Assembly (NCBI GenBank): GCA_937873155.1 | Contig: CALMVZ010000027.1 | Location: forward strand, 124,001-188,000 | Length of the DNA: 64,000 nt | Direction: 5' to 3' | DNA from: an uncultured Bacteroidota bacterium | Lineage (GTDB): Bacteria > Bacteroidota > Bacteroidia > B-17B0 > Aurantibacillaceae | Shown: in pieces, positions 1 to 64,000 of the stretch | Layout: each line of letters starts with the position of its first letter | How positions within the stretch are numbered: position 1 is the stretch's first letter | Translations under genes and position numbers: made by a program | The notes under the pieces: generated by a model | Databases searched by the model: none | The model's input: the letters and a program-made list of their open reading frames with translations, nothing else | Told to the model about the DNA's origin: nothing

Positions 1-129
1 TTTTTCACCATGAAAAGGGCAGAGCCCTAAATAATTCGCACCGCGTTTTTTAAGTGTAATAAACTCACCAACTACCTCTTCAATGCGGGCTGCATCAACG
101 ATCTTATCTATGGTATCTTTTGGTATCAA
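1..129 (-). CDS. dnaG: DNA primase DnaG, N-terminal fragment
   Basis: This is the first 43 codons of DNA primase, which makes RNA primers at the replication fork; the rest lies beyond the left edge. The translation opens (M)IPKDTIDKIVDAARIEEVVG and continues KKRGANYLGLCPFHGEK. The CPFH motif is the first half of the CHC2 zinc-binding domain typical of DnaG. The start is TTG at 129. An in-frame stop lies at 142-144 with no ATG between, so TTG is the best choice. Too short for the ORF caller's size limit, but the family match is clear. Confidence 0.85.
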   Translation of the reverse strand, partial: MIPKDTIDKIVDAARIEEVVGEFITLKKRGANYLGLCPFHGEK

Positions 130-181
130 GGGACAATAAATTTAAGGGATTTCCTGAGATAATTACCCTTAAAAATGTCCC
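130..181 (-). promoter_or_regulatory. Inverted repeat abutting the dnaG start codon
   Basis: Two nested stems are visible: positions 130-135 pair with 176-181 (GGGACA/TGTCCC) and 141-148 pair with 166-173 (TTTAAGGG/CCCTTAAA). The base of the outer stem touches the dnaG TTG codon. The hairpin lies between the end of the T9SS gene and dnaG, both minus strand. No T tract follows, so it is not a typical terminator; it could be a leader structure that limits dnaG translation, or an mRNA-processing site. Confidence 0.4.
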
Positions 182-200
182 TTGTTTATAACGTAAACGC

Positions 201-3200
201 CTATTTAACAGGCAGCTTTATTGTGGTTGGCTTAGCGTCTGCTGTAATAGTCAGGAAATAGATGCCCTGATTGTAAGCCTTCAGGTTTACCGGAAGAGAG
301 ATCCTGTCTGATTTAGAGTTACCGTAATCGATGATCAAACGTCCGCTGAAATCGGTCAATTTAAAATTAAGATCAGTTATACCTGCCAGTTTTTGTTCAA
401 TTAAATAATCGTTATCACTTAATGTACGAACTACTAAGCCATTCACATTATTATAAGTTTGGATGCCAATAGCCTGTTCGTTGCGAACTAAAATGTTTTT
501 CGTGATCGCATCGTTACAACCTGTGCTGCTTGTGGCGATCAATTTAGCTACATAAGTTCCGATAGTTGTATAATTATAACTAGGCGAATTGCTTATCGAA
601 GTTCCAACACCATCACCAAAATCCCAGAAATCATTAACTGAATTTGTAGAAGCATTCACGAAATTCACTAAACCATTCCAATTCAGATCTGTTGAATCTT
701 CACTTGTAAATGCAGCGGTTGGAACAACAACAGGATTAAGTACAAATGTTGTTGTGTTATTATCGCAATTTCCCACTGTATTCACCTCAACATAATAAGT
801 GCTTCCGCCCAGATTTTTTAATGTATCCGTTGTAACTTTTGCTAAACTGGTCTGGATGATGTTGCCAATTGAGTCGCGCCATGTGTAATTCCACGGACCG
901 GCATTTGTTCCGACAGCAGTGATCTCTCCTGAACTTGGTTGCGCGCAACTTGGCTGACTTGTTGTACTATTAATATTAAGCGGATTCGCAGTAATGTTCA
1001 CATCAAAACGCGCTACAGTAGTTGTATCTGCTAATGTAAACACGTAATCAGATGTTTTAAGATCAGTGGTAATCCCTGTGAACCTGTCATACAAATTGAA
1101 ACAAGCGCCTGCAGGGAATGAACTAATGTTCTTAGCAGTGATCGTATAAGTTCCTGTATAACCTGTTTTAGTTTTTAAAGGCATTGAGAAATTTCCTGAT
1201 ACAGGATTGATACCATTCACCTGGAAGAGATTTGTTTTTTCAAGAGCGATAGTTGGCGCCTTAGGATCTTGCCCGCTCAATTTATATGCATCATAAGCCG
1301 GATCAAAAAAGTCCGTAGCGCCGCTTTGATAATACAGAACAGTTTCATCTTCATAGATTGCGTCAGATAAAGTTAAACGTACTAACGGAATACTGCTTGC
1401 GGGACCAACATAATTAGGATCTATTTTTAAGTATGTCGGATTACTGTTCACTTTATTTGATTCTTGCGCAATTAAATTTGTTGCAGTAGAACAATGCACA
1501 TAAAAACCTTGTGACATCGGAATATTATCGCCTATACCTCCCGAACCAACTGCAGGGCTGCTTACATTATTGATATAAGTTGCATGAGCTCCTGCGCCAC
1601 CGTTAAGATCAGCATTGAAAACGTAAATGGCATTATCAACGTTTGCATTTCCGTTCCGTAAAGCAGTCCAGCTGATCGGAGAAGGATAAGGATTGTGAAT
1701 TAAATTCCATCCGTCTTCAGCAACCGAAGTATTATTTGTTTTTGAAAGCGGGATTGTATTGTTGAATTTCCTTACCGAACCGGTTACATCGAGGGTAATG
1801 TCTGTAGTTGTTAAAGACCCTGTTCCCAGGTACACCCAATAGCCCCTGTTAGGAATGATCGGATCGTTAATAGTACTCAATGGAATGTAAGATAGTACGT
1901 CATCATTTAAACCGGGTTGCGTTTCATCATAATGATAGATAGATAAAAATCCACTCGCTGACCCGTCAGGACAAGTAGGACAACTGATATAAATATCATC
2001 ATCCCAGGCATTCAGGGTAAGTGCGCTTGATAATGGTGTTCCCATTAACGCCCATCCCGTAGTGCCACCGGGCGCGAACCGTTGTACTATTACGTTACCA
2101 ATGATATTTCCTGTTCCTGCAATTGGCCCGATGCGCGCAGTGTTTGACGCATCAGAGATCATAGTGAACGATTGCGAGTTTGTACTTAGTGTTCCGTTAC
2201 TAAGTGTAAGAGTGTTCAATAAATTTTCTGCGGCTGTTAAAGAAACGCCACCTGAAGTATTATTGATAGTTAAATTATAAAAATTAGTTACGGTTGTTCC
2301 GCCGATCTGTTGTGCTGAAGTTCCATTGAACAAGATCGTTCCGCTTTGCGTGGATATCGCACCGTTATTCGTAAAATTCTTTCCTACGGTCAACTGATGA
2401 TTGCCTGTACTTACATTAACACTTGCTCCGGCATTGATCACAACATTTGAGTTTGATATGACTGCGCTGGAAAAAGATTTTACACCTGAACCGGAGAATG
2501 TAAGGTTATTGAAAGTTTCACCGCCGGTTCTTAAAATAGATTGAGCAATAGTAGAAGAGAAAGTTGTTGTCGCTGTTCCCGGGATCCAAGTTCCACCGGT
2601 GCGGGTCCAGTTACCGCCGAGCGTAATGTCTAAATTATTAGCATTAAGTGTTCCTGCAGTAATAAGTACATTTCTGAAAACATTTAGCGGGTTGGTCATC
2701 AGGGAAGCGGTCGCATTCGCGCTTCCTATTGTTAAATTTCCAACCTGCGCAATAGAATTAATTCTCATCGTTTGTCCCGCCGGCGTAGCTGTTGTTCCTA
2801 TCTGCAAAGTTCCTCCTGTTACCGTGCCTAAAGTTCCTCCTGTATTTGTATAGCCCAGATCATTCAATCCAAGTAATCCGCCTTCACGGATTATATTTAT
2901 TATTCCTCCGCTCATATTGAATGATGAGCCGGCAATTGTCATATTGAATGGGGCAGCAGTTGCGTTGGTAGATCCGATAATTGGAACATTTATTGTTCCG
3001 CCAGTCACGCTGAAAGTACTCGCAGCGCCCGTGGTATTATATTTTCCGGCAATATTTAAAACACCTGCCGACATACTTAATGTTCCACCTGTAGAAGTCA
3101 GATCTTCATCAGCTGCATTTCCGATATTTAATGTTCCATTTGCAATAGTAATGTTGCCATTCATTGTAGTAGTTGCAGAAGTGGTCAGAGCTGCCTGGGC

Positions 3201-3884
3201 AGAATTTAAAAATAATCTCCCGCTAGTTGGTATTGTAGCTGCGGCACTGAAACAAGCAACACTTAATGCGTTCGTAGTTGATAATTTAAAAGTTCCGTTG
3301 GTGATGGTTAAGAAACCATTTCCTGCTGCAAAATTACTTGCAGTGATCTCAACCGTATTAGTTATTACAGTTCCCATATTTACATGGATGTTATGGAAAC
3401 GTGTTAAAGTTCCTGTTCCGCTCACAGTTTGATTTCCGTTCCTGGTAAAACGCACATTACAAAAACTATTATTGTCGGTCGCAAAATCAAGTTTGCCGTT
3501 ATTAGTGATGTTACCTCCGCATATAAGGGTATGGGAAACGTTCGAGGAGGTTCTTACATCAAAAGACGCATTCGCATTAATAACAATATTATTAGTAACA
3601 GTTAAAGTTCTCGCAGTATTACTTCTGAATTGCAGGGTTGCTGCTGTCCCTGCGCCAACAGTCAAAGAATTACAAGCTGCATTTGCACTCCGGATACGAA
3701 CATCCCTTCCGTTCGGAATTAAAACATTATCGGTAACGGTTGGAACACCCGCAGGGCTCCATGTACTTGCCAGGTCCCATCTGGCATTTGCAATCGCGGT
3801 TTTTGTAACCTGGCCAAAAATTGCGGTTGTCAGAACCAGAAAAGTATAGAGGGCGAAAAAAAGTATAAGATTCTTTTTTTTCAT
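201..3884 (-). CDS. Large secreted T9SS protein with PKD domain and C-terminal sorting domain
   Basis: A 1227-residue extracellular or surface protein. Residues 1-24 form a signal peptide (MKKKNLILFF..., ending TAIFGQ). The next ~600 residues are Thr/Asn/Gly-rich with recurring short beta-strand units (NGTLNIGN, GGTLQIGT), which suggests a beta-helix or adhesin-like stalk. A PKD domain lies at about 1068-1150 (FWDFGDG motif). The last ~80 residues end in KAYNQGIYFLTITAD...TIKLPVK, a type A T9SS sorting domain. Predicted route is Sec export followed by outer-membrane passage and cleavage of the sorting domain. Substrate or ligand cannot be told. Codon style matches the neighbours. Confidence 0.88.
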   Translation of the reverse strand: MKKKNLILFFALYTFLVLTTAIFGQVTKTAIANARWDLASTWSPAGVPTVTDNVLIPNGRDVRIRSANAACNSLTVGAGTAATLQFRSNTARTLTVTNNIVINANASFDVRTSSNVSHTLICGGNITNNGKLDFATDNNSFCNVRFTRNGNQTVSGTGTLTRFHNIHVNMGTVITNTVEITASNFAAGNGFLTITNGTFKLSTTNALSVACFSAAATIPTSGRLFLNSAQAALTTSATTTMNGNITIANGTLNIGNAADEDLTSTGGTLSMSAGVLNIAGKYNTTGAASTFSVTGGTINVPIIGSTNATAAPFNMTIAGSSFNMSGGIINIIREGGLLGLNDLGYTNTGGTLGTVTGGTLQIGTTATPAGQTMRINSIAQVGNLTIGSANATASLMTNPLNVFRNVLITAGTLNANNLDITLGGNWTRTGGTWIPGTATTTFSSTIAQSILRTGGETFNNLTFSGSGVKSFSSAVISNSNVVINAGASVNVSTGNHQLTVGKNFTNNGAISTQSGTILFNGTSAQQIGGTTVTNFYNLTINNTSGGVSLTAAENLLNTLTLSNGTLSTNSQSFTMISDASNTARIGPIAGTGNIIGNVIVQRFAPGGTTGWALMGTPLSSALTLNAWDDDIYISCPTCPDGSASGFLSIYHYDETQPGLNDDVLSYIPLSTINDPIIPNRGYWVYLGTGSLTTTDITLDVTGSVRKFNNTIPLSKTNNTSVAEDGWNLIHNPYPSPISWTALRNGNANVDNAIYVFNADLNGGAGAHATYINNVSSPAVGSGGIGDNIPMSQGFYVHCSTATNLIAQESNKVNSNPTYLKIDPNYVGPASSIPLVRLTLSDAIYEDETVLYYQSGATDFFDPAYDAYKLSGQDPKAPTIALEKTNLFQVNGINPVSGNFSMPLKTKTGYTGTYTITAKNISSFPAGACFNLYDRFTGITTDLKTSDYVFTLADTTTVARFDVNITANPLNINSTTSQPSCAQPSSGEITAVGTNAGPWNYTWRDSIGNIIQTSLAKVTTDTLKNLGGSTYYVEVNTVGNCDNNTTTFVLNPVVVPTAAFTSEDSTDLNWNGLVNFVNASTNSVNDFWDFGDGVGTSISNSPSYNYTTIGTYVAKLIATSSTGCNDAITKNILVRNEQAIGIQTYNNVNGLVVRTLSDNDYLIEQKLAGITDLNFKLTDFSGRLIIDYGNSKSDRISLPVNLKAYNQGIYFLTITADAKPTTIKLPVK

Positions 3885-4099
3885 AGGGAATTTTTAAAAT
3901 TTACTCCTGCCGGATCTAACCCGGATGATCAGGGCCGTCAAACAATCCGTTGAGAGTAAAACAACAATTATAAATATAGTATATTTTTTAAAATGGTAAC
4001 TAACAGGTTGTCAGAATTAATCCGCTATTAGATGAACTTAATAAATAAAGAGATGGACGACCGTTTTTTGTCAGCGGATGCGTTTTTCAAAATGAGAAA

Positions 4100-4128
4100 T
4101 AAAAAAGCCGGAACTTTTGATCCCGGCT
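4100..4128 (-). terminator. Rho-independent terminator of the RRM gene
   Basis: Stem AGCCGG/CCGGCT (4106-4111 with 4123-4128). On the minus strand the hairpin is followed by a run of T (the A run at 4101-4106 on the plus strand). It lies 24 bases past the RRM stop codon. Confidence 0.75.
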
Positions 4129-4151
4129 CAAAATTAAAATGAACTTATAAA

Positions 4152-4424
4152 TTAATTCTCAGGTTGAGTCTCAGTAGTTTCTTTTTTACCTTTAGCTTCC
4201 GCTACTACTATAGTTCTTTCCTGGTGATTGGTTCCGTTCAATGCATTGATTGCAGCGTTTCCTTCAGTGTCATTTGGCATTTCAACAAAACCATAACCTT
4301 TACTGCGACGAGTTTCTTTGTCTTTAATGATGCGAACATTAGAAACTTCTCCATACTGTTGGAACAATTCTTTAAGTGATTGTTCTCTAACTTTAAAACT
4401 GATGTTGCTTACAAAAATATTCAT
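4152..4424 (-). CDS. RRM-domain RNA-binding protein
   Basis: A 90-residue protein consisting almost only of one RNA recognition motif. RNP2 is IFVSNI (residues 3-8) and RNP1 is KGYGFVEM (42-49), both with aromatic residues in place for stacking on RNA. A short charged tail follows (KGKKETTETQPEN). Single-RRM proteins of this size are common in Bacteroidota and cyanobacteria, where several respond to cold and bind mRNA. It stands as a single gene with its own terminator. The RNA targets cannot be told. Confidence 0.9.
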   Translation of the reverse strand: MNIFVSNISFKVREQSLKELFQQYGEVSNVRIIKDKETRRSKGYGFVEMPNDTEGNAAINALNGTNHQERTIVVAEAKGKKETTETQPEN

Positions 4425-4510
4425 AGATTCAAACTGTTAATATCTTTAGTAAAAATATAACAATTTTTTCAATCTGCAAATTTTTTGCGTTGGTCGCCTA
4501 AAATAGCCGT

Positions 4511-4891
4511 TTAGAAGATTTTAGCCTCCATGCTGATCTCAATATTGGCATCTTTTGGCAGCCTTTGAGCCTGAATGGTTGCCCTTGCGGGGAAGTCCTT
4601 TTTGAAGTATGAACTATACACTTCATTTACCTGAACGAAGTTGTTAATGTCGTTCAAAAAGATGGTAGTTTTTACTACATGGTCGAAGGTTAAACCGGCA
4701 GCCTTAAGAATAGCACCGATATACTCCATAACGATCTTGGTTTCTTCTTTAATATTTGTTTTTATGAGTTGTTTCGAATTCAGGTCCATAGCAAGGGTTC
4801 CTGAGATATAAACCGAATCTCCTACTATAACTGCCTGATTATAAGGGCCAATTGGTGCCGGAGCGTTAGGTGTATTGATTATCTTTTTCAT
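4511..4891 (-). CDS. ridA: RidA family reactive enamine/imine deaminase
   Basis: RidA hydrolyses 2-aminoacrylate and related enamines released by PLP enzymes, protecting them from damage. The protein carries the family signature: PIGPYNQAV near the N-terminus, YISGT, and FPARATIQAQRLPKDANIEI near the C-terminus. The conserved carboxylate-binding Arg (in PARAT) and the late Glu (NIEI) are present. ATG at 4891 gives 126 residues, the usual family length. An in-frame start 24 bases upstream would add an atypical MLSINTFF extension. It lies downstream of the zinc peptidase, but a terminator separates the two, so it is probably transcribed alone. Confidence 0.92.
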   Translation of the reverse strand: MKKIINTPNAPAPIGPYNQAVIVGDSVYISGTLAMDLNSKQLIKTNIKEETKIVMEYIGAILKAAGLTFDHVVKTTIFLNDINNFVQVNEVYSSYFKKDFPARATIQAQRLPKDANIEISMEAKIF

Positions 4892-4919
4892 AAAAAATGT
4901 ATTAATACTCAGCAAATAT

Positions 4920-4952
4920 AATAAAAAAGCCCTCCGCCGTTGGCGGAAGGCT
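4920..4952 (-). terminator. Rho-independent terminator of the zinc peptidase gene
   Basis: A hairpin at 4928-4952 (arms AGCCCTCCGCC and GGCGGAAGGCT, one mismatch) is followed on the minus strand by a T run (A run at 4923-4928). It lies 21 bases after the stop codon at 4973. Confidence 0.85.
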
Positions 4953-4972
4953 CTATAAGTTTTAACAAGCGG

Positions 4973-5674
4973 TTAATCGCGGTTATTTCCCAGGTATTTC
5001 ATGATGAAAAATATCAGGGTTGTAATAGAAGCCAGAGCCCCTACAAAGTAGGTGTAAGCTGCCCATTTCAGGGCGTCTTTTGCCTCTTCATGTTCGTGAT
5101 CGAAGGTCAATCTTGAGCTGTTCAACCATGCTAAAGCCCTTTGGCTGGCATCCACCTCCACAGGTAAAGTGATCACACTAAAAAGAGTGATAATGCCCTG
5201 GAGAACTATGAAAGTAAGGAGTAAACCGTTAGCCATGCTTGGCATCATGCCGCCTAAGAACAACATTCCTATTGATAAAAAGTTCATCAAATTAGAACTG
5301 ATCTGCACCGCCGGCACCATTTTACTTCTCATTTGCAACCATGAATAAGCAGTCGCGTGTTGAACAGCGTGGCCGCATTCGTGCGCAGAAACTGCAGCAG
5401 CAGCAACGTGGCGTCCGTGATAAACATCATTACTTAAATTCACAGTTTTGGTTGCGGGATTGTAATGATCGGTCAGTTGTCCTTCAACAGAAACAACTTT
5501 CACATCGTAAATTCCTGAATCGCGTAACATTTTTTCTGCGATCTCCTTGCCGCTTAAACCGCTCGACAATCTTTCCTGCGAGTATTTGGCGAATTTGGAT
5601 TTCAACCTCGAACTCACCGCTAAGCCGATAAGCATAAATACTATGCCTATCACTAATAAAATTGGATCAAACAT
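4973..5674 (-). CDS. Membrane zinc metallopeptidase, YugP family
   Basis: A 233-residue membrane protein of the YugP/Zn_peptidase_2 family. It has one N-terminal membrane helix (about residues 4-22), the zinc and catalytic motif HECGH (98-102) within SAHECGHAVQHA, and hydrophobic segments at about 130-175 and 205-228. The length matches the family. The physiological substrate of YugP proteins is not known; the active site probably faces the cytoplasm or the membrane surface. It is monocistronic, with a strong terminator behind it. Confidence 0.9.
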   Translation of the reverse strand: MFDPILLVIGIVFMLIGLAVSSRLKSKFAKYSQERLSSGLSGKEIAEKMLRDSGIYDVKVVSVEGQLTDHYNPATKTVNLSNDVYHGRHVAAAAVSAHECGHAVQHATAYSWLQMRSKMVPAVQISSNLMNFLSIGMLFLGGMMPSMANGLLLTFIVLQGIITLFSVITLPVEVDASQRALAWLNSSRLTFDHEHEEAKDALKWAAYTYFVGALASITTLIFFIMKYLGNNRD

Positions 5675-5898
5675 TTTCTTCTCTCTTTCTTTTTAGTTCT
5701 TGTTAAACAATTTGTGTTCCATTGCTTAATTCATGACAAAATTACAACTCCTGACGTAATGTTCTAGCCAAAGCCCGTTAAATATTGGCAGATTGCCATA
5801 GTTTACTAACATAAATTAACAAAGCGCTATTAGTAATTAAATTAGTTAACAACAGGAAAAGACATTATACAAGCTAGCTTTATAGTTTGGAGAAAACT

Positions 5899-6666
5899 AT
5901 GCAAAGACCATTGATATTTGTTACGAATGATGACGGGATAACCGCACCGGGAATTTTATTTTTAGTTTCCGTGGCAAAACAATTTGGTGACGTAGCAGTT
6001 ATCGCACCTGATAAACCGCAATCAGGAATGGGACATGCGATCACTATCAATTCAACTTTGCGTATCAATAAAAGTAATTTTCATGATGTGCTGATCGAAT
6101 ACGCTTGCAGCGGAACGCCTGTTGATTGTGTGAAAATGGCAGTGAATAAAATTCTTCCACGTAAAGCTGATCTTGTTTTGTCGGGAATAAATCATGGCAG
6201 CAATAGTTCAATCAATGTAATTTATTCCGGAACTATGTCGGCCGCGATCGAAGGTGCACTTGAAAGCACACCGGCCATTGGTTTTTCGTTGTGTGATTAT
6301 GGAATAGACGCGGATTTCTCTCAAGCCAGGAAAGAAATAGAAAAAATTATTGCAGAAACTTTGAAAAACAAATTACCAAACGGCGTTTGTCTGAATGTAA
6401 ATATTCCTAAACTAAAAGCAGATGAGTTGAAAGGCATAAAAGTGTGCAGGCAAGCCACTGCGAATTGGGTAGAAGAATTCGAAGAACGTAAAGATCCGTA
6501 TGGCCGTCCGTACTATTGGTTAACCGGTAAGTTCGTGAACTTCGAACCGGAATCAACCGATACAGATGAGTGGGCATTAGCCAATGGATTCATCTCAGTG
6601 GTGCCGACACAATGTGATCTTACTTCGCATAAAAATATTGAACCCTTAAAAAAATTATTACAATGA
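5899..6666 (+). CDS. surE: 5'/3'-nucleotidase SurE
   Basis: SurE removes phosphate from nucleoside monophosphates and is linked to stationary-phase survival. The N-terminal metal-binding motif TNDDG (residues 9-13), the SGTPVDCV block and SGINHGSN are all present; length is 255 residues. ATG at 5899 is preferred because a GGAG lies 10 bases upstream and the product then starts MQRPLIFVTNDDG, as in the family. A TTG at 5887 is also in frame. A TAGCTTTA -7-like element lies at 5875-5882. First gene of an operon; its stop overlaps the next start (ATGA). Confidence 0.95.
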   Translation: MQRPLIFVTNDDGITAPGILFLVSVAKQFGDVAVIAPDKPQSGMGHAITINSTLRINKSNFHDVLIEYACSGTPVDCVKMAVNKILPRKADLVLSGINHGSNSSINVIYSGTMSAAIEGALESTPAIGFSLCDYGIDADFSQARKEIEKIIAETLKNKLPNGVCLNVNIPKLKADELKGIKVCRQATANWVEEFEERKDPYGRPYYWLTGKFVNFEPESTDTDEWALANGFISVVPTQCDLTSHKNIEPLKKLLQ

Positions 6667-6977
6667 GTTGGTACGAAAGATTAGATAGTTTTTGGAAAGG
6701 CTTAGCGATCGGGATATTTTTTCCGATGCTTTGTTTCTTTTGTTATTGGTTGTTCCTGCACAGCTACATGAGTTTTCCCGGAAGGTTCATTAAGTATTTA
6801 ATATTCGGACAAATGCTCAGCAGCGTGATAAAAGTTTGTGCATTGGGCAACCTGCTGATCTTTTATTTTTTCCTGAACAAGCATATGAACAAAGCCACAA
6901 AGGGAGTTATACTGAGCGTTTTGCTATATGTGGGATTGGTTTTTTACGTCATGTATTTTCACGAAGGGGGTATATAG
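6663..6977 (+). CDS. Small membrane protein between surE and lpxB
   Basis: A 104-residue protein with three predicted membrane helices (about residues 13-36, 45-71 and 80-99) and short loops. The family is not recognised. Its start overlaps the surE stop by 4 bases and lpxB begins 1 base after its stop, so it is translationally coupled to both. The location suggests a role at the inner membrane, possibly linked to lipid A synthesis, but nothing in the sequence names a function. Confidence 0.75.
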   Translation: MSWYERLDSFWKGLAIGIFFPMLCFFCYWLFLHSYMSFPGRFIKYLIFGQMLSSVIKVCALGNLLIFYFFLNKHMNKATKGVILSVLLYVGLVFYVMYFHEGGI

Positions 6978-6978
6978 T

Positions 6979-8106
6979 TTGAAGTATTACATTATAGCCG
7001 GTGAGCCTTCGGGCGATTTACACGCTTCAAATTTTATGAAGGAGCTGAATCTGCTGGATAAGGACGCGGACTATAAATTCCTTGGCGGTGATCTGATGAA
7101 TAAAGTGGCGAATAAAAAGCCTACGATCCACATTGAAAAAATGGCATTTATGGGATTTGTGGATGTAGCGAAAAATTTAGGCAAGATCAAAACCAATTTC
7201 AAAATTGTAAAACAGGATATTCTCGATTACAAACCGGATGTCGTGATCCTTGTTGATTATCCCGGGTTCAATTTGCGAATGGCGAAATGGGCGAAAGAGA
7301 ATGGATTTAAAGTGTTCTACTATATTTCTCCAACCGTGTGGGCATGGAAAGAAGGACGGGTGAAAATAATCAAAGAGTATGTTGATTCAATGTTCGTGAT
7401 CCTACCCTTCGAACCGCCGTTCTATGAAAAGTATGATTGCAAAGCGGAATTCGTTGGCCATCCTTTATTAGATGCGATCGAAGAACGAAAGAAAACATTG
7501 TTGAGCAAAGAAGAATTTATAAAACAAAATAAACTCTCTGATAAACCTCTGATCGCTGTTCTCCCGGGAAGCCGCAGACAGGAATTAGACAGAATGTTCG
7601 ATATCATGTTACAGTTCAAAGACCGCTTTAAAGATTATGAATTTGTAATTGGTGGCACGAGTAATATTCCGAAGGAAATGTATACCAAAGCAACCGATAA
7701 AGGATTTAAAGTGGTTTACGATCAGACTTACGAACTCATGCAATATTCAAGGGCCGGCGTAATAAAATCAGGCACATCAACTTTAGAAGCAGCTTTGTTC
7801 GAATTACCTGAAGTAGTTTGTTACCGTGCCGGTGCTTTATCGTTATGGATAGCAAGACAAGTGGTGAACAAAGACTTAAAATATATTTCATTGGTGAATT
7901 TAATTATGGACCGCGAGATAGTGAAAGAATTGATCCAGCAGGATATGACGGTGGAGAATATTTCTAATGAGTTAAATAAATTGCTCAATGATGAAACGCA
8001 CCGTAACAACATCATTAAAGACTATAAAGAATTAAAAACAAAATTAGGAGGGGTTGGGGCTTCCAAAAGGATCGCCACTTCCATGTACGAACATTTAAAG
8101 AATTAA
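6979..8106 (+). CDS. lpxB: Lipid-A-disaccharide synthase LpxB
   Basis: LpxB joins UDP-2,3-diacylglucosamine and lipid X to form the lipid A disaccharide at the inner-membrane surface (GT19). The family signatures are clear: KYYIIAGEPSGDLHAS at the start, FKVFYYISPTVWAW, PFEPPFYEKYDCKAEFVGHP, AVLPGSRRQE, and AGVIKSGTSTLEAAL. The start chosen is TTG at 6979, just after the previous stop and 8 bases downstream of GAAGGGGG, a rare good Shine-Dalgarno match in this window. An upstream in-frame ATG at 6928 would add 17 atypical residues inside the preceding gene. Length is 375 residues, normal for the family. Confidence 0.95.
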   Translation: MKYYIIAGEPSGDLHASNFMKELNLLDKDADYKFLGGDLMNKVANKKPTIHIEKMAFMGFVDVAKNLGKIKTNFKIVKQDILDYKPDVVILVDYPGFNLRMAKWAKENGFKVFYYISPTVWAWKEGRVKIIKEYVDSMFVILPFEPPFYEKYDCKAEFVGHPLLDAIEERKKTLLSKEEFIKQNKLSDKPLIAVLPGSRRQELDRMFDIMLQFKDRFKDYEFVIGGTSNIPKEMYTKATDKGFKVVYDQTYELMQYSRAGVIKSGTSTLEAALFELPEVVCYRAGALSLWIARQVVNKDLKYISLVNLIMDREIVKELIQQDMTVENISNELNKLLNDETHRNNIIKDYKELKTKLGGVGASKRIATSMYEHLKN

Positions 8107-8129
8107 GAATGAAAAATTATGAATTAAGA

Positions 8130-9287
8130 ATGAAAAAAGTTGTTCCGGTGATATTTTGTTTTATTGGAGCATTAGCATTCGGGCAGGATATTGTTTATAT
8201 CAAAACATTCGCGCACCTGAAAATTGAAGCAGTAACTTTTTCGGTAGAGAAATCTACTTTCACTGTGTTTGGTGACGAAAAACCAATTCTAAAAAATAAT
8301 AACAACACTATATTAAAACTAACTTGTATCAACGACAGTGTTGAAGTAAAATCATTTGAAACAGTTTATGGGAAATTTAAAACGGTCCGTTTGGCAGATG
8401 ATGCAACCGGCGGTGAAATGAAACTGAAATTGATAAGTCCCGACAGGAAACAACGCGTTTACCCGGATAATTATATTGTAAGTACAGAAGCAGGACATCT
8501 GAAACTACTGAATGAAGTGAAATTGGATAATTACATTGCCGGTGTTGTTGAAGCTGAATCAGGAACCAGATCAACTCCTGAATTTTATAAAGTGCAGGCT
8601 ATTTTAGCAAGAACATTTGCTTTGGCTCACATTAATAAGCATTTGGCAGAAGGATTTTCTTTATGCGACCAGGTGCATTGCCAGGCTTACTATGGCAAAC
8701 CGCGTTTTGAAGGCATTACCGAAATGGTGTTGGATACCAAAGGAAAAGTTGTTGTAGATGAGAATTTAAATTTAATTGTAGCGGCGTTTCACAGTAACAG
8801 TGGCGGACAAACAGCCAACTCGGAAGATGTTTGGGGTACGCGTACATCTTATTTGCGGAGTGTGAACGATACCTTCAGTACAAGAATGCCAAATTACAAA
8901 TGGGAACGTAAAATGGCCATTGATGATTGGTTAAGTTATTTAAAACTGAAACATAAATATCCTATCGATGAACCGAATGCAAAAGAACTGGCTCTTAATT
9001 TCAAACAGGATTCGAGGAAGATTTATTTAGAAGCAAGTAACGTAAAAGTACCTCTGAAAAACGTTCGCCAGGACCTGCAATTAAAATCAACTTACTTTAA
9101 TATTTATAAAGACGGAGATTCTGTTGTGTTTGAAGGAAAGGGATATGGCCACAGTTTAGGAATGTCGCAGGAAGGTGCGATGCGTATGACGAAATTAGGA
9201 TATTCTTATAATGATGTACTGAATTTTTATTACCGCAACATCCAGATCATTGATATGAGGAAGTTGTCATTCTTCAGGGACGAGTAG
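8130..9287 (+). CDS. Secreted SpoIID/LytB-domain protein
   Basis: A 385-residue protein with a signal peptide (MKKVVPVIFCFIGALAFG|Q) and a SpoIID domain: LDNYIAGVVEAESG, YKVQAILARTFAL, NSGGQTANSEDVWG and the final GKGYGHSLGMSQEGAMRM block are all present. SpoIID proteins are lytic transglycosylases or amidase enhancers acting on peptidoglycan; outside spore formers the role is less clear. An upstream in-frame ATG at 8109 would add MKNYELR, but the signal peptide starts at 8130. The stretch GAATTAAGAATGAAAA is duplicated at about 8100-8136 around both starts. Last gene of the surE operon. Confidence 0.85.
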   Translation: MKKVVPVIFCFIGALAFGQDIVYIKTFAHLKIEAVTFSVEKSTFTVFGDEKPILKNNNNTILKLTCINDSVEVKSFETVYGKFKTVRLADDATGGEMKLKLISPDRKQRVYPDNYIVSTEAGHLKLLNEVKLDNYIAGVVEAESGTRSTPEFYKVQAILARTFALAHINKHLAEGFSLCDQVHCQAYYGKPRFEGITEMVLDTKGKVVVDENLNLIVAAFHSNSGGQTANSEDVWGTRTSYLRSVNDTFSTRMPNYKWERKMAIDDWLSYLKLKHKYPIDEPNAKELALNFKQDSRKIYLEASNVKVPLKNVRQDLQLKSTYFNIYKDGDSVVFEGKGYGHSLGMSQEGAMRMTKLGYSYNDVLNFYYRNIQIIDMRKLSFFRDE

Positions 9288-9308
9288 GGTTAAAAGTCAA
9301 AAGAAGCT

Positions 9309-10307
9309 CTATCGTTTTTCCTGTATAACCAAGGAATCGGTCACATAAAGTAATTTAACGATACGCATATTCTTTTTTATCGGATCACGGATGATGAATG
9401 AATTTAAGCGCTGGTTCGTTTTTTCAGTCACATAACTTATTTCTTTTAATTCAACATCATTCTTGTATTGCTTCTCGGTATAGATACAATTCATGTTATC
9501 CCGCTCGTAAGTATTCTTTAAAACCACATCACCATTGGCATTTCCTTTAAAAGTGGCGCTGGTCAAATGGCCTTTATCGTATGTGTAAGTAGTATTCTGA
9601 ATGATCCAGGTAACTGTATAACTTTCGTTCTTCGAAACAACATTGCCGGTAGAATCTAAATTCACAATAATTTCTTTATAGGGCCTGTTCTCGCTGTTCA
9701 GGCATATTTGTTTGTATTGGCGGGGATGAATATCCAGGTACTGAAAACTGTCCTCACTGATAACGACCTGTGTTCCTAAAATAAAATTCACTTTATCGCT
9801 GCTTAAATTAGTTTCTTTCAAACGACGTTCTTTTGTGACACGATGTTTCGAGTCGTAACTATAATAACGGCTTTCATAATACGAACCGTCGTTATAGCGT
9901 TTTAAAATAAGATCGGTGTTCTTATAAAAATAAACTGTTGAGATCGTATCATAAACATATTCATTCTTAAAATACACCGAACCATTACTGATCAAACGCC
10001 TTTTTCTGTAAACCGGTTGGGAATGGTATTCTTTTTCTATTGTTTTGATAATATTCGTATAGTAGAAACGCTTCAATAATCCGGTAGAGTCAAATTCGTA
10101 ATAATGCATCAGGTTCCTGTCAACCGGCGCTTCAAAGTCCTTTTTGTCTATAATATCAAAAGTGATGGATTTTATTCGTTGTTGTTTAATGAAAGGGGTA
10201 TTGAATTCCAGTAAAGGCTCGAAGGCTGAACTAGGCGTTGGCTTCAGTGTCTGACCCTGTGAAACAGCGAAAGAGAGGAAAAGGACTATGCTAAGAAGAT
10301 GTTTCAA
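9309..10307 (-). CDS. Secreted hypothetical protein with YD-like beta repeats
   Basis: A 332-residue protein with a signal peptide ([19 protein letters not shown]). The mature part has repeated Tyr/Asp strand units ([43 protein letters not shown]) like the YD-repeat or MORN-like beta-sheet proteins common in Bacteroidota. No catalytic motif and no sorting domain are seen, so a periplasmic or outer-membrane-associated location is likely. Its start overlaps the end of the upstream DUF255 gene by 17 bases, which suggests co-transcription. Function unknown. Confidence 0.75.
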
Positions 10308-12309
10308 GTTGCTTTAGTGCTTCTTTTACCTCTGAAACAGGAAGTAAACAGGCTTTGTTCTTACAAACGTAAATGAGGGTTTTTCCCTCTACAAAGCGTT
10401 CCTTCATGATATCCAGTTCAGAGCCGGAAGCTGCTACTACAAAAATCGTGTTTGGAATGTAGTGATTCCAAAGGTCTGAAAGTTTTTCATCAACAGCTTT
10501 ACCAACAATGCATACCTCGTAATAATTGTTAAGGAGATAGCTGTAAAGAGATGCCCAATTGCTGTATCCCGAGCCATAACCAACAATTTCCTCAGTGAAA
10601 CGCCCCAGCATTTTAACAGATCTTTCCTCGTAATCGCTATTGTTAAAATATTTCCCAAGTTTGAAGAGATTAATAGCCATTTGTGAATTGGAGGCAGGGA
10701 TCACATTATCGCTTGTTTCAGTGGTACGTAAAATGAGTTTATTCGAAAGGTCGGTATAAAAGAATAAACCGCTTTCCGGGTTATAAAAATTCTTTATAGC
10801 GTAGTCACAAAGATCTTTGCTGAGGTTAAGCCATTTTTCATCCCGGGAAATAATATAAATGTGAATGAAAGCATCAATGGTAAAGGCATAATCATCTAAA
10901 AAGCCATTTATTTTTGCTTTTCCGTTCTTGTAGGTCCTGAACATGGAAAGATCTTTCTTTATCATTTTTTGTTCAAGGAACTCAGCATTTTTGAGGGCAA
11001 TTGTTTTGTAATTAGAATTTTTGAAAGTCAGGTAAGCTTCTGCATAAGCCTTACACATTAATGCATTCCAGCAGGTAAGAATTTTGTCATCGAGTCCGGG
11101 TTTGATTCGTTTTTCTCTTTCCTTTAATAAAATTGTTTTACAACGGGAGATCAGCACATTTAATTCTTCCGACGTTATCTGATGTTTTAATAAGATCTCA
11201 CTTACATTTTCATTGCGGACTAAAATGTAATTCTCATGTTCCCAATAACCGATGTCATTTATTCCGTAATAGTCAGAAAATATATTGAAATCTTTCCCTA
11301 ATAAATTCTCTAATTCTTCTTCAGTCCATACATAATATTTTCCTTCTTCGCCTTCACTGTCTGCATCAAGTGCACTGAAAAATCCGTTTTCTTTGCTCAA
11401 CCATTCTTTTTCTACAAAAGATAAAGTTTCTTCTACAATTTGTTGATACAATTCGTTTTTGGTCAAACGGTATGCTTCACAATAAAGTGTTACCAATTGA
11501 GCATTATCGTAAAGCATTTTTTCGAAGTGTGGAACTTTCCATTCAATATCTACGCTGTATCTTGCAAATCCTCCTCCTAACTGATCGTAAATGCCACCGC
11601 ATGCCATTTTGTTCAGCGTCAATACTACATGTTTTAGTAATTTTTGATCATTTGTCTGATGTGCGTACTTCAGTAAAAAACTATAATTATTCGGCAAAGG
11701 AAATTTCGGTGCCTTTTTCGGGCCGCCCAACTCATTATCAAAACGCTTTTCCCAATTCTGAATACATTTTTCTAAAACCTCTTTATGAAAAGGCTTTGTT
11801 TCAAATTGCTTTGTATTGATCAGTTCTGTCTGGTGAAGACCGTTAGTTAATTCAGTTGCATATTGCATTACTTTTTCGGGATTCTCTTCAAACAATCCTG
11901 AAAGGTTCAGCAGAATATTTATCCATTGTTCTTTCCTGAAATAAGTTCCTCCATATATCGGCCGTCCATCAGGTAAAGCAAAACAATTCAAAGGCCAGCC
12001 GCCTTGTCCGCTCATTAATTGAACAGCTGTCATGTATAATGTATCAACATCCGGTCTTTCTTCCCTGTCAACTTTAATGCAGATAAAATGTTTGTTCATG
12101 ATCTCCGCCACCTTTTCATCCTCGAAGCTTTCGTGTTCCATTACGTGGCACCAATGGCAGGCGCTGTAACCGACACTTACCAGGATCAATTTATTTTCTT
12201 TTTTCGCTTTTTCAAGAACAGATTCATTCCACGCTACCCAATTCACGGGGTTATGCGCGTGTTGTAATAAATACGGACTGCTTTCGCGGATCAGCTCATT
12301 GGTATACAT
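10291..12309 (-). CDS. DUF255 thioredoxin-fold / glycosidase-like protein (YyaL family)
   Basis: A 672-residue cytosolic protein of the YyaL/SPATA20 family. The N-terminal thioredoxin-like domain starts [21 protein letters not shown] and carries C51-H-W-C54 (SACHWCHVM), followed by the EERPDVD block and GGWPLN. The C-terminal two thirds resemble the (alpha/alpha)6 barrel of N-acylglucosamine 2-epimerases ([33 protein letters not shown]). Biochemical function is not established in this family. TACTTTTA lies only 4 bases before the ATG (12314-12321 on the plus strand), so the mRNA may lack a leader. Confidence 0.9.
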
Positions 12310-12453
12310 ACCGTAAAAGTATGATTAAATTCCTTTAAGATAATTTTTTCATGTCATTTAATGAACGAACTGTCAATAAATTAGATCTTACAAAAGTAAT
12401 TTGGGTGTTGTAATAAAAAGTAAAATCGATTTTAATTTCGTTGGATAGGCCTC

Positions 12454-12461
12454 TACTTTTG
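12454..12461 (+). promoter_or_regulatory. -7 promoter element for fabH
   Basis: TACTTTTG matches the Bacteroidota -7 consensus TANNTTTG exactly. A TTTT lies 20 bases upstream in the -33 position. The element ends 6 bases before the GTG start, leaving almost no 5' leader. Confidence 0.45.
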
Positions 12462-12467
12462 TGATCT

Positions 12468-13460
12468 GTGTCAACAAAAGCTTACATAGCATCTACCGGA
12501 AGTTATTTACCTGACTATGTTTTAACAAATGTAGAAATTGCAACATTGGTAGATACAAGCGATGAATGGATCCTTGGACGGTGCGGCGTTAAAGAGAGAA
12601 GAATCCTGAAAGACAAGGATAAGGCTTCAGCTTACATGGCTAAAATGGCTGCCGAAAAAGCTATTCACAAAGCTGGTGTAAATGTTAATGAAATTGATGT
12701 TGTGATCGTTTCAACAGCTACACCTGAACATCAGTTCCCTGCCACTTCAGGAATTGTTGCAGAAATGCTGGGAATAAAAAATGCCTGGTGTTTTGATTGT
12801 ATGGCGGCATGTTCAGGTTTTTTATTTGCATTAAATACAGGTGCCAAACTAATCGAATCGGGGTCTTACAAAACTATTTTATTGATAGGATCCGACAAAA
12901 TGTCGAGCATAATGGATTTTACAAACAGGAATACATGTGTTTTGTTTGGTGATGGGGCAGGAGCTGTGATCCTACGATCTACCAACTCGGAAAACGGAAT
13001 TCAAAAGAGTGTTTTAAGGACCGATGGCAGCGGATACCTGAATTTATTTCAGAAGGCCGGCGGAAGTTTATTTCCGGCAACCATTGAATCCGTACAAAAC
13101 AAAGAACATACCATAAGTATGAGCGGGCAAACTGTTTTTAAAACGGCGGTAACAAAAATATCTGAAAGTTGTTTGGAATTGCTGGAACAAAGCAAACTGT
13201 CGAAAGCAGAAATTGATTATCTGATTCCCCACCAGGCAAATAAACGGATCATTACAGCAGTTGCTGAATTACTGGAATTACCCGAAGAGAAAGTGTCGGT
13301 GAATATTGATAAATATGGTAATACAACCTGTGCTAGTATTCCGATATGCCTGGATGAATGGAGCGGTAAATTTAAGAACGGGGATAATATTATCATTTGT
13401 GCTTTCGGTGCGGGGTTTTCGTGGGGCTCATTACATCTGAAATGGCACCATCCTGATTAA
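12468..13460 (+). CDS. fabH: Beta-ketoacyl-ACP synthase III (FabH)
   Basis: FabH condenses acetyl-CoA (or another acyl-CoA) with malonyl-ACP to begin fatty acid synthesis. The catalytic triad is visible: Cys115 in AACSGF, His255 in IPHQANKRI and Asn285 in DKYGNTT. The 330-residue length and the GDGAGA block fit. Start is GTG at 12468 (MSTKAYIASTGSYLPD). No other fab genes are near, so this may be one of several FabH copies in the genome. It is followed after 22 bases by a helical hypothetical gene. Confidence 0.95.
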   Translation: MSTKAYIASTGSYLPDYVLTNVEIATLVDTSDEWILGRCGVKERRILKDKDKASAYMAKMAAEKAIHKAGVNVNEIDVVIVSTATPEHQFPATSGIVAEMLGIKNAWCFDCMAACSGFLFALNTGAKLIESGSYKTILLIGSDKMSSIMDFTNRNTCVLFGDGAGAVILRSTNSENGIQKSVLRTDGSGYLNLFQKAGGSLFPATIESVQNKEHTISMSGQTVFKTAVTKISESCLELLEQSKLSKAEIDYLIPHQANKRIITAVAELLELPEEKVSVNIDKYGNTTCASIPICLDEWSGKFKNGDNIIICAFGAGFSWGSLHLKWHHPD

Positions 13461-13482
13461 GAAAAATTGGTTAACTTTAAAT

Positions 13483-15033
13483 GTGTCAAACAGCGATCCT
13501 TTATACCAGCTTATCAAATCCTTAAGTAAGAGTGAAAAGCGAAATTTCAAGCTTTATGTGAACCGCATTCAAAGCAACGAGGAGAGTAAATTCATGATGC
13601 TGTTCGATGTGATGGATAAGCTGAATGAATATAGCGAGGATAAAATACTTCAGAAGGCCAACGATATTTCAAAAACACAATTATCGAATTTAAAGGCGCA
13701 TTTATACAAGCAGATCCTGATGAGTTTGAGGCTGAACGCTTCTAACCAGGATCTTGATATTTATTTGCGTGAACAGATCGATTACGCGAAACTGCTGTAT
13801 AACAAAGGGCTTTATAATCAAAGTTTGAAAATGCTGGACAAAGCAAAAGCCAGTGCTTCAGAATTTGAAAAGAACGCGATCTTACTGGAGATACTGGATT
13901 TTGAAAAGCATATTGAGAGCCAATACATAACACGCAGTATGGATTCTACCGCTGAAGAGATCACCAGCAGATCGTCGCTGCTGAGCAAGAAAATAAGCGG
14001 CACCAATAGTTTTTCGAATTTAGGGATCCGTTTGTATGGTTTGTATTTACGTACGAGTCATGTTCGTAACGAAAAAGATTTTCTGTTCGTGTCAGAATTT
14101 TTCAAATCAAATCTCCCGCCGTATAATATTGATGAACTTAGTTTCTTTGAGAAGTTGTATTTGTATCAATCTTATGTTTGGTATAACTACATAGTCCAGG
14201 ATTTTCTGACCTGTTACAAGTACGCGAGCCGGTGGGTGGATCTTTTCGAGGAGAATGCGCATTTGATCCCTGTTTACGCCGATCTGTACCTGAAAGGACT
14301 TCACAACTTAATGGCAGCATTGTTTTTCATCAACCACCGTCAGAAGTTCACGGAAGTCTTACAAAAGCTGGAGAAACTGGGAACAGAAGAATTCATTTTG
14401 AGTAACGAGAACAACTCGGTGCTTTTGTTCCAGTACCGTTATATCAATCGCATCAATTTCCATTTTATGAACGGGACGTTTTCGGAAGGGTTGTACCTGG
14501 TAAAAAAAATTGAAGACGGGATCGCGCGATATGAAAAGAAGGTGGACGATAACAGGGTTTTGAACTTTTATTATAAGATCGGTTGTTTATATTTCGGAAG
14601 TGGTGACAATAAAATGGCGATCAGGTATCTGACAAAGGTCATTAATCATTCGTCGCAGATCAGGAGCGACATTCATGGTTTTTCGCATATTTTAAACCTG
14701 ATCTCACATTATGAACTAGGAAATACAGAAATGGTGCAGTACCAGATCCGTTCGGTGTTCCGTTTCTTATCCAAACTGGAAGAAATGAACCAGGTGCAGC
14801 AGCATATTTTAAACTTCTTGCGTAAAGTACCAACGATGGATACAATTAGTGTGAAAAAGGAATTCATCAAACTCCGAAGCAGCCTTATCAAATTGCAACA
14901 GGATCCGTACGAGAAAAGAGCATTCTTATACCTCGATATCATTGCATGGCTTACCTGTAAGATCGAGAACCGCAGTATCCAGGATGTTATGCGTGAAAAG
15001 GCGCTTAACAAGGCCAAAATCATACACGAGTAA
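13483..15033 (+). CDS. Alpha-helical (TPR-like) hypothetical protein
   Basis: A 516-residue protein, predicted almost fully helical, with no signal peptide or membrane segment. It opens LYQLIKSLSKSEKRNFKLYV and has repeated paired-helix units rich in Tyr, Leu and Phe (LYNKGLYNQSLKMLDKAKAS, YLTKVINHSSQIRSD) that look like degenerate TPRs. A similar N-terminal SKSEKR(N/Y)FKL block is common in unnamed Bacteroidota proteins. It has no visible catalytic residues, so a scaffold role is likely. The GTG start at 13483 lies 22 bases after fabH. Function unknown. Confidence 0.8.
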   Translation: MSNSDPLYQLIKSLSKSEKRNFKLYVNRIQSNEESKFMMLFDVMDKLNEYSEDKILQKANDISKTQLSNLKAHLYKQILMSLRLNASNQDLDIYLREQIDYAKLLYNKGLYNQSLKMLDKAKASASEFEKNAILLEILDFEKHIESQYITRSMDSTAEEITSRSSLLSKKISGTNSFSNLGIRLYGLYLRTSHVRNEKDFLFVSEFFKSNLPPYNIDELSFFEKLYLYQSYVWYNYIVQDFLTCYKYASRWVDLFEENAHLIPVYADLYLKGLHNLMAALFFINHRQKFTEVLQKLEKLGTEEFILSNENNSVLLFQYRYINRINFHFMNGTFSEGLYLVKKIEDGIARYEKKVDDNRVLNFYYKIGCLYFGSGDNKMAIRYLTKVINHSSQIRSDIHGFSHILNLISHYELGNTEMVQYQIRSVFRFLSKLEEMNQVQQHILNFLRKVPTMDTISVKKEFIKLRSSLIKLQQDPYEKRAFLYLDIIAWLTCKIENRSIQDVMREKALNKAKIIHE

Positions 15034-15199
15034 TTATACCAATGCGCAATATCTATGGTCTGATTTTCGGATGGCCGGTATTGCGAGAAAACCGGTTTGT
15101 TTAATAGATTGGACTGTTTTCGATCAGGAATTGGTAAGAAATAAATGACATTCGGTTCTTAAAAGTGCTGAATGGAAGCGGCCATTGACCATAAGTTCC

Positions 15200-15207
15200 T
15201 AAATTTG
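15200..15207 (+). promoter_or_regulatory. -7 element upstream of the HlyD-family gene
   Basis: TAAATTTG matches TANNTTTG exactly and sits 19 bases before the ATG at 15227. No TTTG is found at the -33 position, so support is modest. Confidence 0.35.
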
Positions 15208-15226
15208 TCAGGAATTTAGTTGAATT

Positions 15227-16585
15227 ATGAAGAAAATCTATTGGATAATCGGTATAGGCATCGGCCTTATTTTATTGGTTGTTGTTATAAAAGCCCTTCA
15301 GGGAAGTAAACCCACTGAAGTAATTACCGAAAAAGTAATGAAACGTACGATTGTAGAAACTGTTTCAGCGAACGGAAAAGTGCAGCCTGAAACAGAATTA
15401 AAAATTACTTCTGATGTGAGCGGTGAGATTGTTGAGATGTTAGTGAAAGAAGGCGACCAGGTTAAAAAAGGAGATCTGTTATGCCGTATAAAACCTGATC
15501 TGTACCAAAGCGCTATTGAACGTGTGGATGCAACGGTTAACAGCAGTAAAGCAAATCTGAAAACCACTATTGCCCAATTAGAGCAAGCGAAAGCAAGTTT
15601 AGCGAACGCAGATGCATCTTATGCAAGAAGTAAAAAATTATTTGACCAGAATGTTATTTCGCAACAGGAATTCGACGCTTCAAAGGCAAATTATGAAGCC
15701 GCAAAAGCAAATGTTGACGGAATTGTGGAAAGTATTAAAGCTTCAGAATATAATGTGAAAAGCGTTGAGGCTTCATTAAAAGAAGCAAGTACTAATTTGG
15801 ATAAAACGTATATCTATGCACCGGTTGACGGAACTGTTTCGAAACTGAATGTTGAAAAAGGTGAGCGCGTGGTTGGTGTTATGGGATTACAGGGAACTGA
15901 GATTTTACGTCTTGCTAACTTAAATGAAATGGAAGTTAGTATTGAAGTAAATGAGAATGATATTATCCGTGTTTCAAAAAATGATACAGCATTAATTGAA
16001 GTGGATGCTTATCTGGATAAAAAATTCAGGGGAATTGTTACTGAAATAGCAAACTCTGCAACTTCATTAGGTATAACAGCAGACCAGGTAACTAACTTTG
16101 TGGTTAAAGTAAGGATACTGAGAGAATCTTATGTCGATCTCGTTTCGGGTGCTAACATGTCTCCGTTTCGCCCCGGCATGAGTGCAAGTGTTGATATTCA
16201 AACGAAGCGCGTGTCAGGTGTTCTTTCTGTTCCGATTATGGCGGTAACTACCCGTATCATGGATTCCACGAAAGTGAAAAAGAATGATGATGGTGAAGAA
16301 TGGGAAACAAGAGCAACTAACGAAGAAGAAGAAAAAGCAAAGAACAAAGAAAAGGATAAAGAAAAATTGAAAGAATACGTATTCACTATTAAAGACGGGA
16401 AAGCTGTGATGGTAGAAGTGAAAACAGGCATCCAGGATAATGATTATATAGAAATTTCTAATGGCGTTAGTGATGGAGTTGAAGTGATAACCGGTCCGTA
16501 CAGCGCAGTTGCACGAACTTTGCGTAAAGGCACTAAAGTAAAAGTGGTGGATAAAGATGAGTTATTCTCGACAACCGAAAAATAA
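15227..16585 (+). CDS. Periplasmic adaptor (HlyD/MacA-type membrane fusion protein)
   Basis: A 452-residue efflux adaptor. One N-terminal membrane helix (residues 5-23) is followed by a lipoyl/barrel-sandwich half (VSGEIVEMLVKEGDQVKKGDLLCRI), a coiled-coil hairpin (~90-190), the second lipoyl half (TYIYAPVDGTVSKLNVEKGERV) and beta-barrel domains. An unusual lysine/glutamate-rich insert sits at about 345-385 (EEEEKAKNKEKDKEK). MacA-type adaptors link an inner-membrane ABC or RND transporter to a TolC channel. No transporter or TolC gene is adjacent; the MacB-like permease at 50.7 kb is distant. It runs directly into tsaB with no gap. Confidence 0.88.
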   Translation: MKKIYWIIGIGIGLILLVVVIKALQGSKPTEVITEKVMKRTIVETVSANGKVQPETELKITSDVSGEIVEMLVKEGDQVKKGDLLCRIKPDLYQSAIERVDATVNSSKANLKTTIAQLEQAKASLANADASYARSKKLFDQNVISQQEFDASKANYEAAKANVDGIVESIKASEYNVKSVEASLKEASTNLDKTYIYAPVDGTVSKLNVEKGERVVGVMGLQGTEILRLANLNEMEVSIEVNENDIIRVSKNDTALIEVDAYLDKKFRGIVTEIANSATSLGITADQVTNFVVKVRILRESYVDLVSGANMSPFRPGMSASVDIQTKRVSGVLSVPIMAVTTRIMDSTKVKKNDDGEEWETRATNEEEEKAKNKEKDKEKLKEYVFTIKDGKAVMVEVKTGIQDNDYIEISNGVSDGVEVITGPYSAVARTLRKGTKVKVVDKDELFSTTEK

Positions 16586-17269
16586 TTGTCTTTAATTCTA
16601 AATATTGAAACATCAACTACGCTTTGCTCGGTATCATTAGCAAAAGAAGGAAAACTTATTGCATCAAAAGAAGTAAATGAAGGTTATACCCATGCTGAGA
16701 ATCTCCATGTTTTTATTGAAGAAGTTATTGCAAAAGCAGGATCTACAGTAAAAGACCTGAATGTTATTGCGGTGGGAAGTGGCCCTGGTTCTTATACAGG
16801 TTTACGTATTGGTGTTTCCGCTGCAAAAGGCTTAGCTTATGCTTTACAGATCCCTCTGATCGCTGTAAATACTTTACAAACAATGACAGCGATGGCGATC
16901 CTTCAAAACAAAGCAGATGTGTTGTTTTGTCCGATGTTAGATGCAAGGCGGATGGAGGTTTACACTGCTATTTTTGATAGAAGCCTTAATACAGTTAAAG
17001 CAACTTCAGCACAGATCCTTTCAGAAGGAGAACTTAATTTTTTTGATACAGGAAAACCAATTTGTTTTTTTGGTGATGGGATGCCGAAATGTAAAGAGCT
17101 TTTAAAAAGCATTCAGCAGGCTTCATTTATTGATAACATCGTGCCTTCAGCTGCAGCCCTGGCAGAGATCTCTTATCAAAAGTTTAAGAAGGAACAATTT
17201 GAAGATGTGGCCTATTTTGAACCTTTTTACCTGAAAGATTTCCTGGTAAATTCGAAAACTACAAAATAA
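16586..17269 (+). CDS. tsaB: tRNA threonylcarbamoyladenosine biosynthesis protein TsaB
   Basis: TsaB is the non-catalytic partner of TsaD in making t6A at position 37 of ANN-decoding tRNAs. The 227-residue ASKHA-fold protein begins LILNIETSTTLCSVSLAK and has the characteristic VGSGPGSYTGLRIGVSAAKGLAYA block and PMLDARRMEVYTA. Start is TTG at 16586, abutting the stop of the adaptor gene, so translation is probably coupled. The N-terminal ATP-binding half is intact; the C-terminal half is short, as usual for TsaB. Confidence 0.93.
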   Translation: MSLILNIETSTTLCSVSLAKEGKLIASKEVNEGYTHAENLHVFIEEVIAKAGSTVKDLNVIAVGSGPGSYTGLRIGVSAAKGLAYALQIPLIAVNTLQTMTAMAILQNKADVLFCPMLDARRMEVYTAIFDRSLNTVKATSAQILSEGELNFFDTGKPICFFGDGMPKCKELLKSIQQASFIDNIVPSAAALAEISYQKFKKEQFEDVAYFEPFYLKDFLVNSKTTK

Positions 17270-17344
17270 TTGTTGGTAAGTTAGTGTAAATCTGTGTTCC
17301 CGATAGCTAACGGGACTGTGGCTAAATTTTTATCTTGCATACGC

Positions 17345-18022
17345 ATGCAGGGTAAATTATATATAGTACCGACGCCAATTGGTAATTTAGAAGACATTAC
17401 CCTTCGCGCGCTCTCTGTTTTAAAGCAGGCGGATCTTATTTTAGCAGAAGACACCCGTAATTCGATTTTCCTGTTAAAACATTTTCAGATCGATAAGCCG
17501 TTAAGATCCTATCATATGCATAACGAACATAAAACGGTTCAGGATATAGTTGAGCAGATAAGTTCAGGAAAAACAATTGCTTTGATTAGTGATGCCGGTA
17601 CGCCGGGAATTTCAGATCCGGGTTTTTTGTTAGTACGTGAAGCTTTGAAAAATAATATTCCTGTAGAAACGCTTCCGGGTGCAACAGCATTTGTTCCTGC
17701 TTTAGTGAATAGTGGTTTGCCTTGTGATAGTTTTGTTTTCATAGGTTTCCTCCCGCAAAAAAAAGGCAGGCTCACAAAATTAAATTCGTTGCACGAAGAA
17801 GAAAGGACAATGGTATTTTACGAATCACCATTCCGTTTAATAAAAGCACTGGAAGAGTTCAAAGAGCATTTCGGTGAAGGACGTTTGGTGTCTGTTTCCC
17901 GGGAGTTGACAAAATTACATGAGGAAAATTATAGGGGTACAATTGCTGAAGCATTGGCACATTTTAATTCAAAGCCTGTTAAAGGTGAAATAGTAATCGT
18001 TTTACAAGGAAAAGATCAATGA
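17345..18022 (+). CDS. rsmI: 16S rRNA 2'-O-methyltransferase RsmI
   Basis: RsmI methylates the ribose of C1402 in 16S rRNA (E. coli numbering) using SAM. The family signature is complete: LYIVPTPIGNLEDITLRAL, AEDTRNS, SYHMHNEH, ISDAGTPGISDPGF, LPGATAFVPALVNSGLP and FYESPFR. ATG at 17345 gives MQGKLYIVPTPIGN, the usual start, and 225 residues. The longer in-frame start at 17294 would add 17 residues not seen in the family. Its stop overlaps the corA start (ATGA). Confidence 0.95.
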   Translation: MQGKLYIVPTPIGNLEDITLRALSVLKQADLILAEDTRNSIFLLKHFQIDKPLRSYHMHNEHKTVQDIVEQISSGKTIALISDAGTPGISDPGFLLVREALKNNIPVETLPGATAFVPALVNSGLPCDSFVFIGFLPQKKGRLTKLNSLHEEERTMVFYESPFRLIKALEEFKEHFGEGRLVSVSRELTKLHEENYRGTIAEALAHFNSKPVKGEIVIVLQGKDQ

Positions 18023-19062
18023 GTCCGAAAAAAGATCTGGGTGCTCCTCCCGGCACTATTACATACACTGGTGATAATAAAGGTGATCGAATTAAGATCA
18101 CATTAATAGAGTATAACGAAACCGAATTCTTCGAGCAGGATTTTTACGATCTCTCTCAGTGTATTTCCAGCATGAAACCAAACCTGGTGAAATGGATAAA
18201 TGTAGAGGGAGTTCACAAAACAGAAATGCTGGAGAAGATCGGTAAACTTTATGATATCCATCCCTTAACTCTTGAAGATATTGCTCACGTTGATCAGCGA
18301 CCGAAATTTGAGGATTACGATAATTACGTTGTCGCTATAATGAAAATGATAAACTTCACTGATAAGGTGGAAGCAGAACAGTTATCAATTGTCTTATTTG
18401 AAAACATGGTGATCTCTTTCCAGGAACCGTTTGGCGGAGATGCGTTTGATATTATAAGAACGCGTTTACGCCAGGCCAAAGGACGGATCCGGAAATGCGG
18501 CGCAGATTACCTGGCGTATGCATTAATGGATGCAGTTGTGGATTGTTATTTCCATGTTATTGAAAAGATAGGTGATATTGTTGAAGATATAGAAGAAGAA
18601 ATAATTGCAAATACAGATGCAAAATCGCTGTTGCAATTATATAACCTGAAACGTGAAATGATCGGTCTTCGGAAACAAGTATGGCCGATGCGCGACATGA
18701 TCAGCAACATGGTGCGTTCTGAAACGAAATTAATTAATCCAAGTACGGATATTTACTTGCGTGATCTCCAGGATCACGTTATAAGAATAATTGATACAGT
18801 AGAAACATACCGCGATCTTTTATCAGGTGTGATGGATATTTATTTAAGTACCAATGCCAATAAAATGAACGAGGTTATGAAGGTATTAACCATCATGTCC
18901 TCTATTTTTATTCCTGTTACTTTCGTTGCCGGTGTGTATGGAATGAATTTTGATTACATGCCTGAATTACATTCGCCATACGGTTATGCCATTACCTGGG
19001 GGGTGATGCTGTCAATAATGATCGGCCTGGTTATCTATTTCAAAAAGAAGAAATGGATGTAA
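18019..19062 (+). CDS. corA: Magnesium/cobalt transporter CorA
   Basis: CorA forms a pentameric Mg2+ channel in the inner membrane. The 347-residue protein has the cytoplasmic funnel domain (WINVEGVHKTEMLEKIGKLY, HPLTLEDIAHVDQRPKFEDY), a long helix, and two C-terminal membrane helices. The selectivity motif GMN is at 308-310 in YGMNFDYMPELHSPYGY. It ends with a basic tail (KKKKWM). It is translationally coupled to rsmI. Its last 23 bases overlap the 3' end of the convergent receiver gene. Confidence 0.95.
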   Translation: MSPKKDLGAPPGTITYTGDNKGDRIKITLIEYNETEFFEQDFYDLSQCISSMKPNLVKWINVEGVHKTEMLEKIGKLYDIHPLTLEDIAHVDQRPKFEDYDNYVVAIMKMINFTDKVEAEQLSIVLFENMVISFQEPFGGDAFDIIRTRLRQAKGRIRKCGADYLAYALMDAVVDCYFHVIEKIGDIVEDIEEEIIANTDAKSLLQLYNLKREMIGLRKQVWPMRDMISNMVRSETKLINPSTDIYLRDLQDHVIRIIDTVETYRDLLSGVMDIYLSTNANKMNEVMKVLTIMSSIFIPVTFVAGVYGMNFDYMPELHSPYGYAITWGVMLSIMIGLVIYFKKKKWM

Positions 19063-19447
19063 GACTTTTCTGATACAGTTTTTCTAATCTTGAGGTTAAA
19101 TAATTTATTTTGAAAGGTTTGGCAAGATACTGTGCGCTTCCAAGATCATAACCCATTTCATGGAGTTCTTTTTCCGGTAAATATGACATTAAAATTATTG
19201 GAATTCCCAAAGTGCCGATCTGGGAATTTATCAAAGCCATAAATTCCAAACCATTCATCTCGGGCATTATTACATCTAATAAGATCAGATCAGGTTTCGA
19301 GAATGTTAATTTAAAATGCGCATCATGAACATTACTTGAAGTAGTAACTTTATATCCTCCCAATTCAAGTTTTTTCCTGATGGCTGATAAAAGAAATTCA
19401 TCGTCATCAACAACCAAAACATGCGATATGTGATCTTTAAGTGACAT
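19040..19447 (-). CDS. Single-domain response regulator
   Basis: A 135-residue receiver with no output domain. The acidic pocket (VVDDDEF, residues 12-18), phosphoacceptor Asp58 (LILLDVIMPEMNG) and Lys111 (YLAKPF) are present. Such stand-alone receivers act as phosphorelay shuttles or bind partners directly. Its start overlaps the end of the HPt gene by 11 bases, so the two form a coupled pair. Its 3' end overlaps corA by 23 bases on the other strand. Its kinase may be the hybrid kinase at 24.5 kb, but that is inference. Confidence 0.9.
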   Translation of the reverse strand: MSLKDHISHVLVVDDDEFLLSAIRKKLELGGYKVTTSSNVHDAHFKLTFSKPDLILLDVIMPEMNGLEFMALINSQIGTLGIPIILMSYLPEKELHEMGYDLGSAQYLAKPFKINYLTSRLEKLYQKSLTSISSF

Positions 19448-19874
19448 AAGTGTAATGTTCTTCCTGAGTTATTACCGGTGCATTATTTTCAAAGCGGATC
19501 AACCCGATGTATCTTTTAACGGCATCAATGGCTTCCGAATTTTTTCTATATAATGATCTTATTCTGTCTTCAATGGTTTTATGTTTTTCTTTCTCCAACG
19601 CATGCTGATCGATATATTTTAAAGAATTTGCCAATTCATTCAGGCCCATAACACAATAGGTGGGGATATGTTTATGCGCAAGTGCTTTAAGTTCGGCCCA
19701 GTTATTTTCTTTTATACAGCTCCTCATTTTTTTGTTACACTTTTTTGCAGCGGCAATAAATAGCCTCAACATTTTTAATGTAAATGCTTTATCATTTCTT
19801 CTGATTTTGTTCAACTCTTTAGTTGAATCAAAAGAAATTTGATCGGGCGCGGATATCTCTTGTTTATTTTTCAT
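19437..19874 (-). CDS. HPt (histidine phosphotransfer) protein
   Basis: A 145-residue protein with an HPt four-helix bundle. The probable phospho-accepting His67 lies in LKALAHKHIPTYCVMGLNEL, which lines up with AHKIAPPCRHMGATALLNCL of the HPt protein at 26.6 kb. The N-terminal 25 residues and the C-terminal ~30 (NNAPVITQEEHYTYVT) are extra. It is coupled to the receiver gene downstream. A sigma-54-like element lies 30-45 bases upstream. It is likely part of the phosphorelay encoded further right. Confidence 0.8.
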   Translation of the reverse strand: MKNKQEISAPDQISFDSTKELNKIRRNDKAFTLKMLRLFIAAAKKCNKKMRSCIKENNWAELKALAHKHIPTYCVMGLNELANSLKYIDQHALEKEKHKTIEDRIRSLYRKNSEAIDAVKRYIGLIRFENNAPVITQEEHYTYVT

Positions 19875-19904
19875 AGCCTACATTGTTCTTAGTAACTATC
19901 TATA

Positions 19905-19920
19905 AGAAAATATTGTACCA
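19905..19920 (-). promoter_or_regulatory. Sigma-54-like -24/-12 element for the HPt gene
   Basis: Minus-strand TGGTACAATATTTTCT matches the TGGYRYRNNNNTTGCW consensus except for one base (G to T in the -12 box). It lies about 30 bases upstream of the HPt start. Matched by eye only. Confidence 0.35.
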
Positions 19921-20133
19921 AAAAAACAAACAAATAAAATGAACCATAGAAATGTATCAATCAATCCGTTACATAATTCGAAAGATATGCTGATCTGTTT
20001 TCCCCTCTCATAATGATAAAAAGAATCTCTCTAATAGAAACTTTATACCTCAAAATGCAGTAAAAAATTCTCAATTCTGGAAAATTGCTTTTGAAATTAA
20101 TGACAATTAGTTGATATGTAATAATTTGATTTA

Positions 20134-20149
20134 TGGCACAAGCATTGTT
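20134..20149 (+). promoter_or_regulatory. Sigma-54-like -24/-12 element for the GNAT-nitrilase/usp operon
   Basis: TGGCACAAGCATTGTT has a perfect -24 half (TGGCAC) and TTG in the -12 half, with GT in place of GC. Expected transcription start is near 20160, leaving about 30 bases before the ATG at 20192. Confidence 0.5.
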
Positions 20150-20191
20150 TAAATAACACGAAAGAACTTTGTTAAAACTAATAACCGAGTT

Positions 20192-21844
20192 ATGAACCCG
20201 ACCGTGAAAAAAACAAAACGAACAACTAAAAAGCCGGTTGCGGAACAAAAGAAAATTGAGGTCCGGAATTTGACCCTCAATGATTATTTAGGATTACGCG
20301 ATTCGATGACAGAAGCCTATAGGAATTGGCATGGTTCTGTATGGAATCAGAGTCATATTGAGTTGCTTTTGAAATTATTCCCCGAAGGACAATTTGTTGT
20401 TCTTTTTAACGACAGGGTAGTTGGTGTTGCCTTATCTATAATTGTTAATTATGATCTGTTCGGCGATGATCATACTTACAAACAGATCACAGGAGATTAT
20501 ACATTCAATACACACAAACCTTCAGGGGATGTGTTATATGGGATAGAGATATTTGTTCATCCCGATTACAGGGGATTAAGATTAGCACGCCGGTTATATG
20601 ACGCGCGCAAAGAACTTTGCGAACGTTTGAATTTGAAAGCGATCATTTTCGGAGGGCGAATACCAAATTATAAGGAGTACGCTTCCGAAATGAGTCCTAA
20701 AGAATATATTGATAAAGTAAGGTCGAAAGAAATTCACGACCAGGTATTGTCATTCCAGTTATCGAATCAATTTCACGTAAAAAAATTATTGACCAATTAT
20801 ATGCCGGGTGACGAGGAATCGAAAGCCTGTGCTACATTGATGGAGTGGAATAACGTTCTTTACGTCCGCCAATCAAAATTTGAGAAACACCGTAAGGTTA
20901 TTTCAAGGATCGGATTGGTGCAATGGGAAATGCGGCCGTTCAACAATTTTGAAGCATTATGTGAACAGATCGAATTCTTCGTGGATACTGTTGCAGGATA
21001 TCATTCTGATTTCGTGTTGTTCCCCGAACTTTTCAACGCCCCTTTAATGGCCGACTTCAACCATAAAACAGAAGCAGAGGCTATAAGAAGTCTCGCCGAA
21101 TTTACAGAACCTTTAAGGGATAAATTCATTGATTATGCGATTGCTTATAATGTGAATATCATTACAGGAAGTATGCCTTTTATTAAAGGCGGTAAATTAT
21201 ATAACGTCGGTTACTTATGCAGGCGTGACGGATCCATTGAGCGGTACTCAAAGATACATGTCACGCCGAATGAAGTAAGTGAATGGGGAATAGTTGGTGG
21301 GAACAGGATCAGGGTTTATGATACAGATGCCGGTAAGATTGGAATTTTAGTTTGTTATGATGTGGAGTTCCCGGAATTATCCCGCTTACTTGCATTGAAC
21401 GGTATGGAGATCTTATTTGTTCCTTTTCTCACCGATACTCAAAACTCTTTTACGCGCGTTAAAACATGTGCGCAGGCAAGGGCGATCGAGAATGAATGTT
21501 ATGTTGCAATTGCAGGTGGTGTAGGTAATCTTCCGAAAGTACATAACATGGACATCCAGTACGCGCAATCCGGAGTGTATACACCTTCCGATTTTTCGTT
21601 CCCAACTAACGGTATTAAAGCAGAGGCAACTCCGAATACTGAAACGGTATTGATCGTAGACGTTGACCTGGATCTTATTAAAAAATTAAGATTAACAGGA
21701 AGCGTCCGTAATATCCTTGACAGAAGGAGTGACCTATATGAGCTGAAGCAACTCAAACCGAATGGCAGATTGGAAGTATTGAAAGAACATGCGAAAACTA
21801 ATTACGTATTCAATTTTTTGAACCCTGATATTTTGAAGGATTAA
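20192..21844 (+). CDS. GNAT acetyltransferase - carbon-nitrogen hydrolase fusion
   Basis: A 550-residue two-domain cytosolic enzyme. Residues ~23-230 form a GNAT domain (VVLFNDRVVGVAL, then YGIEIFVHPDYRGLRLARRLYD with the acyl-CoA loop). Residues ~238-530 form a nitrilase-superfamily domain with catalytic Glu279 (LFPELFNAP), Lys354 (YSKIHVTPNE) and Cys388 (LVCYDVEFPE). This fusion is known in bacteria, but its substrate is not established; it may acylate and then hydrolyse a small amide. A basic N-terminal tail (KKTKRTTKK) precedes the GNAT part. It is followed closely by two universal stress protein genes, so a stress role is plausible. Confidence 0.9.
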   Translation: MNPTVKKTKRTTKKPVAEQKKIEVRNLTLNDYLGLRDSMTEAYRNWHGSVWNQSHIELLLKLFPEGQFVVLFNDRVVGVALSIIVNYDLFGDDHTYKQITGDYTFNTHKPSGDVLYGIEIFVHPDYRGLRLARRLYDARKELCERLNLKAIIFGGRIPNYKEYASEMSPKEYIDKVRSKEIHDQVLSFQLSNQFHVKKLLTNYMPGDEESKACATLMEWNNVLYVRQSKFEKHRKVISRIGLVQWEMRPFNNFEALCEQIEFFVDTVAGYHSDFVLFPELFNAPLMADFNHKTEAEAIRSLAEFTEPLRDKFIDYAIAYNVNIITGSMPFIKGGKLYNVGYLCRRDGSIERYSKIHVTPNEVSEWGIVGGNRIRVYDTDAGKIGILVCYDVEFPELSRLLALNGMEILFVPFLTDTQNSFTRVKTCAQARAIENECYVAIAGGVGNLPKVHNMDIQYAQSGVYTPSDFSFPTNGIKAEATPNTETVLIVDVDLDLIKKLRLTGSVRNILDRRSDLYELKQLKPNGRLEVLKEHAKTNYVFNFLNPDILKD

Positions 21845-21865
21845 TAACATTTAAAATTGTTTATT

Positions 21866-22690
21866 ATGGAAACGATTCTTGTACCTACCGATTTTTCTGA
21901 AGCAGCTGATAATGCTGTGAAGTACGCCGTTGGTCTTGCGAAGTATTTCGACGCAAAGATCGTTTTGTTAAATGCATTCTCTGTGCCGTATGTCATGTAT
22001 GAGCCCGCTTTCCAACCTGATCTTATCCCTGTGTTTTACGAAGCAAGTAAAGAAAGGCTTGGTGAGGTCAGGGACAAGATCAGGAGTATGACAAATAACA
22101 GGATGAAAGTGGAGTGCATCAGTGAATGTAATACAGCTTTTGAGGCGATTGCTTCTACTGTTGCTGAAAAGGATATTGACCTTATCGTAATGGGTATTGT
22201 AGGAGAGGCGGGTAATTTTAAAGAACGTTTCATAGGAAGTACAGCTATTACTGTCGCGAGAAAAATGGACATTCCTACGTTCATTATTCCGCAAACAGTA
22301 AAATTCGATCCGATCCGTAAGATAACCTTTGCCTGTGATCTTAAAGGTACAGAAGAGACGGGTCAGATCTATGTAGCAAGATTGTTCAGCAAGATGTTTG
22401 AGGCTGAATTAGAAGTTGTGAATGTCGGAAGCCCAATGGAAAAAATGAGCTCCGACAAAGCTCTTACTTATTTATATATTGAGGATAAATTGCATGATCA
22501 GAAGCATCAGATCTATCACGTAAATGGGGTCGATCCGGTAACGGAATTACAGAATTATTTCAGGACTTATCCGACCGACCTTGTTATGGTGAGTCCGAAG
22601 AAACATGGCATTATCTATAATTTACTTAATCATAGTGTCACCACTAACCTGGCATTTCATCTAAAAAAACCAATACTTGCAATTCATTGA
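21866..22690 (+). CDS. Universal stress protein, tandem UspA domains
   Basis: A 274-residue protein with two UspA folds. The first starts METILVPTDFSEAADNAVKYA and has the nucleotide-loop-like stretch VMGIVGEAGNFKERFIGSTA (about 104-123). The second half (residues ~145-274) is more divergent and lacks a clear G-2X-G-9X-G(S/T) loop. ATG at 21866 is preferred over an in-frame TTG at 21857. It lies 21 bases after the GNAT-nitrilase gene and 24 before another usp gene, so the three likely form one operon. Confidence 0.9.
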   Translation: METILVPTDFSEAADNAVKYAVGLAKYFDAKIVLLNAFSVPYVMYEPAFQPDLIPVFYEASKERLGEVRDKIRSMTNNRMKVECISECNTAFEAIASTVAEKDIDLIVMGIVGEAGNFKERFIGSTAITVARKMDIPTFIIPQTVKFDPIRKITFACDLKGTEETGQIYVARLFSKMFEAELEVVNVGSPMEKMSSDKALTYLYIEDKLHDQKHQIYHVNGVDPVTELQNYFRTYPTDLVMVSPKKHGIIYNLLNHSVTTNLAFHLKKPILAIH

Positions 22691-22714
22691 ATGTAAAATT
22701 AAAACTAAGAAATC

Positions 22715-23614
22715 ATGATAACCTTTAACGCAGATAAGATCTTAATTCCGATAGATTTTTCGGAGACGGCAAAGAGAGCCTTAAAACATGGTATCTCATT
22801 GGCAAAATTATTTAACAGTGAGATCATTTTGTTGCATGTGCAGAAAAAAACTGATCTCGTTGAGGTAGTGTTTCCTGCAATGAAGATCGAAGGCACTTTA
22901 ATGATCCAGGATTTTCTGGAAGGAAAAATGGAAAAGATCTCCCAACAGATCAGGGATGAACATGGTGTAAAAGTTACACCAAAGGTAGTGATCGGAAATA
23001 TCACCTCAACGATCACCGAGATGGCTGAGGAAAATAAAGTAGGATTGATCGTGATGGGAACCCATGGCAGCGATTCTACAAGTGATTTCTTTTTAGGAAG
23101 TAATTCTTACCGTGTATTAACCAATTCAGATATTCCGGTAATGACTGTTCGTCACGAAGTGTCGGAACTTCAGTATAAAAATATTTTGCTGCCTATTGAT
23201 ACATCAGAGCACTCAAGGCAGAAAGTGAACTCAGCTATCAAGCTCGCAGAAAAATTAGGGGCAAAATTACACATACTTGGTTTGCTTGGTAGCTTTGAAG
23301 AGAATTACGAGTATAAAATGAAGGTCATCATTCCGCAAATAAAAAAACTGGCTGCAAAGAAACATGTGATGTGCACTTCAGAGATCGATAAAGATGCGAA
23401 CAGAGTTGAAAGAACACTTGAATATGCCGAAGAAGTGAACGCGGATCTTATCATTATCATGAGTGATCAAAAAGCCGGTTTCTCAGAATTAATTTTAGGA
23501 AGCTATGCGCATCAATTAATAAACCGGTCTGCAGCACCGGTCCTGAGCTTCCCTCCGGAGATACTTTCCGAACTAATGGAAGAGCCCGTAATCGGTGGAA
23601 TGTGGTCGAAATAG
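22715..23614 (+). CDS. Universal stress protein, tandem UspA domains
   Basis: A 299-residue protein with two UspA domains (ILIPIDFSETAKRALKHGIS at the start; NILLPIDTSEHSRQKVNSAI from about 158). Domain 1 has VMGTHGSDSTSDFFLGSNSY, which keeps the ATP-loop glycines. Domain 2 ends IIIMSDQKAGFSELILGSYA, a weaker loop. Usp proteins bind ATP and act in growth arrest and anaerobic or oxidative stress. It is a paralog of its upstream neighbour and of the gene at 34.6 kb. Last gene of the putative sigma-54 operon. Confidence 0.92.
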   Translation: MITFNADKILIPIDFSETAKRALKHGISLAKLFNSEIILLHVQKKTDLVEVVFPAMKIEGTLMIQDFLEGKMEKISQQIRDEHGVKVTPKVVIGNITSTITEMAEENKVGLIVMGTHGSDSTSDFFLGSNSYRVLTNSDIPVMTVRHEVSELQYKNILLPIDTSEHSRQKVNSAIKLAEKLGAKLHILGLLGSFEENYEYKMKVIIPQIKKLAAKKHVMCTSEIDKDANRVERTLEYAEEVNADLIIIMSDQKAGFSELILGSYAHQLINRSAAPVLSFPPEILSELMEEPVIGGMWSK

Positions 23615-23801
23615 ATCACTATTTCATTCTCATTTTGAGAAATTATTTACCGGAAATAAAAATCAGAAATACCGTCCCCGAACTGTTTGCAAAATTCCTT
23701 CTTGTATTATATTGGAATTTAACGTGTTATAATAGTTGTATAAAACACATATTCAGGCATGGCATTTGATGTTTAAGCCGTACAAAGTATAGTTAAACAT
23801 T

Positions 23802-24080
23802 ATGACTTTATCGGTAAGCTTAAATATTCACAAGCAGTTTCATGTACATAAAAAATATTTGAAGCACGTTCATGGTCCATTGGATTATTTGGTAAAGATC
23901 CTTGGATTAGATTGTGAAGAAAAGAAGTTACATAAAAATATATGTGATGAAACTCTGTTAAGATATTCAAACAAAAAATTTGCCGGGTACCTGCGGATAT
24001 TTTTCAGTAATAGAAGAAAACTGGAGATGAAGAACAAACTTAAAAGGAAACGTTATGAAGAAGTTGAAGAAGCAGTTTAA
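23802..24080 (+). CDS. Small basic hypothetical protein
   Basis: A 92-residue basic protein, rich in Lys, His and Arg, with no signal peptide or membrane segment (MTLSVSLNIHKQFHVHKKYL at the start, KNKLKRKRYEEVEEAV at the end). It matches no family I recognise. It has an ATG start, lies just upstream of the signalling cluster, and its last 26 bases overlap the receiver gene start in another frame. It may be a real small regulator or a chance frame; codon composition is ordinary for the region. Confidence 0.45.
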   Translation: MTLSVSLNIHKQFHVHKKYLKHVHGPLDYLVKILGLDCEEKKLHKNICDETLLRYSNKKFAGYLRIFFSNRRKLEMKNKLKRKRYEEVEEAV

Positions 24081-24483
24081 GATCGTTGTACTTGAGGACA
24101 ATGAATTTTATAATAATATTTTGACCAGGCAGTTGAAAAATTATACTGATGAGATGCCTGTTGGGAAAGGTTGTTCGTTCGATTTTGAATCGTATACTAA
24201 CGCGAGTGACTGTGTGCGGAATTTAAAGCCGGAAACTGATATTGCTATTATCGATTATTATTTAGGGGACAGTAAAAATGCATTGGATATTTTAAAAGTG
24301 ATCCGTGAAAAATGTGATCATTGTAAAGTGGTCATCATCTCACAATTCAGGAATATCAAAACGTATTATGAAACTTTGAATAACGGCGCTTACCATTTTA
24401 TTTTTAAGGATAAACAAGCTTTGGCAAATAGTTGTTATGTCCTGGAAGATATAGTCAATGAGGACTTACGTCCTTCATTTTAG
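24055..24483 (+). CDS. Single-domain response regulator
   Basis: A 142-residue receiver domain. The acidic pocket is in VVLEDNEFYNN (residues 11-21), the phosphoacceptor is Asp67 (IAIIDYYLGDSKNALDIL), and the conserved lysine is in HFIFKD. It has no DNA-binding part. Its EDNE-aromatic-YN start is shared with the sigma-54 activator at 27.0 kb (IEDNEWYNKLL), so the two receivers are probably paralogs. AAAGGAAA lies just before the ATG. It sits 37 bases upstream of the hybrid kinase, its likely partner. Confidence 0.88.
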   Translation: MKKLKKQFKIVVLEDNEFYNNILTRQLKNYTDEMPVGKGCSFDFESYTNASDCVRNLKPETDIAIIDYYLGDSKNALDILKVIREKCDHCKVVIISQFRNIKTYYETLNNGAYHFIFKDKQALANSCYVLEDIVNEDLRPSF

Positions 24484-24520
24484 AAAAAGAAGTAGAAATT
24501 TTCCTCTGCGTAAAACATAT

Positions 24521-26638
24521 ATGACCAGCAAGATCGATTCAGAAAAAAAGATAATGGGTTACATGGTAGTGATCTTTATCACTATTATTATTACGGGTGT
24601 TCTTGCTTTTAAGGGATTTCAATCTATTGTTTCAGAGGTCAGCCACGCATCAGAACCGGATATTAAGGTAAGTTTAGTAAAACAAATTGTTTCTGATATC
24701 TCAGAGGCAGAAAATAATGTCAAGTCTTATAATCTTACACGTGATGTGAAATATCTTTCACCGTTCTATAATTCCGTTCTTATTATTGATAAGAATATAA
24801 ATGAACTCAAACAATGGACACGTGCAAATAAGGGACAAACCGAAATGGTTGTCCGCATGGAGGACCTGATTGATAAGAAATATAGTATCTTAAACGAATT
24901 GCTCGGCCTTTATCCCGATGAAAATATCACTTACGAGCTTCAGAAAATATCTTACCATATAAATAAGGAGTCGGAAGCAATCAGTACCATAAGTACAAAG
25001 CAAGATGATGTTGAAGTTAGGCCGATTGAGCGGAAGAGTTTCCTCCAGCGTTTATTCGGAAAATCGCAAAGGTCTTTACCATTCGATTCAACGGAAATAA
25101 AATCAGCGCAGGCCAATACTAAAAGGAAGATCGAAAAAGTTAAGCAAACTATTAAATTAGAAATTGAAAGGGTAAATCAACAGCACCTCGAAAAACAGAA
25201 AGAGATCAAACAAAATGAATTCAGATTAACTAATGCTGGTGCCGCACTTATGGCAGAGATTAGGCAGATCTCAATGGAGATTGAAACCATAGAGAAGCGG
25301 ATCATAAGTGAGAAAATCTCAAGAGCGGGCGTTCTGGCAGCGGAAACAAACCGCTTAGTTGGATTGTTCTGCTTAACCGCAAGTTTGTTATTGATATTTG
25401 TGAGTATAGTTTTAGGAAAATATGTACAGGGCAAGAAAGCTTACGAAAGGGTTTTAAAGGATGGAAAAGATCAGGCAGAAGCTCTGGCTAAGTCGAAGGA
25501 AATGTTCCTGGCTAACATGAGTCATGAGATCCGTACGCCAATGAATGCGATCACCGGGTTCACTAACCATTTATTAAAAACAGATCTGCAACCTGAACAA
25601 CGGGAGCAGTTGAAGATAGTTCAGAAATCGAATGAACATTTGCTTCATGTTGTAAATGATATTTTAGATTATTCAAAGATCCAGGCCGGGAAATTCAGTT
25701 TTGAACATGTTAGCTTTAATCCGGATAAAGTGATCAATGAATCTATCCTTTTATTATCACCGCTTGTAAAAGATAAAAATGTAGCGGTCAATTATAAAGT
25801 TATAGATCACCTCCCGGAATTTGTTATCGGGGATTCCGCCCGTTTAAAGCAGGTCCTCCTTAATCTTTTAAGTAACTCTATAAAGTTCACAAAAGAAGGT
25901 GAGATAGGAATAACAGCGGATTGTAAGAAGGATGTAAACGGAAAATTAAATCTTAAGTTAATTGTAAGTGATACCGGAATTGGTATCCCGGAAGGCAAGC
26001 TGAGTAAGGTGTTCAGCGAGTTTCAACAGGCAGATAACGATATTTCGTATAAATATGGAGGAACGGGCTTAGGTTTACCTATTACTAAAAGATTGGTTGA
26101 GTTGCAAAATGGTTCAATTGGTATTGAAAGTAAAGATGGCCGTGGCACAACCATAACTGTTGTTATTCCGTATAATGAAAGTATACCGGATGCCCTGTTC
26201 TACAAAGAAAACGGTAGGCCTGTTGTGCCGGATGAAATGCAATTAAAGAGCCTGAAAGTGTTGATCGCTGATGATGATGAGTACAACAGGAAGCTTTTAA
26301 ATGTAATTTTAAGCAGATGGAATGCAGAGGTAAGGGAAGCGCGTAACGGGAAAGAGGTAATAGAAGAATTAATGAAGAGCCCCTATGATATTTTATTAAT
26401 GGATATCAGGATGCCGGAGATGAGCGGTATTGAAGCGGCTGAACAAATAAGAAAGTTGAAAGATAGTAGAAGGTCTGAAACACCGATCATAGCACTTACT
26501 GCGGTAACCACTGAAGAAAAAAAGCAAAGATGCAGGAATGCCGGTATAAACGATTTTTTGGCAAAACCTTTTAAGGAAGAGGAACTTTATAAAAAGATCA
26601 TAGGCTTAACAAAAAAAACAAGTAACGATGAAAGATGA
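24521..26638 (+). CDS. Hybrid sensor histidine kinase
   Basis: A 705-residue membrane kinase. TM1 is at about 12-35 and TM2 at 279-300, enclosing a helical sensor region (~36-278) with a CHASE3-like first part and long coiled coil. HisKA carries the phosphorylated His335 (MSHEIRTPMNA). The HATPase domain has the N box (NLLSNSIKF, ~449-457), DTGIGI and GTGLGLPI. A C-terminal receiver has Asp628 (ILLMDIRMPEMSG) and AKPF. ATG at 24521 is chosen; the in-frame ATG at 24458 would lie in the preceding gene and add a basic tail. Together with the overlapping HPt gene it forms a His-Asp-His relay. Confidence 0.93.
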   Translation: MTSKIDSEKKIMGYMVVIFITIIITGVLAFKGFQSIVSEVSHASEPDIKVSLVKQIVSDISEAENNVKSYNLTRDVKYLSPFYNSVLIIDKNINELKQWTRANKGQTEMVVRMEDLIDKKYSILNELLGLYPDENITYELQKISYHINKESEAISTISTKQDDVEVRPIERKSFLQRLFGKSQRSLPFDSTEIKSAQANTKRKIEKVKQTIKLEIERVNQQHLEKQKEIKQNEFRLTNAGAALMAEIRQISMEIETIEKRIISEKISRAGVLAAETNRLVGLFCLTASLLLIFVSIVLGKYVQGKKAYERVLKDGKDQAEALAKSKEMFLANMSHEIRTPMNAITGFTNHLLKTDLQPEQREQLKIVQKSNEHLLHVVNDILDYSKIQAGKFSFEHVSFNPDKVINESILLLSPLVKDKNVAVNYKVIDHLPEFVIGDSARLKQVLLNLLSNSIKFTKEGEIGITADCKKDVNGKLNLKLIVSDTGIGIPEGKLSKVFSEFQQADNDISYKYGGTGLGLPITKRLVELQNGSIGIESKDGRGTTITVVIPYNESIPDALFYKENGRPVVPDEMQLKSLKVLIADDDEYNRKLLNVILSRWNAEVREARNGKEVIEELMKSPYDILLMDIRMPEMSGIEAAEQIRKLKDSRRSETPIIALTAVTTEEKKQRCRNAGINDFLAKPFKEEELYKKIIGLTKKTSNDER

Positions 26639-26993
26639 GAACAGGTCATTCAGTCTTGACGAATTGAATAAAGTCAGTAATGGCGATAAAAAATTTGTAG
26701 AAGAAATGGTAGCCATCTTTATCCGTACCACGGATGAAGGGATAACGGAAATGGAATCTGCTATAAAAAAGAATGATATGAAACTCATAGCTGATATGGC
26801 TCACAAGATCGCGCCGCCTTGCCGCCACATGGGAGCCACTGCGCTTTTAAATTGCCTGGTAAGTATAGAAAATGCGATCAGGAATTCAGATAAGAGTATT
26901 GACATTGCACAATTAGTAGAGAAAGCAAAAAAAGAAAAAGATATTGTGATCAGTGAATTGAAAACAGAAATTATAAAGAAAGATGTAACATAG
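26628..26993 (+). CDS. HPt (histidine phosphotransfer) protein
   Basis: A 121-residue HPt four-helix protein. The phospho-accepting His59 lies in IADMAHKIAPPCRHMGATAL. Its ATG overlaps the end of the hybrid kinase gene by 11 bases, so it should receive phosphate from that kinase's receiver domain and pass it on. Likely acceptors are the sigma-54 activator just downstream or the single-domain receivers. It is a paralog of the HPt protein at 19.4-19.9 kb. Confidence 0.93.
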   Translation: MKDENRSFSLDELNKVSNGDKKFVEEMVAIFIRTTDEGITEMESAIKKNDMKLIADMAHKIAPPCRHMGATALLNCLVSIENAIRNSDKSIDIAQLVEKAKKEKDIVISELKTEIIKKDVT

Positions 26994-27048
26994 GATTTTT
27001 GCGAAAAAAGTATATTTAGCCTGACTTTAAAGCCCCAAAAAGTTATTT

Positions 27049-28398
27049 ATGAACGAAAAACCGTTTACTATATATGTAATTGAAGATAATGAGTGGTATA
27101 ACAAACTGCTTGTGCACAATCTTTCACTTAACCCTGATTATAAGGTAAAAGGATTCCATACTGCCAAAGAATTCTTCGATACTGCTGCTGAAATGCCGGA
27201 TGTGGTGACCTTAGATTATCTTTTGCCCGATATGAATGGTGCGGATGTTCTCTCCAAGATAAAAACAATGAATCCGGATACAGAAGTAATAGTTATTTCT
27301 GAACAGGAGAATATTGAGACCGCTGTTGAATTGATCCGTAATGGCGCTTACGATTATTTGGTAAAAGAAAAAGAGATCCGTGAACGGTTATTAAGCACAG
27401 TTAATAATATCCGCAAGAATGCAAGTTTAAAAACCCGTATCTCGGTACTCGAAAAAGAAGTTCAGAAAAAATACGATTTTCAATCTACTATTATTGGCAA
27501 CAGTCCTGCGATCTTAAATATATTTCAACTGATAGAAAAGGCAATCTCGGTGAACATCACTGTAACCGTTACAGGTGAAACCGGAACAGGAAAAGAAGTT
27601 ATCGCAAAAGCGATCCATTATAATTCACCACGAAAGAATAAACCGTTTGTCGCAGTTAACGTAACAGCAATACCCTCTGAACTAATCGAAAGTGAATTAT
27701 TCGGGTATGAAAAAGGAGCATTTACAGGAGCTGTAGCAAGACGCATCGGAAAATTTGAAGAAGCGAATGGAGGAACGATCTTCCTTGATGAGATCGGGGA
27801 GATGGATATAAACTTCCAGGCAAAACTACTGAGGGTGTTGCAGGAAAAAGAAATTGTGCGCATAGGCAGCAACACACCGGTTAAGATTGATTGCCGGGTA
27901 ATAGTTGCTACCCACCGTAATTTACAGGCGCAGATCAAAAGCGGGCATTTCCGCGAGGATCTTTATTACAGGTTATTTGGTTTATTGATCGAGTTACCGC
28001 CTTTGCGCGAAAGAGGAAAAGATGTTCTTATCCTTTCTAAATTCTTTATGGAGCAATTCTGTAAAGAAAATTCATTGAATCCAAAGTCATTCTCAGAAGA
28101 CGCACAGAAAAAATTATTATCCTATTCTTTCCCGGGAAATGTACGTGAATTAAAATCTATCATTGAATTGGCCATGGTAATGAGCACGGGCGATGTTATT
28201 CAGTCTGATGATATAAATCTAGCTTCTTCAGGAGTATTAAATGATGTGATGAGTGAAGAGCTCACGATGAAAAATTACGAATTAGCTATTGTAAAAGCGT
28301 TCCTTAAAAAGTACGATGATAACATTAAGCTGGTAGCCGAGAAACTTGATATCGGTCAATCTACCATTTACCGTATGCTTAAAAAGTCAGGAAGCTAA
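27049..28398 (+). CDS. Sigma-54-dependent response regulator (NtrC family)
   Basis: A 449-residue transcription activator with all three NtrC modules. The receiver has Asp56 (VVTLDYLLPDMNG). The AAA+ domain has Walker A GETGTGKE (176-183), the sigma-54 contact loop GAFTGA (223-228), Walker B FLDEIG (245-250) and arginine-rich sensor regions. The Fis-type helix-turn-helix is at the C-terminus (KLVAEKLDIGQSTIYRMLKK). It must work with RNA polymerase carrying RpoN. It is the probable output of the kinase/HPt pair upstream; nearby sigma-54-like promoters are candidate targets. Confidence 0.96.
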   Translation: MNEKPFTIYVIEDNEWYNKLLVHNLSLNPDYKVKGFHTAKEFFDTAAEMPDVVTLDYLLPDMNGADVLSKIKTMNPDTEVIVISEQENIETAVELIRNGAYDYLVKEKEIRERLLSTVNNIRKNASLKTRISVLEKEVQKKYDFQSTIIGNSPAILNIFQLIEKAISVNITVTVTGETGTGKEVIAKAIHYNSPRKNKPFVAVNVTAIPSELIESELFGYEKGAFTGAVARRIGKFEEANGGTIFLDEIGEMDINFQAKLLRVLQEKEIVRIGSNTPVKIDCRVIVATHRNLQAQIKSGHFREDLYYRLFGLLIELPPLRERGKDVLILSKFFMEQFCKENSLNPKSFSEDAQKKLLSYSFPGNVRELKSIIELAMVMSTGDVIQSDDINLASSGVLNDVMSEELTMKNYELAIVKAFLKKYDDNIKLVAEKLDIGQSTIYRMLKKSGS

Positions 28399-28511
28399 GT
28401 CTCCCCTTTTCTCATTTTATTAATTTGGCCTTATTTTTTCAAATTGACAATTCCTGTTTTTTTGAGTTGTTATACCATTATGGTTATCAATGAAGTAAGA
28501 GGCCGCATCTT

Positions 28512-28527
28512 TGGCATCCGGTTTGAA
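28512..28527 (+). promoter_or_regulatory. Sigma-54-like -24/-12 element for the small membrane protein
   Basis: TGGCATCCGGTTTGAA matches the consensus except for the last C of the TTGC box. The expected start of transcription is about 24 bases before the ATG at 28561, and it lies directly downstream of the sigma-54 activator gene. Confidence 0.4.
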
Positions 28528-28560
28528 GCTTGTGGTATATCAATCACTAATAGCATTATC

Positions 28561-29058
28561 ATGAAAACTGAGAAGATAATACACAGGGGTCTTAATGAAA
28601 AGATCACTACCTACGAACATTCATTATGTAATCGTACCGGTATATTAATATCACTCGGGCTGATAGGATTTTTCGTAGCCATGATCATAGTAGGTCTGTC
28701 GGAAGTACTATGGTTACGGTATTTGAATTTTGCGATCTTGTTAGTCGGAATTATAGCTGCATTTAAAATATTCAGCAAGAAACTTGGGAATGGCGGTATA
28801 CACTACTTTGACGGATTGAGAATGGGAGCACGAATAACACTTACAGCTATGATCCCATTTGCTCTCTTTATTGGCATATATCTGAAAATAGATACCGGCT
28901 TTATGAATTACGTTAAACAAAGTGCGGAATTCGGCGACTATCTTACACCTGCATCAGCTGCGGCCGGTGTAGCGTTCGAGGGGATAGTATCAGGATTTTT
29001 AACTTCATATTGTTTGATGCAGTACTTTAAAAGCAGGTCAGAAACAGATGATGATTAA
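28561..29058 (+). CDS. Small membrane protein, DUF4199-like
   Basis: A 165-residue inner-membrane protein with four predicted helices (about residues 21-45, 50-70, 88-110 and 134-155 from ATG 28561) and short charged ends. The layout and the final FLTSYCLMQYFK...ETDDD tail resemble DUF4199 proteins of Bacteroidota, whose function is unknown. An in-frame upstream ATG at 28444 would add 39 residues and would cover the sigma-54-like site, so 28561 is preferred. A terminator follows at 29.1 kb. Possibly a target of the preceding regulator. Confidence 0.75.
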   Translation: MKTEKIIHRGLNEKITTYEHSLCNRTGILISLGLIGFFVAMIIVGLSEVLWLRYLNFAILLVGIIAAFKIFSKKLGNGGIHYFDGLRMGARITLTAMIPFALFIGIYLKIDTGFMNYVKQSAEFGDYLTPASAAAGVAFEGIVSGFLTSYCLMQYFKSRSETDDD

Positions 29059-29100
29059 GCGAAGCAGGGATATTAGGGATACACTGCGACGTTTAATCGA

Positions 29101-29137
29101 AAAAGATCCGTGGATTTAATTCCGCGGATCTTTTTTT
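29101..29137 (+). terminator. Rho-independent terminator
   Basis: A long stem (AGATCCGTGGA with TCCGCGGATCT, one G-T pair) is followed by seven T at 29131-29137. It closes the small membrane protein gene; flanking A runs mean it could also work on the other strand. Confidence 0.85.
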
Positions 29138-29147
29138 GTCAAAATAG

Positions 29148-29267
29148 TTATTGAATAACGATCTTATCTGTATAATTTTTTTCACCATCACTAACTTTTA
29201 TCATATAGATCCCTTTTACGAATTGTGAAAAATCAATTTCACCTGAGCCATAGGTTTGTAAATATTT
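29148..29267 (-). pseudogene. Relic of a T9SS C-terminal sorting domain
   Basis: The minus strand encodes ...LQTYGSGEIDFSQFVKG, then IYMIKVSDGEKNYTDKIVIQ and a stop at 29148-29150. This is the last ~40 residues of a type A sorting domain (compare KAYNQGIYFLTITADAKPTTIKL in the gene at 0.2-3.9 kb). An in-frame stop lies just upstream at 29268-29270. In the next frame the upstream DNA reads ENPDKKFSPHYFYLSAS, so a frameshift is likely too. No start codon or body remains. The rest of the 340-base gap (29059-29398) holds a terminator and nothing else I recognise. Confidence 0.7.
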
Positions 29268-29398
29268 TCAGAGGCGGATAGATAAAAGTAATGCGGAGAA
29301 AATTTTTTATCCGGGTTTTCGGGAGTTAAGGAGTTAGAGAATAAAACCAGCTGAGTGGGGAAATATGAAAGATTAAAACAAAGGCTTGTTTGTGATAA

Positions 29399-29641
29399 CT
29401 ATTTTTTGCTGAAAATATGTAATTCCCCGCCATGATTTTCAATTTTACCTGAAATAGTCCCGTGTAAATAAACTTTGGCGCCTTTATGAATGATGAGTTT
29501 TCCTTTTATAGTACCATATAAACGTGTAATTATATTTTTACCTACTGTTACGTTCAATGCATTAAGATTGTTGTACTGGGAGTTCCTTATTACATAAAGA
29601 TTGCCTTTTATTTCAGTATCTATTATTTTGAATTCTTCCAT
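29399..29641 (-). CDS. Small bactofilin-like beta-helix protein
   Basis: An 80-residue protein made of short repeating beta-strand units (GTIKGKLIIHKGAKVYLHGT, then ISGKIENHGGELHIF). The pattern is like one edge of a bactofilin or polymer-forming beta helix, though shorter than usual bactofilins (~110-150). No signal peptide. It stands alone between the T9SS relic and the STAS-like gene. It may be a minimal member of that fold or a fragment; function unknown. Confidence 0.6.
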   Translation of the reverse strand: MEEFKIIDTEIKGNLYVIRNSQYNNLNALNVTVGKNIITRLYGTIKGKLIIHKGAKVYLHGTISGKIENHGGELHIFSKK

Positions 29642-29892
29642 TTAAAAAGACAATCGTGATTTAAAATTCTTCAAAGGAGTAACTAATATATTTAATGAGA
29701 AACTAATATTTTGATTTATGTAACATTTTTAGAAAGAAGCTATAATTCATCGGACAAATACGCTCCTTAATCGACGGTAAATTGACTGGATTTGGTATCC
29801 GCAAAGGTGTCATATAAAACAACTTAGCTGCCAATTTAGCTATGCTTTTCAGGCTTTCACCTAAGTCTTTTAGCGATGATCGATCTATGATC

Positions 29893-29900
29893 TATCTTTG
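29893..29900 (+). promoter_or_regulatory. -7 promoter element for the STAS-like gene
   Basis: TATCTTTG matches TANNTTTG exactly, with TTTT about 21 bases upstream. It overlaps a possible GTG start at 29900, which argues for the ATG at 29909 as the true start, with only a few bases of leader. Confidence 0.5.
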
Positions 29901-29908
29901 TGTGCAAG

Positions 29909-30313
29909 ATGAAAAATATTGCACTTCCTTATGCAGTTATGCATTACGAAGATCCTATCGTAAGCATAATTTTCAAGGAAAAATCACAACTAGGATTTCT
30001 TGAAATACGTGAATTGACCCGGAATGCTGAAAAACTTAGCGGAGGCAAATATTATTTCACACTGTGTTATTTACCGGAGAAAATAAATATTACGCCATTA
30101 GGAAAACAGGTAGCATCTGATTTGAAGGAAGCTCCCTTGTGTAAAGGAAGTGCTATAATTGCAAAAAAGGACATTGTAAAGACTTCAGCAAATTTTTTTT
30201 ACAAAGCAAACAGATCGAAATTCATGTTCAAAGTTTTTACTGACGGGCAGGAAGCGCGTGAATGGCTTTTGAGTCAAAAAGACGAACAGGATCGTTATAA
30301 TGAGGCGGGTTAA
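29909..30313 (+). CDS. STAS/SpoIIAA-like small protein
   Basis: A 134-residue cytosolic protein. Its C-terminal half (AIIAKKDIVKTSANFFYKAN, then FKVFTDGQEAREWL) follows the same pattern as the two small proteins at 60.1-60.9 kb: an A-x-(I/V) strand, a helix ending in N-x-(F/L)-Y, and a final F-x-D-x3-(A/G)-x-E-W-L helix. That ending is typical of SpoIIAA-like STAS-fold proteins. No known partner is encoded here, but the SpoIIE-type phosphatase gene begins 240 bases downstream. The start is set by the -7 element overlapping the GTG alternative. Confidence 0.7.
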   Translation: MKNIALPYAVMHYEDPIVSIIFKEKSQLGFLEIRELTRNAEKLSGGKYYFTLCYLPEKINITPLGKQVASDLKEAPLCKGSAIIAKKDIVKTSANFFYKANRSKFMFKVFTDGQEAREWLLSQKDEQDRYNEAG

Positions 30314-30340
30314 TAAAAAAAGACCAACATCTGTTGGTCT
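30312..30340 (-). terminator. Terminator of tRNA-Arg, possibly bidirectional
   Basis: A perfect 8-bp stem AGACCAAC/GTTGGTCT with an ATCT loop (30321-30340). On the minus strand it is followed by a T run (A run at 30314-30320). It sits 6 bases past the tRNA 3' end and also just after the convergent STAS-like gene. Confidence 0.85.
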
Positions 30341-30346
30341 TTCATG

Positions 30347-30418
30347 TGGCTCCGGCAGGAATCGAACCTGCATCTAAAGTTTAGGAAACTTCTATTCTAT
30401 CCATTGAACTACGGTGCC
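30347..30418 (-). tRNA. tRNA-Arg (anticodon CCT)
   Basis: The minus strand folds as a 72-base cloverleaf. The anticodon loop is TTCCTAA with anticodon CCT, which reads AGG. The D stem GTTC/GAAT, anticodon stem GAAGT/ACTTT and T arm GCAGG-TTCGATT-CCTGC are sound. The acceptor stem GGCACCG/CGGAGCC has an A-A mismatch at the fourth pair (30351 against 30415), where GGCACCG/CGGTGCC would be expected. CCA is not encoded. It is followed by a strong terminator. Confidence 0.92.
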
Positions 30419-30552
30419 TACTCAAAGAAAGAGGCACAAATTTAAGCTATTTTTTAATTTATTTCCTCCCTTACTGCAAGTTTAAAAGGTATTTCGGCTT
30501 AACCTATACCGAAAATTCTTGCTATATTTAGGTGGCTTATTTGCATTGCCTT

Positions 30553-33500
30553 ATGAAAAAACTAACATCCGCTTTAATTCTTTCCGTTATTCTCTTATCG
30601 TGTCAGAATAAGGACCTGCAAAAAAAGGATAATGCTGATACTAATGAAATAGTTGATAGCACCAGGCTTAATGCGAATCTTATCACTATCCGCCGCGCCA
30701 AACACAAAACAACCGAAGTCGGAAAACCTATAGTCACTAACGCAAAATCGCCGGCGGTCTACCCTACAAACACCAATATAAATAAGGTTGGGATCTTAGA
30801 AAGCACGGAGGTTCCGGCTGAGTTGTATACCACTATACCGGGTACTGACAGCTTAAAATTACCAACTGTTGTAACAGCGAAAGTAAATACGGTGGTGTGC
30901 GTTCAGCCTGTGCCTGTCGCAGCAACTCCGCCAAGATTTAAGGACGCTGCAATCAGTAACATCCAATACCTGGATGTAGAACAAGGCTTGAGTTCTTCCT
31001 TCATCCGTAGTTTATTGTTCGATAAAGAGGGAAATCTCTGGATGGGATCTGTTGGTGGCGGTGCCGGCAGATACGATGGATCATCATTTATAAATTTTAC
31101 GGAGAGCAATGGTCTAACCAATAACACTGTATTGTGTATGATACAGGATAAAAAAGGGCGCATCTGGTTTGGAACTGAAGGTGGCGGTGCATGTTGCTAT
31201 GATGGTAAGATCATGTGGCGTTTTACAAAAGATGAAGGGCTTAGTGATAATACCATTCTTTCATTATGTGAAGATAATAAAGGCAATATCTGGTTTGGAA
31301 CCAATGGAGCCGGCGTTTGTGTATACGATGGGAAAACAATAACGACTTACGATGAAGGAACAGGCCTTAGTAACAACACCATCCGTTCTATCATGCAGGA
31401 TTCGAAAGGAAGGATCTGGTTAGGCTCGAATGGTTGGGGCGCAAGTTTCTATGATGGAAAACAGTTTACATATTTCGGAACAGGTGCCGGTTTAAACAGT
31501 AAGATCATTCACTCTATCATTGAAGATGATAAAGGGAATATATGGTTCGGAACTGATGATGGCGGTGTGAATATCTACGATGGGAAAACAGTAAAATATT
31601 TAATGAAGAAGGACGGATTAAGTTCTGATTGTGTGATCTCGTTGAACAAGGACAGAAAAGGAAATATCTTAATGGGAACTTACGATGGCGGCCTCTGCAG
31701 TTACGATGGCGAAAAGATATCTGTCTTCTCCACACGCCAAGGTTTAAGTAATACTTATGTATTGTGTATCCGCGAAGATGCTTCAGGAAATATCTGGATG
31801 GGAACTTACGGAGGCGGCGTTTGTTTATACAACGGTTCATCATTCATGCATTACACCGAGCGTGAAGGTTTAGGCGGCAATACAGTGCGTTCAATTGTCC
31901 AGGGTGCCGATTCAAGTTTATGGTTCGGAACTTATGGCGATGGTGTGATCCATTATGATGGAAATAGTTTTTCGCATTACACTGAAAGCGAAGGATTAAG
32001 CAGTAATTATGTGAAAGCACTTACTACAGATAATTCCGGAAATATCTGGATGGGAACTGACGGCGGAGGAGCAGTACGTTTCAATGGAAAAACATTCGAG
32101 AATTTTGGTGAGGACCAGGGATTGAACAGTAATTATATTTTAAGCATGTTCAAAGATGCAACGGGAAGAATTTGGTTCGGGACAGATGGTGCAGGAGTTT
32201 GTTGTTATGACGGTGTAGCAATAACAACTTTCATGGATGATGCTGTACTCAGTGAAAATTCAGTTGTAGCGATCACCCAGGATAAATTAGGGAATCTCTG
32301 GTTTGCAACAGATGGTTATGGCGCCTGTTGTTATGACGGTGAATTCTTCAGATGGTATAGTGAAAAGGAAGGCTTGTGCAGTGACGATGTGAAATCGATC
32401 GTAATTGATTCTGATGGCAACGTGTGGTTTGGTACCAACGGAAAAGGCATAAGTGTTCTGAAAGCAAGTACAATTAAAAGCCGTAAACCTGAGTTCATTC
32501 ATTTTGATGAGAGTGAAGGATTAAGCAGTAAGAATATCCGTTCGATGATACAGGATAAAAGCGGTAACGTATGGATCGCGACTGAAAAAGGATTAAATTA
32601 TCTGGTGAAGAGGGATGGTAAATTTGTGAATTATGTTTACACAACAGCAAACGGATTAAAAGCCAATAACTTTTTTCCGAATAGTGTTTTTGTAGATACC
32701 GAAAATAAGATCTGGTGGGGAAATGGTAAGGCATTAACTGTACTGGATCTGGATCATTACAAATTATCAGATAAAGCCCCAACCATCCACTTATCAAGTC
32801 TTGAATTGGAACAAACCTTTATTGATTTTAATGCGTTGGAAGATTCACTTGAAAAAGGTGTTAAGGTCCAGGTAGGCGATAAAGTAAAAAAGAAATTAAA
32901 TAATATTGGTTTTAGCAGTTTAACCGGTTTTCATAATTATCCGAATGATCTTATTCTTCCTTATTATTTGAACCATCTAACGTTCCACTTTAGCGGAATT
33001 GAATGGTCAGCTCCTGATAAGATCCGGTATCAATACATGTTGGAAGGATCAAGTGATGATGACTGGAGCCCTTTAACTTCAGAGAACAAAGCTTCATTCA
33101 GTAACTTGTCGCACGGTGATTATACATTTAAAGTTAAAGCAATTGGTAACTCACATGTTTGGAGTGAACCTTTCGAATATAAATTTACTATTCAAGCGCC
33201 CTGGTATCTGCATCCGGGTGCTTATGCAGGATATATAATCGGTTTCATCAGCATTGTATTCGGATTTAACGGGGTGCGTACAAAACAATTAAAGATTCGT
33301 CAGCAACAACTCGAATTAACAGTAGCAGAACGTACATCAGAAGTGGTTCAGCAAAAAGAACTGATCGAGCAAAAACAAAAAGAAATTGTCGACAGTATCA
33401 ATTACGCTAAACGAATTCAGGGGGCGATGCTGGCGAGCGACCAGTTATTTGATTCGCATCTGCAGAATTATTTCCTGTTCTTCCAGCCAAAAGATATTGT

Positions 33501-34152
33501 AAGCGGCGACTTTTACTGGGCATCACCAATGGTGAACGGCAATTTTGTTCTTGTGACTGCTGATAGTACAGGGCATGGTGTTCCGGGTGCGATGATGAGT
33601 ATGTTGAATATCTCTTGTTTAAATGAGGCGGTGAGTGAACGTAAATTAACTGATCCTGCAGATATTTTAAATCATGCACGTCAGCGTATCATTTCTTCGT
33701 TATCTAAAGACGGAAGTTTGGAAGGCGGTAAAGATGGTATGGACTGTAGTGTGATCGTATTTGATTTTAAAAAGAAAAAAATGTTCTATGCAGGAGCTAA
33801 TAATCCTGTTTGGGTGGCCCGTAAAAATAAAGAAGGTGTAGTTGAATTGCTTGAATTAAAACCCGACCGCATGCCGGTTGGTAAACATGATAAAGATAGT
33901 ATTTCCTTCACCACACGGGAAGTGGAATTACATAAAGACGATATGATCTTTGCTTTAACAGATGGTGTGCCCGATCAATTTGGCGGTCCGAAAGGAAAAA
34001 AATTCTCGTATCGCAAGTTAAAGGAATTATTAATTGCCAATTCGGGAAAACCATTACCCGAACAAAGGCAAGCCTTGCAACATGCTGTAGATGTTTGGAA
34101 ACGTGATCTGGAACAGGTGGATGATATGTTATTGATGGGAATCCGGTTCTAA
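30553..34152 (+). CDS. Two-component-propeller / SpoIIE phosphatase lipoprotein
   Basis: A 1199-residue signalling protein. Residues 1-16 look like a lipoprotein signal with Cys in ILLSCQNK. Residues ~150-720 hold 14 propeller repeats (consensus G-N-I-W-F-G-T-x-G-G-G-V-C-x-Y-D-G, ~40 residues apart), enough for two seven-bladed propellers. A Y_Y_Y-like domain (~810-880) precedes one membrane helix (~887-905), a coiled coil (QKELIEQKQKEIVDSINYAK) and a PP2C/SpoIIE phosphatase (~965-1199) with SGDFYW, ADSTGHGVPGAMMS, GGKDGMDCS and TDGVPDQF metal-site motifs. The sensor faces the periplasm and the phosphatase the cytosol. Start ATG 30553 is chosen over 30532 for the signal sequence. Confidence 0.93.
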   Translation: MKKLTSALILSVILLSCQNKDLQKKDNADTNEIVDSTRLNANLITIRRAKHKTTEVGKPIVTNAKSPAVYPTNTNINKVGILESTEVPAELYTTIPGTDSLKLPTVVTAKVNTVVCVQPVPVAATPPRFKDAAISNIQYLDVEQGLSSSFIRSLLFDKEGNLWMGSVGGGAGRYDGSSFINFTESNGLTNNTVLCMIQDKKGRIWFGTEGGGACCYDGKIMWRFTKDEGLSDNTILSLCEDNKGNIWFGTNGAGVCVYDGKTITTYDEGTGLSNNTIRSIMQDSKGRIWLGSNGWGASFYDGKQFTYFGTGAGLNSKIIHSIIEDDKGNIWFGTDDGGVNIYDGKTVKYLMKKDGLSSDCVISLNKDRKGNILMGTYDGGLCSYDGEKISVFSTRQGLSNTYVLCIREDASGNIWMGTYGGGVCLYNGSSFMHYTEREGLGGNTVRSIVQGADSSLWFGTYGDGVIHYDGNSFSHYTESEGLSSNYVKALTTDNSGNIWMGTDGGGAVRFNGKTFENFGEDQGLNSNYILSMFKDATGRIWFGTDGAGVCCYDGVAITTFMDDAVLSENSVVAITQDKLGNLWFATDGYGACCYDGEFFRWYSEKEGLCSDDVKSIVIDSDGNVWFGTNGKGISVLKASTIKSRKPEFIHFDESEGLSSKNIRSMIQDKSGNVWIATEKGLNYLVKRDGKFVNYVYTTANGLKANNFFPNSVFVDTENKIWWGNGKALTVLDLDHYKLSDKAPTIHLSSLELEQTFIDFNALEDSLEKGVKVQVGDKVKKKLNNIGFSSLTGFHNYPNDLILPYYLNHLTFHFSGIEWSAPDKIRYQYMLEGSSDDDWSPLTSENKASFSNLSHGDYTFKVKAIGNSHVWSEPFEYKFTIQAPWYLHPGAYAGYIIGFISIVFGFNGVRTKQLKIRQQQLELTVAERTSEVVQQKELIEQKQKEIVDSINYAKRIQGAMLASDQLFDSHLQNYFLFFQPKDIVSGDFYWASPMVNGNFVLVTADSTGHGVPGAMMSMLNISCLNEAVSERKLTDPADILNHARQRIISSLSKDGSLEGGKDGMDCSVIVFDFKKKKMFYAGANNPVWVARKNKEGVVELLELKPDRMPVGKHDKDSISFTTREVELHKDDMIFALTDGVPDQFGGPKGKKFSYRKLKELLIANSGKPLPEQRQALQHAVDVWKRDLEQVDDMLLMGIRF

Positions 34153-34195
34153 GTTGTAACAACTCAAATAAAAATATTGCGATTTGTGTAAAATC

Positions 34196-34227
34196 AAAAG
34201 AGCCGGAGTTTGAAGTCCGGCTCTTTT
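34196..34227 (+). terminator. Rho-independent terminator of the propeller/SpoIIE gene
   Basis: Perfect 12-bp stem AAAAGAGCCGGA / TCCGGCTCTTTT with an 8-base loop. It lies 43 bases after the stop and could act on both strands. Confidence 0.88.
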
Positions 34228-34588
34228 ACTTTAAAAAACCCATTTACTATTCATAAATATAAAGAACGTATGGCCATAAGATCTCATTAGAAAAACCATG
34301 GTCGTATAGTAATTATCTATAATCATGCCATTCGGATACCATCAATGAATTAAAATATAATTGCCTGAGAAAGATAGTGTTCAATTTTCAAAAAAATTTA
34401 GTCGCTATAATTTCATTTCCTAAAACTTCTCAAATCGGGATTTTTTTTACTAAAATGAAAAATGAATGGTCCTGTTTGGAAAATTCAGCAGGATTTGATT
34501 TCGTTAAAGTCCAAAATAAACTCTTTATTCACAACTCTTTATAGGCTTAATATAATGTTACCATGATTTGTTGTTGGTGCTTTAAAAG

Positions 34589-34615
34589 TGGTTTAAGATT
34601 TGCATACTTAAACCA
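34589..34615 (+). promoter_or_regulatory. Sigma-54 promoter within a palindrome, upstream of usp
   Basis: TGGTTTAAGATTTGCA (34589-34604) has GG and GC at the exact -24/-12 spacing and a full TTGCA -12 box. It overlaps a perfect inverted repeat, TGGTTTAAG (34589-34597) with CTTAAACCA (34607-34615), which could be an operator or a cruciform. The usp ATG is 27 bases further on. Confidence 0.55.
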
Positions 34616-34642
34616 AATAATACTGAACTAAAATTACTGATC

Positions 34643-35467
34643 ATGGAAAACATTCTGGCAGCAATTGATTTTTCAAACTCATCGAAAAATGCATTGCAAT
34701 ACGCAGCCAACCTGGCAACATACTTTAACGCTAAACTTACGCTCTTTCACGCTTATCATATTCCGGTATTAAATACTGAAGCAGGGTATATCCCTCCGTT
34801 AACAGATACAAAACAGGTTGCTGAAAAAGAAATAAGAAAATGGATCAAAGATCTTAAAGGGGAACATGAAGAACTTGATATTGATTATGTCCTCGAAATG
34901 GGTTTTGCGGCTGATATCATTGAAGAGGTGGCGATCGACAAAAATGCAGATATTATTGTAATGGGCATAGCTAATCAAAATAGTTTCTTAAAAGAGCATT
35001 TGGTAGGGAGTGTATCAACCACTGTTGCACAAAGCAGTTCTGTGCCTGTGTTGATCGTGCCTGAAATAGCGAAATATACACGTATCAAAAAAATATCTTA
35101 CGCCTGCGATTTTGATAAAAACCTTGAATCGACAGGTGTATTATCAAAAGTGAAATATTTTTGTTCTTTATTCGATGCAAAATTACAGATCCTGAATGTT
35201 ATGAAACCGGAAGAAGAAATTTCTGTTGAGAAAGCAGAAACCGATTCTTATGTTGAGGAAAAATTATATTCCACTATGCATGATACTTTTTTTATTTACG
35301 ATGAGCAGGTAGATAAAGGTGTAATGGATTTTGTGGAGCATCATGATACGGATATCCTGATCACTTCACCTAAGAACCATAATTTTTTACACGATCTGTT
35401 TGTAGAGTCAAAGACCAAGAAACTTGTTTTTCACTCGCGCATTCCGGTATTGACCATTCACGCTTAG
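34643..35467 (+). CDS. Universal stress protein, tandem UspA domains
   Basis: A 274-residue two-domain Usp, close in length and layout to the one at 21.9 kb. Domain 1 begins ILAAIDFSNSSKNALQYAAN and has VMGIANQNSFLKEHLVGSVS at the nucleotide loop. Domain 2 begins KKISYACDFDKNLESTGVLS, like RKITFACDLKGTEETGQIYV in that paralog, and lacks a clear loop. The gene is monocistronic with a sigma-54-like promoter. Its stop lies 1 base from the stop of the convergent M16 gene. Confidence 0.92.
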   Translation: MENILAAIDFSNSSKNALQYAANLATYFNAKLTLFHAYHIPVLNTEAGYIPPLTDTKQVAEKEIRKWIKDLKGEHEELDIDYVLEMGFAADIIEEVAIDKNADIIVMGIANQNSFLKEHLVGSVSTTVAQSSSVPVLIVPEIAKYTRIKKISYACDFDKNLESTGVLSKVKYFCSLFDAKLQILNVMKPEEEISVEKAETDSYVEEKLYSTMHDTFFIYDEQVDKGVMDFVEHHDTDILITSPKNHNFLHDLFVESKTKKLVFHSRIPVLTIHA

Positions 35468-35468
35468 A

Positions 35469-38414
35469 TCAGTAACCAAAAAGTTCCGGGAGGGTAAGCA
35501 TCTTAACTGTTCCGTATTTTTCAAGTGCTTTTTTATCGATCTGGCTTTGGTTACCAATAACTAATGTTGTAAATGGTTTTCCTTTGATATAATTCTCGTG
35601 AAATTTTTTAATATCTTCAAATGTCATTGAAGAAACTTTTTCAAAAATACCTTTGCGGATGTCTGTTGTATGGCCATATTTCAAGGCCTCTTCGTAATTA
35701 TAAAGTATCTCTGATTTAGTAATGCGTTCAGATTGGATCTCCTGGAGCACTTGTTCTTTAGCTGTAACAAAAGCAGCCGTTGCTTTGGGCATGTCATTCA
35801 AAAGATCACTCATGCCTTTCATGGCTTCAGCTAATTTATCAGATTGTGAACCGATGTAAGAGAAATTCTGATATCTCTTATTACGCTTATTCGGTTTCAT
35901 GTATTGCGAGAATGCAGAGTAGGCAAGAGCTTTGGATTCTCTCAGGTCCTGGAAAACCACACCACTCATGCTGCCTCCGAAATAACTGTTATATAATGTA
36001 ATTACAGGTAAGGTTGACTCATCGTAAGGACCACCGTCACTCAACATAACAATTTCAACCTGTTTCATAGGGTAATCAGTTGCAAGAACTGTTCCTCCGA
36101 AATTAATTTCTTTGAAATCATATTCAGGTGGAACATCTTTTAATTGGGGAACTGTTTTATGCGTTTCTGCCAGTTTTTTCTTAACCTGTTCTTCGGTTAA
36201 TGAACCATAAAATAAAATATGATGTTTGAAAGAGATCAACGATGTTATCTTATCCGTGATCTCAGTAGTTGTCAGTTTTCTTAATTCAGCGTCAGATAAT
36301 ACATAAGTAAAAGGATTAACTGCACCATATCTAGCGTAATTGATCATCGCGCCGTTCAGGATCACACCTTTGTTCAATTTATCGTCTTCACGTTTTTTTA
36401 TGGCATCTTCAATGTTATTCTTTAAAGTTTCTTCACTTAATTTCGGGTCCGTTAAAATAGTTTCAAATAATTCAAGCGACTTGTCAAAATTATCGCTTAA
36501 ACCATCCATTGTAATTCTTATTTTATCCGCTTCGAGCTCTGCATTTATCTCTGAACCTAACCGGAACAATTCTTTTTTCACTTGCGCCGGATTCAGCTTC
36601 GAAGTTCCCAGGTACGGAATACAATCCACAACTGTCCGCAATTGCTTATCATTCTTATAGCCCATTTCAAGAACATAAGTGATCTCAAAAGTGGAATTCT
36701 CATTATTCCGGGTATAATACAATGGTAAACCGGGTTTAAGTTCCGAATCAGAAACATCTTTTTTGTAATCGATATATTTTGGTTCTATCGGTTTTATTTT
36801 AGAAGCTAAGATATTCTTTACGAAAGGTGATGAATTCTCGCGGTCAACTTCAACAGGCGTAATAGAAGGTTTTTCGACTTTCTGAACGGTTTTATCTTCA
36901 CCCATGCGCTTATATACAATAGCGTAGTTGTTTGCGTTGTAATTCGCTTTGGCAAAGTCAATTATTTCCTGCTTTGTTATTTTAGATAAGCGTTCTGTAG
37001 CATTCACTGCATCCTGCCAGTTTAACTCATTTTTAAATGCAGCAAGCATGGCATGAGCTCTTGACTCATTATTCTCTAGTTCTTTGGTCTTTAAAAATTT
37101 TAATTCGGTAATGGCAGCTTCTAATAACCAATCTTCAAATTCGCCTTTCTTTAGCAGTTCAATTTGTTCTAAGATCAATTTCTCAACCTCTTCAAGTGTT
37201 TGTCCTTTTTTTGGCGAGCCAAAGAAAGTATGAACAGAATAATCTTTCAATACATAAGCGAAAGAACCGGCGTTCATTACTTTCTGCGCCTGGTTCAGGT
37301 TGATATCCAATAAACCAGCGCGATTGTTGAATAAGATCAGGTTAATGATGCCAAGCATATCAGCATCTTTACTTCCTGCGCCATTAAAGCGCCAGGCCAT
37401 TGCTAAATTATCTGCTTCCGGACCAACAACCTCTTTGCTGATTTTACTGGTAATGGGCGCCTCTTTTTCAAACTTATAATTTTCGTGAGGTTTAGCTGCG
37501 AATTTCCCGAATTTTTTTTCGATCTCAAGGATTGTTTTGTCAGGATCAAAGTCGCCGCTCATGATAATAGCCATATTATTCGGGACATAATTCTTTTCAT
37601 AAAACTTCATGATCTCCTTCATCGAAGGGTTCTTTAAATGGTCAATAGTTCCGATCGTTGTCTGAGTTCCGTAACTATGCTTTTGAAATAAACTGGCCAT
37701 CAGGGCTGACCAGGCTTTGTCATTATCGCTATCCAGTGTACGGTTCTTTTCTTCATACACTGCTTCTAATTCAGTATGGAATAAACGGAGGACAGGTTTA
37801 CGGAAACGTTCAGATTCAATTTTCAGCCAATTATCAATTTGATTATTGGGGATATCATTGATGTAAACTGTTTCATCAAAATCAGTAAAGGCATTTGTTC
37901 CTTCAGCACCCAGTCCCGCTAACATTTTATCATATTCATTCGCGATCGCATATTTAGCGGCAATACCTGATATACTATCAATGCGGTGATAAATTACTTT
38001 CCGTTGGGCTTCTTCTTTTGTGTTTCGATAAACTTCGTAAAGATCCTCTATCTTTTTTATCTGTTCGTTCTCTTTCACAAAATCTTTTGTCCCGAATTTA
38101 TCACTCCCTTTAAAAACCATATGCTCTAAGTAGTGAGCTAAACCTGTTGCATCAGCCGGGTCATCTTTACTTCCTGATCTGACGGCGATCATGGTTTGGA
38201 TACGCGGCGCATCTTTGTAAACCGACATATACACTTTCATGCCGTTGCTTAAAGTATAGATGCGTGCTTTATAAGGGTCATTTTGCGCGGTCTCGTAATT
38301 TAATTTTGGTTTTACGGAACCATCCCCGATAGGTTTTGCTTTTGGTTTTTGCGCATAAGCGGAACTTATTGCTACACAAAAAAGTGCTAATAAAATAATT
38401 CTGAATGATCTCAT
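35469..38414 (-). CDS. M16 family zinc protease (pitrilysin-like)
   Basis: A 981-residue secreted metalloprotease with a signal peptide (MRSFRIILLALFCVAISSAYAQ). The inverted zinc motif HYLEH is at 94-98 (ATGLAHYLEHMVFKG) with the distal Glu in the ELEAVYEEKNR region. Two M16 halves follow; the second lacks HxxEH, as usual for the non-catalytic half. A long helical insert lies at about 110-150. No sorting domain is seen, so the periplasm is the likely site. It is 14 bases downstream of the dnaX tau segment. The start at 38414 fits the signal peptide. Confidence 0.93.
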   Translation of the reverse strand: MRSFRIILLALFCVAISSAYAQKPKAKPIGDGSVKPKLNYETAQNDPYKARIYTLSNGMKVYMSVYKDAPRIQTMIAVRSGSKDDPADATGLAHYLEHMVFKGSDKFGTKDFVKENEQIKKIEDLYEVYRNTKEEAQRKVIYHRIDSISGIAAKYAIANEYDKMLAGLGAEGTNAFTDFDETVYINDIPNNQIDNWLKIESERFRKPVLRLFHTELEAVYEEKNRTLDSDNDKAWSALMASLFQKHSYGTQTTIGTIDHLKNPSMKEIMKFYEKNYVPNNMAIIMSGDFDPDKTILEIEKKFGKFAAKPHENYKFEKEAPITSKISKEVVGPEADNLAMAWRFNGAGSKDADMLGIINLILFNNRAGLLDINLNQAQKVMNAGSFAYVLKDYSVHTFFGSPKKGQTLEEVEKLILEQIELLKKGEFEDWLLEAAITELKFLKTKELENNESRAHAMLAAFKNELNWQDAVNATERLSKITKQEIIDFAKANYNANNYAIVYKRMGEDKTVQKVEKPSITPVEVDRENSSPFVKNILASKIKPIEPKYIDYKKDVSDSELKPGLPLYYTRNNENSTFEITYVLEMGYKNDKQLRTVVDCIPYLGTSKLNPAQVKKELFRLGSEINAELEADKIRITMDGLSDNFDKSLELFETILTDPKLSEETLKNNIEDAIKKREDDKLNKGVILNGAMINYARYGAVNPFTYVLSDAELRKLTTTEITDKITSLISFKHHILFYGSLTEEQVKKKLAETHKTVPQLKDVPPEYDFKEINFGGTVLATDYPMKQVEIVMLSDGGPYDESTLPVITLYNSYFGGSMSGVVFQDLRESKALAYSAFSQYMKPNKRNKRYQNFSYIGSQSDKLAEAMKGMSDLLNDMPKATAAFVTAKEQVLQEIQSERITKSEILYNYEEALKYGHTTDIRKGIFEKVSSMTFEDIKKFHENYIKGKPFTTLVIGNQSQIDKKALEKYGTVKMLTLPELFGY

Positions 38415-38428
38415 AAAGGATGATGGGT

Positions 38429-39079
38429 TTAATAATCTAACTCAAGATCTAAACGTTTTTTTAACTCGAGCAAAGAAGGATTCTTTTCAGCGAGTAATTT
38501 GAATTTATCAGAAGGTTTATAAGCTTTTGTGGTATTTTCTGCAGCCGCTTCTATTTTAATATCGAGTCCGATAGTGTTATTACTTAATTCGCGGCGGACA
38601 AAATCAAGAAATTCCTGTTTTGCAGTTGCGAGAATTTCTTTTTGCGCTTCATTGAAAATATTCAGTGTAACAAGATTGGTATCGCTGATCTCAATTTTTG
38701 CAGTTGTAATGGTAGTGAATAATTGCCTGTTGCCTGCTTCGTTTTTCACTAGTGCATAAGCATGAACAGTTTTCATCAATTCTTCACCGGTGAATGGTTT
38801 ATTTTCAAAAACAACCTCTTTATTCTCAGTAGCGATAGTTTGGTTTACAGAGGGCATATTCGCCTTTACAACTTCTTTTAAACTGAATTGCGCTTTTATC
38901 TTTAATTCTGAGAAAGGAACAATAGGTTTCTCGGCCGTCTTTACAATTTTCTCTTCTACATTAGAGATCTTGGTTGGAGTAGCAGTTGTTTGTGTTGTGG
39001 TTGCCGCGGTATTCACGGCCATGGTCTGCGTTGCAGACTGAAACGGATTTTCGGTTAACTCATTTTTTTTTTTCCGCAT
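38429..39079 (-). CDS. DnaX tau-specific C-terminal segment (out-of-frame extension)
   Basis: A 216-codon frame that starts inside the end of the dnaX frame and overlaps its 11-A run. It encodes a flexible Thr/Ala-rich linker, then a folded part (PFSELKIKAQFSLKEVV; EEKPFTGEEL-like helices) and a charged end (NPSLLELKKRLDLELDY). Linker plus small C-terminal domain is what the tau form of DnaX has for binding the polymerase alpha subunit and helicase. Joining the two frames would give about 590 residues, close to a full tau. The ATG at 39079 may never be used on its own. See the homopolymer feature. Confidence 0.7.
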   Translation of the reverse strand: MRKKKNELTENPFQSATQTMAVNTAATTTQTTATPTKISNVEEKIVKTAEKPIVPFSELKIKAQFSLKEVVKANMPSVNQTIATENKEVVFENKPFTGEELMKTVHAYALVKNEAGNRQLFTTITTAKIEISDTNLVTLNIFNEAQKEILATAKQEFLDFVRRELSNNTIGLDIKIEAAAENTTKAYKPSDKFKLLAEKNPSLLELKKRLDLELDY

Positions 39080-40184
39080 CGTTAACAGGTGCGGTATTGA
39101 TATAAGCCATTTGCATTAAGCACATCTCCACTAATAGGCGTGGATTTTTCGCAGATTTATAATTCACATCTGTCTTACTGATCAGCGCAAGGCATTTCAA
39201 TAAGAATGATAAGGAAGCGCGAGTAGCTTGCTCAGCGTATTTTGGTTTTAAGTTCTCGCTGATCTCTAATAATTGTACGGTTTGCGGGTCACGGCTCACC
39301 ATCACGTTACGTAGATGTTCGCCAAGTCCGTTAATGAAATTATGAGCATCAAAACCTTTTTTCAAAATATCATCAAAGGTCACCATGATCTCAGGTAACT
39401 TTTGCGTCATTAAGAAATCAGTGATCTTAAAGTAATAATCAAAATCCAATACATGTAAATTCTCGACGATCGCTTTATAGCTTAAATGATTTCCTGTAAA
39501 GGCCACCATCTGATCGAAGATAGAACAAGCGTCACGTAAACCACCATCCGCTTTTTGTGCAATAATATGCAAAGCTTCAGGCTCGAAAGTTACATTCTCT
39601 GTTTTTGCAATGTAAGCTAAATGATTCGAGATATCCTCATTCTTAATTCTATTAAAATTAAAAACCTGGCAACGCGATAATATAGTTGGAATGATCTTGT
39701 GCTTTTCAGTTGTAGCTAAAATGAATTTAGCATGCTTCGGCGGTTCTTCTAATGTTTTCAGGAATGCGTTGAATGCCGCGTTGGATAGCATGTGAACCTC
39801 GTCGATCACATAAACTTTATATTCTCCTAACTGCGGCGCGAAACGAACCTGGTCAACTAAGTTACGGATATCCTCAACCGAGTTATTACTCGCCGCATCT
39901 AATTCGTAAACGTTCAATGATTGTCCGCTGTTGAATGATGAACACGATTCACATTTATCGCAAGCCTCACCTTCAGGAGTAATATTAAAACAATTGATGG
40001 TCTTGGCGAAGATACGTGCGCAGGTTGTTTTACCTATACCGCGCGGGCCACAGAACAAATACGCCTGTGCTAATTGTTTGTGCGCAATAGCGTTCTTTAA
40101 AGTATTGGTAATATGCGATTGTCCTACAACAGTATTAAAATGTTGCGGACGATACTTTCTTGCCGATACTATAAATGTTTCCAT
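39060..40184 (-). CDS. dnaX: DNA polymerase III subunit gamma (DnaX, short form)
   Basis: The clamp-loader ATPase of the replicase. The 374-residue frame has Walker A GPRGIGKTT (46-54), a zinc module with C65, C75, C78 and C81, Walker B VIDEVH (126-131) and the arginine finger in LSRCQ (169-173). It ends KKK-stop in a run of 11 A, just after domain III, which is where gamma forms end. The tau extension continues in another frame. TAAATTTA lies 14 bases before the ATG as a possible -7 element. Likely operon: dnaX, then the M16 protease. Confidence 0.95.
   Translation of the reverse strand: METFIVSARKYRPQHFNTVVGQSHITNTLKNAIAHKQLAQAYLFCGPRGIGKTTCARIFAKTINCFNITPEGEACDKCESCSSFNSGQSLNVYELDAASNNSVEDIRNLVDQVRFAPQLGEYKVYVIDEVHMLSNAAFNAFLKTLEEPPKHAKFILATTEKHKIIPTILSRCQVFNFNRIKNEDISNHLAYIAKTENVTFEPEALHIIAQKADGGLRDACSIFDQMVAFTGNHLSYKAIVENLHVLDFDYYFKITDFLMTQKLPEIMVTFDDILKKGFDAHNFINGLGEHLRNVMVSRDPQTVQLLEISENLKPKYAEQATRASLSFLLKCLALISKTDVNYKSAKNPRLLVEMCLMQMAYINTAPVNDAEKKK
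39063..39073 (-). promoter_or_regulatory. Run of 11 A at the dnaX frame change (possible slippage site)
   Basis: On the minus strand the sequence is GCGG, eleven A, then TGAGTTAACC. In the first frame this reads GAA AAA AAA AAA TGA. Loss of one A (or gain of two) joins it to the downstream frame as GAA AAA AAA AAT GAG. A 6-bp hairpin (GTCTGC-AAC-GCAGAC, 39024-39038) lies 24 bases downstream. Runs of nine or more A cause transcript slippage in some dnaX genes (Thermus). Confidence 0.65.
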
Positions 40185-40309
40185 GTAGTGAGAATGATAA
40201 ATTTACGCTAATTAGGGCAATTAACAGGGACTTATAAGCCTCTAAAAAAGGTTAAATTATTCACAAACGGTTAATAAATAATCGTCTTAAACGTTAAATT
40301 AGCGACAGA

Positions 40310-41005
40310 TTGAAGCACGTTTATTTCATAATAGTTTTATTGATTGGTTCCTCCTCTTCGATACTGGCTCAGCAGCTTATCAAAGGTTTTGTAGTGGAGG
40401 GCGATAGTATTACCAAGATGCCTTTTGTTTACATCATCAATAAAACTACCGGGAACGGGACGATGAGTGACAATTCCGGCGCTTTTTATCTTAAAACGAA
40501 TCCTACAGATACCCTTTTGGTTTCTTTTGTTGGTTATGTGAAATTGAAAATTCCTGTTAGCCGACTGAAACCTAATGCAAATGGCGATGTAAGAGTAGTT
40601 ATGCGGCAGATCGCTTACAATTTGAATTCGGTTACTGTAAGTGCTTTTAAGATCAAGCCCTACGAGCGTGAGAAGATGGAAAAAGTGATAAGGGATTCAA
40701 AGATGAGGCCGATAAATGCAATGCAAAGCCCGATCACTGCCATGTACATGCAGTTCAGTAAAGAGGGCAAAGAGAAACGTAAGCTGGCCGCTATTTTTGA
40801 GCAGATCTTAATTGATGAAGAGGTGAACAAAAAAATGAATCCGGAAATACTAAGGAACCTGACCGGGGACGATAGTATCGATTTTGCAAGATTCCGTAAA
40901 TACTGTTTTTCATTAACTGATTATTACATTTTATCCCACGATGGTTATGACCTCTATTACAAGGTCATGGAATGCTACTACCGCTGGAAAGACGAAGGCA
41001 GATAG
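40310..41005 (+). CDS. Secreted protein with CarboxypepD_reg-like domain
   Basis: A 231-residue exported protein. It has a signal peptide (residues 1-20, ending SSILAQ) and then a CarboxypepD_reg-like beta-sandwich (IKGFVVEGDSITKMPFVYII, LLVSFVGYVKLKIPV), the module found at the N-terminus of many SusC/TonB receptors. The second half is helical and unassigned. No barrel follows, so it is a stand-alone member. The start is TTG at 40310. A terminator follows. Role at the cell envelope is unknown. Confidence 0.8.
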   Translation: MKHVYFIIVLLIGSSSSILAQQLIKGFVVEGDSITKMPFVYIINKTTGNGTMSDNSGAFYLKTNPTDTLLVSFVGYVKLKIPVSRLKPNANGDVRVVMRQIAYNLNSVTVSAFKIKPYEREKMEKVIRDSKMRPINAMQSPITAMYMQFSKEGKEKRKLAAIFEQILIDEEVNKKMNPEILRNLTGDDSIDFARFRKYCFSLTDYYILSHDGYDLYYKVMECYYRWKDEGR

Positions 41006-41044
41006 AGGCAAGTAGGTAGTAAGAGGTAGGCAGAAGGCAGTTAG

Positions 41045-41090
41045 AACCCTTAAAAAATTGTGTTTTTTGCATTAAACCTTAAGGGTTTTT
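41045..41090 (+). terminator. Probable Rho-independent terminator
   Basis: AACCCTTAA (41045-41053) pairs with TTAAGGGTT (41079-41087), then TTT. The loop is long (25 bases), so the structure is weaker than the others here. Confidence 0.55.
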
Positions 41091-41143
41091 GGTAGTCATA
41101 CCTATACAAATTTTACGTATTTTTATAGTATTAAATTAAACGC

Positions 41144-42892
41144 ATGAAAAAGTTTTTATTTTCAGTTCTGGCTTTAGCATCTTTTGTTGCTATGGCCGAA
41201 AAAAAGCCGAACGGTGATGAAAAAGTAAAATATCTTGACGCTACAGTGAAGTCAGGCGACCTTACTGTTATCAGTGAAGGGGCTTATGCAAATGATGCTT
41301 TTATTAAAACAAAGGTACGTTTCGAGAATAAGAACGATTATTTTGTGGTAGTGGATCCTTCTCAATCGTATTTTTATGCCGGTGGCGCAAAAATTTTTGC
41401 TAAAGAGAAAGAATTGATCATTTCGCCTAACGGCAAGAAAGCAAATACATTTGATGTAAAAGGCAAGAACTTGAACGGACAAGCGGTTTCGTTGATCATT
41501 GATGGTTTGAAGAAAACCGGTAATGAGAAAATGATTGCTTTTCCTGAAATTGTTGCTTCAATTAAACGGAAAGAATCTTTCAAAGGAATTGATCTTACAA
41601 TCACTGATCTTGATTACAGCAAGGATTTTAAACTGACAATGAAGATCAAAGTGACCAATGTAGATAATGACATCGTTATTTTAAATCCGAGTGTTATTGA
41701 AATTAACGAAGGCGGTAACACTTTGAACAACATCCGCAAGCGTACCAGCAGTTGGATGATCAAGAAGGGTGAATCAGAGAGCGTAACACTATTATTCCAG
41801 GCGACAAGTGAAGGAAGCGAAAAGAAAATGGTTTGGAATGATGCCTTAGTAACAGCAGCATTATTACCAATGGAACCTGTTGAAATTATTTTGGGAACAT
41901 CGGAACAAGTGTTGAAAGATTACCGTCCTTATTTAGTACCGGCACCTCCTAAAAAGGAAGAGCCTGTTGTGGCAGCAGTGAATGATAAATCCCGTGCTAA
42001 AGAAAAAGAAGTAAAAAAGAAGGAGCCAAAAGCTAAACCTGTTAAAGAAGAAAAAAAGGCAGAACAAAAAGACGAACCGGTTTTAGCGAAAGAAGAGAAG
42101 AACAATAAAGATAAGCGCTCAGAGATCGCATCGGAGGGTGATATGGCAGAGTTACATGCGGCAGATGTTGATTTCAGTAAAGGTGGAAAATTCTACGCTT
42201 TGTTAGTGGGTTGTAGTGATTATACTGATCCTTCTATTTCTGATCTTGGTGGTTTGCCGGTTACTGATGCAGAAGCGTTAGCAACTTGTTTAAAAAAGAA
42301 TTACACCTTCGAAGAGCAAAATGTACAAGTATTAAAAAGTCCGACGCGACGTGAATTAGTTATTGCTTTAGATGAGATGTCGAAAAAAGTAACACCGGAT
42401 GATAACGTTTTGATCTTCTACGCAGGTCATGGACATTATGAAGATGATAACGATATCGGTTACTGGTTACCAAAAGATGCTGAAGTAAGTAACTCAGCCA
42501 ACTGGTTATATAACGACCAATTAGTAGCAGCGATGCGTAAGATAAAATCATTACATACGTTATTGATCTCAGATGCTTGTTTCAGTGGTAGTATCTTTAA
42601 GAACCGTTCGATCAGTTTAGTGGGAGCGAATGATGTTATTAAAAAGAAGTATCAATTGCCAAGCCGTAAAGCGATCACTTCCGGAACTTTAAAAACTGTT
42701 CCGAATAAGAGTGTATTCATTAAATATTTGTTGGACCGTTTAGAAAAGAACAAAGACAAATATTATTCTTCAGCAACATTGTTTCAAGCCATTGAAACGC
42801 CTGTAGGAAATAACAGCAGCAGCTTACCTCAATTTGGCGTCATCCAAAATGTAGGTGATGAGGGCGGTGATTTTATTTTTATTAGGAAGTAG
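41144..42892 (+). CDS. Exported caspase-fold (peptidase C14) protein
   Basis: A 582-residue protein with a signal peptide (MKKFLFSVLALASFVAMAE). The first ~270 residues form beta-rich domains; a Lys/Glu/Pro-rich linker follows (~275-335). The C-terminal ~240 residues are a caspase-like domain (FYALLVGCSDYTD; catalytic His429 in YAGHGHYEDD; Cys479 in SDACFSGS). Bacterial C14 proteins include orthocaspases and gingipain-like proteases. Export argues against a role as a cytosolic suicide protease; a periplasmic protease or processing enzyme is more likely. The dyad is intact, so activity is expected. The TTG of the next gene follows after 8 bases. Confidence 0.88.
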   Translation: MKKFLFSVLALASFVAMAEKKPNGDEKVKYLDATVKSGDLTVISEGAYANDAFIKTKVRFENKNDYFVVVDPSQSYFYAGGAKIFAKEKELIISPNGKKANTFDVKGKNLNGQAVSLIIDGLKKTGNEKMIAFPEIVASIKRKESFKGIDLTITDLDYSKDFKLTMKIKVTNVDNDIVILNPSVIEINEGGNTLNNIRKRTSSWMIKKGESESVTLLFQATSEGSEKKMVWNDALVTAALLPMEPVEIILGTSEQVLKDYRPYLVPAPPKKEEPVVAAVNDKSRAKEKEVKKKEPKAKPVKEEKKAEQKDEPVLAKEEKNNKDKRSEIASEGDMAELHAADVDFSKGGKFYALLVGCSDYTDPSISDLGGLPVTDAEALATCLKKNYTFEEQNVQVLKSPTRRELVIALDEMSKKVTPDDNVLIFYAGHGHYEDDNDIGYWLPKDAEVSNSANWLYNDQLVAAMRKIKSLHTLLISDACFSGSIFKNRSISLVGANDVIKKKYQLPSRKAITSGTLKTVPNKSVFIKYLLDRLEKNKDKYYSSATLFQAIETPVGNNSSSLPQFGVIQNVGDEGGDFIFIRK

Positions 42893-42900
42893 TGAGTTAG

Positions 42901-43251
42901 TTGACTGTCGGTAGAAATAAACTGAGAGAAGACCTCGATCCTTTAAGTATTTTAAAATATAGTGAGGTTAAGGAGAGTTATTTGTCTGCCATTCTCTTTT
43001 TTCTTATTGCACTGTTAATTTCGATTGTTACCTTCTATTTCAAGTTACATAATCTATTATTCTTTTTTTGTTCTATGAGTCTGATTTCAAGTATTGCATA
43101 CTATCAATTAAAAAAAAGATATTGTGGTTCTTGTAAAAAGAAAATGAAGAGACTAGACCATGAAGAGGAAGTTATTTATTATTGTCATGGTTGCCGAACA
43201 AGAAATAAAGTTGATTTTCAGAACAGGAATGATTTCTTAATTGAAATCTAA
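42901..43251 (+). CDS. Small membrane protein with a zinc-ribbon end
   Basis: A 116-residue protein with two adjacent membrane helices (about residues 29-48 and 51-67) and a C-terminal cytosolic zinc ribbon (C-x2-C in YCGSCKKK and C-x2-C in YCHGCRTR, 18 residues apart). The only plausible start is TTG at 42901, eight bases after the caspase gene. Family not recognised. The base composition is more AT-rich than its neighbours. It may be co-transcribed with the caspase-fold gene. Confidence 0.6.
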   Translation: MTVGRNKLREDLDPLSILKYSEVKESYLSAILFFLIALLISIVTFYFKLHNLLFFFCSMSLISSIAYYQLKKRYCGSCKKKMKRLDHEEEVIYYCHGCRTRNKVDFQNRNDFLIEI

Positions 43252-43265
43252 CATTTCAACTTACT

Positions 43266-43300
43266 CAAACTCCCACCTTTCTCAAACAACCTCTGTGCAG
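43266..43300 (-). repeat. Duplicated 3' end of the ubiD gene
   Basis: On the minus strand this stretch reads RLFEKGGSLSKLKC-stop, matching RLFEKGGSLEKLRK near the end of the UbiD protein encoded just to the right (43.45 kb). About 27 bases are nearly identical (CAAACTCCCACCTTT core). The DNA between the copies includes TTTAACCGCAAAG, a short phrase that recurs reversed near 50.62 kb. It looks like a tandem duplication remnant. Confidence 0.55.
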
Positions 43301-43416
43301 CTCTGTTTCTCCGCTCCTCTGTGTTGAGCTAACGTAAAGTTTAACCGCAAAGCAGGCAAAGTTTTTAGCAAAGCACACTAAGAAAAATCTGTGTTAATCT
43401 GTTAAATCCGATATCC

Positions 43417-45276
43417 CTAAATCCTATCTCCTAAATCCTGCTTCCTTAGCTTCTCCAAACTCCCACCTTTTTCAAATAATCTATCCACGCGTTTTTCTAT
43501 TTCAGGAACTTTTTCTAGAGCAGGGGCGTGGTTTGGTTTTATGCGAGCGTCAATGATCACACTGTCGCAGCCAAAATGTTTAAATTTAGTGAGAGGATTT
43601 ACACCGTAAATATCATGACTAGGATTGCTCCTTGTAAATGTTACCCACAACCAGTTATTTAATTTGGCGGAAGTAAAATCACTATCGTCGCAAATAATTA
43701 TTAGAGGATAAGGATTTGTATCAATTCGGTTGCGGATGATCTCAATATTGAATTCAGAAACCTCTTCTTCAGTTGCATCATGACTTTTAAATTTCTTTCC
43801 TTCAAGAACTAAAACACCCGGCATTGCTAAGAAGGCATGTGTAAACGTTTTTAAGTTTAAGATCTCGTTACTGATCGTTGTAGCTAATTCTTTTTTCTTG
43901 TCACCATAAGCTGCAAACACAACTTTACTGCCGCTGTTCAAACCTGTACCGCTGTAATCTAAAGTATCAATGGTTGTATTGGTATAGAAATGCATGTCAC
44001 GTTTCAGATCTATACGTTCCAGAACATACTTAAAATACGCTTCAATATTATGTGTGTCTAATTTATCTTTATCAGTAGCAGTGATGAATAAGAATTTCGC
44101 TAAGCTTAATTGTCCTTTGCCTAAAATGTGATTTGCGATTGTCAATAATTCTGCGGGATGTTTTACTTTTTGATACGGTGTGTAACGTTCGCTTCCTATT
44201 GCTAATAATAAAGGATGAACGCCAGCCGCATCAACCGCATTCACTTCTTTTAATCCGGGAATCTCTAATGGAATGGCAGCACCTGCTAATTCGTGGATCA
44301 AAGCTCCGAAGCTTGTATCTTCTTGTGGAGGTCGTCCAACAACTGTAAAAGGCCAAATTGCATTTTCTCTGTGATAAACTTTATTCACTTTCATCACAGG
44401 AAAATCATGCGCCAGACTATAATAACCTAAATGATCGCCAAATGGCCCTTCGGGTTTTGTTTCGTTCGGATAAATTTCGCCGGTGATCACAAAATCCGCA
44501 TCGGTACTAATACAAAAACCATTCTCGTAATAATAATGGAATCTTCTTCCTCCAAGTGCCCCTGCAAAAGTTGCTTCACTTAGTCCTTCAGGCAAAGGCA
44601 TAACCGCCGCTAAAGTATGCGAGGGCGGACCACCAATAAAAACTGAAACCTTAAGTGGTTGTCCTTTTGCATTTGCTTTCGCTTGGTGAACGCCAATGCC
44701 TCTGTGAATTTGATAATGTAAACCGATCTCTTTGTTCTGAATATACTCATTACCGCTGAGTTGAACGCGGTACATTCCTAAGTTCGCATTCATGATCCCG
44801 GGATGGTCAATATCCTCACTATAAACTTGCGGTAAAGTAATGAACGCTCCGCCATCTTTGCTCCAATGTTTTATCTGAGGTAATTTATCAATTGTAGTTT
44901 CTTTATAAAGAACAGGTTTTGAAAATGGATTTTTTTTCGGAAGAGAAGCAAAAGCAGCGGCCGAAACATTTAAATAGGAGAAAGGCCGCTTCAATGCTTT
45001 CATCGGATGATTTTTAAGATCGATTAAGGTCTGAACTTTTTCAAATGTATCCCTGAAAATAAATTTACTTCTTTCAATCGTTCCGAAAATATTGGAAGCG
45101 CATTTGAACTCGCAGCCTTTTACATTCTCGAACAACAAAGCCGGACCGTCCATTTCGTAAACACGTAAATGAATCGCGGCCATTTCTAAATTAGGATCAA
45201 CTTCTTCGGTGATACGAATGAGATGGCCGTTCTTCTCGAGATCAAGCAAGCATTCATTTAAACTTTTATAGGCCAT
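43417..45276 (-). CDS. ubiD: UbiD family decarboxylase (menaquinone-type)
   Basis: A 619-residue prenylated-FMN-dependent decarboxylase. The UbiD signatures are clear: LEMAAIHLRVYEMDGPALLF, the PGIMNANLGMYRVQL block, HYQIHRGIGVH, VFIGGPPSHTLAAVMPLPEG, DFVITGEIYPNETKPEGPFGDHLGYY-like block (E and D of the active site) and VVGRPPQEDTSF. Family members decarboxylate aromatic acids in ubiquinone or menaquinone synthesis; Bacteroidota use menaquinone, so that pathway is the likely one. It is longer than E. coli UbiD (~497), as in the menaquinone group. No UbiX or men genes are near. The TATTTTTG -7 box is 7 bases before the ATG. Confidence 0.9.
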   Translation of the reverse strand: MAYKSLNECLLDLEKNGHLIRITEEVDPNLEMAAIHLRVYEMDGPALLFENVKGCEFKCASNIFGTIERSKFIFRDTFEKVQTLIDLKNHPMKALKRPFSYLNVSAAAFASLPKKNPFSKPVLYKETTIDKLPQIKHWSKDGGAFITLPQVYSEDIDHPGIMNANLGMYRVQLSGNEYIQNKEIGLHYQIHRGIGVHQAKANAKGQPLKVSVFIGGPPSHTLAAVMPLPEGLSEATFAGALGGRRFHYYYENGFCISTDADFVITGEIYPNETKPEGPFGDHLGYYSLAHDFPVMKVNKVYHRENAIWPFTVVGRPPQEDTSFGALIHELAGAAIPLEIPGLKEVNAVDAAGVHPLLLAIGSERYTPYQKVKHPAELLTIANHILGKGQLSLAKFLFITATDKDKLDTHNIEAYFKYVLERIDLKRDMHFYTNTTIDTLDYSGTGLNSGSKVVFAAYGDKKKELATTISNEILNLKTFTHAFLAMPGVLVLEGKKFKSHDATEEEVSEFNIEIIRNRIDTNPYPLIIICDDSDFTSAKLNNWLWVTFTRSNPSHDIYGVNPLTKFKHFGCDSVIIDARIKPNHAPALEKVPEIEKRVDRLFEKGGSLEKLRKQDLGDRI

Positions 45277-45283
45277 TGCAGAG

Positions 45284-45291
45284 CAAAAATA
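45284..45291 (-). promoter_or_regulatory. -7 promoter element for ubiD
   Basis: Minus-strand TATTTTTG matches TANNTTTG exactly and ends 7 bases before the ubiD ATG. No TTTG is seen at -33. Confidence 0.4.
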
Positions 45292-45332
45292 GGCATTATT
45301 TCGCTGATAATTTTCCTGTAAAGGTACAATAT

Positions 45333-45660
45333 CACCCCTTCGGGGTTTATAGGAACCACATGGATTTCCTATAATAATTTCATCCCTTCAGGATTAGATA
45401 CTGGCGAAATTCACGTCCGTAGGCAAGAAATTTTAAGACGCCACGTCATTCGGGATATATATTAACGTGATCAAAAGTCCGAAGGATTGGAAGTTTTACA
45501 CCATGTTTTTCGGGATTGTATACTAATGTGATCAAAAGTCCGAAGGATTGGAAGCTTTACACCACATCTTTCTGGATTATACACTAACGCGATCAAAAGT
45601 CCGAAGGACTGAAATTATTATAGAAAAAATATCCAAAAAAGAAAAAACCCCGAAGGGGTG
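45333..45660. repeat. Repeat cluster bounded by an inverted 16-base repeat
   Basis: The cluster begins with CACCCCTTCGGGGTTT (45333-45348) and ends with its exact reverse complement (45645-45660). Each end is itself a small hairpin (CCCC-TTC-GGGG). Inside are further related hairpins (ATCCCTTCAGGAT at 45382-45394) and the 61-base tandem units. On the minus strand the right end reads CCCCTTCGGGG then six T, so it may also terminate the amidohydrolase gene. A similar cluster lies at 47.78-47.92 kb. Confidence 0.8.
45401..45623. repeat. 61-base tandem repeat, about 3.5 copies
   Basis: Units start at 45463, 45524 and 45585 (last one cut at ~45623), each with the core GATCAAAAGTCCGAAGGA(T/C)TG followed by GAAG(T/C)TTTACACCA. 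The first two differ at about a dozen positions. A more decayed unit covers 45401-45462. Each core holds the GTCCGAAGGA motif related to the cluster-end hairpins. Confidence 0.8.
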
Positions 45661-45689
45661 AAATTTTTTGAAAGACGATGATAGTCGGA

Positions 45690-47390
45690 TTATCTTTTGA
45701 AAACGACTTCTCCGTTAATATAGGTTTTCAATACCTGTGTTTGCAAAACCTGATCCTCATTACATTTCATCAGGTCGGTATCTAAAATAATAAAATCAGC
45801 AAACTTTCCTTTTTCTAAACTTCCTTTTTCTTTTTCTTCAAAATTAGAATAAGCCGCCCAAATCGTCATGCCTTTTATGGTTTCTTCTCTCGTTAAAGCA
45901 TTTTCCATCTGATAGCCGCCTTTAGGAAAACCTTTACCGTCCTTACGGAACACGGCAGCATAGAACGTTTTGAAAGGAGAAATATCCTCGACAGGAAAAT
46001 CTGTGCCTAATGCAACAAGTCCTGCCGCTTTTAAAAGATCTTTGTAAGCGTAGGCCCCTTTTTCCCTTTCTTTTCCTAAACGCTCTCCTGCCCAATACAT
46101 ATCACTGGTGGCGTGAGTTGGTTGTATAGAAGGAATAACTCCTTTATAAAGTTTAAAATCATTTATATTGGTCACCTGCGAGTGCTCGATCCGCCAACGC
46201 ATTTCTTCCATTACTTGTTTTTGGATCGTTCCACTATTATCAAAAGCAACTTTTGGAGCGAGATTATAAATGTACAATATCAATCGACTGGCTGAATCAC
46301 CAATACAATGCGTGTTCATCTGGAAACCTTTTTGATACATTAATTTAGCGCCTTCTTCAAAATGTTTTTGAGTATTCAATAAAAATCCCTTCCAAACTTT
46401 CTTGTCTTCATAAGCGGACAATAAGCATGCGCCACGGGAGCCTAAAGCGCCATCCGCATAGAACTTAAAGGAACATACATTCAATCTCTCCGTTTTGTAC
46501 GGGCCTTTTTCTAAATAGTATTTATAATTCGGAGCACTGTCGCTTAACATCGCATAAACGCGCATTTTTAATTTTCCGGCTTTGTGTAATTCATCTATCG
46601 CATCAATTTCAAATTTCATTAAGCCGGCATCATCAACGGTGGTCAATCCCATAGCGATGCAATTTTCCTGTGCAGCCAGTAAAGCATTGAAATATTTTTC
46701 GTTCGTAGGAATAGGAATTTTGGAAGTGACAAGGTCAACAGCGTTGTCAATGAGAATTCCTGTTAAATTTCCTTTTGCATCCTTAATTAATTCCCCGCCA
46801 TTTATTTTTGTGTTATTGTCAAGTCCCGCAATTTTTAATGCAGCTGAATTAGCAAGCGCTGCGTGACCATCGATACGTTTTAAAATTAAAGGTGTGTTAG
46901 GAAACAATGAATCAAATTTTTCTTTTGTCGGATATTCTTTTACTTCCCAGTCATTCTGATCCCAGCCCCGACCTTCGATCCACTCTACTTGTCCGTTTGT
47001 GGAAGGCCTTGGTGTTTTATCAGTTTTGACCATAAAATCTTTTACGCTTTGAACAACCTCACCGAAGGATCTGGTTCCAACCAGGTCTACTTTCTGTAAC
47101 CCTAAACCATAATTCAAAAAATGGCAATGCGCATCAATGAAACCGGGGAAAATGGTTTTTCCTGCTACGTCATTGGTTTCTTTTGCGGAGTATGAATTTA
47201 AAATTTGTTCGTTACTGCCTGTTTCAATAATTTTACCATCTTTGATAGCCATAGCCTGCTTTACAGAAAAAGAAGAATCAACAGTATAAATGACAGCGTT
47301 ATGAATAATGAGATCTGCTTCTTTTTTTTGAGAGGTGCAGGAGTATAAGAAGTAAGAAGACAGTATAAGAAGGAAAAGATTTTTAATCAT
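45690..47390 (-). CDS. Amidohydrolase lipoprotein (YtcJ-like)
   Basis: A 566-residue metal-dependent hydrolase of the amidohydrolase superfamily. The N-terminus is a lipoprotein signal with Cys in YFLYSCTSQK. The metal-binding motif FIDAHCHFLNYG (GFxDxHxH) is intact, with later HCIGDSASR, EHSQV and GTDFPVE blocks supplying the other ligands. YtcJ-type enzymes act on amides or cyclic compounds; the substrate cannot be told. It is probably anchored in the periplasm. The gene diverges from the SnoaL-like gene with only 21 bases between, and repeat clusters flank the pair. Confidence 0.9.
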   Translation of the reverse strand: MIKNLFLLILSSYFLYSCTSQKKEADLIIHNAVIYTVDSSFSVKQAMAIKDGKIIETGSNEQILNSYSAKETNDVAGKTIFPGFIDAHCHFLNYGLGLQKVDLVGTRSFGEVVQSVKDFMVKTDKTPRPSTNGQVEWIEGRGWDQNDWEVKEYPTKEKFDSLFPNTPLILKRIDGHAALANSAALKIAGLDNNTKINGGELIKDAKGNLTGILIDNAVDLVTSKIPIPTNEKYFNALLAAQENCIAMGLTTVDDAGLMKFEIDAIDELHKAGKLKMRVYAMLSDSAPNYKYYLEKGPYKTERLNVCSFKFYADGALGSRGACLLSAYEDKKVWKGFLLNTQKHFEEGAKLMYQKGFQMNTHCIGDSASRLILYIYNLAPKVAFDNSGTIQKQVMEEMRWRIEHSQVTNINDFKLYKGVIPSIQPTHATSDMYWAGERLGKEREKGAYAYKDLLKAAGLVALGTDFPVEDISPFKTFYAAVFRKDGKGFPKGGYQMENALTREETIKGMTIWAAYSNFEEKEKGSLEKGKFADFIILDTDLMKCNEDQVLQTQVLKTYINGEVVFKR

Positions 47391-47394
47391 GGTT

Positions 47395-47402
47395 TAAAGA
47401 TA
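47395..47402 (-). promoter_or_regulatory. -7-like element for the amidohydrolase gene
   Basis: Minus-strand TATCTTTA (one base from TANNTTTG) ends 4 bases before the ATG. The whole divergent spacer is only 21 bases, so the start of transcription must be at or next to the start codon or inside the opposite gene. Confidence 0.35.
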
Positions 47403-47411
47403 AATAATTTT

Positions 47412-47774
47412 ATGAGCGCTCAACAAAATAAAGATATTGCAACTAAATGGTTCGCCGCTTTTAACGAACACAACCTTGAGAACCTATTGAGTTTATATTC
47501 TGAAACAGCCGAACATTTCTCTCCCAAATTAAAGATCCGTCAGCCCGAAACGAATGGCTTAATAAAAGGCAAGGCTGCTTTGCGCGCATGGTGGCAAGAT
47601 GCTTTCGATCGCCTTCCAACTTTAAATTATGAAGTAAAAAAATTAACGGCCGATGAAGAACAGGTGTTCATGGAATACATCCGTCACGTAAAAGGAGAAG
47701 AAGATCTTAGAGTAGGAGAGGTCCTTGAAATCAAGAATGGAATTGTCGTAGCTTCGAGAGTGTATCATGGATAA
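47412..47774 (+). CDS. SnoaL/NTF2-like protein
   Basis: A 120-residue cytosolic protein with the NTF2-like cone fold: helices KDIATKWFAAFNEHNLENLL and YSETAEHFSP at the start, GLIKGKAALRAWWQDAFDRLP in the middle, and strands with VFMEYIRHV and GEVLEIKNGIVVASRVYHG at the end. Relatives are polyketide cyclases, isomerases or ligand carriers; the pocket residues do not point to one. It is divergent from the amidohydrolase gene. A repeat cluster begins 6 bases after the stop. Confidence 0.85.
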   Translation: MSAQQNKDIATKWFAAFNEHNLENLLSLYSETAEHFSPKLKIRQPETNGLIKGKAALRAWWQDAFDRLPTLNYEVKKLTADEEQVFMEYIRHVKGEEDLRVGEVLEIKNGIVVASRVYHG

Positions 47775-47779
47775 TTAAA

Positions 47780-47922
47780 TTTCACCTCTTCAGGTTTCTA
47801 TTGTTGTGTCTTATATTTCTAAATAATTCCAGTCCTTCGGACTTTTATAAATCTTAATCCCAAAGGGATGAAATTATGACTGAAAAAATATGGTTGATAA
47901 TATAAACCCGTAGGGGTGACAT
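47780..47922. repeat. Second palindromic repeat cluster
   Basis: It has the same layout as the cluster at 45.3 kb: a left end TTTCACCTCTTCAGGTTT (47780-47797), inner hairpins AGTCCTTCGGACT (47831-47843) and ATCCCAAAGGGAT (47857-47869), and a right end AAACCCGTAGGGGTGACAT (47904-47922) that is nearly the reverse complement of the left. The ends are more decayed than in the first cluster and there is no 61-base tandem. Confidence 0.7.
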
Positions 47923-47940
47923 AATTCCGGATGATCTTTG

Positions 47941-49017
47941 CTACATCCACGAATACAATTTCGTCTGCTGGAACTTCTGATAGATCTTTGGCGTTTTAAC
48001 TTTGAAACGGTAACCTAAAGAAAACGCCCCGCTGAAATATTTTGACACGAACATCATTTCTCCGCTCTTGTAATAAACAAAATCCGTTAAACCTGTAAGC
48101 GAAACGTACCAGCGTTTAAAATTCAATCCTATCGAACCCCTGATATCACCTGAAAATGCCAGATAAGAAATAGTACGGTTGTAACCTAATGTATCATTAT
48201 TATAACGGTAAGTTCTCCATTGTTGTTCCGGTCCGCCCAGTGCAGTTATGTTTATAAAGAAGGCACGCCATAAAACTAAATTGAAAGAAGCACCTCCGTA
48301 CACAGAACAACCAACGGCATCAAGTCCCCTTAGATTCGCATGCGTGTCATAATATGTTGCAACAGGTCTTGGAATAAAACCACTGTCGGAATTGATTGTG
48401 TTGTAATAACCATTGGCCGTGACCACCCAACTGAAACTGGATTTTAGCTGACGGTACGAACAGGAATACCCGGATTTAAAAGCGAATCTTTTATTATTGG
48501 TGAAATAAAGGAATTTCATTTTGTAAGAGGTGCTCACCATATGGGGCAATTGATAATAGATCCCTCTTCTGTCAGTGGTAAGTGTATCCCATTTTGTATA
48601 GGAGCTATCGTACCTTGGAGTGTTCTTATCGTAGAATCCCTGGTAGCGCCGGTAACCTGTTTCCAGGATCCATTTGTTACCTCCTATGTTCATCCCGATA
48701 TTGAAGTGATCTGTTTTGCCTGTCTGTTTTACATTGGCAGGAGGGATGGAGGCATAACCAAACGAGAAGTTTATCTTATCGTAATTGAATTCTATACCTG
48801 AAATGTTGTTAGCCTGCGCTATATAATTCAATTTGGATAACCCGAAAGTATCTTTTTTTAAATATTGCTGCATCTCAATATTATAATTCCTGTAAGATTG
48901 AAATAAAGAAATGATGATACGGGAGCGGTACTTTACATAATAGGTACTATCCCAGATCTTCTGTGCCGAAAGAATGTTAACAGAAAGTAGGGTGAATAGT
49001 ATCAGTTTTTTGCGCAA
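47941..49017 (-). CDS. DUF4421-like outer-membrane beta protein
   Basis: A 358-residue exported protein with a signal peptide (RKKLILFTLLSVNILSAQ) and many alternating aromatic strands (IEFNYDKINFSFGYA, WILETGYRRYQGFY, RFAFKSGYSCSYRQL), ending in FSGAFSLGYRFKVK. This is the DUF4421 pattern, a Bacteroidota outer-membrane beta-barrel family of unknown function. A TTG at 49038 is also in frame but lies inside the TATATTTG -7 element, so TTG at 49017, which starts the signal peptide directly, is preferred. Confidence 0.78.
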   Translation of the reverse strand: MRKKLILFTLLSVNILSAQKIWDSTYYVKYRSRIIISLFQSYRNYNIEMQQYLKKDTFGLSKLNYIAQANNISGIEFNYDKINFSFGYASIPPANVKQTGKTDHFNIGMNIGGNKWILETGYRRYQGFYDKNTPRYDSSYTKWDTLTTDRRGIYYQLPHMVSTSYKMKFLYFTNNKRFAFKSGYSCSYRQLKSSFSWVVTANGYYNTINSDSGFIPRPVATYYDTHANLRGLDAVGCSVYGGASFNLVLWRAFFINITALGGPEQQWRTYRYNNDTLGYNRTISYLAFSGDIRGSIGLNFKRWYVSLTGLTDFVYYKSGEMMFVSKYFSGAFSLGYRFKVKTPKIYQKFQQTKLYSWM

Positions 49018-49035
49018 ATGATTTAATTTTATATC

Positions 49036-49043
49036 CAAATATA
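49036..49043 (-). promoter_or_regulatory. -7 promoter element for the DUF4421-like gene
   Basis: Minus-strand TATATTTG matches TANNTTTG exactly. It overlaps the upstream in-frame TTG at 49038, which decides the start codon in favour of 49017. Confidence 0.45.
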
Positions 49044-49131
49044 AAAAAATACTGTGAAATATTCATTATCCAAAAAACATCAAGCAATAATAATGAATAT
49101 TCCATGTGACCTTTAAAAGCAATTAATACAC

Positions 49132-49938
49132 ATGAAACTACAGGATCATATAGATAAAATAACAGATAAGATCATTCAGTTCGCTCCTGATGTTGTTTCA
49201 GCACTATTGGTGCTTATAATCGGTTTATGGCTGATAACCCGTATTGCTGCCTTAGCTAACAGGGCTTTTGAGAAACGGGACCTTGATATTTCGTTAAGGA
49301 CCTTCCTGAAAAGTTTAATATCCATAGGACTCAAAATAATTCTGATCGTTACTGTTGCCGGGATGCTGGGCATTGGTACTGCTTCGTTCGTTACTATTTT
49401 AGGAGCTGCAGGTTTAGCTGTTGGTTTGGCGCTCCAGGGTTCGTTATCAAATTTTGCGGGTGGAGTTCTGATACTGATCTTTAAACCTTATAAAGTTGGA
49501 GATACAATTGAAGCACAAGGACAAACAGGAGAGGTTAGGGAGATACAAATTTTCAATACAATTCTTCTAACGGCTGATCATAAAACGGTAATTCTTCCGA
49601 ATGGTGCTTTGTCGAACGGAACAATAGTAAATAATTCCCGTCACGGAAATGTGAGGATGGATATTCCTGTAACAGTTTCAGTTGATAACGATATCACAAA
49701 GGTTAAAACGATCATCCACGAGGTATTGGATAAGAATGAAAATATTTTAAAACGTCCCGAGCCAATGATCACCACCGGAAAAATAATGGATGGCGCTGTT
49801 ATAATCAATGTCCGGCCGTATTGTTTTGCTGATAGTGGCGCGCAGGTTGTATCAGATGTGAATGAAGGATTGAAAATTGCATTCGAGAAGAATAAGATCA
49901 AGCCTGCGGTTCAAACCAGGTTCATACACAATATTTAG
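49132..49938 (+). CDS. Small-conductance mechanosensitive channel (MscS family)
   Basis: A 268-residue MscS-type channel that releases solutes on osmotic downshock. Three N-terminal membrane helices (about residues 18-40, 60-84 and 86-115) include the pore helix with its Gly/Ala pattern ([21 protein letters not shown]). The cytoplasmic beta domain has [19 protein letters not shown] and the conserved [13 protein letters not shown] block. Length is typical for the E. coli MscS class (286). It is followed by a small beta-barrel gene 26 bases on. Confidence 0.95.
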
Positions 49939-49964
49939 TAACATTTTACGTTACTCTGTACAAG

Positions 49965-50606
49965 ATGCGGCGAGCCTTTGCCCTTTATATTCTTGTAATT
50001 AGTTCCGGCGTAGGTATATCACAGGAATTAAATTCACCTAAAGGTAACAACAACAATTCAGCTGTTTTTGAAAGAGGAACCAATATTGTTGGCCTTGGGT
50101 TTGATTACAGTTTTCATTCTTATAAAATAACTTCTGAAATTTTACCTGAAGTCAGGAATAATATTCCGTTAGGATGTTCAGGCCATTTGTATTATGAAGT
50201 CGCCCCCTTGAATAATATAAGTGCCGGATTTAAAATTAATTTAGGTTATGCTTCGTCTGATCTTGGAAACGTTTTTAGTTTAGAAGGAGATCTTTTTTTG
50301 AACTATCACTTTTTTAATACTGAAAATACAGATATGTTAATCGGTCTTGATTGTGGAGTTGGGGTATTTGATGTGTCGGATTACAGTTATTATGGAAGGA
50401 ACTCCTGCTTTGGTTATTTTATTTCCGCGAAAGGTTATAATTACGGCGGCCACTTCCAGTTACGTCGTTTCATAAATAAGCATTTAGGTTTTCAATTGAA
50501 TTCCCTTTATTCAGTTGCTGCATCAACGGAAGTCTGGCTGGTACCAAATGCAGATGTTAAGCTGAGAAGATTTAATTTAGGAGCAGGATTAATTGTGCGT
50601 TTCTGA
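49965..50606 (+). CDS. Small outer-membrane beta-barrel-like protein
   Basis: A 213-residue exported protein with a signal peptide ([20 protein letters not shown]) and alternating polar/aromatic strands ([40 protein letters not shown] at the end). The C-terminal F and strand pattern fit an 8-stranded outer-membrane barrel of the OmpA-like fold. Family and function not recognised. Close to mscS on the same strand (26-base gap), so perhaps co-transcribed. Confidence 0.75.
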
Positions 50607-50699
50607 ATTAAACTTTGCGGCCTTTGCGGTTAAACTGTCGGCTCGGCGAATATTTCAACACTGAACATTAAATGAGAAATGAAGAAGTTAAAGTAAAAA

Positions 50700-51935
50700 T
50701 TACTCGAAACGTAAACTCTCGATAGGATCCAACCTTGATGCGCGTTTAGCAGGAAGATATCCGCTAAGTAATCCAACTACAATACAAATGATCACCCCGG
50801 TAACTATCCAGAACCAGGGAACGAAAAATCCAGTATCTAATCCCATGCCAATTAAGTTACCGATGATGATACCTAACACGATCCCAATGAGACCGCCCAT
50901 CACACAGATGACGACGGATTCGATCAGGAATTGATTTTTAATTGCTTCCTGCGTTGCGCCTAAAGCTTTACGTATCCCGATCTCACGTGTGCGCTCTGTT
51001 ACTGAAACAAGCATAATGTTCATTAAACCAATTGCAGCACCTAATAATGTAATGATCCCGATGATGGTTGCTCCTAATGTTACATTCTGTAAATTATCAA
51101 TCAGCATCGTTGCTAAACTGTCGCTTTTCACAACATCAAAATCGTCTTCTTCTTTTGCATTGATATGACGGATCTTCCTGAATAAGCCTGTTGCTTCGCC
51201 AACAGCGATATCCATTAACCACGGGAATTTTGAAATGACATTGATCGTGAAATTCATATCAGGCATTCCGAAGTACTGACGTGCGTTCAAAATTGGAATG
51301 ATACAGATCTTATCACCGCCAAAACCCATGCTGCTTCCTTTGCTTTTTAAAATGCCGATCACTTTGTATTTGGTACCACCAATAGAAATGATCTTATCGA
51401 TCGGTTTTGCATTCTTAGGGAATAAGGAAAAAGCGATCTCACTTCCTAAAATAACAAGGTTATTGCCGCTTAAAATTTCCGGTGGTGTAAAATTCCGGCC
51501 ATCCTGTAATTCATAGCCTGAGGTTTCCAAATAATTCTCATCAGCGCCAAACACCTGGATATTCGGGTTGGTCTTTTTCGACATGTACTTTAAACGGGCA
51601 TTCCAGGAAGCTAAAGTTGAAATGGAAGCGACACAAGGAAAATCAAATTCCTCCTTAAAGCGCATGGCCTCTTTATAACTTATATTTTTGTAAGCTTTTC
51701 TCTTACCGTGACGAACCCTCATGTTCATTTCCTTATTCCGGATAGTGAAGGTGTTCGCGCCCATTTCTGTAAAATTGCTGTTGATGCTTGATTTTATAGC
51801 GTCAATAGCTGAAAGAATTCCTACTAAAGCGGTGATACCTATGGCAATAATAAGCATGGTAATGACCGCCCGTAGTTTATTCGATTTTATCGCATCTACC
51901 GCAATTTTTGTATTTTCCTTGAGAAGAAGGGCCAT
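50700..51935 (-). CDS. MacB-like ABC transporter permease (FtsX fold)
   Basis: A 411-residue permease with the MacB layout: one N-terminal membrane helix (~22-42), a large periplasmic domain (~45-280, MacB_PCD), and three C-terminal helices, with the conserved [20 protein letters not shown] block and [24 protein letters not shown] ending. MacB-type systems use ATP energy to drive export or membrane-lipid handling through a MacA adaptor. Here neither the ATPase nor the adaptor is adjacent. The HlyD-family adaptor at 15.2 kb could be its partner. It appears to be transcribed alone from TACCTTTA 8 bases before the ATG. Confidence 0.9.
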
Positions 51936-51943
51936 TATTGGTG

Positions 51944-51951
51944 TAAAGGTA
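51944..51951 (-). promoter_or_regulatory. -7-like element for the MacB-like permease
   Basis: Minus-strand TACCTTTA, one base from TANNTTTG, ends 8 bases before the ATG at 51935. Confidence 0.3.
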
Positions 51952-52072
51952 AGTTTACCTTGGCATTTTTATTAACCGCTTATCAAATTTATACCTGATT
52001 TCTGGTATTTTTCCTTCATTTTTCATAAATTCGTACCTCCAAAAAAACAATAACAAACTAAAACATATCCCT

Positions 52073-54340
52073 ATGGCATTCGACATTGACATGATCAGGA
52101 AGGTTTACGAAAGCATGCCTTCTCGCATTGAAGCAGCCCGCAAACAATTAGGCCGCCCTTTAACATTAGCTGAAAAGATCCTTTATTCGCATTTACATGC
52201 TGATCAAAGGTCTGAGAATTTTGAGCGCGGAAGCTCTTATGTTGATTTCGGTCCGGATAGAGTAGCTATGCAGGATGCAACAGCTCAGATGGCTTTATTG
52301 CAGTTCATGCAAGCGGGCCGCCCGAAAGTAGCTGTTCCTTCAACGGTGCATTGCGATCACCTGATCACTGCAAAAGTGGGTGCGAAAACAGACTTGCATG
52401 TTGCTACAACTGAGAGTAAAGAAGTATTTGATTTCTTAGGTTCAGTATCGAATAAATACGGAATTGGTTTTTGGAAACCGGGTGCGGGTATCATTCACCA
52501 GGTAGTTTTAGAAAATTATGCTTTCCCGGGAGGTATGATGATAGGTACTGATTCTCACACTGTGAATGCAGGTGGTTTAGGTATGATCGCGATCGGGGTT
52601 GGAGGAGCTGATGCCTGTGATGTAATGGCAGGTTTACCCTGGGAATTAAAATGGCCGAAATTAATTGGCGTTAAATTAACCGGTAAATTAAATGGATGGG
52701 CAAGCGCAAAAGATGTTATTTTAAAAGTAGCAGGTATCTTAACCGTAAAGGGCGGTACTGATAAGATCATTGAATATTTTGGTGAAGGTGCAATTAACCT
52801 GAGTTGTACAGGAAAAGGAACAATCTGTAACATGGGTGCTGAAGTTGGCGCCACTACTTCTACATTCGGTTACGATGCAAGCATGGAAAGATATTTACGT
52901 GCTACAAACCGTGCTGATATCGCCGATGCTGCAAATAAAATTAAAGAACACTTAACAGGAGATCCTGAAGTATATGCAAATCCTTCAAAATATTTTGACG
53001 AGGTAATTGAAATTGATCTTTCAACTTTAGAGCCGCATGTTAACGGTCCTTTCACTCCGGACTTAGCAACTCCAATTTCAAAATTAAAAGAAGAAGCGAT
53101 TAAAAACGGCTGGCCATTAAAAGTGGAAGCAGGTTTGATCGGTTCTTGTACTAACTCTTCTTACGAAGATATTTCACGCGCTGTATCATTAGCGAAACAA
53201 GTTTCTTCAAAAGGATTAAAGGCGAAAGCGGGATTCATGATAAATCCCGGTTCAGAGCAAATTCGTTACACGATCGAGCGTGATGGTTTCTTAAAAGTGT
53301 TTGATGAAGTTGGTGCGGTTGTATTTACAAATGCTTGCGGTCCATGTATTGGTATGTGGGACCGCGTTGGCGCAGAGAAGAAAGAAAAGAACACTATCGT
53401 TCACTCTTTCAACCGTAACTTCGCGAAGCGTGCAGATGGAAATCCAAACACATATGCATTCGTAGCGTCACCTGAAATGGTTGCTGCTTTGGCAATTGCG
53501 GGTGATCTAAGTTTTAATCCGATCACAGATTTCTTAACCAACGAAAAAGGAGAGAAAGTAAAATTAGATCCCCCTTTCGGCGACGAATTACCTAAAAAAG
53601 GTTTCGCTGTTGAAGATGCAGGTTACCAGGCCCCGGCTGCTGATGGAAGCAAAGTTCAGGTGTTAGTTGACCCGGCTTCTAAACGTTTACAATTATTAGA
53701 TCCGTTCGCTGCATGGGAAGGTATCGACTTAAAAGGATTAAAACTTTTAATTAAAGCAAAAGGAAAATGTACAACGGATCATATCTCTATGGCTGGCCCA
53801 TGGTTAAAATTCCGCGGACATTTAGATAATATTTCAAATAACATGTTGATCGGCGCAGTAAATGCATTCAACGAAAAAACAGATTCAGTAAAAAATCAAT
53901 TGACAGGTGTATACGAAGGAGTTCCTGCTGTACAGCGTGCTTACAAAGCTCAGGGTATCGGAAGTATTGTTGTAGGTGATGAGAATTACGGTGAAGGTTC
54001 ATCACGCGAACACGCTGCAATGGAGCCTCGTCATTTAGGTGTACGTGCAGTATTGGTAAAATCATTCGCGCGTATCCACGAAACGAATTTGAAGAAACAA
54101 GGTATGTTAGCGCTGACATTCGCTGACAAAGCTGATTACGATAAGATCCGGGAAAATGATGTGGTTGATATTGTAGGTTTAACTTCTTTTGCTCCCGGCA
54201 AACAATTAACAGTAGTGTTCACTCACGATAACGGAAGTAAAGATGAAATTAAAGTAAACCATAGCTACAACGCTCAGCAGATCGAGTGGTTCAAAGCGGG
54301 TGGCGCTTTAAATATCATCAGAGCAAGTGTAAAAGCTTAA
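52073..54340 (+). CDS. Aconitate hydratase
   Basis: Aconitase converts citrate to isocitrate in the TCA cycle with a [4Fe-4S] cluster. The 755-residue protein is of the mitochondrial (AcnM) type rather than the longer AcnA: it opens [20 protein letters not shown] and lacks the AcnA insert. Cluster ligands are Cys359 (GSCTNSS), Cys422 and Cys425 (NACGPCIG). The swivel domain has [18 protein letters not shown] terminator follows 16 bases after the stop. It is monocistronic, with TAAATTCG some 40 bases upstream as a weak -7 box. Confidence 0.96.
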
Positions 54341-54356
54341 CAGGAAATAGATTTTA

Positions 54357-54397
54357 AATCCCGCCTCTCAAATTAAATGTGATTGGCGGGATTTTTT
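54357..54397 (+). terminator. Rho-independent terminator of the aconitase gene
   Basis: AATCCCGCC (54357-54365) pairs with GGCGGGATT (54385-54393), followed by T. It covers the region of the longer in-frame start of the next gene, which favours the ATG at 54401. Confidence 0.85.
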
Positions 54398-54400
54398 ATT

Positions 54401-55720
54401 ATGAGAAAAATTGTTGCCATATTTTTTATTTTAGTTACTAATTGTTTGTTGTCGCAAAACAATCGGGTGGAGAAGGCTATTTTGTTTTTTAAAGGTCAGC
54501 CTGATATCAAAATTGCGGAGGCTTTTAACGACAGTAGTTTTGAAATTAAATTTGTGAATCCTGAGATTGCTGTTCAATTTGCTCGTACGGCCTTAGTGCA
54601 CTCTGAAAAAAGCAAGAATGATACTGTTATAGCTTCTTCATTTTTGTATTTAGGAACTGCATTTCATGTTATGAGCGCATACGATTCGGCAATGGTGTAT
54701 TATATGAAGGCAGAACAAAAATTTGTGAGACTGAAGGATGATAAAAGAATGGGAACTATATATCTTCATCTGGCGTCTTTATTTTCGGATGCAAAGGATA
54801 ATGTTAATGCTAAAGCATATTCGTACAAATCGATGAGTTATTTTGTTAGAGCAAAAGACACTAATAATTTAGCCGCCATATACAGCAACCTCGGAATATA
54901 TTACGATTATGATAATAAAACTGATTCAACCTTGTACTATTATTTTAAAGCACTTGATTTAAGAAAAAAGTATACGAAGATTAAACCGGAGCGACGGGCA
55001 CTTAATTTATCGGTTTCATATACTAATATAGGCCACCTTTATCAACACAAGTTAAGGGATTTGCAAAAGGCAATTTATTATTTCAATTTGGCCTTCGAAG
55101 AAGATGAAAAACACCCTGATGTTTTATATAAGATAGCAACTTACGAGAATTTAGCTAGCTGCTTTAATGATATGAAACAGTATGATAGATCTATTAATGC
55201 GGGATTGAATGGACTACGGTTAGCGAATTTAATAGGTAACTATCAGGGAAGGAATCGCTTATTTAAAACACTTTCTTCAGACTATTATTTCTTGAAAAAG
55301 TACGACTCAGCTTATTATTATATGAATGAGTATGCGATTTTTGTTGATAGTACTTACGCTCTCGAATCTCAGAAGGTAATTAGTGAGATGCAGCAAAAGT
55401 ACGAAAGCAATAAAAAATCAACAGAAATAGCTTTATTAAATAAAGATAAACAGAATTCAGAAACATTCAGAAAAACTCTTTATGTAATTATAGGATTGAT
55501 TTTAATTGTTGTATTGGCTTTAATTTATAGCTACGTACTAAAGCAGCGCTCCAACAAAAGTTTGGTTTTGAAAAATGAGGAAATTAATAAACAAAAACAT
55601 CTTATTGAAGAAAAGCAGAAAGAGATAATCGACAGTATTCGTTATGCCAAAAGAATACAACAAAGTTTAATGCCAACCGAGAAATATGTATTAAAAAAAA
55701 TAGGAGAACTGAAAAAATAA
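54401..55720 (+). CDS. Exported TPR protein ending in a phosphatase-linker sequence
   Basis: A 439-residue protein: signal peptide (MRKIVAIFFILVTNCLLSQ), about seven TPR-like pairs (~40-330), a membrane helix (~365-383), and a coiled-coil tail ending IIDSIRYAKRIQQSLMPTEK and then YVLKKIGELKK. The tail is the same linker that precedes the phosphatase in the propeller/SpoIIE protein (KEIVDSINYAKRIQGAM), yet no phosphatase follows. The next gene repeats this ending. The topology puts TPRs in the periplasm and the tail in the cytosol. Its stop overlaps the start of the next gene (TAATG). Confidence 0.85.
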   Translation: MRKIVAIFFILVTNCLLSQNNRVEKAILFFKGQPDIKIAEAFNDSSFEIKFVNPEIAVQFARTALVHSEKSKNDTVIASSFLYLGTAFHVMSAYDSAMVYYMKAEQKFVRLKDDKRMGTIYLHLASLFSDAKDNVNAKAYSYKSMSYFVRAKDTNNLAAIYSNLGIYYDYDNKTDSTLYYYFKALDLRKKYTKIKPERRALNLSVSYTNIGHLYQHKLRDLQKAIYYFNLAFEEDEKHPDVLYKIATYENLASCFNDMKQYDRSINAGLNGLRLANLIGNYQGRNRLFKTLSSDYYFLKKYDSAYYYMNEYAIFVDSTYALESQKVISEMQQKYESNKKSTEIALLNKDKQNSETFRKTLYVIIGLILIVVLALIYSYVLKQRSNKSLVLKNEEINKQKHLIEEKQKEIIDSIRYAKRIQQSLMPTEKYVLKKIGELKK

Positions 55721-57294
55721 TGAAAGCATACAGAATATTTATTGTTTTAGTATTCAGTTTTAATGTCCTGTTTTCGCAAGAACAAACTCAAATTGATTCC
55801 ATAAAAAAACTTATTCCTTCACTTAAGTCCGATACCGCACTTATCAGGAATTATCTATTGTTAGGAGAATGGATCCCGGATATTAAAGAGTGGTCGGCTT
55901 ACAATCAAAAAGGTCTTGAACTTGCAGAAAAGAATTTGAAGTTGTCTCCCGGTAAAACTGAGAGGGAGATATTATTGAAATACAAAGCAAGTGCTTTGAA
56001 CAACGTTGGTTATTATTACGCTCAGTTGAATGATAATAAGAAGGCTATCCTGAATTACGAACTCAGTAAAAAGATTTTCGTAGAATTAGGTGACAAGAAA
56101 GGTGAAGCAACTTCTCTTACAAACATTGGCGCTATTGAAGTAACAACAGGTCATGTTGCTGAAGCTGTTGTAAAATACGATCAGGCATTGAACCTATTCA
56201 AAGAGTTGGGAGATAGAAGCAATTCGGCAGTTGTATTGGGAAATATCGGTAGTATATACCTTAATCAGGGAAATTTAAAATTGGCCCTCGATCACTTTAC
56301 TCAAGCCCTGAAAATGAATATCACAACAAATAATGTTGCAGGAGAAGCAAGTGTTTATAATAACCTGGGTTCTGTTTATTATGAGCAAAAAGATTTTCAA
56401 ACCGCATTGGATTTCTTTTATAAGGCCCATAAGATCTACGAGAAGCAAAATGACAAATTTACAATGGCTAAAAGCTATTCGGATCTTGCGGTATATGTAA
56501 AGCCTCTTGACCGTGCTAAAAGCTTACATTATGATAGTCTCTCATTAAAATTATATACTGAATTGGGCCATGAGGAAGGAATGTCGAAGGCGTACAATAA
56601 TCTTGGCAGTACTTTCGCAGAGAAATTCCAGATTGAACTTGGATTGGAGTTAGTGAAAAAGGCATATTTTATCCGTGAAAAGATCGATCAATTGGAGCCT
56701 ATGTGCTTCTCTGCAAGGAACATTGCTGAAATGTACCTGTACATTCATAAATATAAGGATGCGTTGGAATGGGCAGATCGTTCGTATAGCCTGGCCAAAC
56801 GTATCGGAAGTATTAAAAATGTACGTAGTTCAGCAGAAACTTTAGCAAAGATCCATGCCAAATTTAAAGATTATGAAAAGGCATATCAGTATCATATCGA
56901 ATTTAAAACACTTAACGACAGCATCCTGAATAGTGATTCAAAAAATCTTGCTGCACAACAATTGGCTAAGATAGAATTTGATAAACGGCAGGCAGAATTA
57001 AAAAGAGAGCAAGATCAGAAAGACATGCTCAGCGAACAGGAAAAGCATAAGCAAAAGTTAATTACTATTTCAGTGAGCGTAGTTCTGTTCCTTGTATTGA
57101 TCCTCGCAATAATAATTTTACGTAGTCTCCGTATCAATCAAAAGAAGAATAAGATCATAACCGAGCAGAAACGTCTTGTTGAAGAAAAGCAAAAGGAGAT
57201 CATCGATAGTATCCGTTATGCCAAGAGGATCCAACAAAGCTTGATGCCTACCGGAAAATATATCACTAAGAAGATGGACGAATTGAAAAAATAG
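55720..57294 (+). CDS. Exported TPR protein ending in a phosphatase-linker sequence (paralog)
   Basis: A 524-residue protein with a signal peptide (MKAYRIFIVLVFSFNVLFSQ), about eight clear TPRs (YYAQLNDNKKAILNYELSKK; GNIGSIYLNQGNLKLALDHF), a membrane helix (~447-467) and a tail IIDSIRYAKRIQQSLMPTGK then YITKKMDELKK. It matches the ending of the upstream gene residue for residue over the linker and stops at the same point, before any SpoIIE/PP2C domain. The two genes overlap by one base. Role unknown; the shared tail suggests a binding module for a signalling partner. Confidence 0.87.
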   Translation: MKAYRIFIVLVFSFNVLFSQEQTQIDSIKKLIPSLKSDTALIRNYLLLGEWIPDIKEWSAYNQKGLELAEKNLKLSPGKTEREILLKYKASALNNVGYYYAQLNDNKKAILNYELSKKIFVELGDKKGEATSLTNIGAIEVTTGHVAEAVVKYDQALNLFKELGDRSNSAVVLGNIGSIYLNQGNLKLALDHFTQALKMNITTNNVAGEASVYNNLGSVYYEQKDFQTALDFFYKAHKIYEKQNDKFTMAKSYSDLAVYVKPLDRAKSLHYDSLSLKLYTELGHEEGMSKAYNNLGSTFAEKFQIELGLELVKKAYFIREKIDQLEPMCFSARNIAEMYLYIHKYKDALEWADRSYSLAKRIGSIKNVRSSAETLAKIHAKFKDYEKAYQYHIEFKTLNDSILNSDSKNLAAQQLAKIEFDKRQAELKREQDQKDMLSEQEKHKQKLITISVSVVLFLVLILAIIILRSLRINQKKNKIITEQKRLVEEKQKEIIDSIRYAKRIQQSLMPTGKYITKKMDELKK

Positions 57295-57357
57295 AGCCGG
57301 GCCGGAGTTGTTCCGACTGATTTTATTTATTATATTTAATAATCCAAATCAAGACAA

Positions 57358-60006
57358 ATGAGATCAGTATTATTTTTAACGGCCATAGTAATTTCTTTTT
57401 CATTAAATGCACAACAGTTCATTAAGAACACAACAGGCCGTGCTTTAACTTTTAAAGAGATACAAAAACAGTTTGATACATTCAAAAAACAAAATGATCT
57501 CAGGAAAACCACCGGCTGGCGAAGTTTTAAGCGCTGGGAATTTGATATGCAGATGCATACCAACACACATGGCGAACCGGCAGGATTTGATGATTATGTG
57601 AATGCAGCTACAGATATGGCCAAGTTCAAAGAAGATCTGCAAGTTCAAAGTCTTCCTTCTACATGGGTGCCAACCGGCCCGAATGTTTTACCAACTAATC
57701 TAACAGGTTACATGGAGAATGGAATTGGCCGAATCAACTGTGTAGCCTTCCATCCGACTTTACCGGGAACTTATTATGCAGGTGTTGCACAAGGCGGACT
57801 TTGGAAAACAACGAACAACGGAACTTCATGGACACCATTAACAGATAATTTACCTATTACGCGAATTAGTGATATCACACTTGATCCTGCAAATCCAAAT
57901 ACTATTTATATTTCGGTTTGTGATTTCGAATATATTGGTGTGAGTTTATTTTTGAATGGACGTAAACGTCATACACATTACGGATTAGGAGTATATAAAT
58001 CAACGGATGGTGGTACCACATGGGCGCCAACAGGTTTAACATTTCAATTAACTAACGGAGATGCTTCGTTGATCAGAAAAGTTTTAGTGAGTCCAACCAA
58101 CAGTAATGAATTGTGTGCTGCGGGCGCAAACGGCATGTACAGATCTTCTAACGCCGGTACAACATGGACCAAAGTAATGGATTCTTTATTCTGGGATCTC
58201 CACCAGGACCCTGTTAACGCTAACATACTGTATGCCTCTACAGGTTGGGTAATGAATTCCAACCAGGGAAATGCTGCAGTTTACAAATCAACAAATTTTG
58301 GAAATACATGGACGATGCTAAGCACAGGAATGCCAGCAACAGGATCTATTCAGCGAGTGAAATTAGCTATTGCACCTTCCGATAATAATTATATTTACGC
58401 AGCTTGCGTGGATCTTCTTGGCGGTTTGTACGGATTTTATAAAAGTACAAATGCAGGTGTGAGTTGGACCTTTATTGCTCCTGTTGATAATGTTTTAGAG
58501 GGCGGACAAGGTGGTAACAGCGGCGGACAGGGAAATTATGATATGGGATTATTAGTTCATCCAACAAACAGAAATACAGTTTATATCGCCGGTATAAATA
58601 TGTGGGCTTCTACTGATGGTGCTGCAACATTTAATCCGGTTTCGCATTGGACAACCGGGTACGGTCCAACGATCCATGGCGACTTTCATCAATTAGCTTA
58701 TCAAACGGCAGGAAGTAAGTTCTTTGCTTGTAATGACGGCGGATTATACAGTACTTCAACAATTGTTCCGAGTAATTGGAGTACATCAAGCTGGCCAACT
58801 ACCTGGACAAAATTGAACAGTGGTATGCAGGTAACATCCTTCTACAGATTATCAAGCTCAAGAAATTCTGCAGGAAGATTAGTGGCTGGTTCACAAGATA
58901 ACGCGACTTTCTACTACAAAAGCGGGGCATGGACAACTATATTCGGAGGAGACGGCATGGATTGTTATTTAGACCCTGTAACGAATACAAATGTTTTTGG
59001 TTCGAGCCAGTACGGTTGGTTTGAGTTGAGTACAAATGATGGTGTAAGCAGTACAAGTCCGAATACAAATCCAGGTAGTGAGAATGCAGAATGGACAACG
59101 CCGGTGATCGCAGATTATAATAATCCCGGAAGATTATTTATCGGGAATGAAAACATAGTACGTTCAACCAACAATGGAAATTCATGGACCTCACTGAGCC
59201 CTTTTCCGGGTTCAGACCCGAATGAGGTGAGTGCGCTTGCTGTTGCAAATTCAAACAGTTTAGTATTGTATGCAGCAAAAAGGGTACGTTATGAATTTGG
59301 ATATCCGGGAGCAGTTTTTAAAACAACCAACGGCGGAACGAGCTGGACAAATGTTACTGCGGGGTTACCTGATAGTTTGTATTATACCAGTGTAGAAATA
59401 AATTCTACGAATGCGAATGAAGTTTATATCACAATGGCAGGCTTCAGCGCCGGCAGAAAAGTTTACAGAACAACAAATGCCGGTTTGAGCTGGACGAATA
59501 TTTCCTATAATCTTCCGAACATTCCGGTTAATTGTATCAAGCAAATTCCGGGAACAAATAATTTGATAGTCGCTACCGATATCGGAGTTTATACTTTAGC
59601 CGGCAGTGCAACAACGTGGGTGAATAACAGTTTTGGTTTACCGAATGTGATCTTAAGTGATATTGAATTCAATGTGACATTGAACAAAGCATATCTATCA
59701 ACATTCGGAAGAGGGATCTGGGAAACACCGTTGAATATTTTAACCGGGATCTCATCAGGCTCTGTTCAGGAAAATATTTTAGAGTTCAATCTTTTTCCAT
59801 CTGTTAATAACGGAGACTTTACGATCACAACCGGAACAAATGATGAGAAATCGATCGAGGTTATTGATGTGATGGGTCGCATCTTGTACGTAGGTAAAAC
59901 TTCGGATGAAAAAGTACCGCTTACTTTAAAACTCGCTTCCGGGGCTTATTATGCCAAAGTTGTGAGTGTCGGTAAAGCAGGCGTAAAAAAATTCATCGTC
60001 GAATAG
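57358..60006 (+). CDS. Secreted beta-propeller T9SS protein
   Basis: An 882-residue exported protein. Signal peptide at 1-19 (MRSVLFLTAIVISFSLNAQ). Residues ~95-780 hold many sortilin/BNR-type propeller repeats (GGLWKTTNNGTSWTPL; YKSTDGGTTWAP; YRTTNAGLSWTNIS) spaced 40-60 apart. The C-terminus is a type A sorting domain (EFNLFPSVNNGDFTIT ... SGAYYAKVVSVG ... KKFIVE). It is probably released or attached at the cell surface through T9SS. The glycosidase-like sialidase motif is repeated, but no catalytic residues can be assigned; substrate binding is more likely. Confidence 0.9.
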   Translation: MRSVLFLTAIVISFSLNAQQFIKNTTGRALTFKEIQKQFDTFKKQNDLRKTTGWRSFKRWEFDMQMHTNTHGEPAGFDDYVNAATDMAKFKEDLQVQSLPSTWVPTGPNVLPTNLTGYMENGIGRINCVAFHPTLPGTYYAGVAQGGLWKTTNNGTSWTPLTDNLPITRISDITLDPANPNTIYISVCDFEYIGVSLFLNGRKRHTHYGLGVYKSTDGGTTWAPTGLTFQLTNGDASLIRKVLVSPTNSNELCAAGANGMYRSSNAGTTWTKVMDSLFWDLHQDPVNANILYASTGWVMNSNQGNAAVYKSTNFGNTWTMLSTGMPATGSIQRVKLAIAPSDNNYIYAACVDLLGGLYGFYKSTNAGVSWTFIAPVDNVLEGGQGGNSGGQGNYDMGLLVHPTNRNTVYIAGINMWASTDGAATFNPVSHWTTGYGPTIHGDFHQLAYQTAGSKFFACNDGGLYSTSTIVPSNWSTSSWPTTWTKLNSGMQVTSFYRLSSSRNSAGRLVAGSQDNATFYYKSGAWTTIFGGDGMDCYLDPVTNTNVFGSSQYGWFELSTNDGVSSTSPNTNPGSENAEWTTPVIADYNNPGRLFIGNENIVRSTNNGNSWTSLSPFPGSDPNEVSALAVANSNSLVLYAAKRVRYEFGYPGAVFKTTNGGTSWTNVTAGLPDSLYYTSVEINSTNANEVYITMAGFSAGRKVYRTTNAGLSWTNISYNLPNIPVNCIKQIPGTNNLIVATDIGVYTLAGSATTWVNNSFGLPNVILSDIEFNVTLNKAYLSTFGRGIWETPLNILTGISSGSVQENILEFNLFPSVNNGDFTITTGTNDEKSIEVIDVMGRILYVGKTSDEKVPLTLKLASGAYYAKVVSVGKAGVKKFIVE

Positions 60007-60145
60007 AGACTTATTTACTGATTTTCAGATAATTAAGTATAAAAAGCAAAACCTTGCAAATATTGCATTTTCTCCAAATCGATTAATTGTTATATTTATC
60101 TTTAGAATACTACAGTTTATCATTTAATAGCACCCATTTATCGAA

Positions 60146-60526
60146 ATGAAGACCTTCGAAACTGACGTATATACTATGCATGTATATGAGGATGGGTATC
60201 TTGAATTTAAAGTAAAAAAAGATTCTTTGTTAGAACCTCAGGATCTTTGGTTATCGAGAAAGCAATCTTTAGAATACGCACCGGAAAAAAAATTCGCAGT
60301 ATTAATGGAAGCGCACGATTTTTTTCAGATAGGAACTGAAACCAGAAGAGTGGCTGCATCAAAGGAGTATTCTGGCGGAATGGTAGCTGTTGCGTTATGC
60401 AGTAATAATTTATCTCTGAAAATATTAGGAAGCTTATATATCAAAATAAATAAACCTCCGATCCCTACAAAGTTTTTTGACGACAGGGAAAAAGGAAAAG
60501 AATGGTTAAAAGGATTTATTAAATAA
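60146..60526 (+). CDS. STAS/SpoIIAA-like small protein
   Basis: A 126-residue cytosolic protein. The C-terminal half (MVAVALCSNNLSLKILGSLY, then IKINKPPIPTKFFDDREKGKEWL) is very close to the next gene's (KILGNFYISFNKPPIPTKIF). The final F-x-D-x4-(G/A)-x-E-W-L helix fits a SpoIIAA-like STAS fold. It is followed 2 bases later by its paralog, so they are one operon. No phospho-site serine can be named with confidence. Confidence 0.75.
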   Translation: MKTFETDVYTMHVYEDGYLEFKVKKDSLLEPQDLWLSRKQSLEYAPEKKFAVLMEAHDFFQIGTETRRVAASKEYSGGMVAVALCSNNLSLKILGSLYIKINKPPIPTKFFDDREKGKEWLKGFIK

Positions 60527-60528
60527 AA

Positions 60529-60936
60529 TTGAATATTAGTTTAGGTAAGGACATATTTTTAAGATCGAAAGATCTGGGCCACTCATCCGTTCACTTGAGA
60601 AACGATGGAATTGTCCAAATTAATTTTGGAGACAATGTTGATATTGACCTGAAAGAAGCGGTTGAGGTTGTTGATGCAATAGGCGAGTTAACTGAAGGAA
60701 AAAAAGTACCCGTTTTAAATATCGGAGGTATAAGTACATCAGCCACAAGTGCTGCAAGAGAATATTCTGCAACGCCATTAGGATTAAAATATACCATTGC
60801 AGATGCTTATGTTGTAAACAACCTTGCGCAAAAGATATTGGGCAATTTCTACATCAGTTTTAACAAGCCACCTATTCCTACAAAGATCTTTGATGATATG
60901 GAAAAGGCGGTTGAATGGCTAAAGACCCACTTGTAA
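60529..60936 (+). CDS. STAS/SpoIIAA-like small protein (paralog)
   Basis: A 135-residue protein, start TTG at 60529 two bases after the upstream stop. The pattern HLRNDGIVQINFGDNVDIDL, EGKKVPVLNIGGISTSATSA, YVVNNLAQKILGNFYISFNK and FDDMEKAVEWLKTHL again gives the strand-helix order of a STAS-like domain. It shares the NKPPIPTK(F/I)FDD block with its upstream neighbour and, more weakly, with the gene at 29.9 kb. Function unknown; a partner of the SpoIIE-type phosphatase is possible. Confidence 0.75.
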   Translation: MNISLGKDIFLRSKDLGHSSVHLRNDGIVQINFGDNVDIDLKEAVEVVDAIGELTEGKKVPVLNIGGISTSATSAAREYSATPLGLKYTIADAYVVNNLAQKILGNFYISFNKPPIPTKIFDDMEKAVEWLKTHL

Positions 60937-60988
60937 TTCGTGCCCTTATTTTGTACATTTATTTTCCAGAAGAGAAGCTAATGGCTAA

Positions 60989-61981
60989 ATGAAATTCAGG
61001 ACTCTCATAGTTCTTATGTCTTTTGCTTTTTCAACCAAAGCACAGCACGCTTATTTTTCTTCTCTAAATCAAAATTTACTTTCTGTTAATCCTGCCTTTG
61101 CCGGAACAAATAAGCAATTGAGGGTGCAGGCTATTACAGGTACTACAGGAATGCCAAAATATGGTGGGCGAGATGTACAAAGTTATTATGCAGGAATTGA
61201 TTGCCTGGCTAAAAAATATAGTGGCTTCGGTTTATCTTTTAGTACAAGTACATATGGTGAAGTTTTAAAAAGGACGCAAGCGGATTTTTCTTATTCTTTA
61301 CATTTTACCGCAAAAAACAAGATCAAAATAGTTCACGCATACCAGGTTTCTTATTTTGAATATAAATATGATCAGACAAAATTGAATTTCGGTGAGTATA
61401 AACTCAATCCTCATGATGCCTTTGCTTGGGGACCTGAGGTTCCTCGAGTGATCTATAAACGCAATGCAGATTTTTCAACCGGATTGTTAGTGTATGGAAA
61501 AAAGTTCTATGCGGGAATAACTTTATTAAGTTTAACACAACCCGACGAAGGTGTAATAGGTGTTTCAAAACGTCCGTTAACTCAGATCTATCAGGGTAGA
61601 TACAGATTTTTGAGTGAAATTAAATTTAATATTGATCTGTACGGTTTAGGTAAACTTCAAAAAGAATATAAGATAAATAAGAATGGGTATTCTTCCAGAG
61701 CGGTCAGAGAAAGTTTTATTCAATATGGAACTTATCTGAACTATAAAACACTTTCCGTCCATTTCGCACATCAATTAAATGAAATTTCAGATTATGATGC
61801 GTTTATTGCCGGTATTGCTTTAAACGGGAAAGGTTTTAAAATGGGTTGTAATACTAAAATTAATTACTCAACACATTTAAGTAATTATGAATTTTATGAA
61901 CTCTATTTGCAATACGCTTTCGGAAGAAATAAAAAAGCTGATAAAGAAATCCCTGACGATACAATAAGACTTATTGATTAA
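60989..61981 (+). CDS. PorP/SprF family outer-membrane protein
   Basis: A 330-residue protein with a signal peptide (residues 1-18, ending STKAQ) and the PorP/SprF opening YFSSLNQNLLSVNPAFAGTN, followed by beta strands (YYAGIDCLAKKYSGFGLSFS; DFSTGLLVYGKKFYAGITLL). PorP/SprF proteins assist T9SS secretion or attach secreted proteins at the surface. It usually accompanies a secreted partner gene, here possibly the propeller protein three genes upstream. A bidirectional terminator follows. Confidence 0.88.
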   Translation: MKFRTLIVLMSFAFSTKAQHAYFSSLNQNLLSVNPAFAGTNKQLRVQAITGTTGMPKYGGRDVQSYYAGIDCLAKKYSGFGLSFSTSTYGEVLKRTQADFSYSLHFTAKNKIKIVHAYQVSYFEYKYDQTKLNFGEYKLNPHDAFAWGPEVPRVIYKRNADFSTGLLVYGKKFYAGITLLSLTQPDEGVIGVSKRPLTQIYQGRYRFLSEIKFNIDLYGLGKLQKEYKINKNGYSSRAVRESFIQYGTYLNYKTLSVHFAHQLNEISDYDAFIAGIALNGKGFKMGCNTKINYSTHLSNYEFYELYLQYAFGRNKKADKEIPDDTIRLID

Positions 61982-62020
61982 AGTTGTCATGCTGCCCGCC
62001 GAAGGCGTATGCAGTATCTC

Positions 62021-62051
62021 AAAAAAAGTAATTTTTAAAATTACTTTTTTT
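62021..62051. terminator. Bidirectional terminator between convergent genes
   Basis: A perfect 15-bp inverted repeat (AAAAAAAGTAATTTT / AAAATTACTTTTTTT) with a single central T. A/T runs on both sides allow it to act on either strand. The stop codon of the minus-strand gene is inside it. The 40 bases before it (GTCATGCTG...GCAGTATCTC) look like a decayed dispersed repeat. Confidence 0.75.
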
Positions 62052-62463
62052 GCTTCTTGTTGGGGTCGCAATTCTTACAATCCGGGTAAATTAAAACCCC
62101 ACACTTATCCGGTAATTTTTGTACGTGGCCGTCTTTATCTTCAGCTACAATTTCCTTTAAACAAATATTGGTGGCCCTGGAACGGCCTTTGGTTAAATAA
62201 TTAATTGTTTTTTTAGGAAAGGTATTTCCAACAACGGCTGATTCAAAATGTCCTTTACTATCCTGGAAGGTGATCTTGAAACTTTTTACTACATCCATAT
62301 ATGGATTGCCATATTTATCCAAAGCAAATACTTTGTATTCGGTCTCGTCAAAATCAGCTTTGTAAAAAGGATCTTCTTTTACGATCTTAATTTTTTCAAC
62401 CTCTTGTGATAGCAAGCAGGCAGGAAGCACTAAAAAACAAGCTATAAATTTTAAAAATTTCAT
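62041..62463 (-). CDS. Small exported hypothetical protein
   Basis: A 140-residue protein with a signal peptide (MKFLKFIACFLVLPACLLSQ). The mature part is one beta-sandwich-like unit (YKVFALDKYGNPYMDVVKSF; KITFQDSKGHFESAVVGNTF), resembling the Ig-like domains of GldM-type proteins, followed by a Cys-containing end (DKCGVLIYPDCKNCDPNKKQKK). The three or four Cys could form disulfides. It ends inside the terminator shared with the PorP gene. Function unknown. Confidence 0.7.
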   Translation of the reverse strand: MKFLKFIACFLVLPACLLSQEVEKIKIVKEDPFYKADFDETEYKVFALDKYGNPYMDVVKSFKITFQDSKGHFESAVVGNTFPKKTINYLTKGRSRATNICLKEIVAEDKDGHVQKLPDKCGVLIYPDCKNCDPNKKQKK

Positions 62464-62535
62464 TAATTAAATTTATAACGAAAAACCTGATAAAGGATAC
62501 AAGGCAGATGCAAGTTATTTAGCGCAGAATGTTAA

Positions 62536-64000
<1,465 letters not shown>

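Follow-up and report, generated by a model that had tools for sequence, protein, structure and literature searches.

We analyzed a 64,000 nucleotide stretch of DNA (the window; GenBank assembly GCA_937873155.1, contig CALMVZ010000027.1, positions 124,001 to 188,000) from an uncultured Bacteroidota bacterium of the Aurantibacillaceae, with a focus on two tandem genes, here called T1 and T2, that encode TPR proteins ending in a nearly identical tail. A third gene in the window, which codes for a propeller protein that carries a similar stretch ahead of a SpoIIE/PP2C phosphatase domain, was used as the fused comparison. The features, in window coordinates, are as follows.

54401..55720, + strand: T1, with a signal-peptide-like start, TPR repeats, one membrane helix and a terminal linker tail (439 aa from the ATG at 54401; the ORF opens at a TTG at 54383, giving 445 aa)
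55720..57294, + strand: T2, with a signal-peptide-like start, TPR repeats, one membrane helix and a terminal linker tail (524 aa); AlphaFold2 mean pLDDT 92.6
55484..55540, + strand: predicted membrane helix of T1 (hydropathy window), 30 residues before the D of DSI by the same rule as for T2
57061..57117, + strand: predicted membrane helix of T2 (hydropathy window), 28 residues (4 heptads) before the D of DSI
55583..55717, + strand: terminal tail of T1 (last 45 residues)
57157..57291, + strand: terminal tail of T2 (last 45 residues), modelled by AlphaFold2 as a continuous helix to residue 508, a break at 509-511, a helix at 512-523 and then the end of the chain
30532..34152, + strand: fused Reg_prop / Y_Y_Y / linker / SpoIIE protein (1206 aa)
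33349..33432, + strand: linker motif of the fused protein (QQKELIEQKQKEIVDSINYAKRIQGAML)
33538..34149, + strand: SpoIIE/PP2C domain of the fused protein, joined to the linker

The preliminary description of this locus, which started T1 at the ATG, reported that both proteins end at the same phosphatase linker with no phosphatase, and our analysis confirms this observation. T1 and T2 overlap by one base and both end in KQKEIIDSIRYAKRIQQSLMPTxKYxxKKxxELKK, with 36 of the last 45 residues being identical while the two heads share only 24% identity. The tail DNA differs at many third codon positions, so this is not a recent copy. We also considered that a hidden or frameshifted PP2C might follow either gene, but this is rejected as the two ORFs overlap and only 63 bases separate the T2 stop from the next ORF. 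A Pfam search found TPR families as the only confident matches in both proteins with no SpoIIE (PF07228) match in either, and both chains end 19 residues after RIQ. In contrast, the protein at 30532-34152 carries IVDSINYAKRIQGAM followed by SpoIIE.

We next searched the window's own genome for the linker motif, which occurs 78 times. Of these, 39 copies run into a SpoIIE/PP2C domain and 39 stop 16-26 residues after RIQ. The distribution is sharply bimodal, with 39 copies ending within 10 residues of the match and none ending between 11 and 197 residues after it. The terminal copies carry a signature (EKYIxK..L) that the fused copies mostly lack. Specifically, Tyr is present at RIQ+9 in 37 of 39 terminal copies, Lys/Arg at +12 in 38 of 39 and Leu at +17 in 30 of 38. 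When compared with fused copies of the same genome (37 of the 39 were counted, as two failed the pattern), F/Y at +9 occurs in 38/39 against 5/37, K/R at +8 in 35/39 against 5/37 and L at +17 in 30/38 against 0/37. The signature is not absolute, however, since 6 of 21 fused linkers from named loci, picked for likeness to the tail, also have Tyr at +9. Although the 39 terminal copies are paralogues of one genome and not orthologues, 99 terminal proteins from named contigs show the same pattern (Tyr at +9 in 89 of 99, Lys/Arg at +12 in 96 of 99). Neither this count nor the split of 67 terminal, 9 fused and 2 in-frame-joined among 78 named loci is an unbiased rate, as the loci were picked by similarity to the tail. 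The conservation of these last residues rejects the possibility that the tail is a fortuitous end of a coiled coil.

The terminal copies sit on TPR, 7TMR-DISM and propeller inputs, and their heads are variable while their tails are constant, with a median identity of 25% for heads against 56% for tails over 595 pairs of the 35 longer terminal proteins. Codon identity at conserved tail sites is 0.45 against 0.43 expected, which is what independent usage gives and indicates that there has been no recent duplication or gene conversion of the tail. The spacing from the membrane helix to DSI is 28, 35 or 42 residues in 27 of 35 terminal proteins (four of the 39 without a membrane helix were left out) and 28 or 35 residues in 17 of 30 fused ones (those with no membrane helix, or with a distance of 60 or more, were left out). 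This is the heptad spacing of a coiled-coil signalling linker between membrane and output, and the T2 model likewise has one continuous helix at 405-508, although T1 itself measures 30 and the dimeric state is presumed. The tails could also be leftovers of SpoIIE proteins that lost the enzyme by truncation, and two of the 39 copies are indeed broken genes (a frameshift at C2:14012 and a deletion remnant at C2:76913, where C followed by a number denotes a contig of the own genome). However, the stop position and last residues are conserved over the 39 own-genome copies and the 99 longer proteins of named contigs, codons are saturated while residues are kept, and intact tandem arrays occur, so we regard this explanation as very unlikely.

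There is a natural split in the own genome, where one tail gene is followed 12 bases later by a 237-aa PP2C (C10:539521-540234) that has no linker and starts where the tail stops. This stand-alone PP2C scores 78.7 bits against PF07228 with a curated cut-off of 25, and the metal-binding motifs are present. Among 40 stand-alone sequences, one of them cut by a contig end, SGDFY is present in 40, ADxTGHG in 40, TDG..DQ.GG in 37 and Q[VI]DD in 39. The 17 stand-alone PP2Cs that were put on a tree form a single clade (17 of 17 rows), with support of 97/97. A linker helix motif directly before a PP2C domain in one chain, as in SiaA/RsbU-type phosphatases, is found in the fused proteins, but not in T1 or T2, which have no PP2C, nor in the stand-alone PP2C, which has no linker.

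We predicted that tails and stand-alone PP2Cs should co-occur. Of 87 genomes of the order, 30 of 34 with tails and 1 of 53 without have a recognizable stand-alone PP2C (tail and solo / tail only / solo only / neither: 30/4/1/52, Fisher 6.8e-18), and shuffles within genus reached 30 in 0 of 20000. In 41 relatives the table is 10/5/0/26 (P 2.7e-6), which includes the one- or two-hit genomes G009, G011, G012 and G024 as they stand (G followed by a number denotes a genome of the comparison); a post hoc cut would give 10/1/0/30. Among the exceptions, the three G030 hits and the G471 hit are linkers of fused phosphatases, the G490 hit lies in a 36-aa frame with no longer tail gene in the 4.5 kb looked at, and G449, which has the stand-alone PP2C, has two diverged terminal tails. 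After this inspection the order table reads 31/2/0/54, but as only exceptions and not the genomes that fitted were inspected in this way, our argument rests on the raw table. The remaining exceptions, G475 (11 tails at E<=1e-5, 58% complete) and G480 (1 tail, 76% complete), show no stand-alone PP2C; incompleteness is the likely but unproven cause, and both carry a distinct tail subfamily. The weakest accepted stand-alone PP2C has an E-value of 3.7e-96 (G021), while genomes whose best PP2C hit is weaker than about 1e-77 were counted as lacking it on E-value alone, so that a diverged stand-alone PP2C could be missed. G487, with a 272-aa PP2C frame (E 9.5e-96) lying 154 bases from a contig end, was also counted as lacking it. 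In addition, related genomes are not independent, and within-genus shuffling does not remove subclade structure.

The preliminary description considered that the tails are not a random truncation and may be a docking or dimer module used without the enzyme, and proposed the window's fused SpoIIE protein or nearby STAS-like proteins as partners. This interpretation is partly supported, as the first two points are supported by the dozens of paralogues, the terminal signature, the conserved heptad register, the several input architectures and the homology to helices that map to the SiaA dimer interface, whereas the proposed partners are not the best candidates. One alternative is that the tails form mixed coiled-coil dimers with the linkers of fused SpoIIE proteins and modulate or poison those phosphatases. 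In its favor, core residues and heptad spacing are shared by both sets, all 15 relatives with tail hits have SpoIIE rows, and some tail genes lie next to fused SpoIIE genes (C11:482810-484932, C36:87558-91218 and C10:185360-189993). However, tails do not track the number of fused phosphatases, since G006 and G007, which are of the same genus, have 50 and 59 SpoIIE rows and no tails. Furthermore, 295 of 395 genomes of the phylum sample have SpoIIE but only the own genome has convincing tails there, as judged with a model trained on the own genome and at most 21 candidates scored per genome (A3 and A4 were built from 36 of the 39 terminal tails). Tails track the linker-less PP2C instead, and most of the terminal signature past LLP is not part of the fused linkers of the own genome, so we consider this alternative unlikely. 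With regard to partner switching (RsbV/RsbW), the own genome has one strong HATPase_c_2 (RsbW-like) match (C36:65954-66316, E 8.8e-26), with no link to the tails shown.

A second alternative is that the tail docks some other partner and that the stand-alone PP2C was gained and lost together with the tail genes without direct contact. Only co-occurrence, gene order and homology link the two, and of the 33 stand-alone loci found by whole-genome search only 11 lie within 140 bases of a tail gene, with no tail stop found within 140 bases upstream at the other 22. On the other hand, the two pieces match at the break, as the tail stops about where the first PP2C strand would start and the PP2C starts there, and at 8 of the 33 loci the gap is 12 bases or less with the gene order that a split would leave. 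We regard this alternative as unlikely.

Our best explanation, in which we have fair confidence, is that T1 and T2 are sensor subunits of a split SpoIIE-type Ser/Thr phosphatase. In this view each is a periplasmic TPR sensor with one membrane helix and a cytoplasmic rod, presumably a dimeric coiled coil, that ends in the helix-turn-helix that in fused SpoIIE/SiaA-type proteins comes just before the first PP2C strand and forms part of the phosphatase dimer. The tail of an activated sensor dimer would dock two copies of the 237-aa PP2C, which lacks these helices, restore the linker/alpha0 part of the dimer and so switch the phosphatase on (or hold it off). Dozens of sensors would share one catalytic subunit, as chemoreceptors share CheA. 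The anatomy, the terminal signature, the register, the natural split, the co-occurrence and the single clade of stand-alone PP2Cs are established by our analysis, while physical docking and binding, stoichiometry, the sign of regulation, activity and the substrate are inferred. A broader possibility, which we consider slightly more likely than not, is a many-to-one phosphatase hub in which up to some 90 membrane and soluble sensors per genome carry a constant helix-turn-helix tip that complements, in trans, the missing dimer helices of one shared catalytic subunit. The split would have arisen once and the sensors then multiplied in bursts, so that close species have dozens or none. However, one PP2C for 39-89 sensors could also mean that many tails do something else.

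If this is true, bacteria have a phosphatase counterpart of the chemoreceptor/CheA arrangement, built by cutting a common sensor-phosphatase in two. It would show that the linker/alpha0 module of SpoIIE-type enzymes is a transferable docking part, give a function to many TPR membrane proteins now without one, and make the linker-activation model of RsbU/SiaA testable by mixing two natural pieces. Proteins ending in ...YAKRIQ...EKYI... would also be annotated as phosphatase sensors rather than as plain TPR proteins. Literature searches found no paper for the motif YAKRIQ, and searches for SpoIIE or RsbU with TPR, Bacteroidetes/Bacteroidota, coiled coil or stand-alone listed no title or abstract start that describes a split SpoIIE system, in a collection that misses most subscription journals. 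In a survey of bacterial PP2C domain arrangements (PMC12088040), TPR is among the partner domains drawn and the word 'linker' was not found.

The closest solved relative is SiaA of Pseudomonas aeruginosa (6K4E; NCBIfam NF038263). The model of the window's fused SpoIIE fragment aligns with SiaA including the linker (in SiaA, GDSLDYASLIQRAILP) with Z 32.4, rmsd 2.0 and 244 aligned residues, covering SiaA residues 409-662, and the matching helices map to the SiaA dimer interface, where helices a1-a3 make the dimer. That the linker and alpha0 helices take part in the phosphatase dimer is reported for SiaA and RsbU, while the models made here are of single chains. The stand-alone PP2C aligns only with the catalytic part of SiaA, from chain position 76, and NCBIfam gave only hits far below cut-off, including those to SiaA. 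SiaA carries linker and PP2C in one chain, whereas here they are on two chains and one PP2C faces dozens of sensors. In RsbU/RsbT of Bacillus subtilis a coiled-coil linker dimerises PPM domains through an alpha0-alpha1-alpha2 interface and so activates them (PMC12143880), and the same logic is proposed here. However, the RsbU linker is covalent and is ordered by a separate protein (RsbT), while here the linker itself would come from the sensor in trans. The fused TPR/propeller/7TM-linker-SpoIIE proteins of Bacteroidota, of which the window's own example is a propeller protein, have the same kind of linker and the same heptad spacing, but keep PP2C in cis and mostly lack the terminal signature. 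Finally, chemoreceptors are many sensors with variable heads and a constant cytoplasmic tip that share one enzyme, CheA, as is proposed for the tail proteins, although that system involves a kinase and an extended receptor array rather than a phosphatase and a short helix-turn-helix, and no homology between the two is claimed.

The preliminary description had claimed two tandem TPR proteins that end at the same phosphatase linker with no phosphatase, and this observation held. The features of the window that are relevant here, together with other features noted in passing, are as follows:

54401-55720 (opening at a TTG at 54383): T1, the first ORF that ends in the tail
55720-57294: T2, the second ORF that ends in the tail
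30532-34152: propeller protein with Reg_prop, Y_Y_Y and SpoIIE, with IVDSINYAKRIQGAM between the last two
29900-30313: small 137-aa ORF just before the propeller/SpoIIE gene, perhaps the STAS-like protein meant in the preliminary description
41144-42892: protein with a caspase-like Peptidase_C14 domain in its C-terminal part
20192-21844: acetyltransferase (GNAT) domain followed by a carbon-nitrogen hydrolase domain in one chain

T1 and T2 overlap by one base, and their last 45 residues are identical at 36 positions, whereas their heads share 24% identity. The confident Pfam matches in these two proteins are TPR repeats.

We next searched the window's own genome (4.85 Mb, 39 contigs) with a 45-column profile of the two tails, which matched 78 places, while PF07228 gave 42 rows. 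Reading every frame to its stop split the 78 matches into 39 that end 0-10 residues after the match and 39 that continue for 198-266 residues. In 39 of 39 terminal copies the stop falls 16-26 residues after RIQ. The core is about as conserved without the enzyme as with it, with S, Y, A, the second I and Q of DSIxYAKRIQ present in 39 of 39 terminal copies. However, past the shared LLP the two sets part. Counting from RIQ, the terminal copies have E/D at +7 in 36/39, K/R at +8 in 35/39, Y/F at +9 in 38/39, K/R at +12 in 38/39 and L at +17 in 30/38, as compared to 16/37, 5/37, 5/37, 14/37 and 0/37, respectively, in the fused copies, which are followed by a consensus like LPxSFVLYKPKDIVSGDFYW. Note that single positions are not diagnostic, as 6 of 21 fused linkers from named loci, chosen for likeness to the tail, do have Tyr at +9. 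One of the named loci (L150) is a Bacteroidota-type linker-SpoIIE gene on a contig filed under Candidatus Saccharibacteria, for which wrong binning is a guess. A profile of the stretch past LLP separates the own-genome sets (20.9 bits or more against 13.1 or less), although 36 of the 39 terminal copies were used to train it. Two of the 39 terminal copies are broken genes, one with a frameshift after the membrane helix (C2:14012-14143, on contig C2 of the own genome) and one a remnant of signal peptide plus tail (C2:76913-77023).

Additional analysis indicated that the tail behaves as a module. Over 595 pairs of the 35 longer terminal proteins the median identity is 25% in the head and 56% in the tail, and codons at conserved tail residues agree no more than independent usage predicts (0.45 against 0.43). 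The distance from the membrane helix to the D of DSI is 28, 35 or 42 in 27 of 35 terminal proteins with a TM, and 28 or 35 in 17 of 30 fused ones, with T2 measuring 28 and T1 measuring 30. Paralogues share spacing by descent, so binomial statistics on these counts overstate the case, but a rod of four, five or six heptads is usual whether or not an enzyme follows. Among the own-genome proteins scanned, the tail also ends a Reg_prop/Y_Y_Y propeller protein, two 7TMR-DISM proteins and two TPR proteins without a TM. An AlphaFold2 model of T2 (57-row alignment, pLDDT 92.6) gives one continuous helix at 405-508 that runs through the membrane to SLM, a three-residue break and a last helix at 512-523. 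The model of the window's fused fragment (22-row alignment, pLDDT 88.5) gives helix 2-55, helix 59-65 and then the first PP2C strand at 68. Thus, in these predicted structures the tail contains the two helices before that strand and stops about where the strand would begin.

A candidate for the missing half was found on contig C10 of the own genome, where one terminal-tail gene is followed 12 bases later on the same strand by a PP2C gene:

C10:538045-539508: terminal-tail gene
C10:539521-540234: 237-aa PP2C that begins MEAVATETKNFFILYKPKDIVSGDFYY, the catalytic domain without the linker

The 42 SpoIIE rows of the own genome are 41 genes, as two rows of contig C12 share a frame. Of these, 39 have the linker, one is an RsbU-like protein without the motif (C10:520731) and one is this stand-alone domain. 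This suggested that the stand-alone PP2C is the enzyme of the terminal-tail sensors and predicted that the two co-occur.

We addressed this prediction by comparing genomes for the presence of tails and of stand-alone PP2Cs. In 41 relatives (own genome included), tails at E<=1e-3 are present in 15 and linker-less orthologues (frames of 179-243 aa, 64-100% identity) in 10, with all 10 inside the 15 (both/tail only/stand-alone only/neither, 10/5/0/26; Fisher 2.7e-6). In contrast, G006 and G007, two genomes of the same genus, have 50 and 59 SpoIIE rows, no tails, and best PP2C hits in frames of 510 and 651 aa. Species of this one genus (G000-G005) with 26-57 tail hits (E<=1e-5) and species with none (G006 and G007) have similar numbers of SpoIIE rows, an unusually fast gain or loss of a whole sensor class. 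In the order (87 genomes, overlapping the first set), tails at E<=1e-5 are present in 34 and stand-alone PP2Cs in 31 (30/4/1/52; Fisher 6.8e-18), and shuffling within genus never reached 30 in 20000 trials (maximum 23). Note that these calls rest on the best-ranked hits only; the weakest accepted stand-alone PP2C has E 3.7e-96, and genomes whose best hit is weaker than about 1e-77 were counted as lacking it on E-value alone. Inspection of the exceptions showed that the G471 hit is a fused linker, that the G490 hit is a relic, that G449 has two diverged tails after all, and that G475 and G480 are MAGs that are 58% and 76% complete. G475 and G480, the two genomes with tails but no stand-alone PP2C found, carry (in an array on contig C29 and on contig C160, respectively) a tail subfamily with LHEKNKxVMDSI-like linkers instead of EEKQKEIIDSI, which also occurs in the own genome (C25:150879 and C25:152729) and which might use another partner.

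Of the 16 relatives outside the order, G031 and G039 have both the tails and the stand-alone PP2C. In the others no hit reached the strength of a stand-alone PP2C, and the one other relative with tail hits, G030, has fused linkers. In a phylum sample of 395 genomes SpoIIE is present in 295, whereas convincing tails were found only in the own genome, with two marginal hits, when at most 21 candidates per genome were scored with a model trained on the own genome. The tail family looks lineage-restricted and patchy, which the phosphatase domain is not.

In a 96-row tree of PP2C domains all 17 stand-alone rows (10 from the relatives and 7 that turned up inside the 78 named tail loci) are one side of a branch with support 97/97, although the bootstrap had not fully settled, while shuffled labels need 15.9 changes on average. 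A fused clade in the same part of the tree has members in G000, G006 and G007, so these fused relatives do not follow the tails. Regarding gene order, of the 33 stand-alone loci from whole-genome searches, 11 have a tail stop within 140 bases upstream and 8 within 12 bases. Arrays of three tail genes followed by the PP2C occur in G005 and G031. Tail genes often overlap or abut, and in G455 and G446 several are joined in frame without stops, each internal tail running straight into a signal-peptide-like stretch and the next sensor. These are 2412 aa with five tails (locus L279, G455:C16:12000-31000, at 2817-10055) and 2085 aa with four tails (locus L280, G446:C14:95000-107000, at 3341-9598), and tail genes joined in this manner also occur in two of the named loci, L094 and L118. 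A free C-terminus thus seems not to be required. Finally, the stand-alone clade has Phe at its position 11, next to the break, in 40 of 40 sequences, where 79 fused PP2Cs have Ser, Tyr or His in 57 and Phe in 7.

The interpretation offered in the preliminary description is supported in part. It guessed the nature of the feature well, in that the tail may be a docking or dimer module used without the enzyme, but the partner is most likely not the window's own SpoIIE protein, one of the candidates it had proposed to test, but one free-standing catalytic subunit encoded elsewhere. The parts are known, whereas the split, the many-to-one ratio and the bursts of sensors were not found described in the literature searches made here. 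One strong RsbW-like match exists in the genome, so a partner-switching output is possible.

We propose complementation in trans, in which a sensor dimer would present two helix-turn-helix tips, two PP2C copies would dock, and the state of the rod would set activity. Docking, the direction of control and the substrate are inferred. This proposal follows from comparison with two solved or characterized phosphatases. The nearest solved structure is the SiaA PP2C domain (6K4E). The fused window fragment aligns with SiaA through the linker (GDSLDYASLIQRAILP in SiaA), whereas the stand-alone PP2C aligns only from chain position 76, and the fused model superposes on 6k4e_B with Z 32.4 and rmsd 2.0 over 244 residues (SiaA 409-662). 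SiaA is reported to have ordered residues from 407 on and to form a homodimer through helices alpha1, alpha2 and alpha3 (PMC7647112). That the motif is part of alpha1 follows from our alignment, as the published text gives no helix limits. In RsbU, crossing coiled-coil linkers are reported to dimerise and activate PPM domains through alpha0, alpha1 and alpha2 (PMC12143880). The stand-alone PP2C lacks the first of these helices and the tails consist of them.
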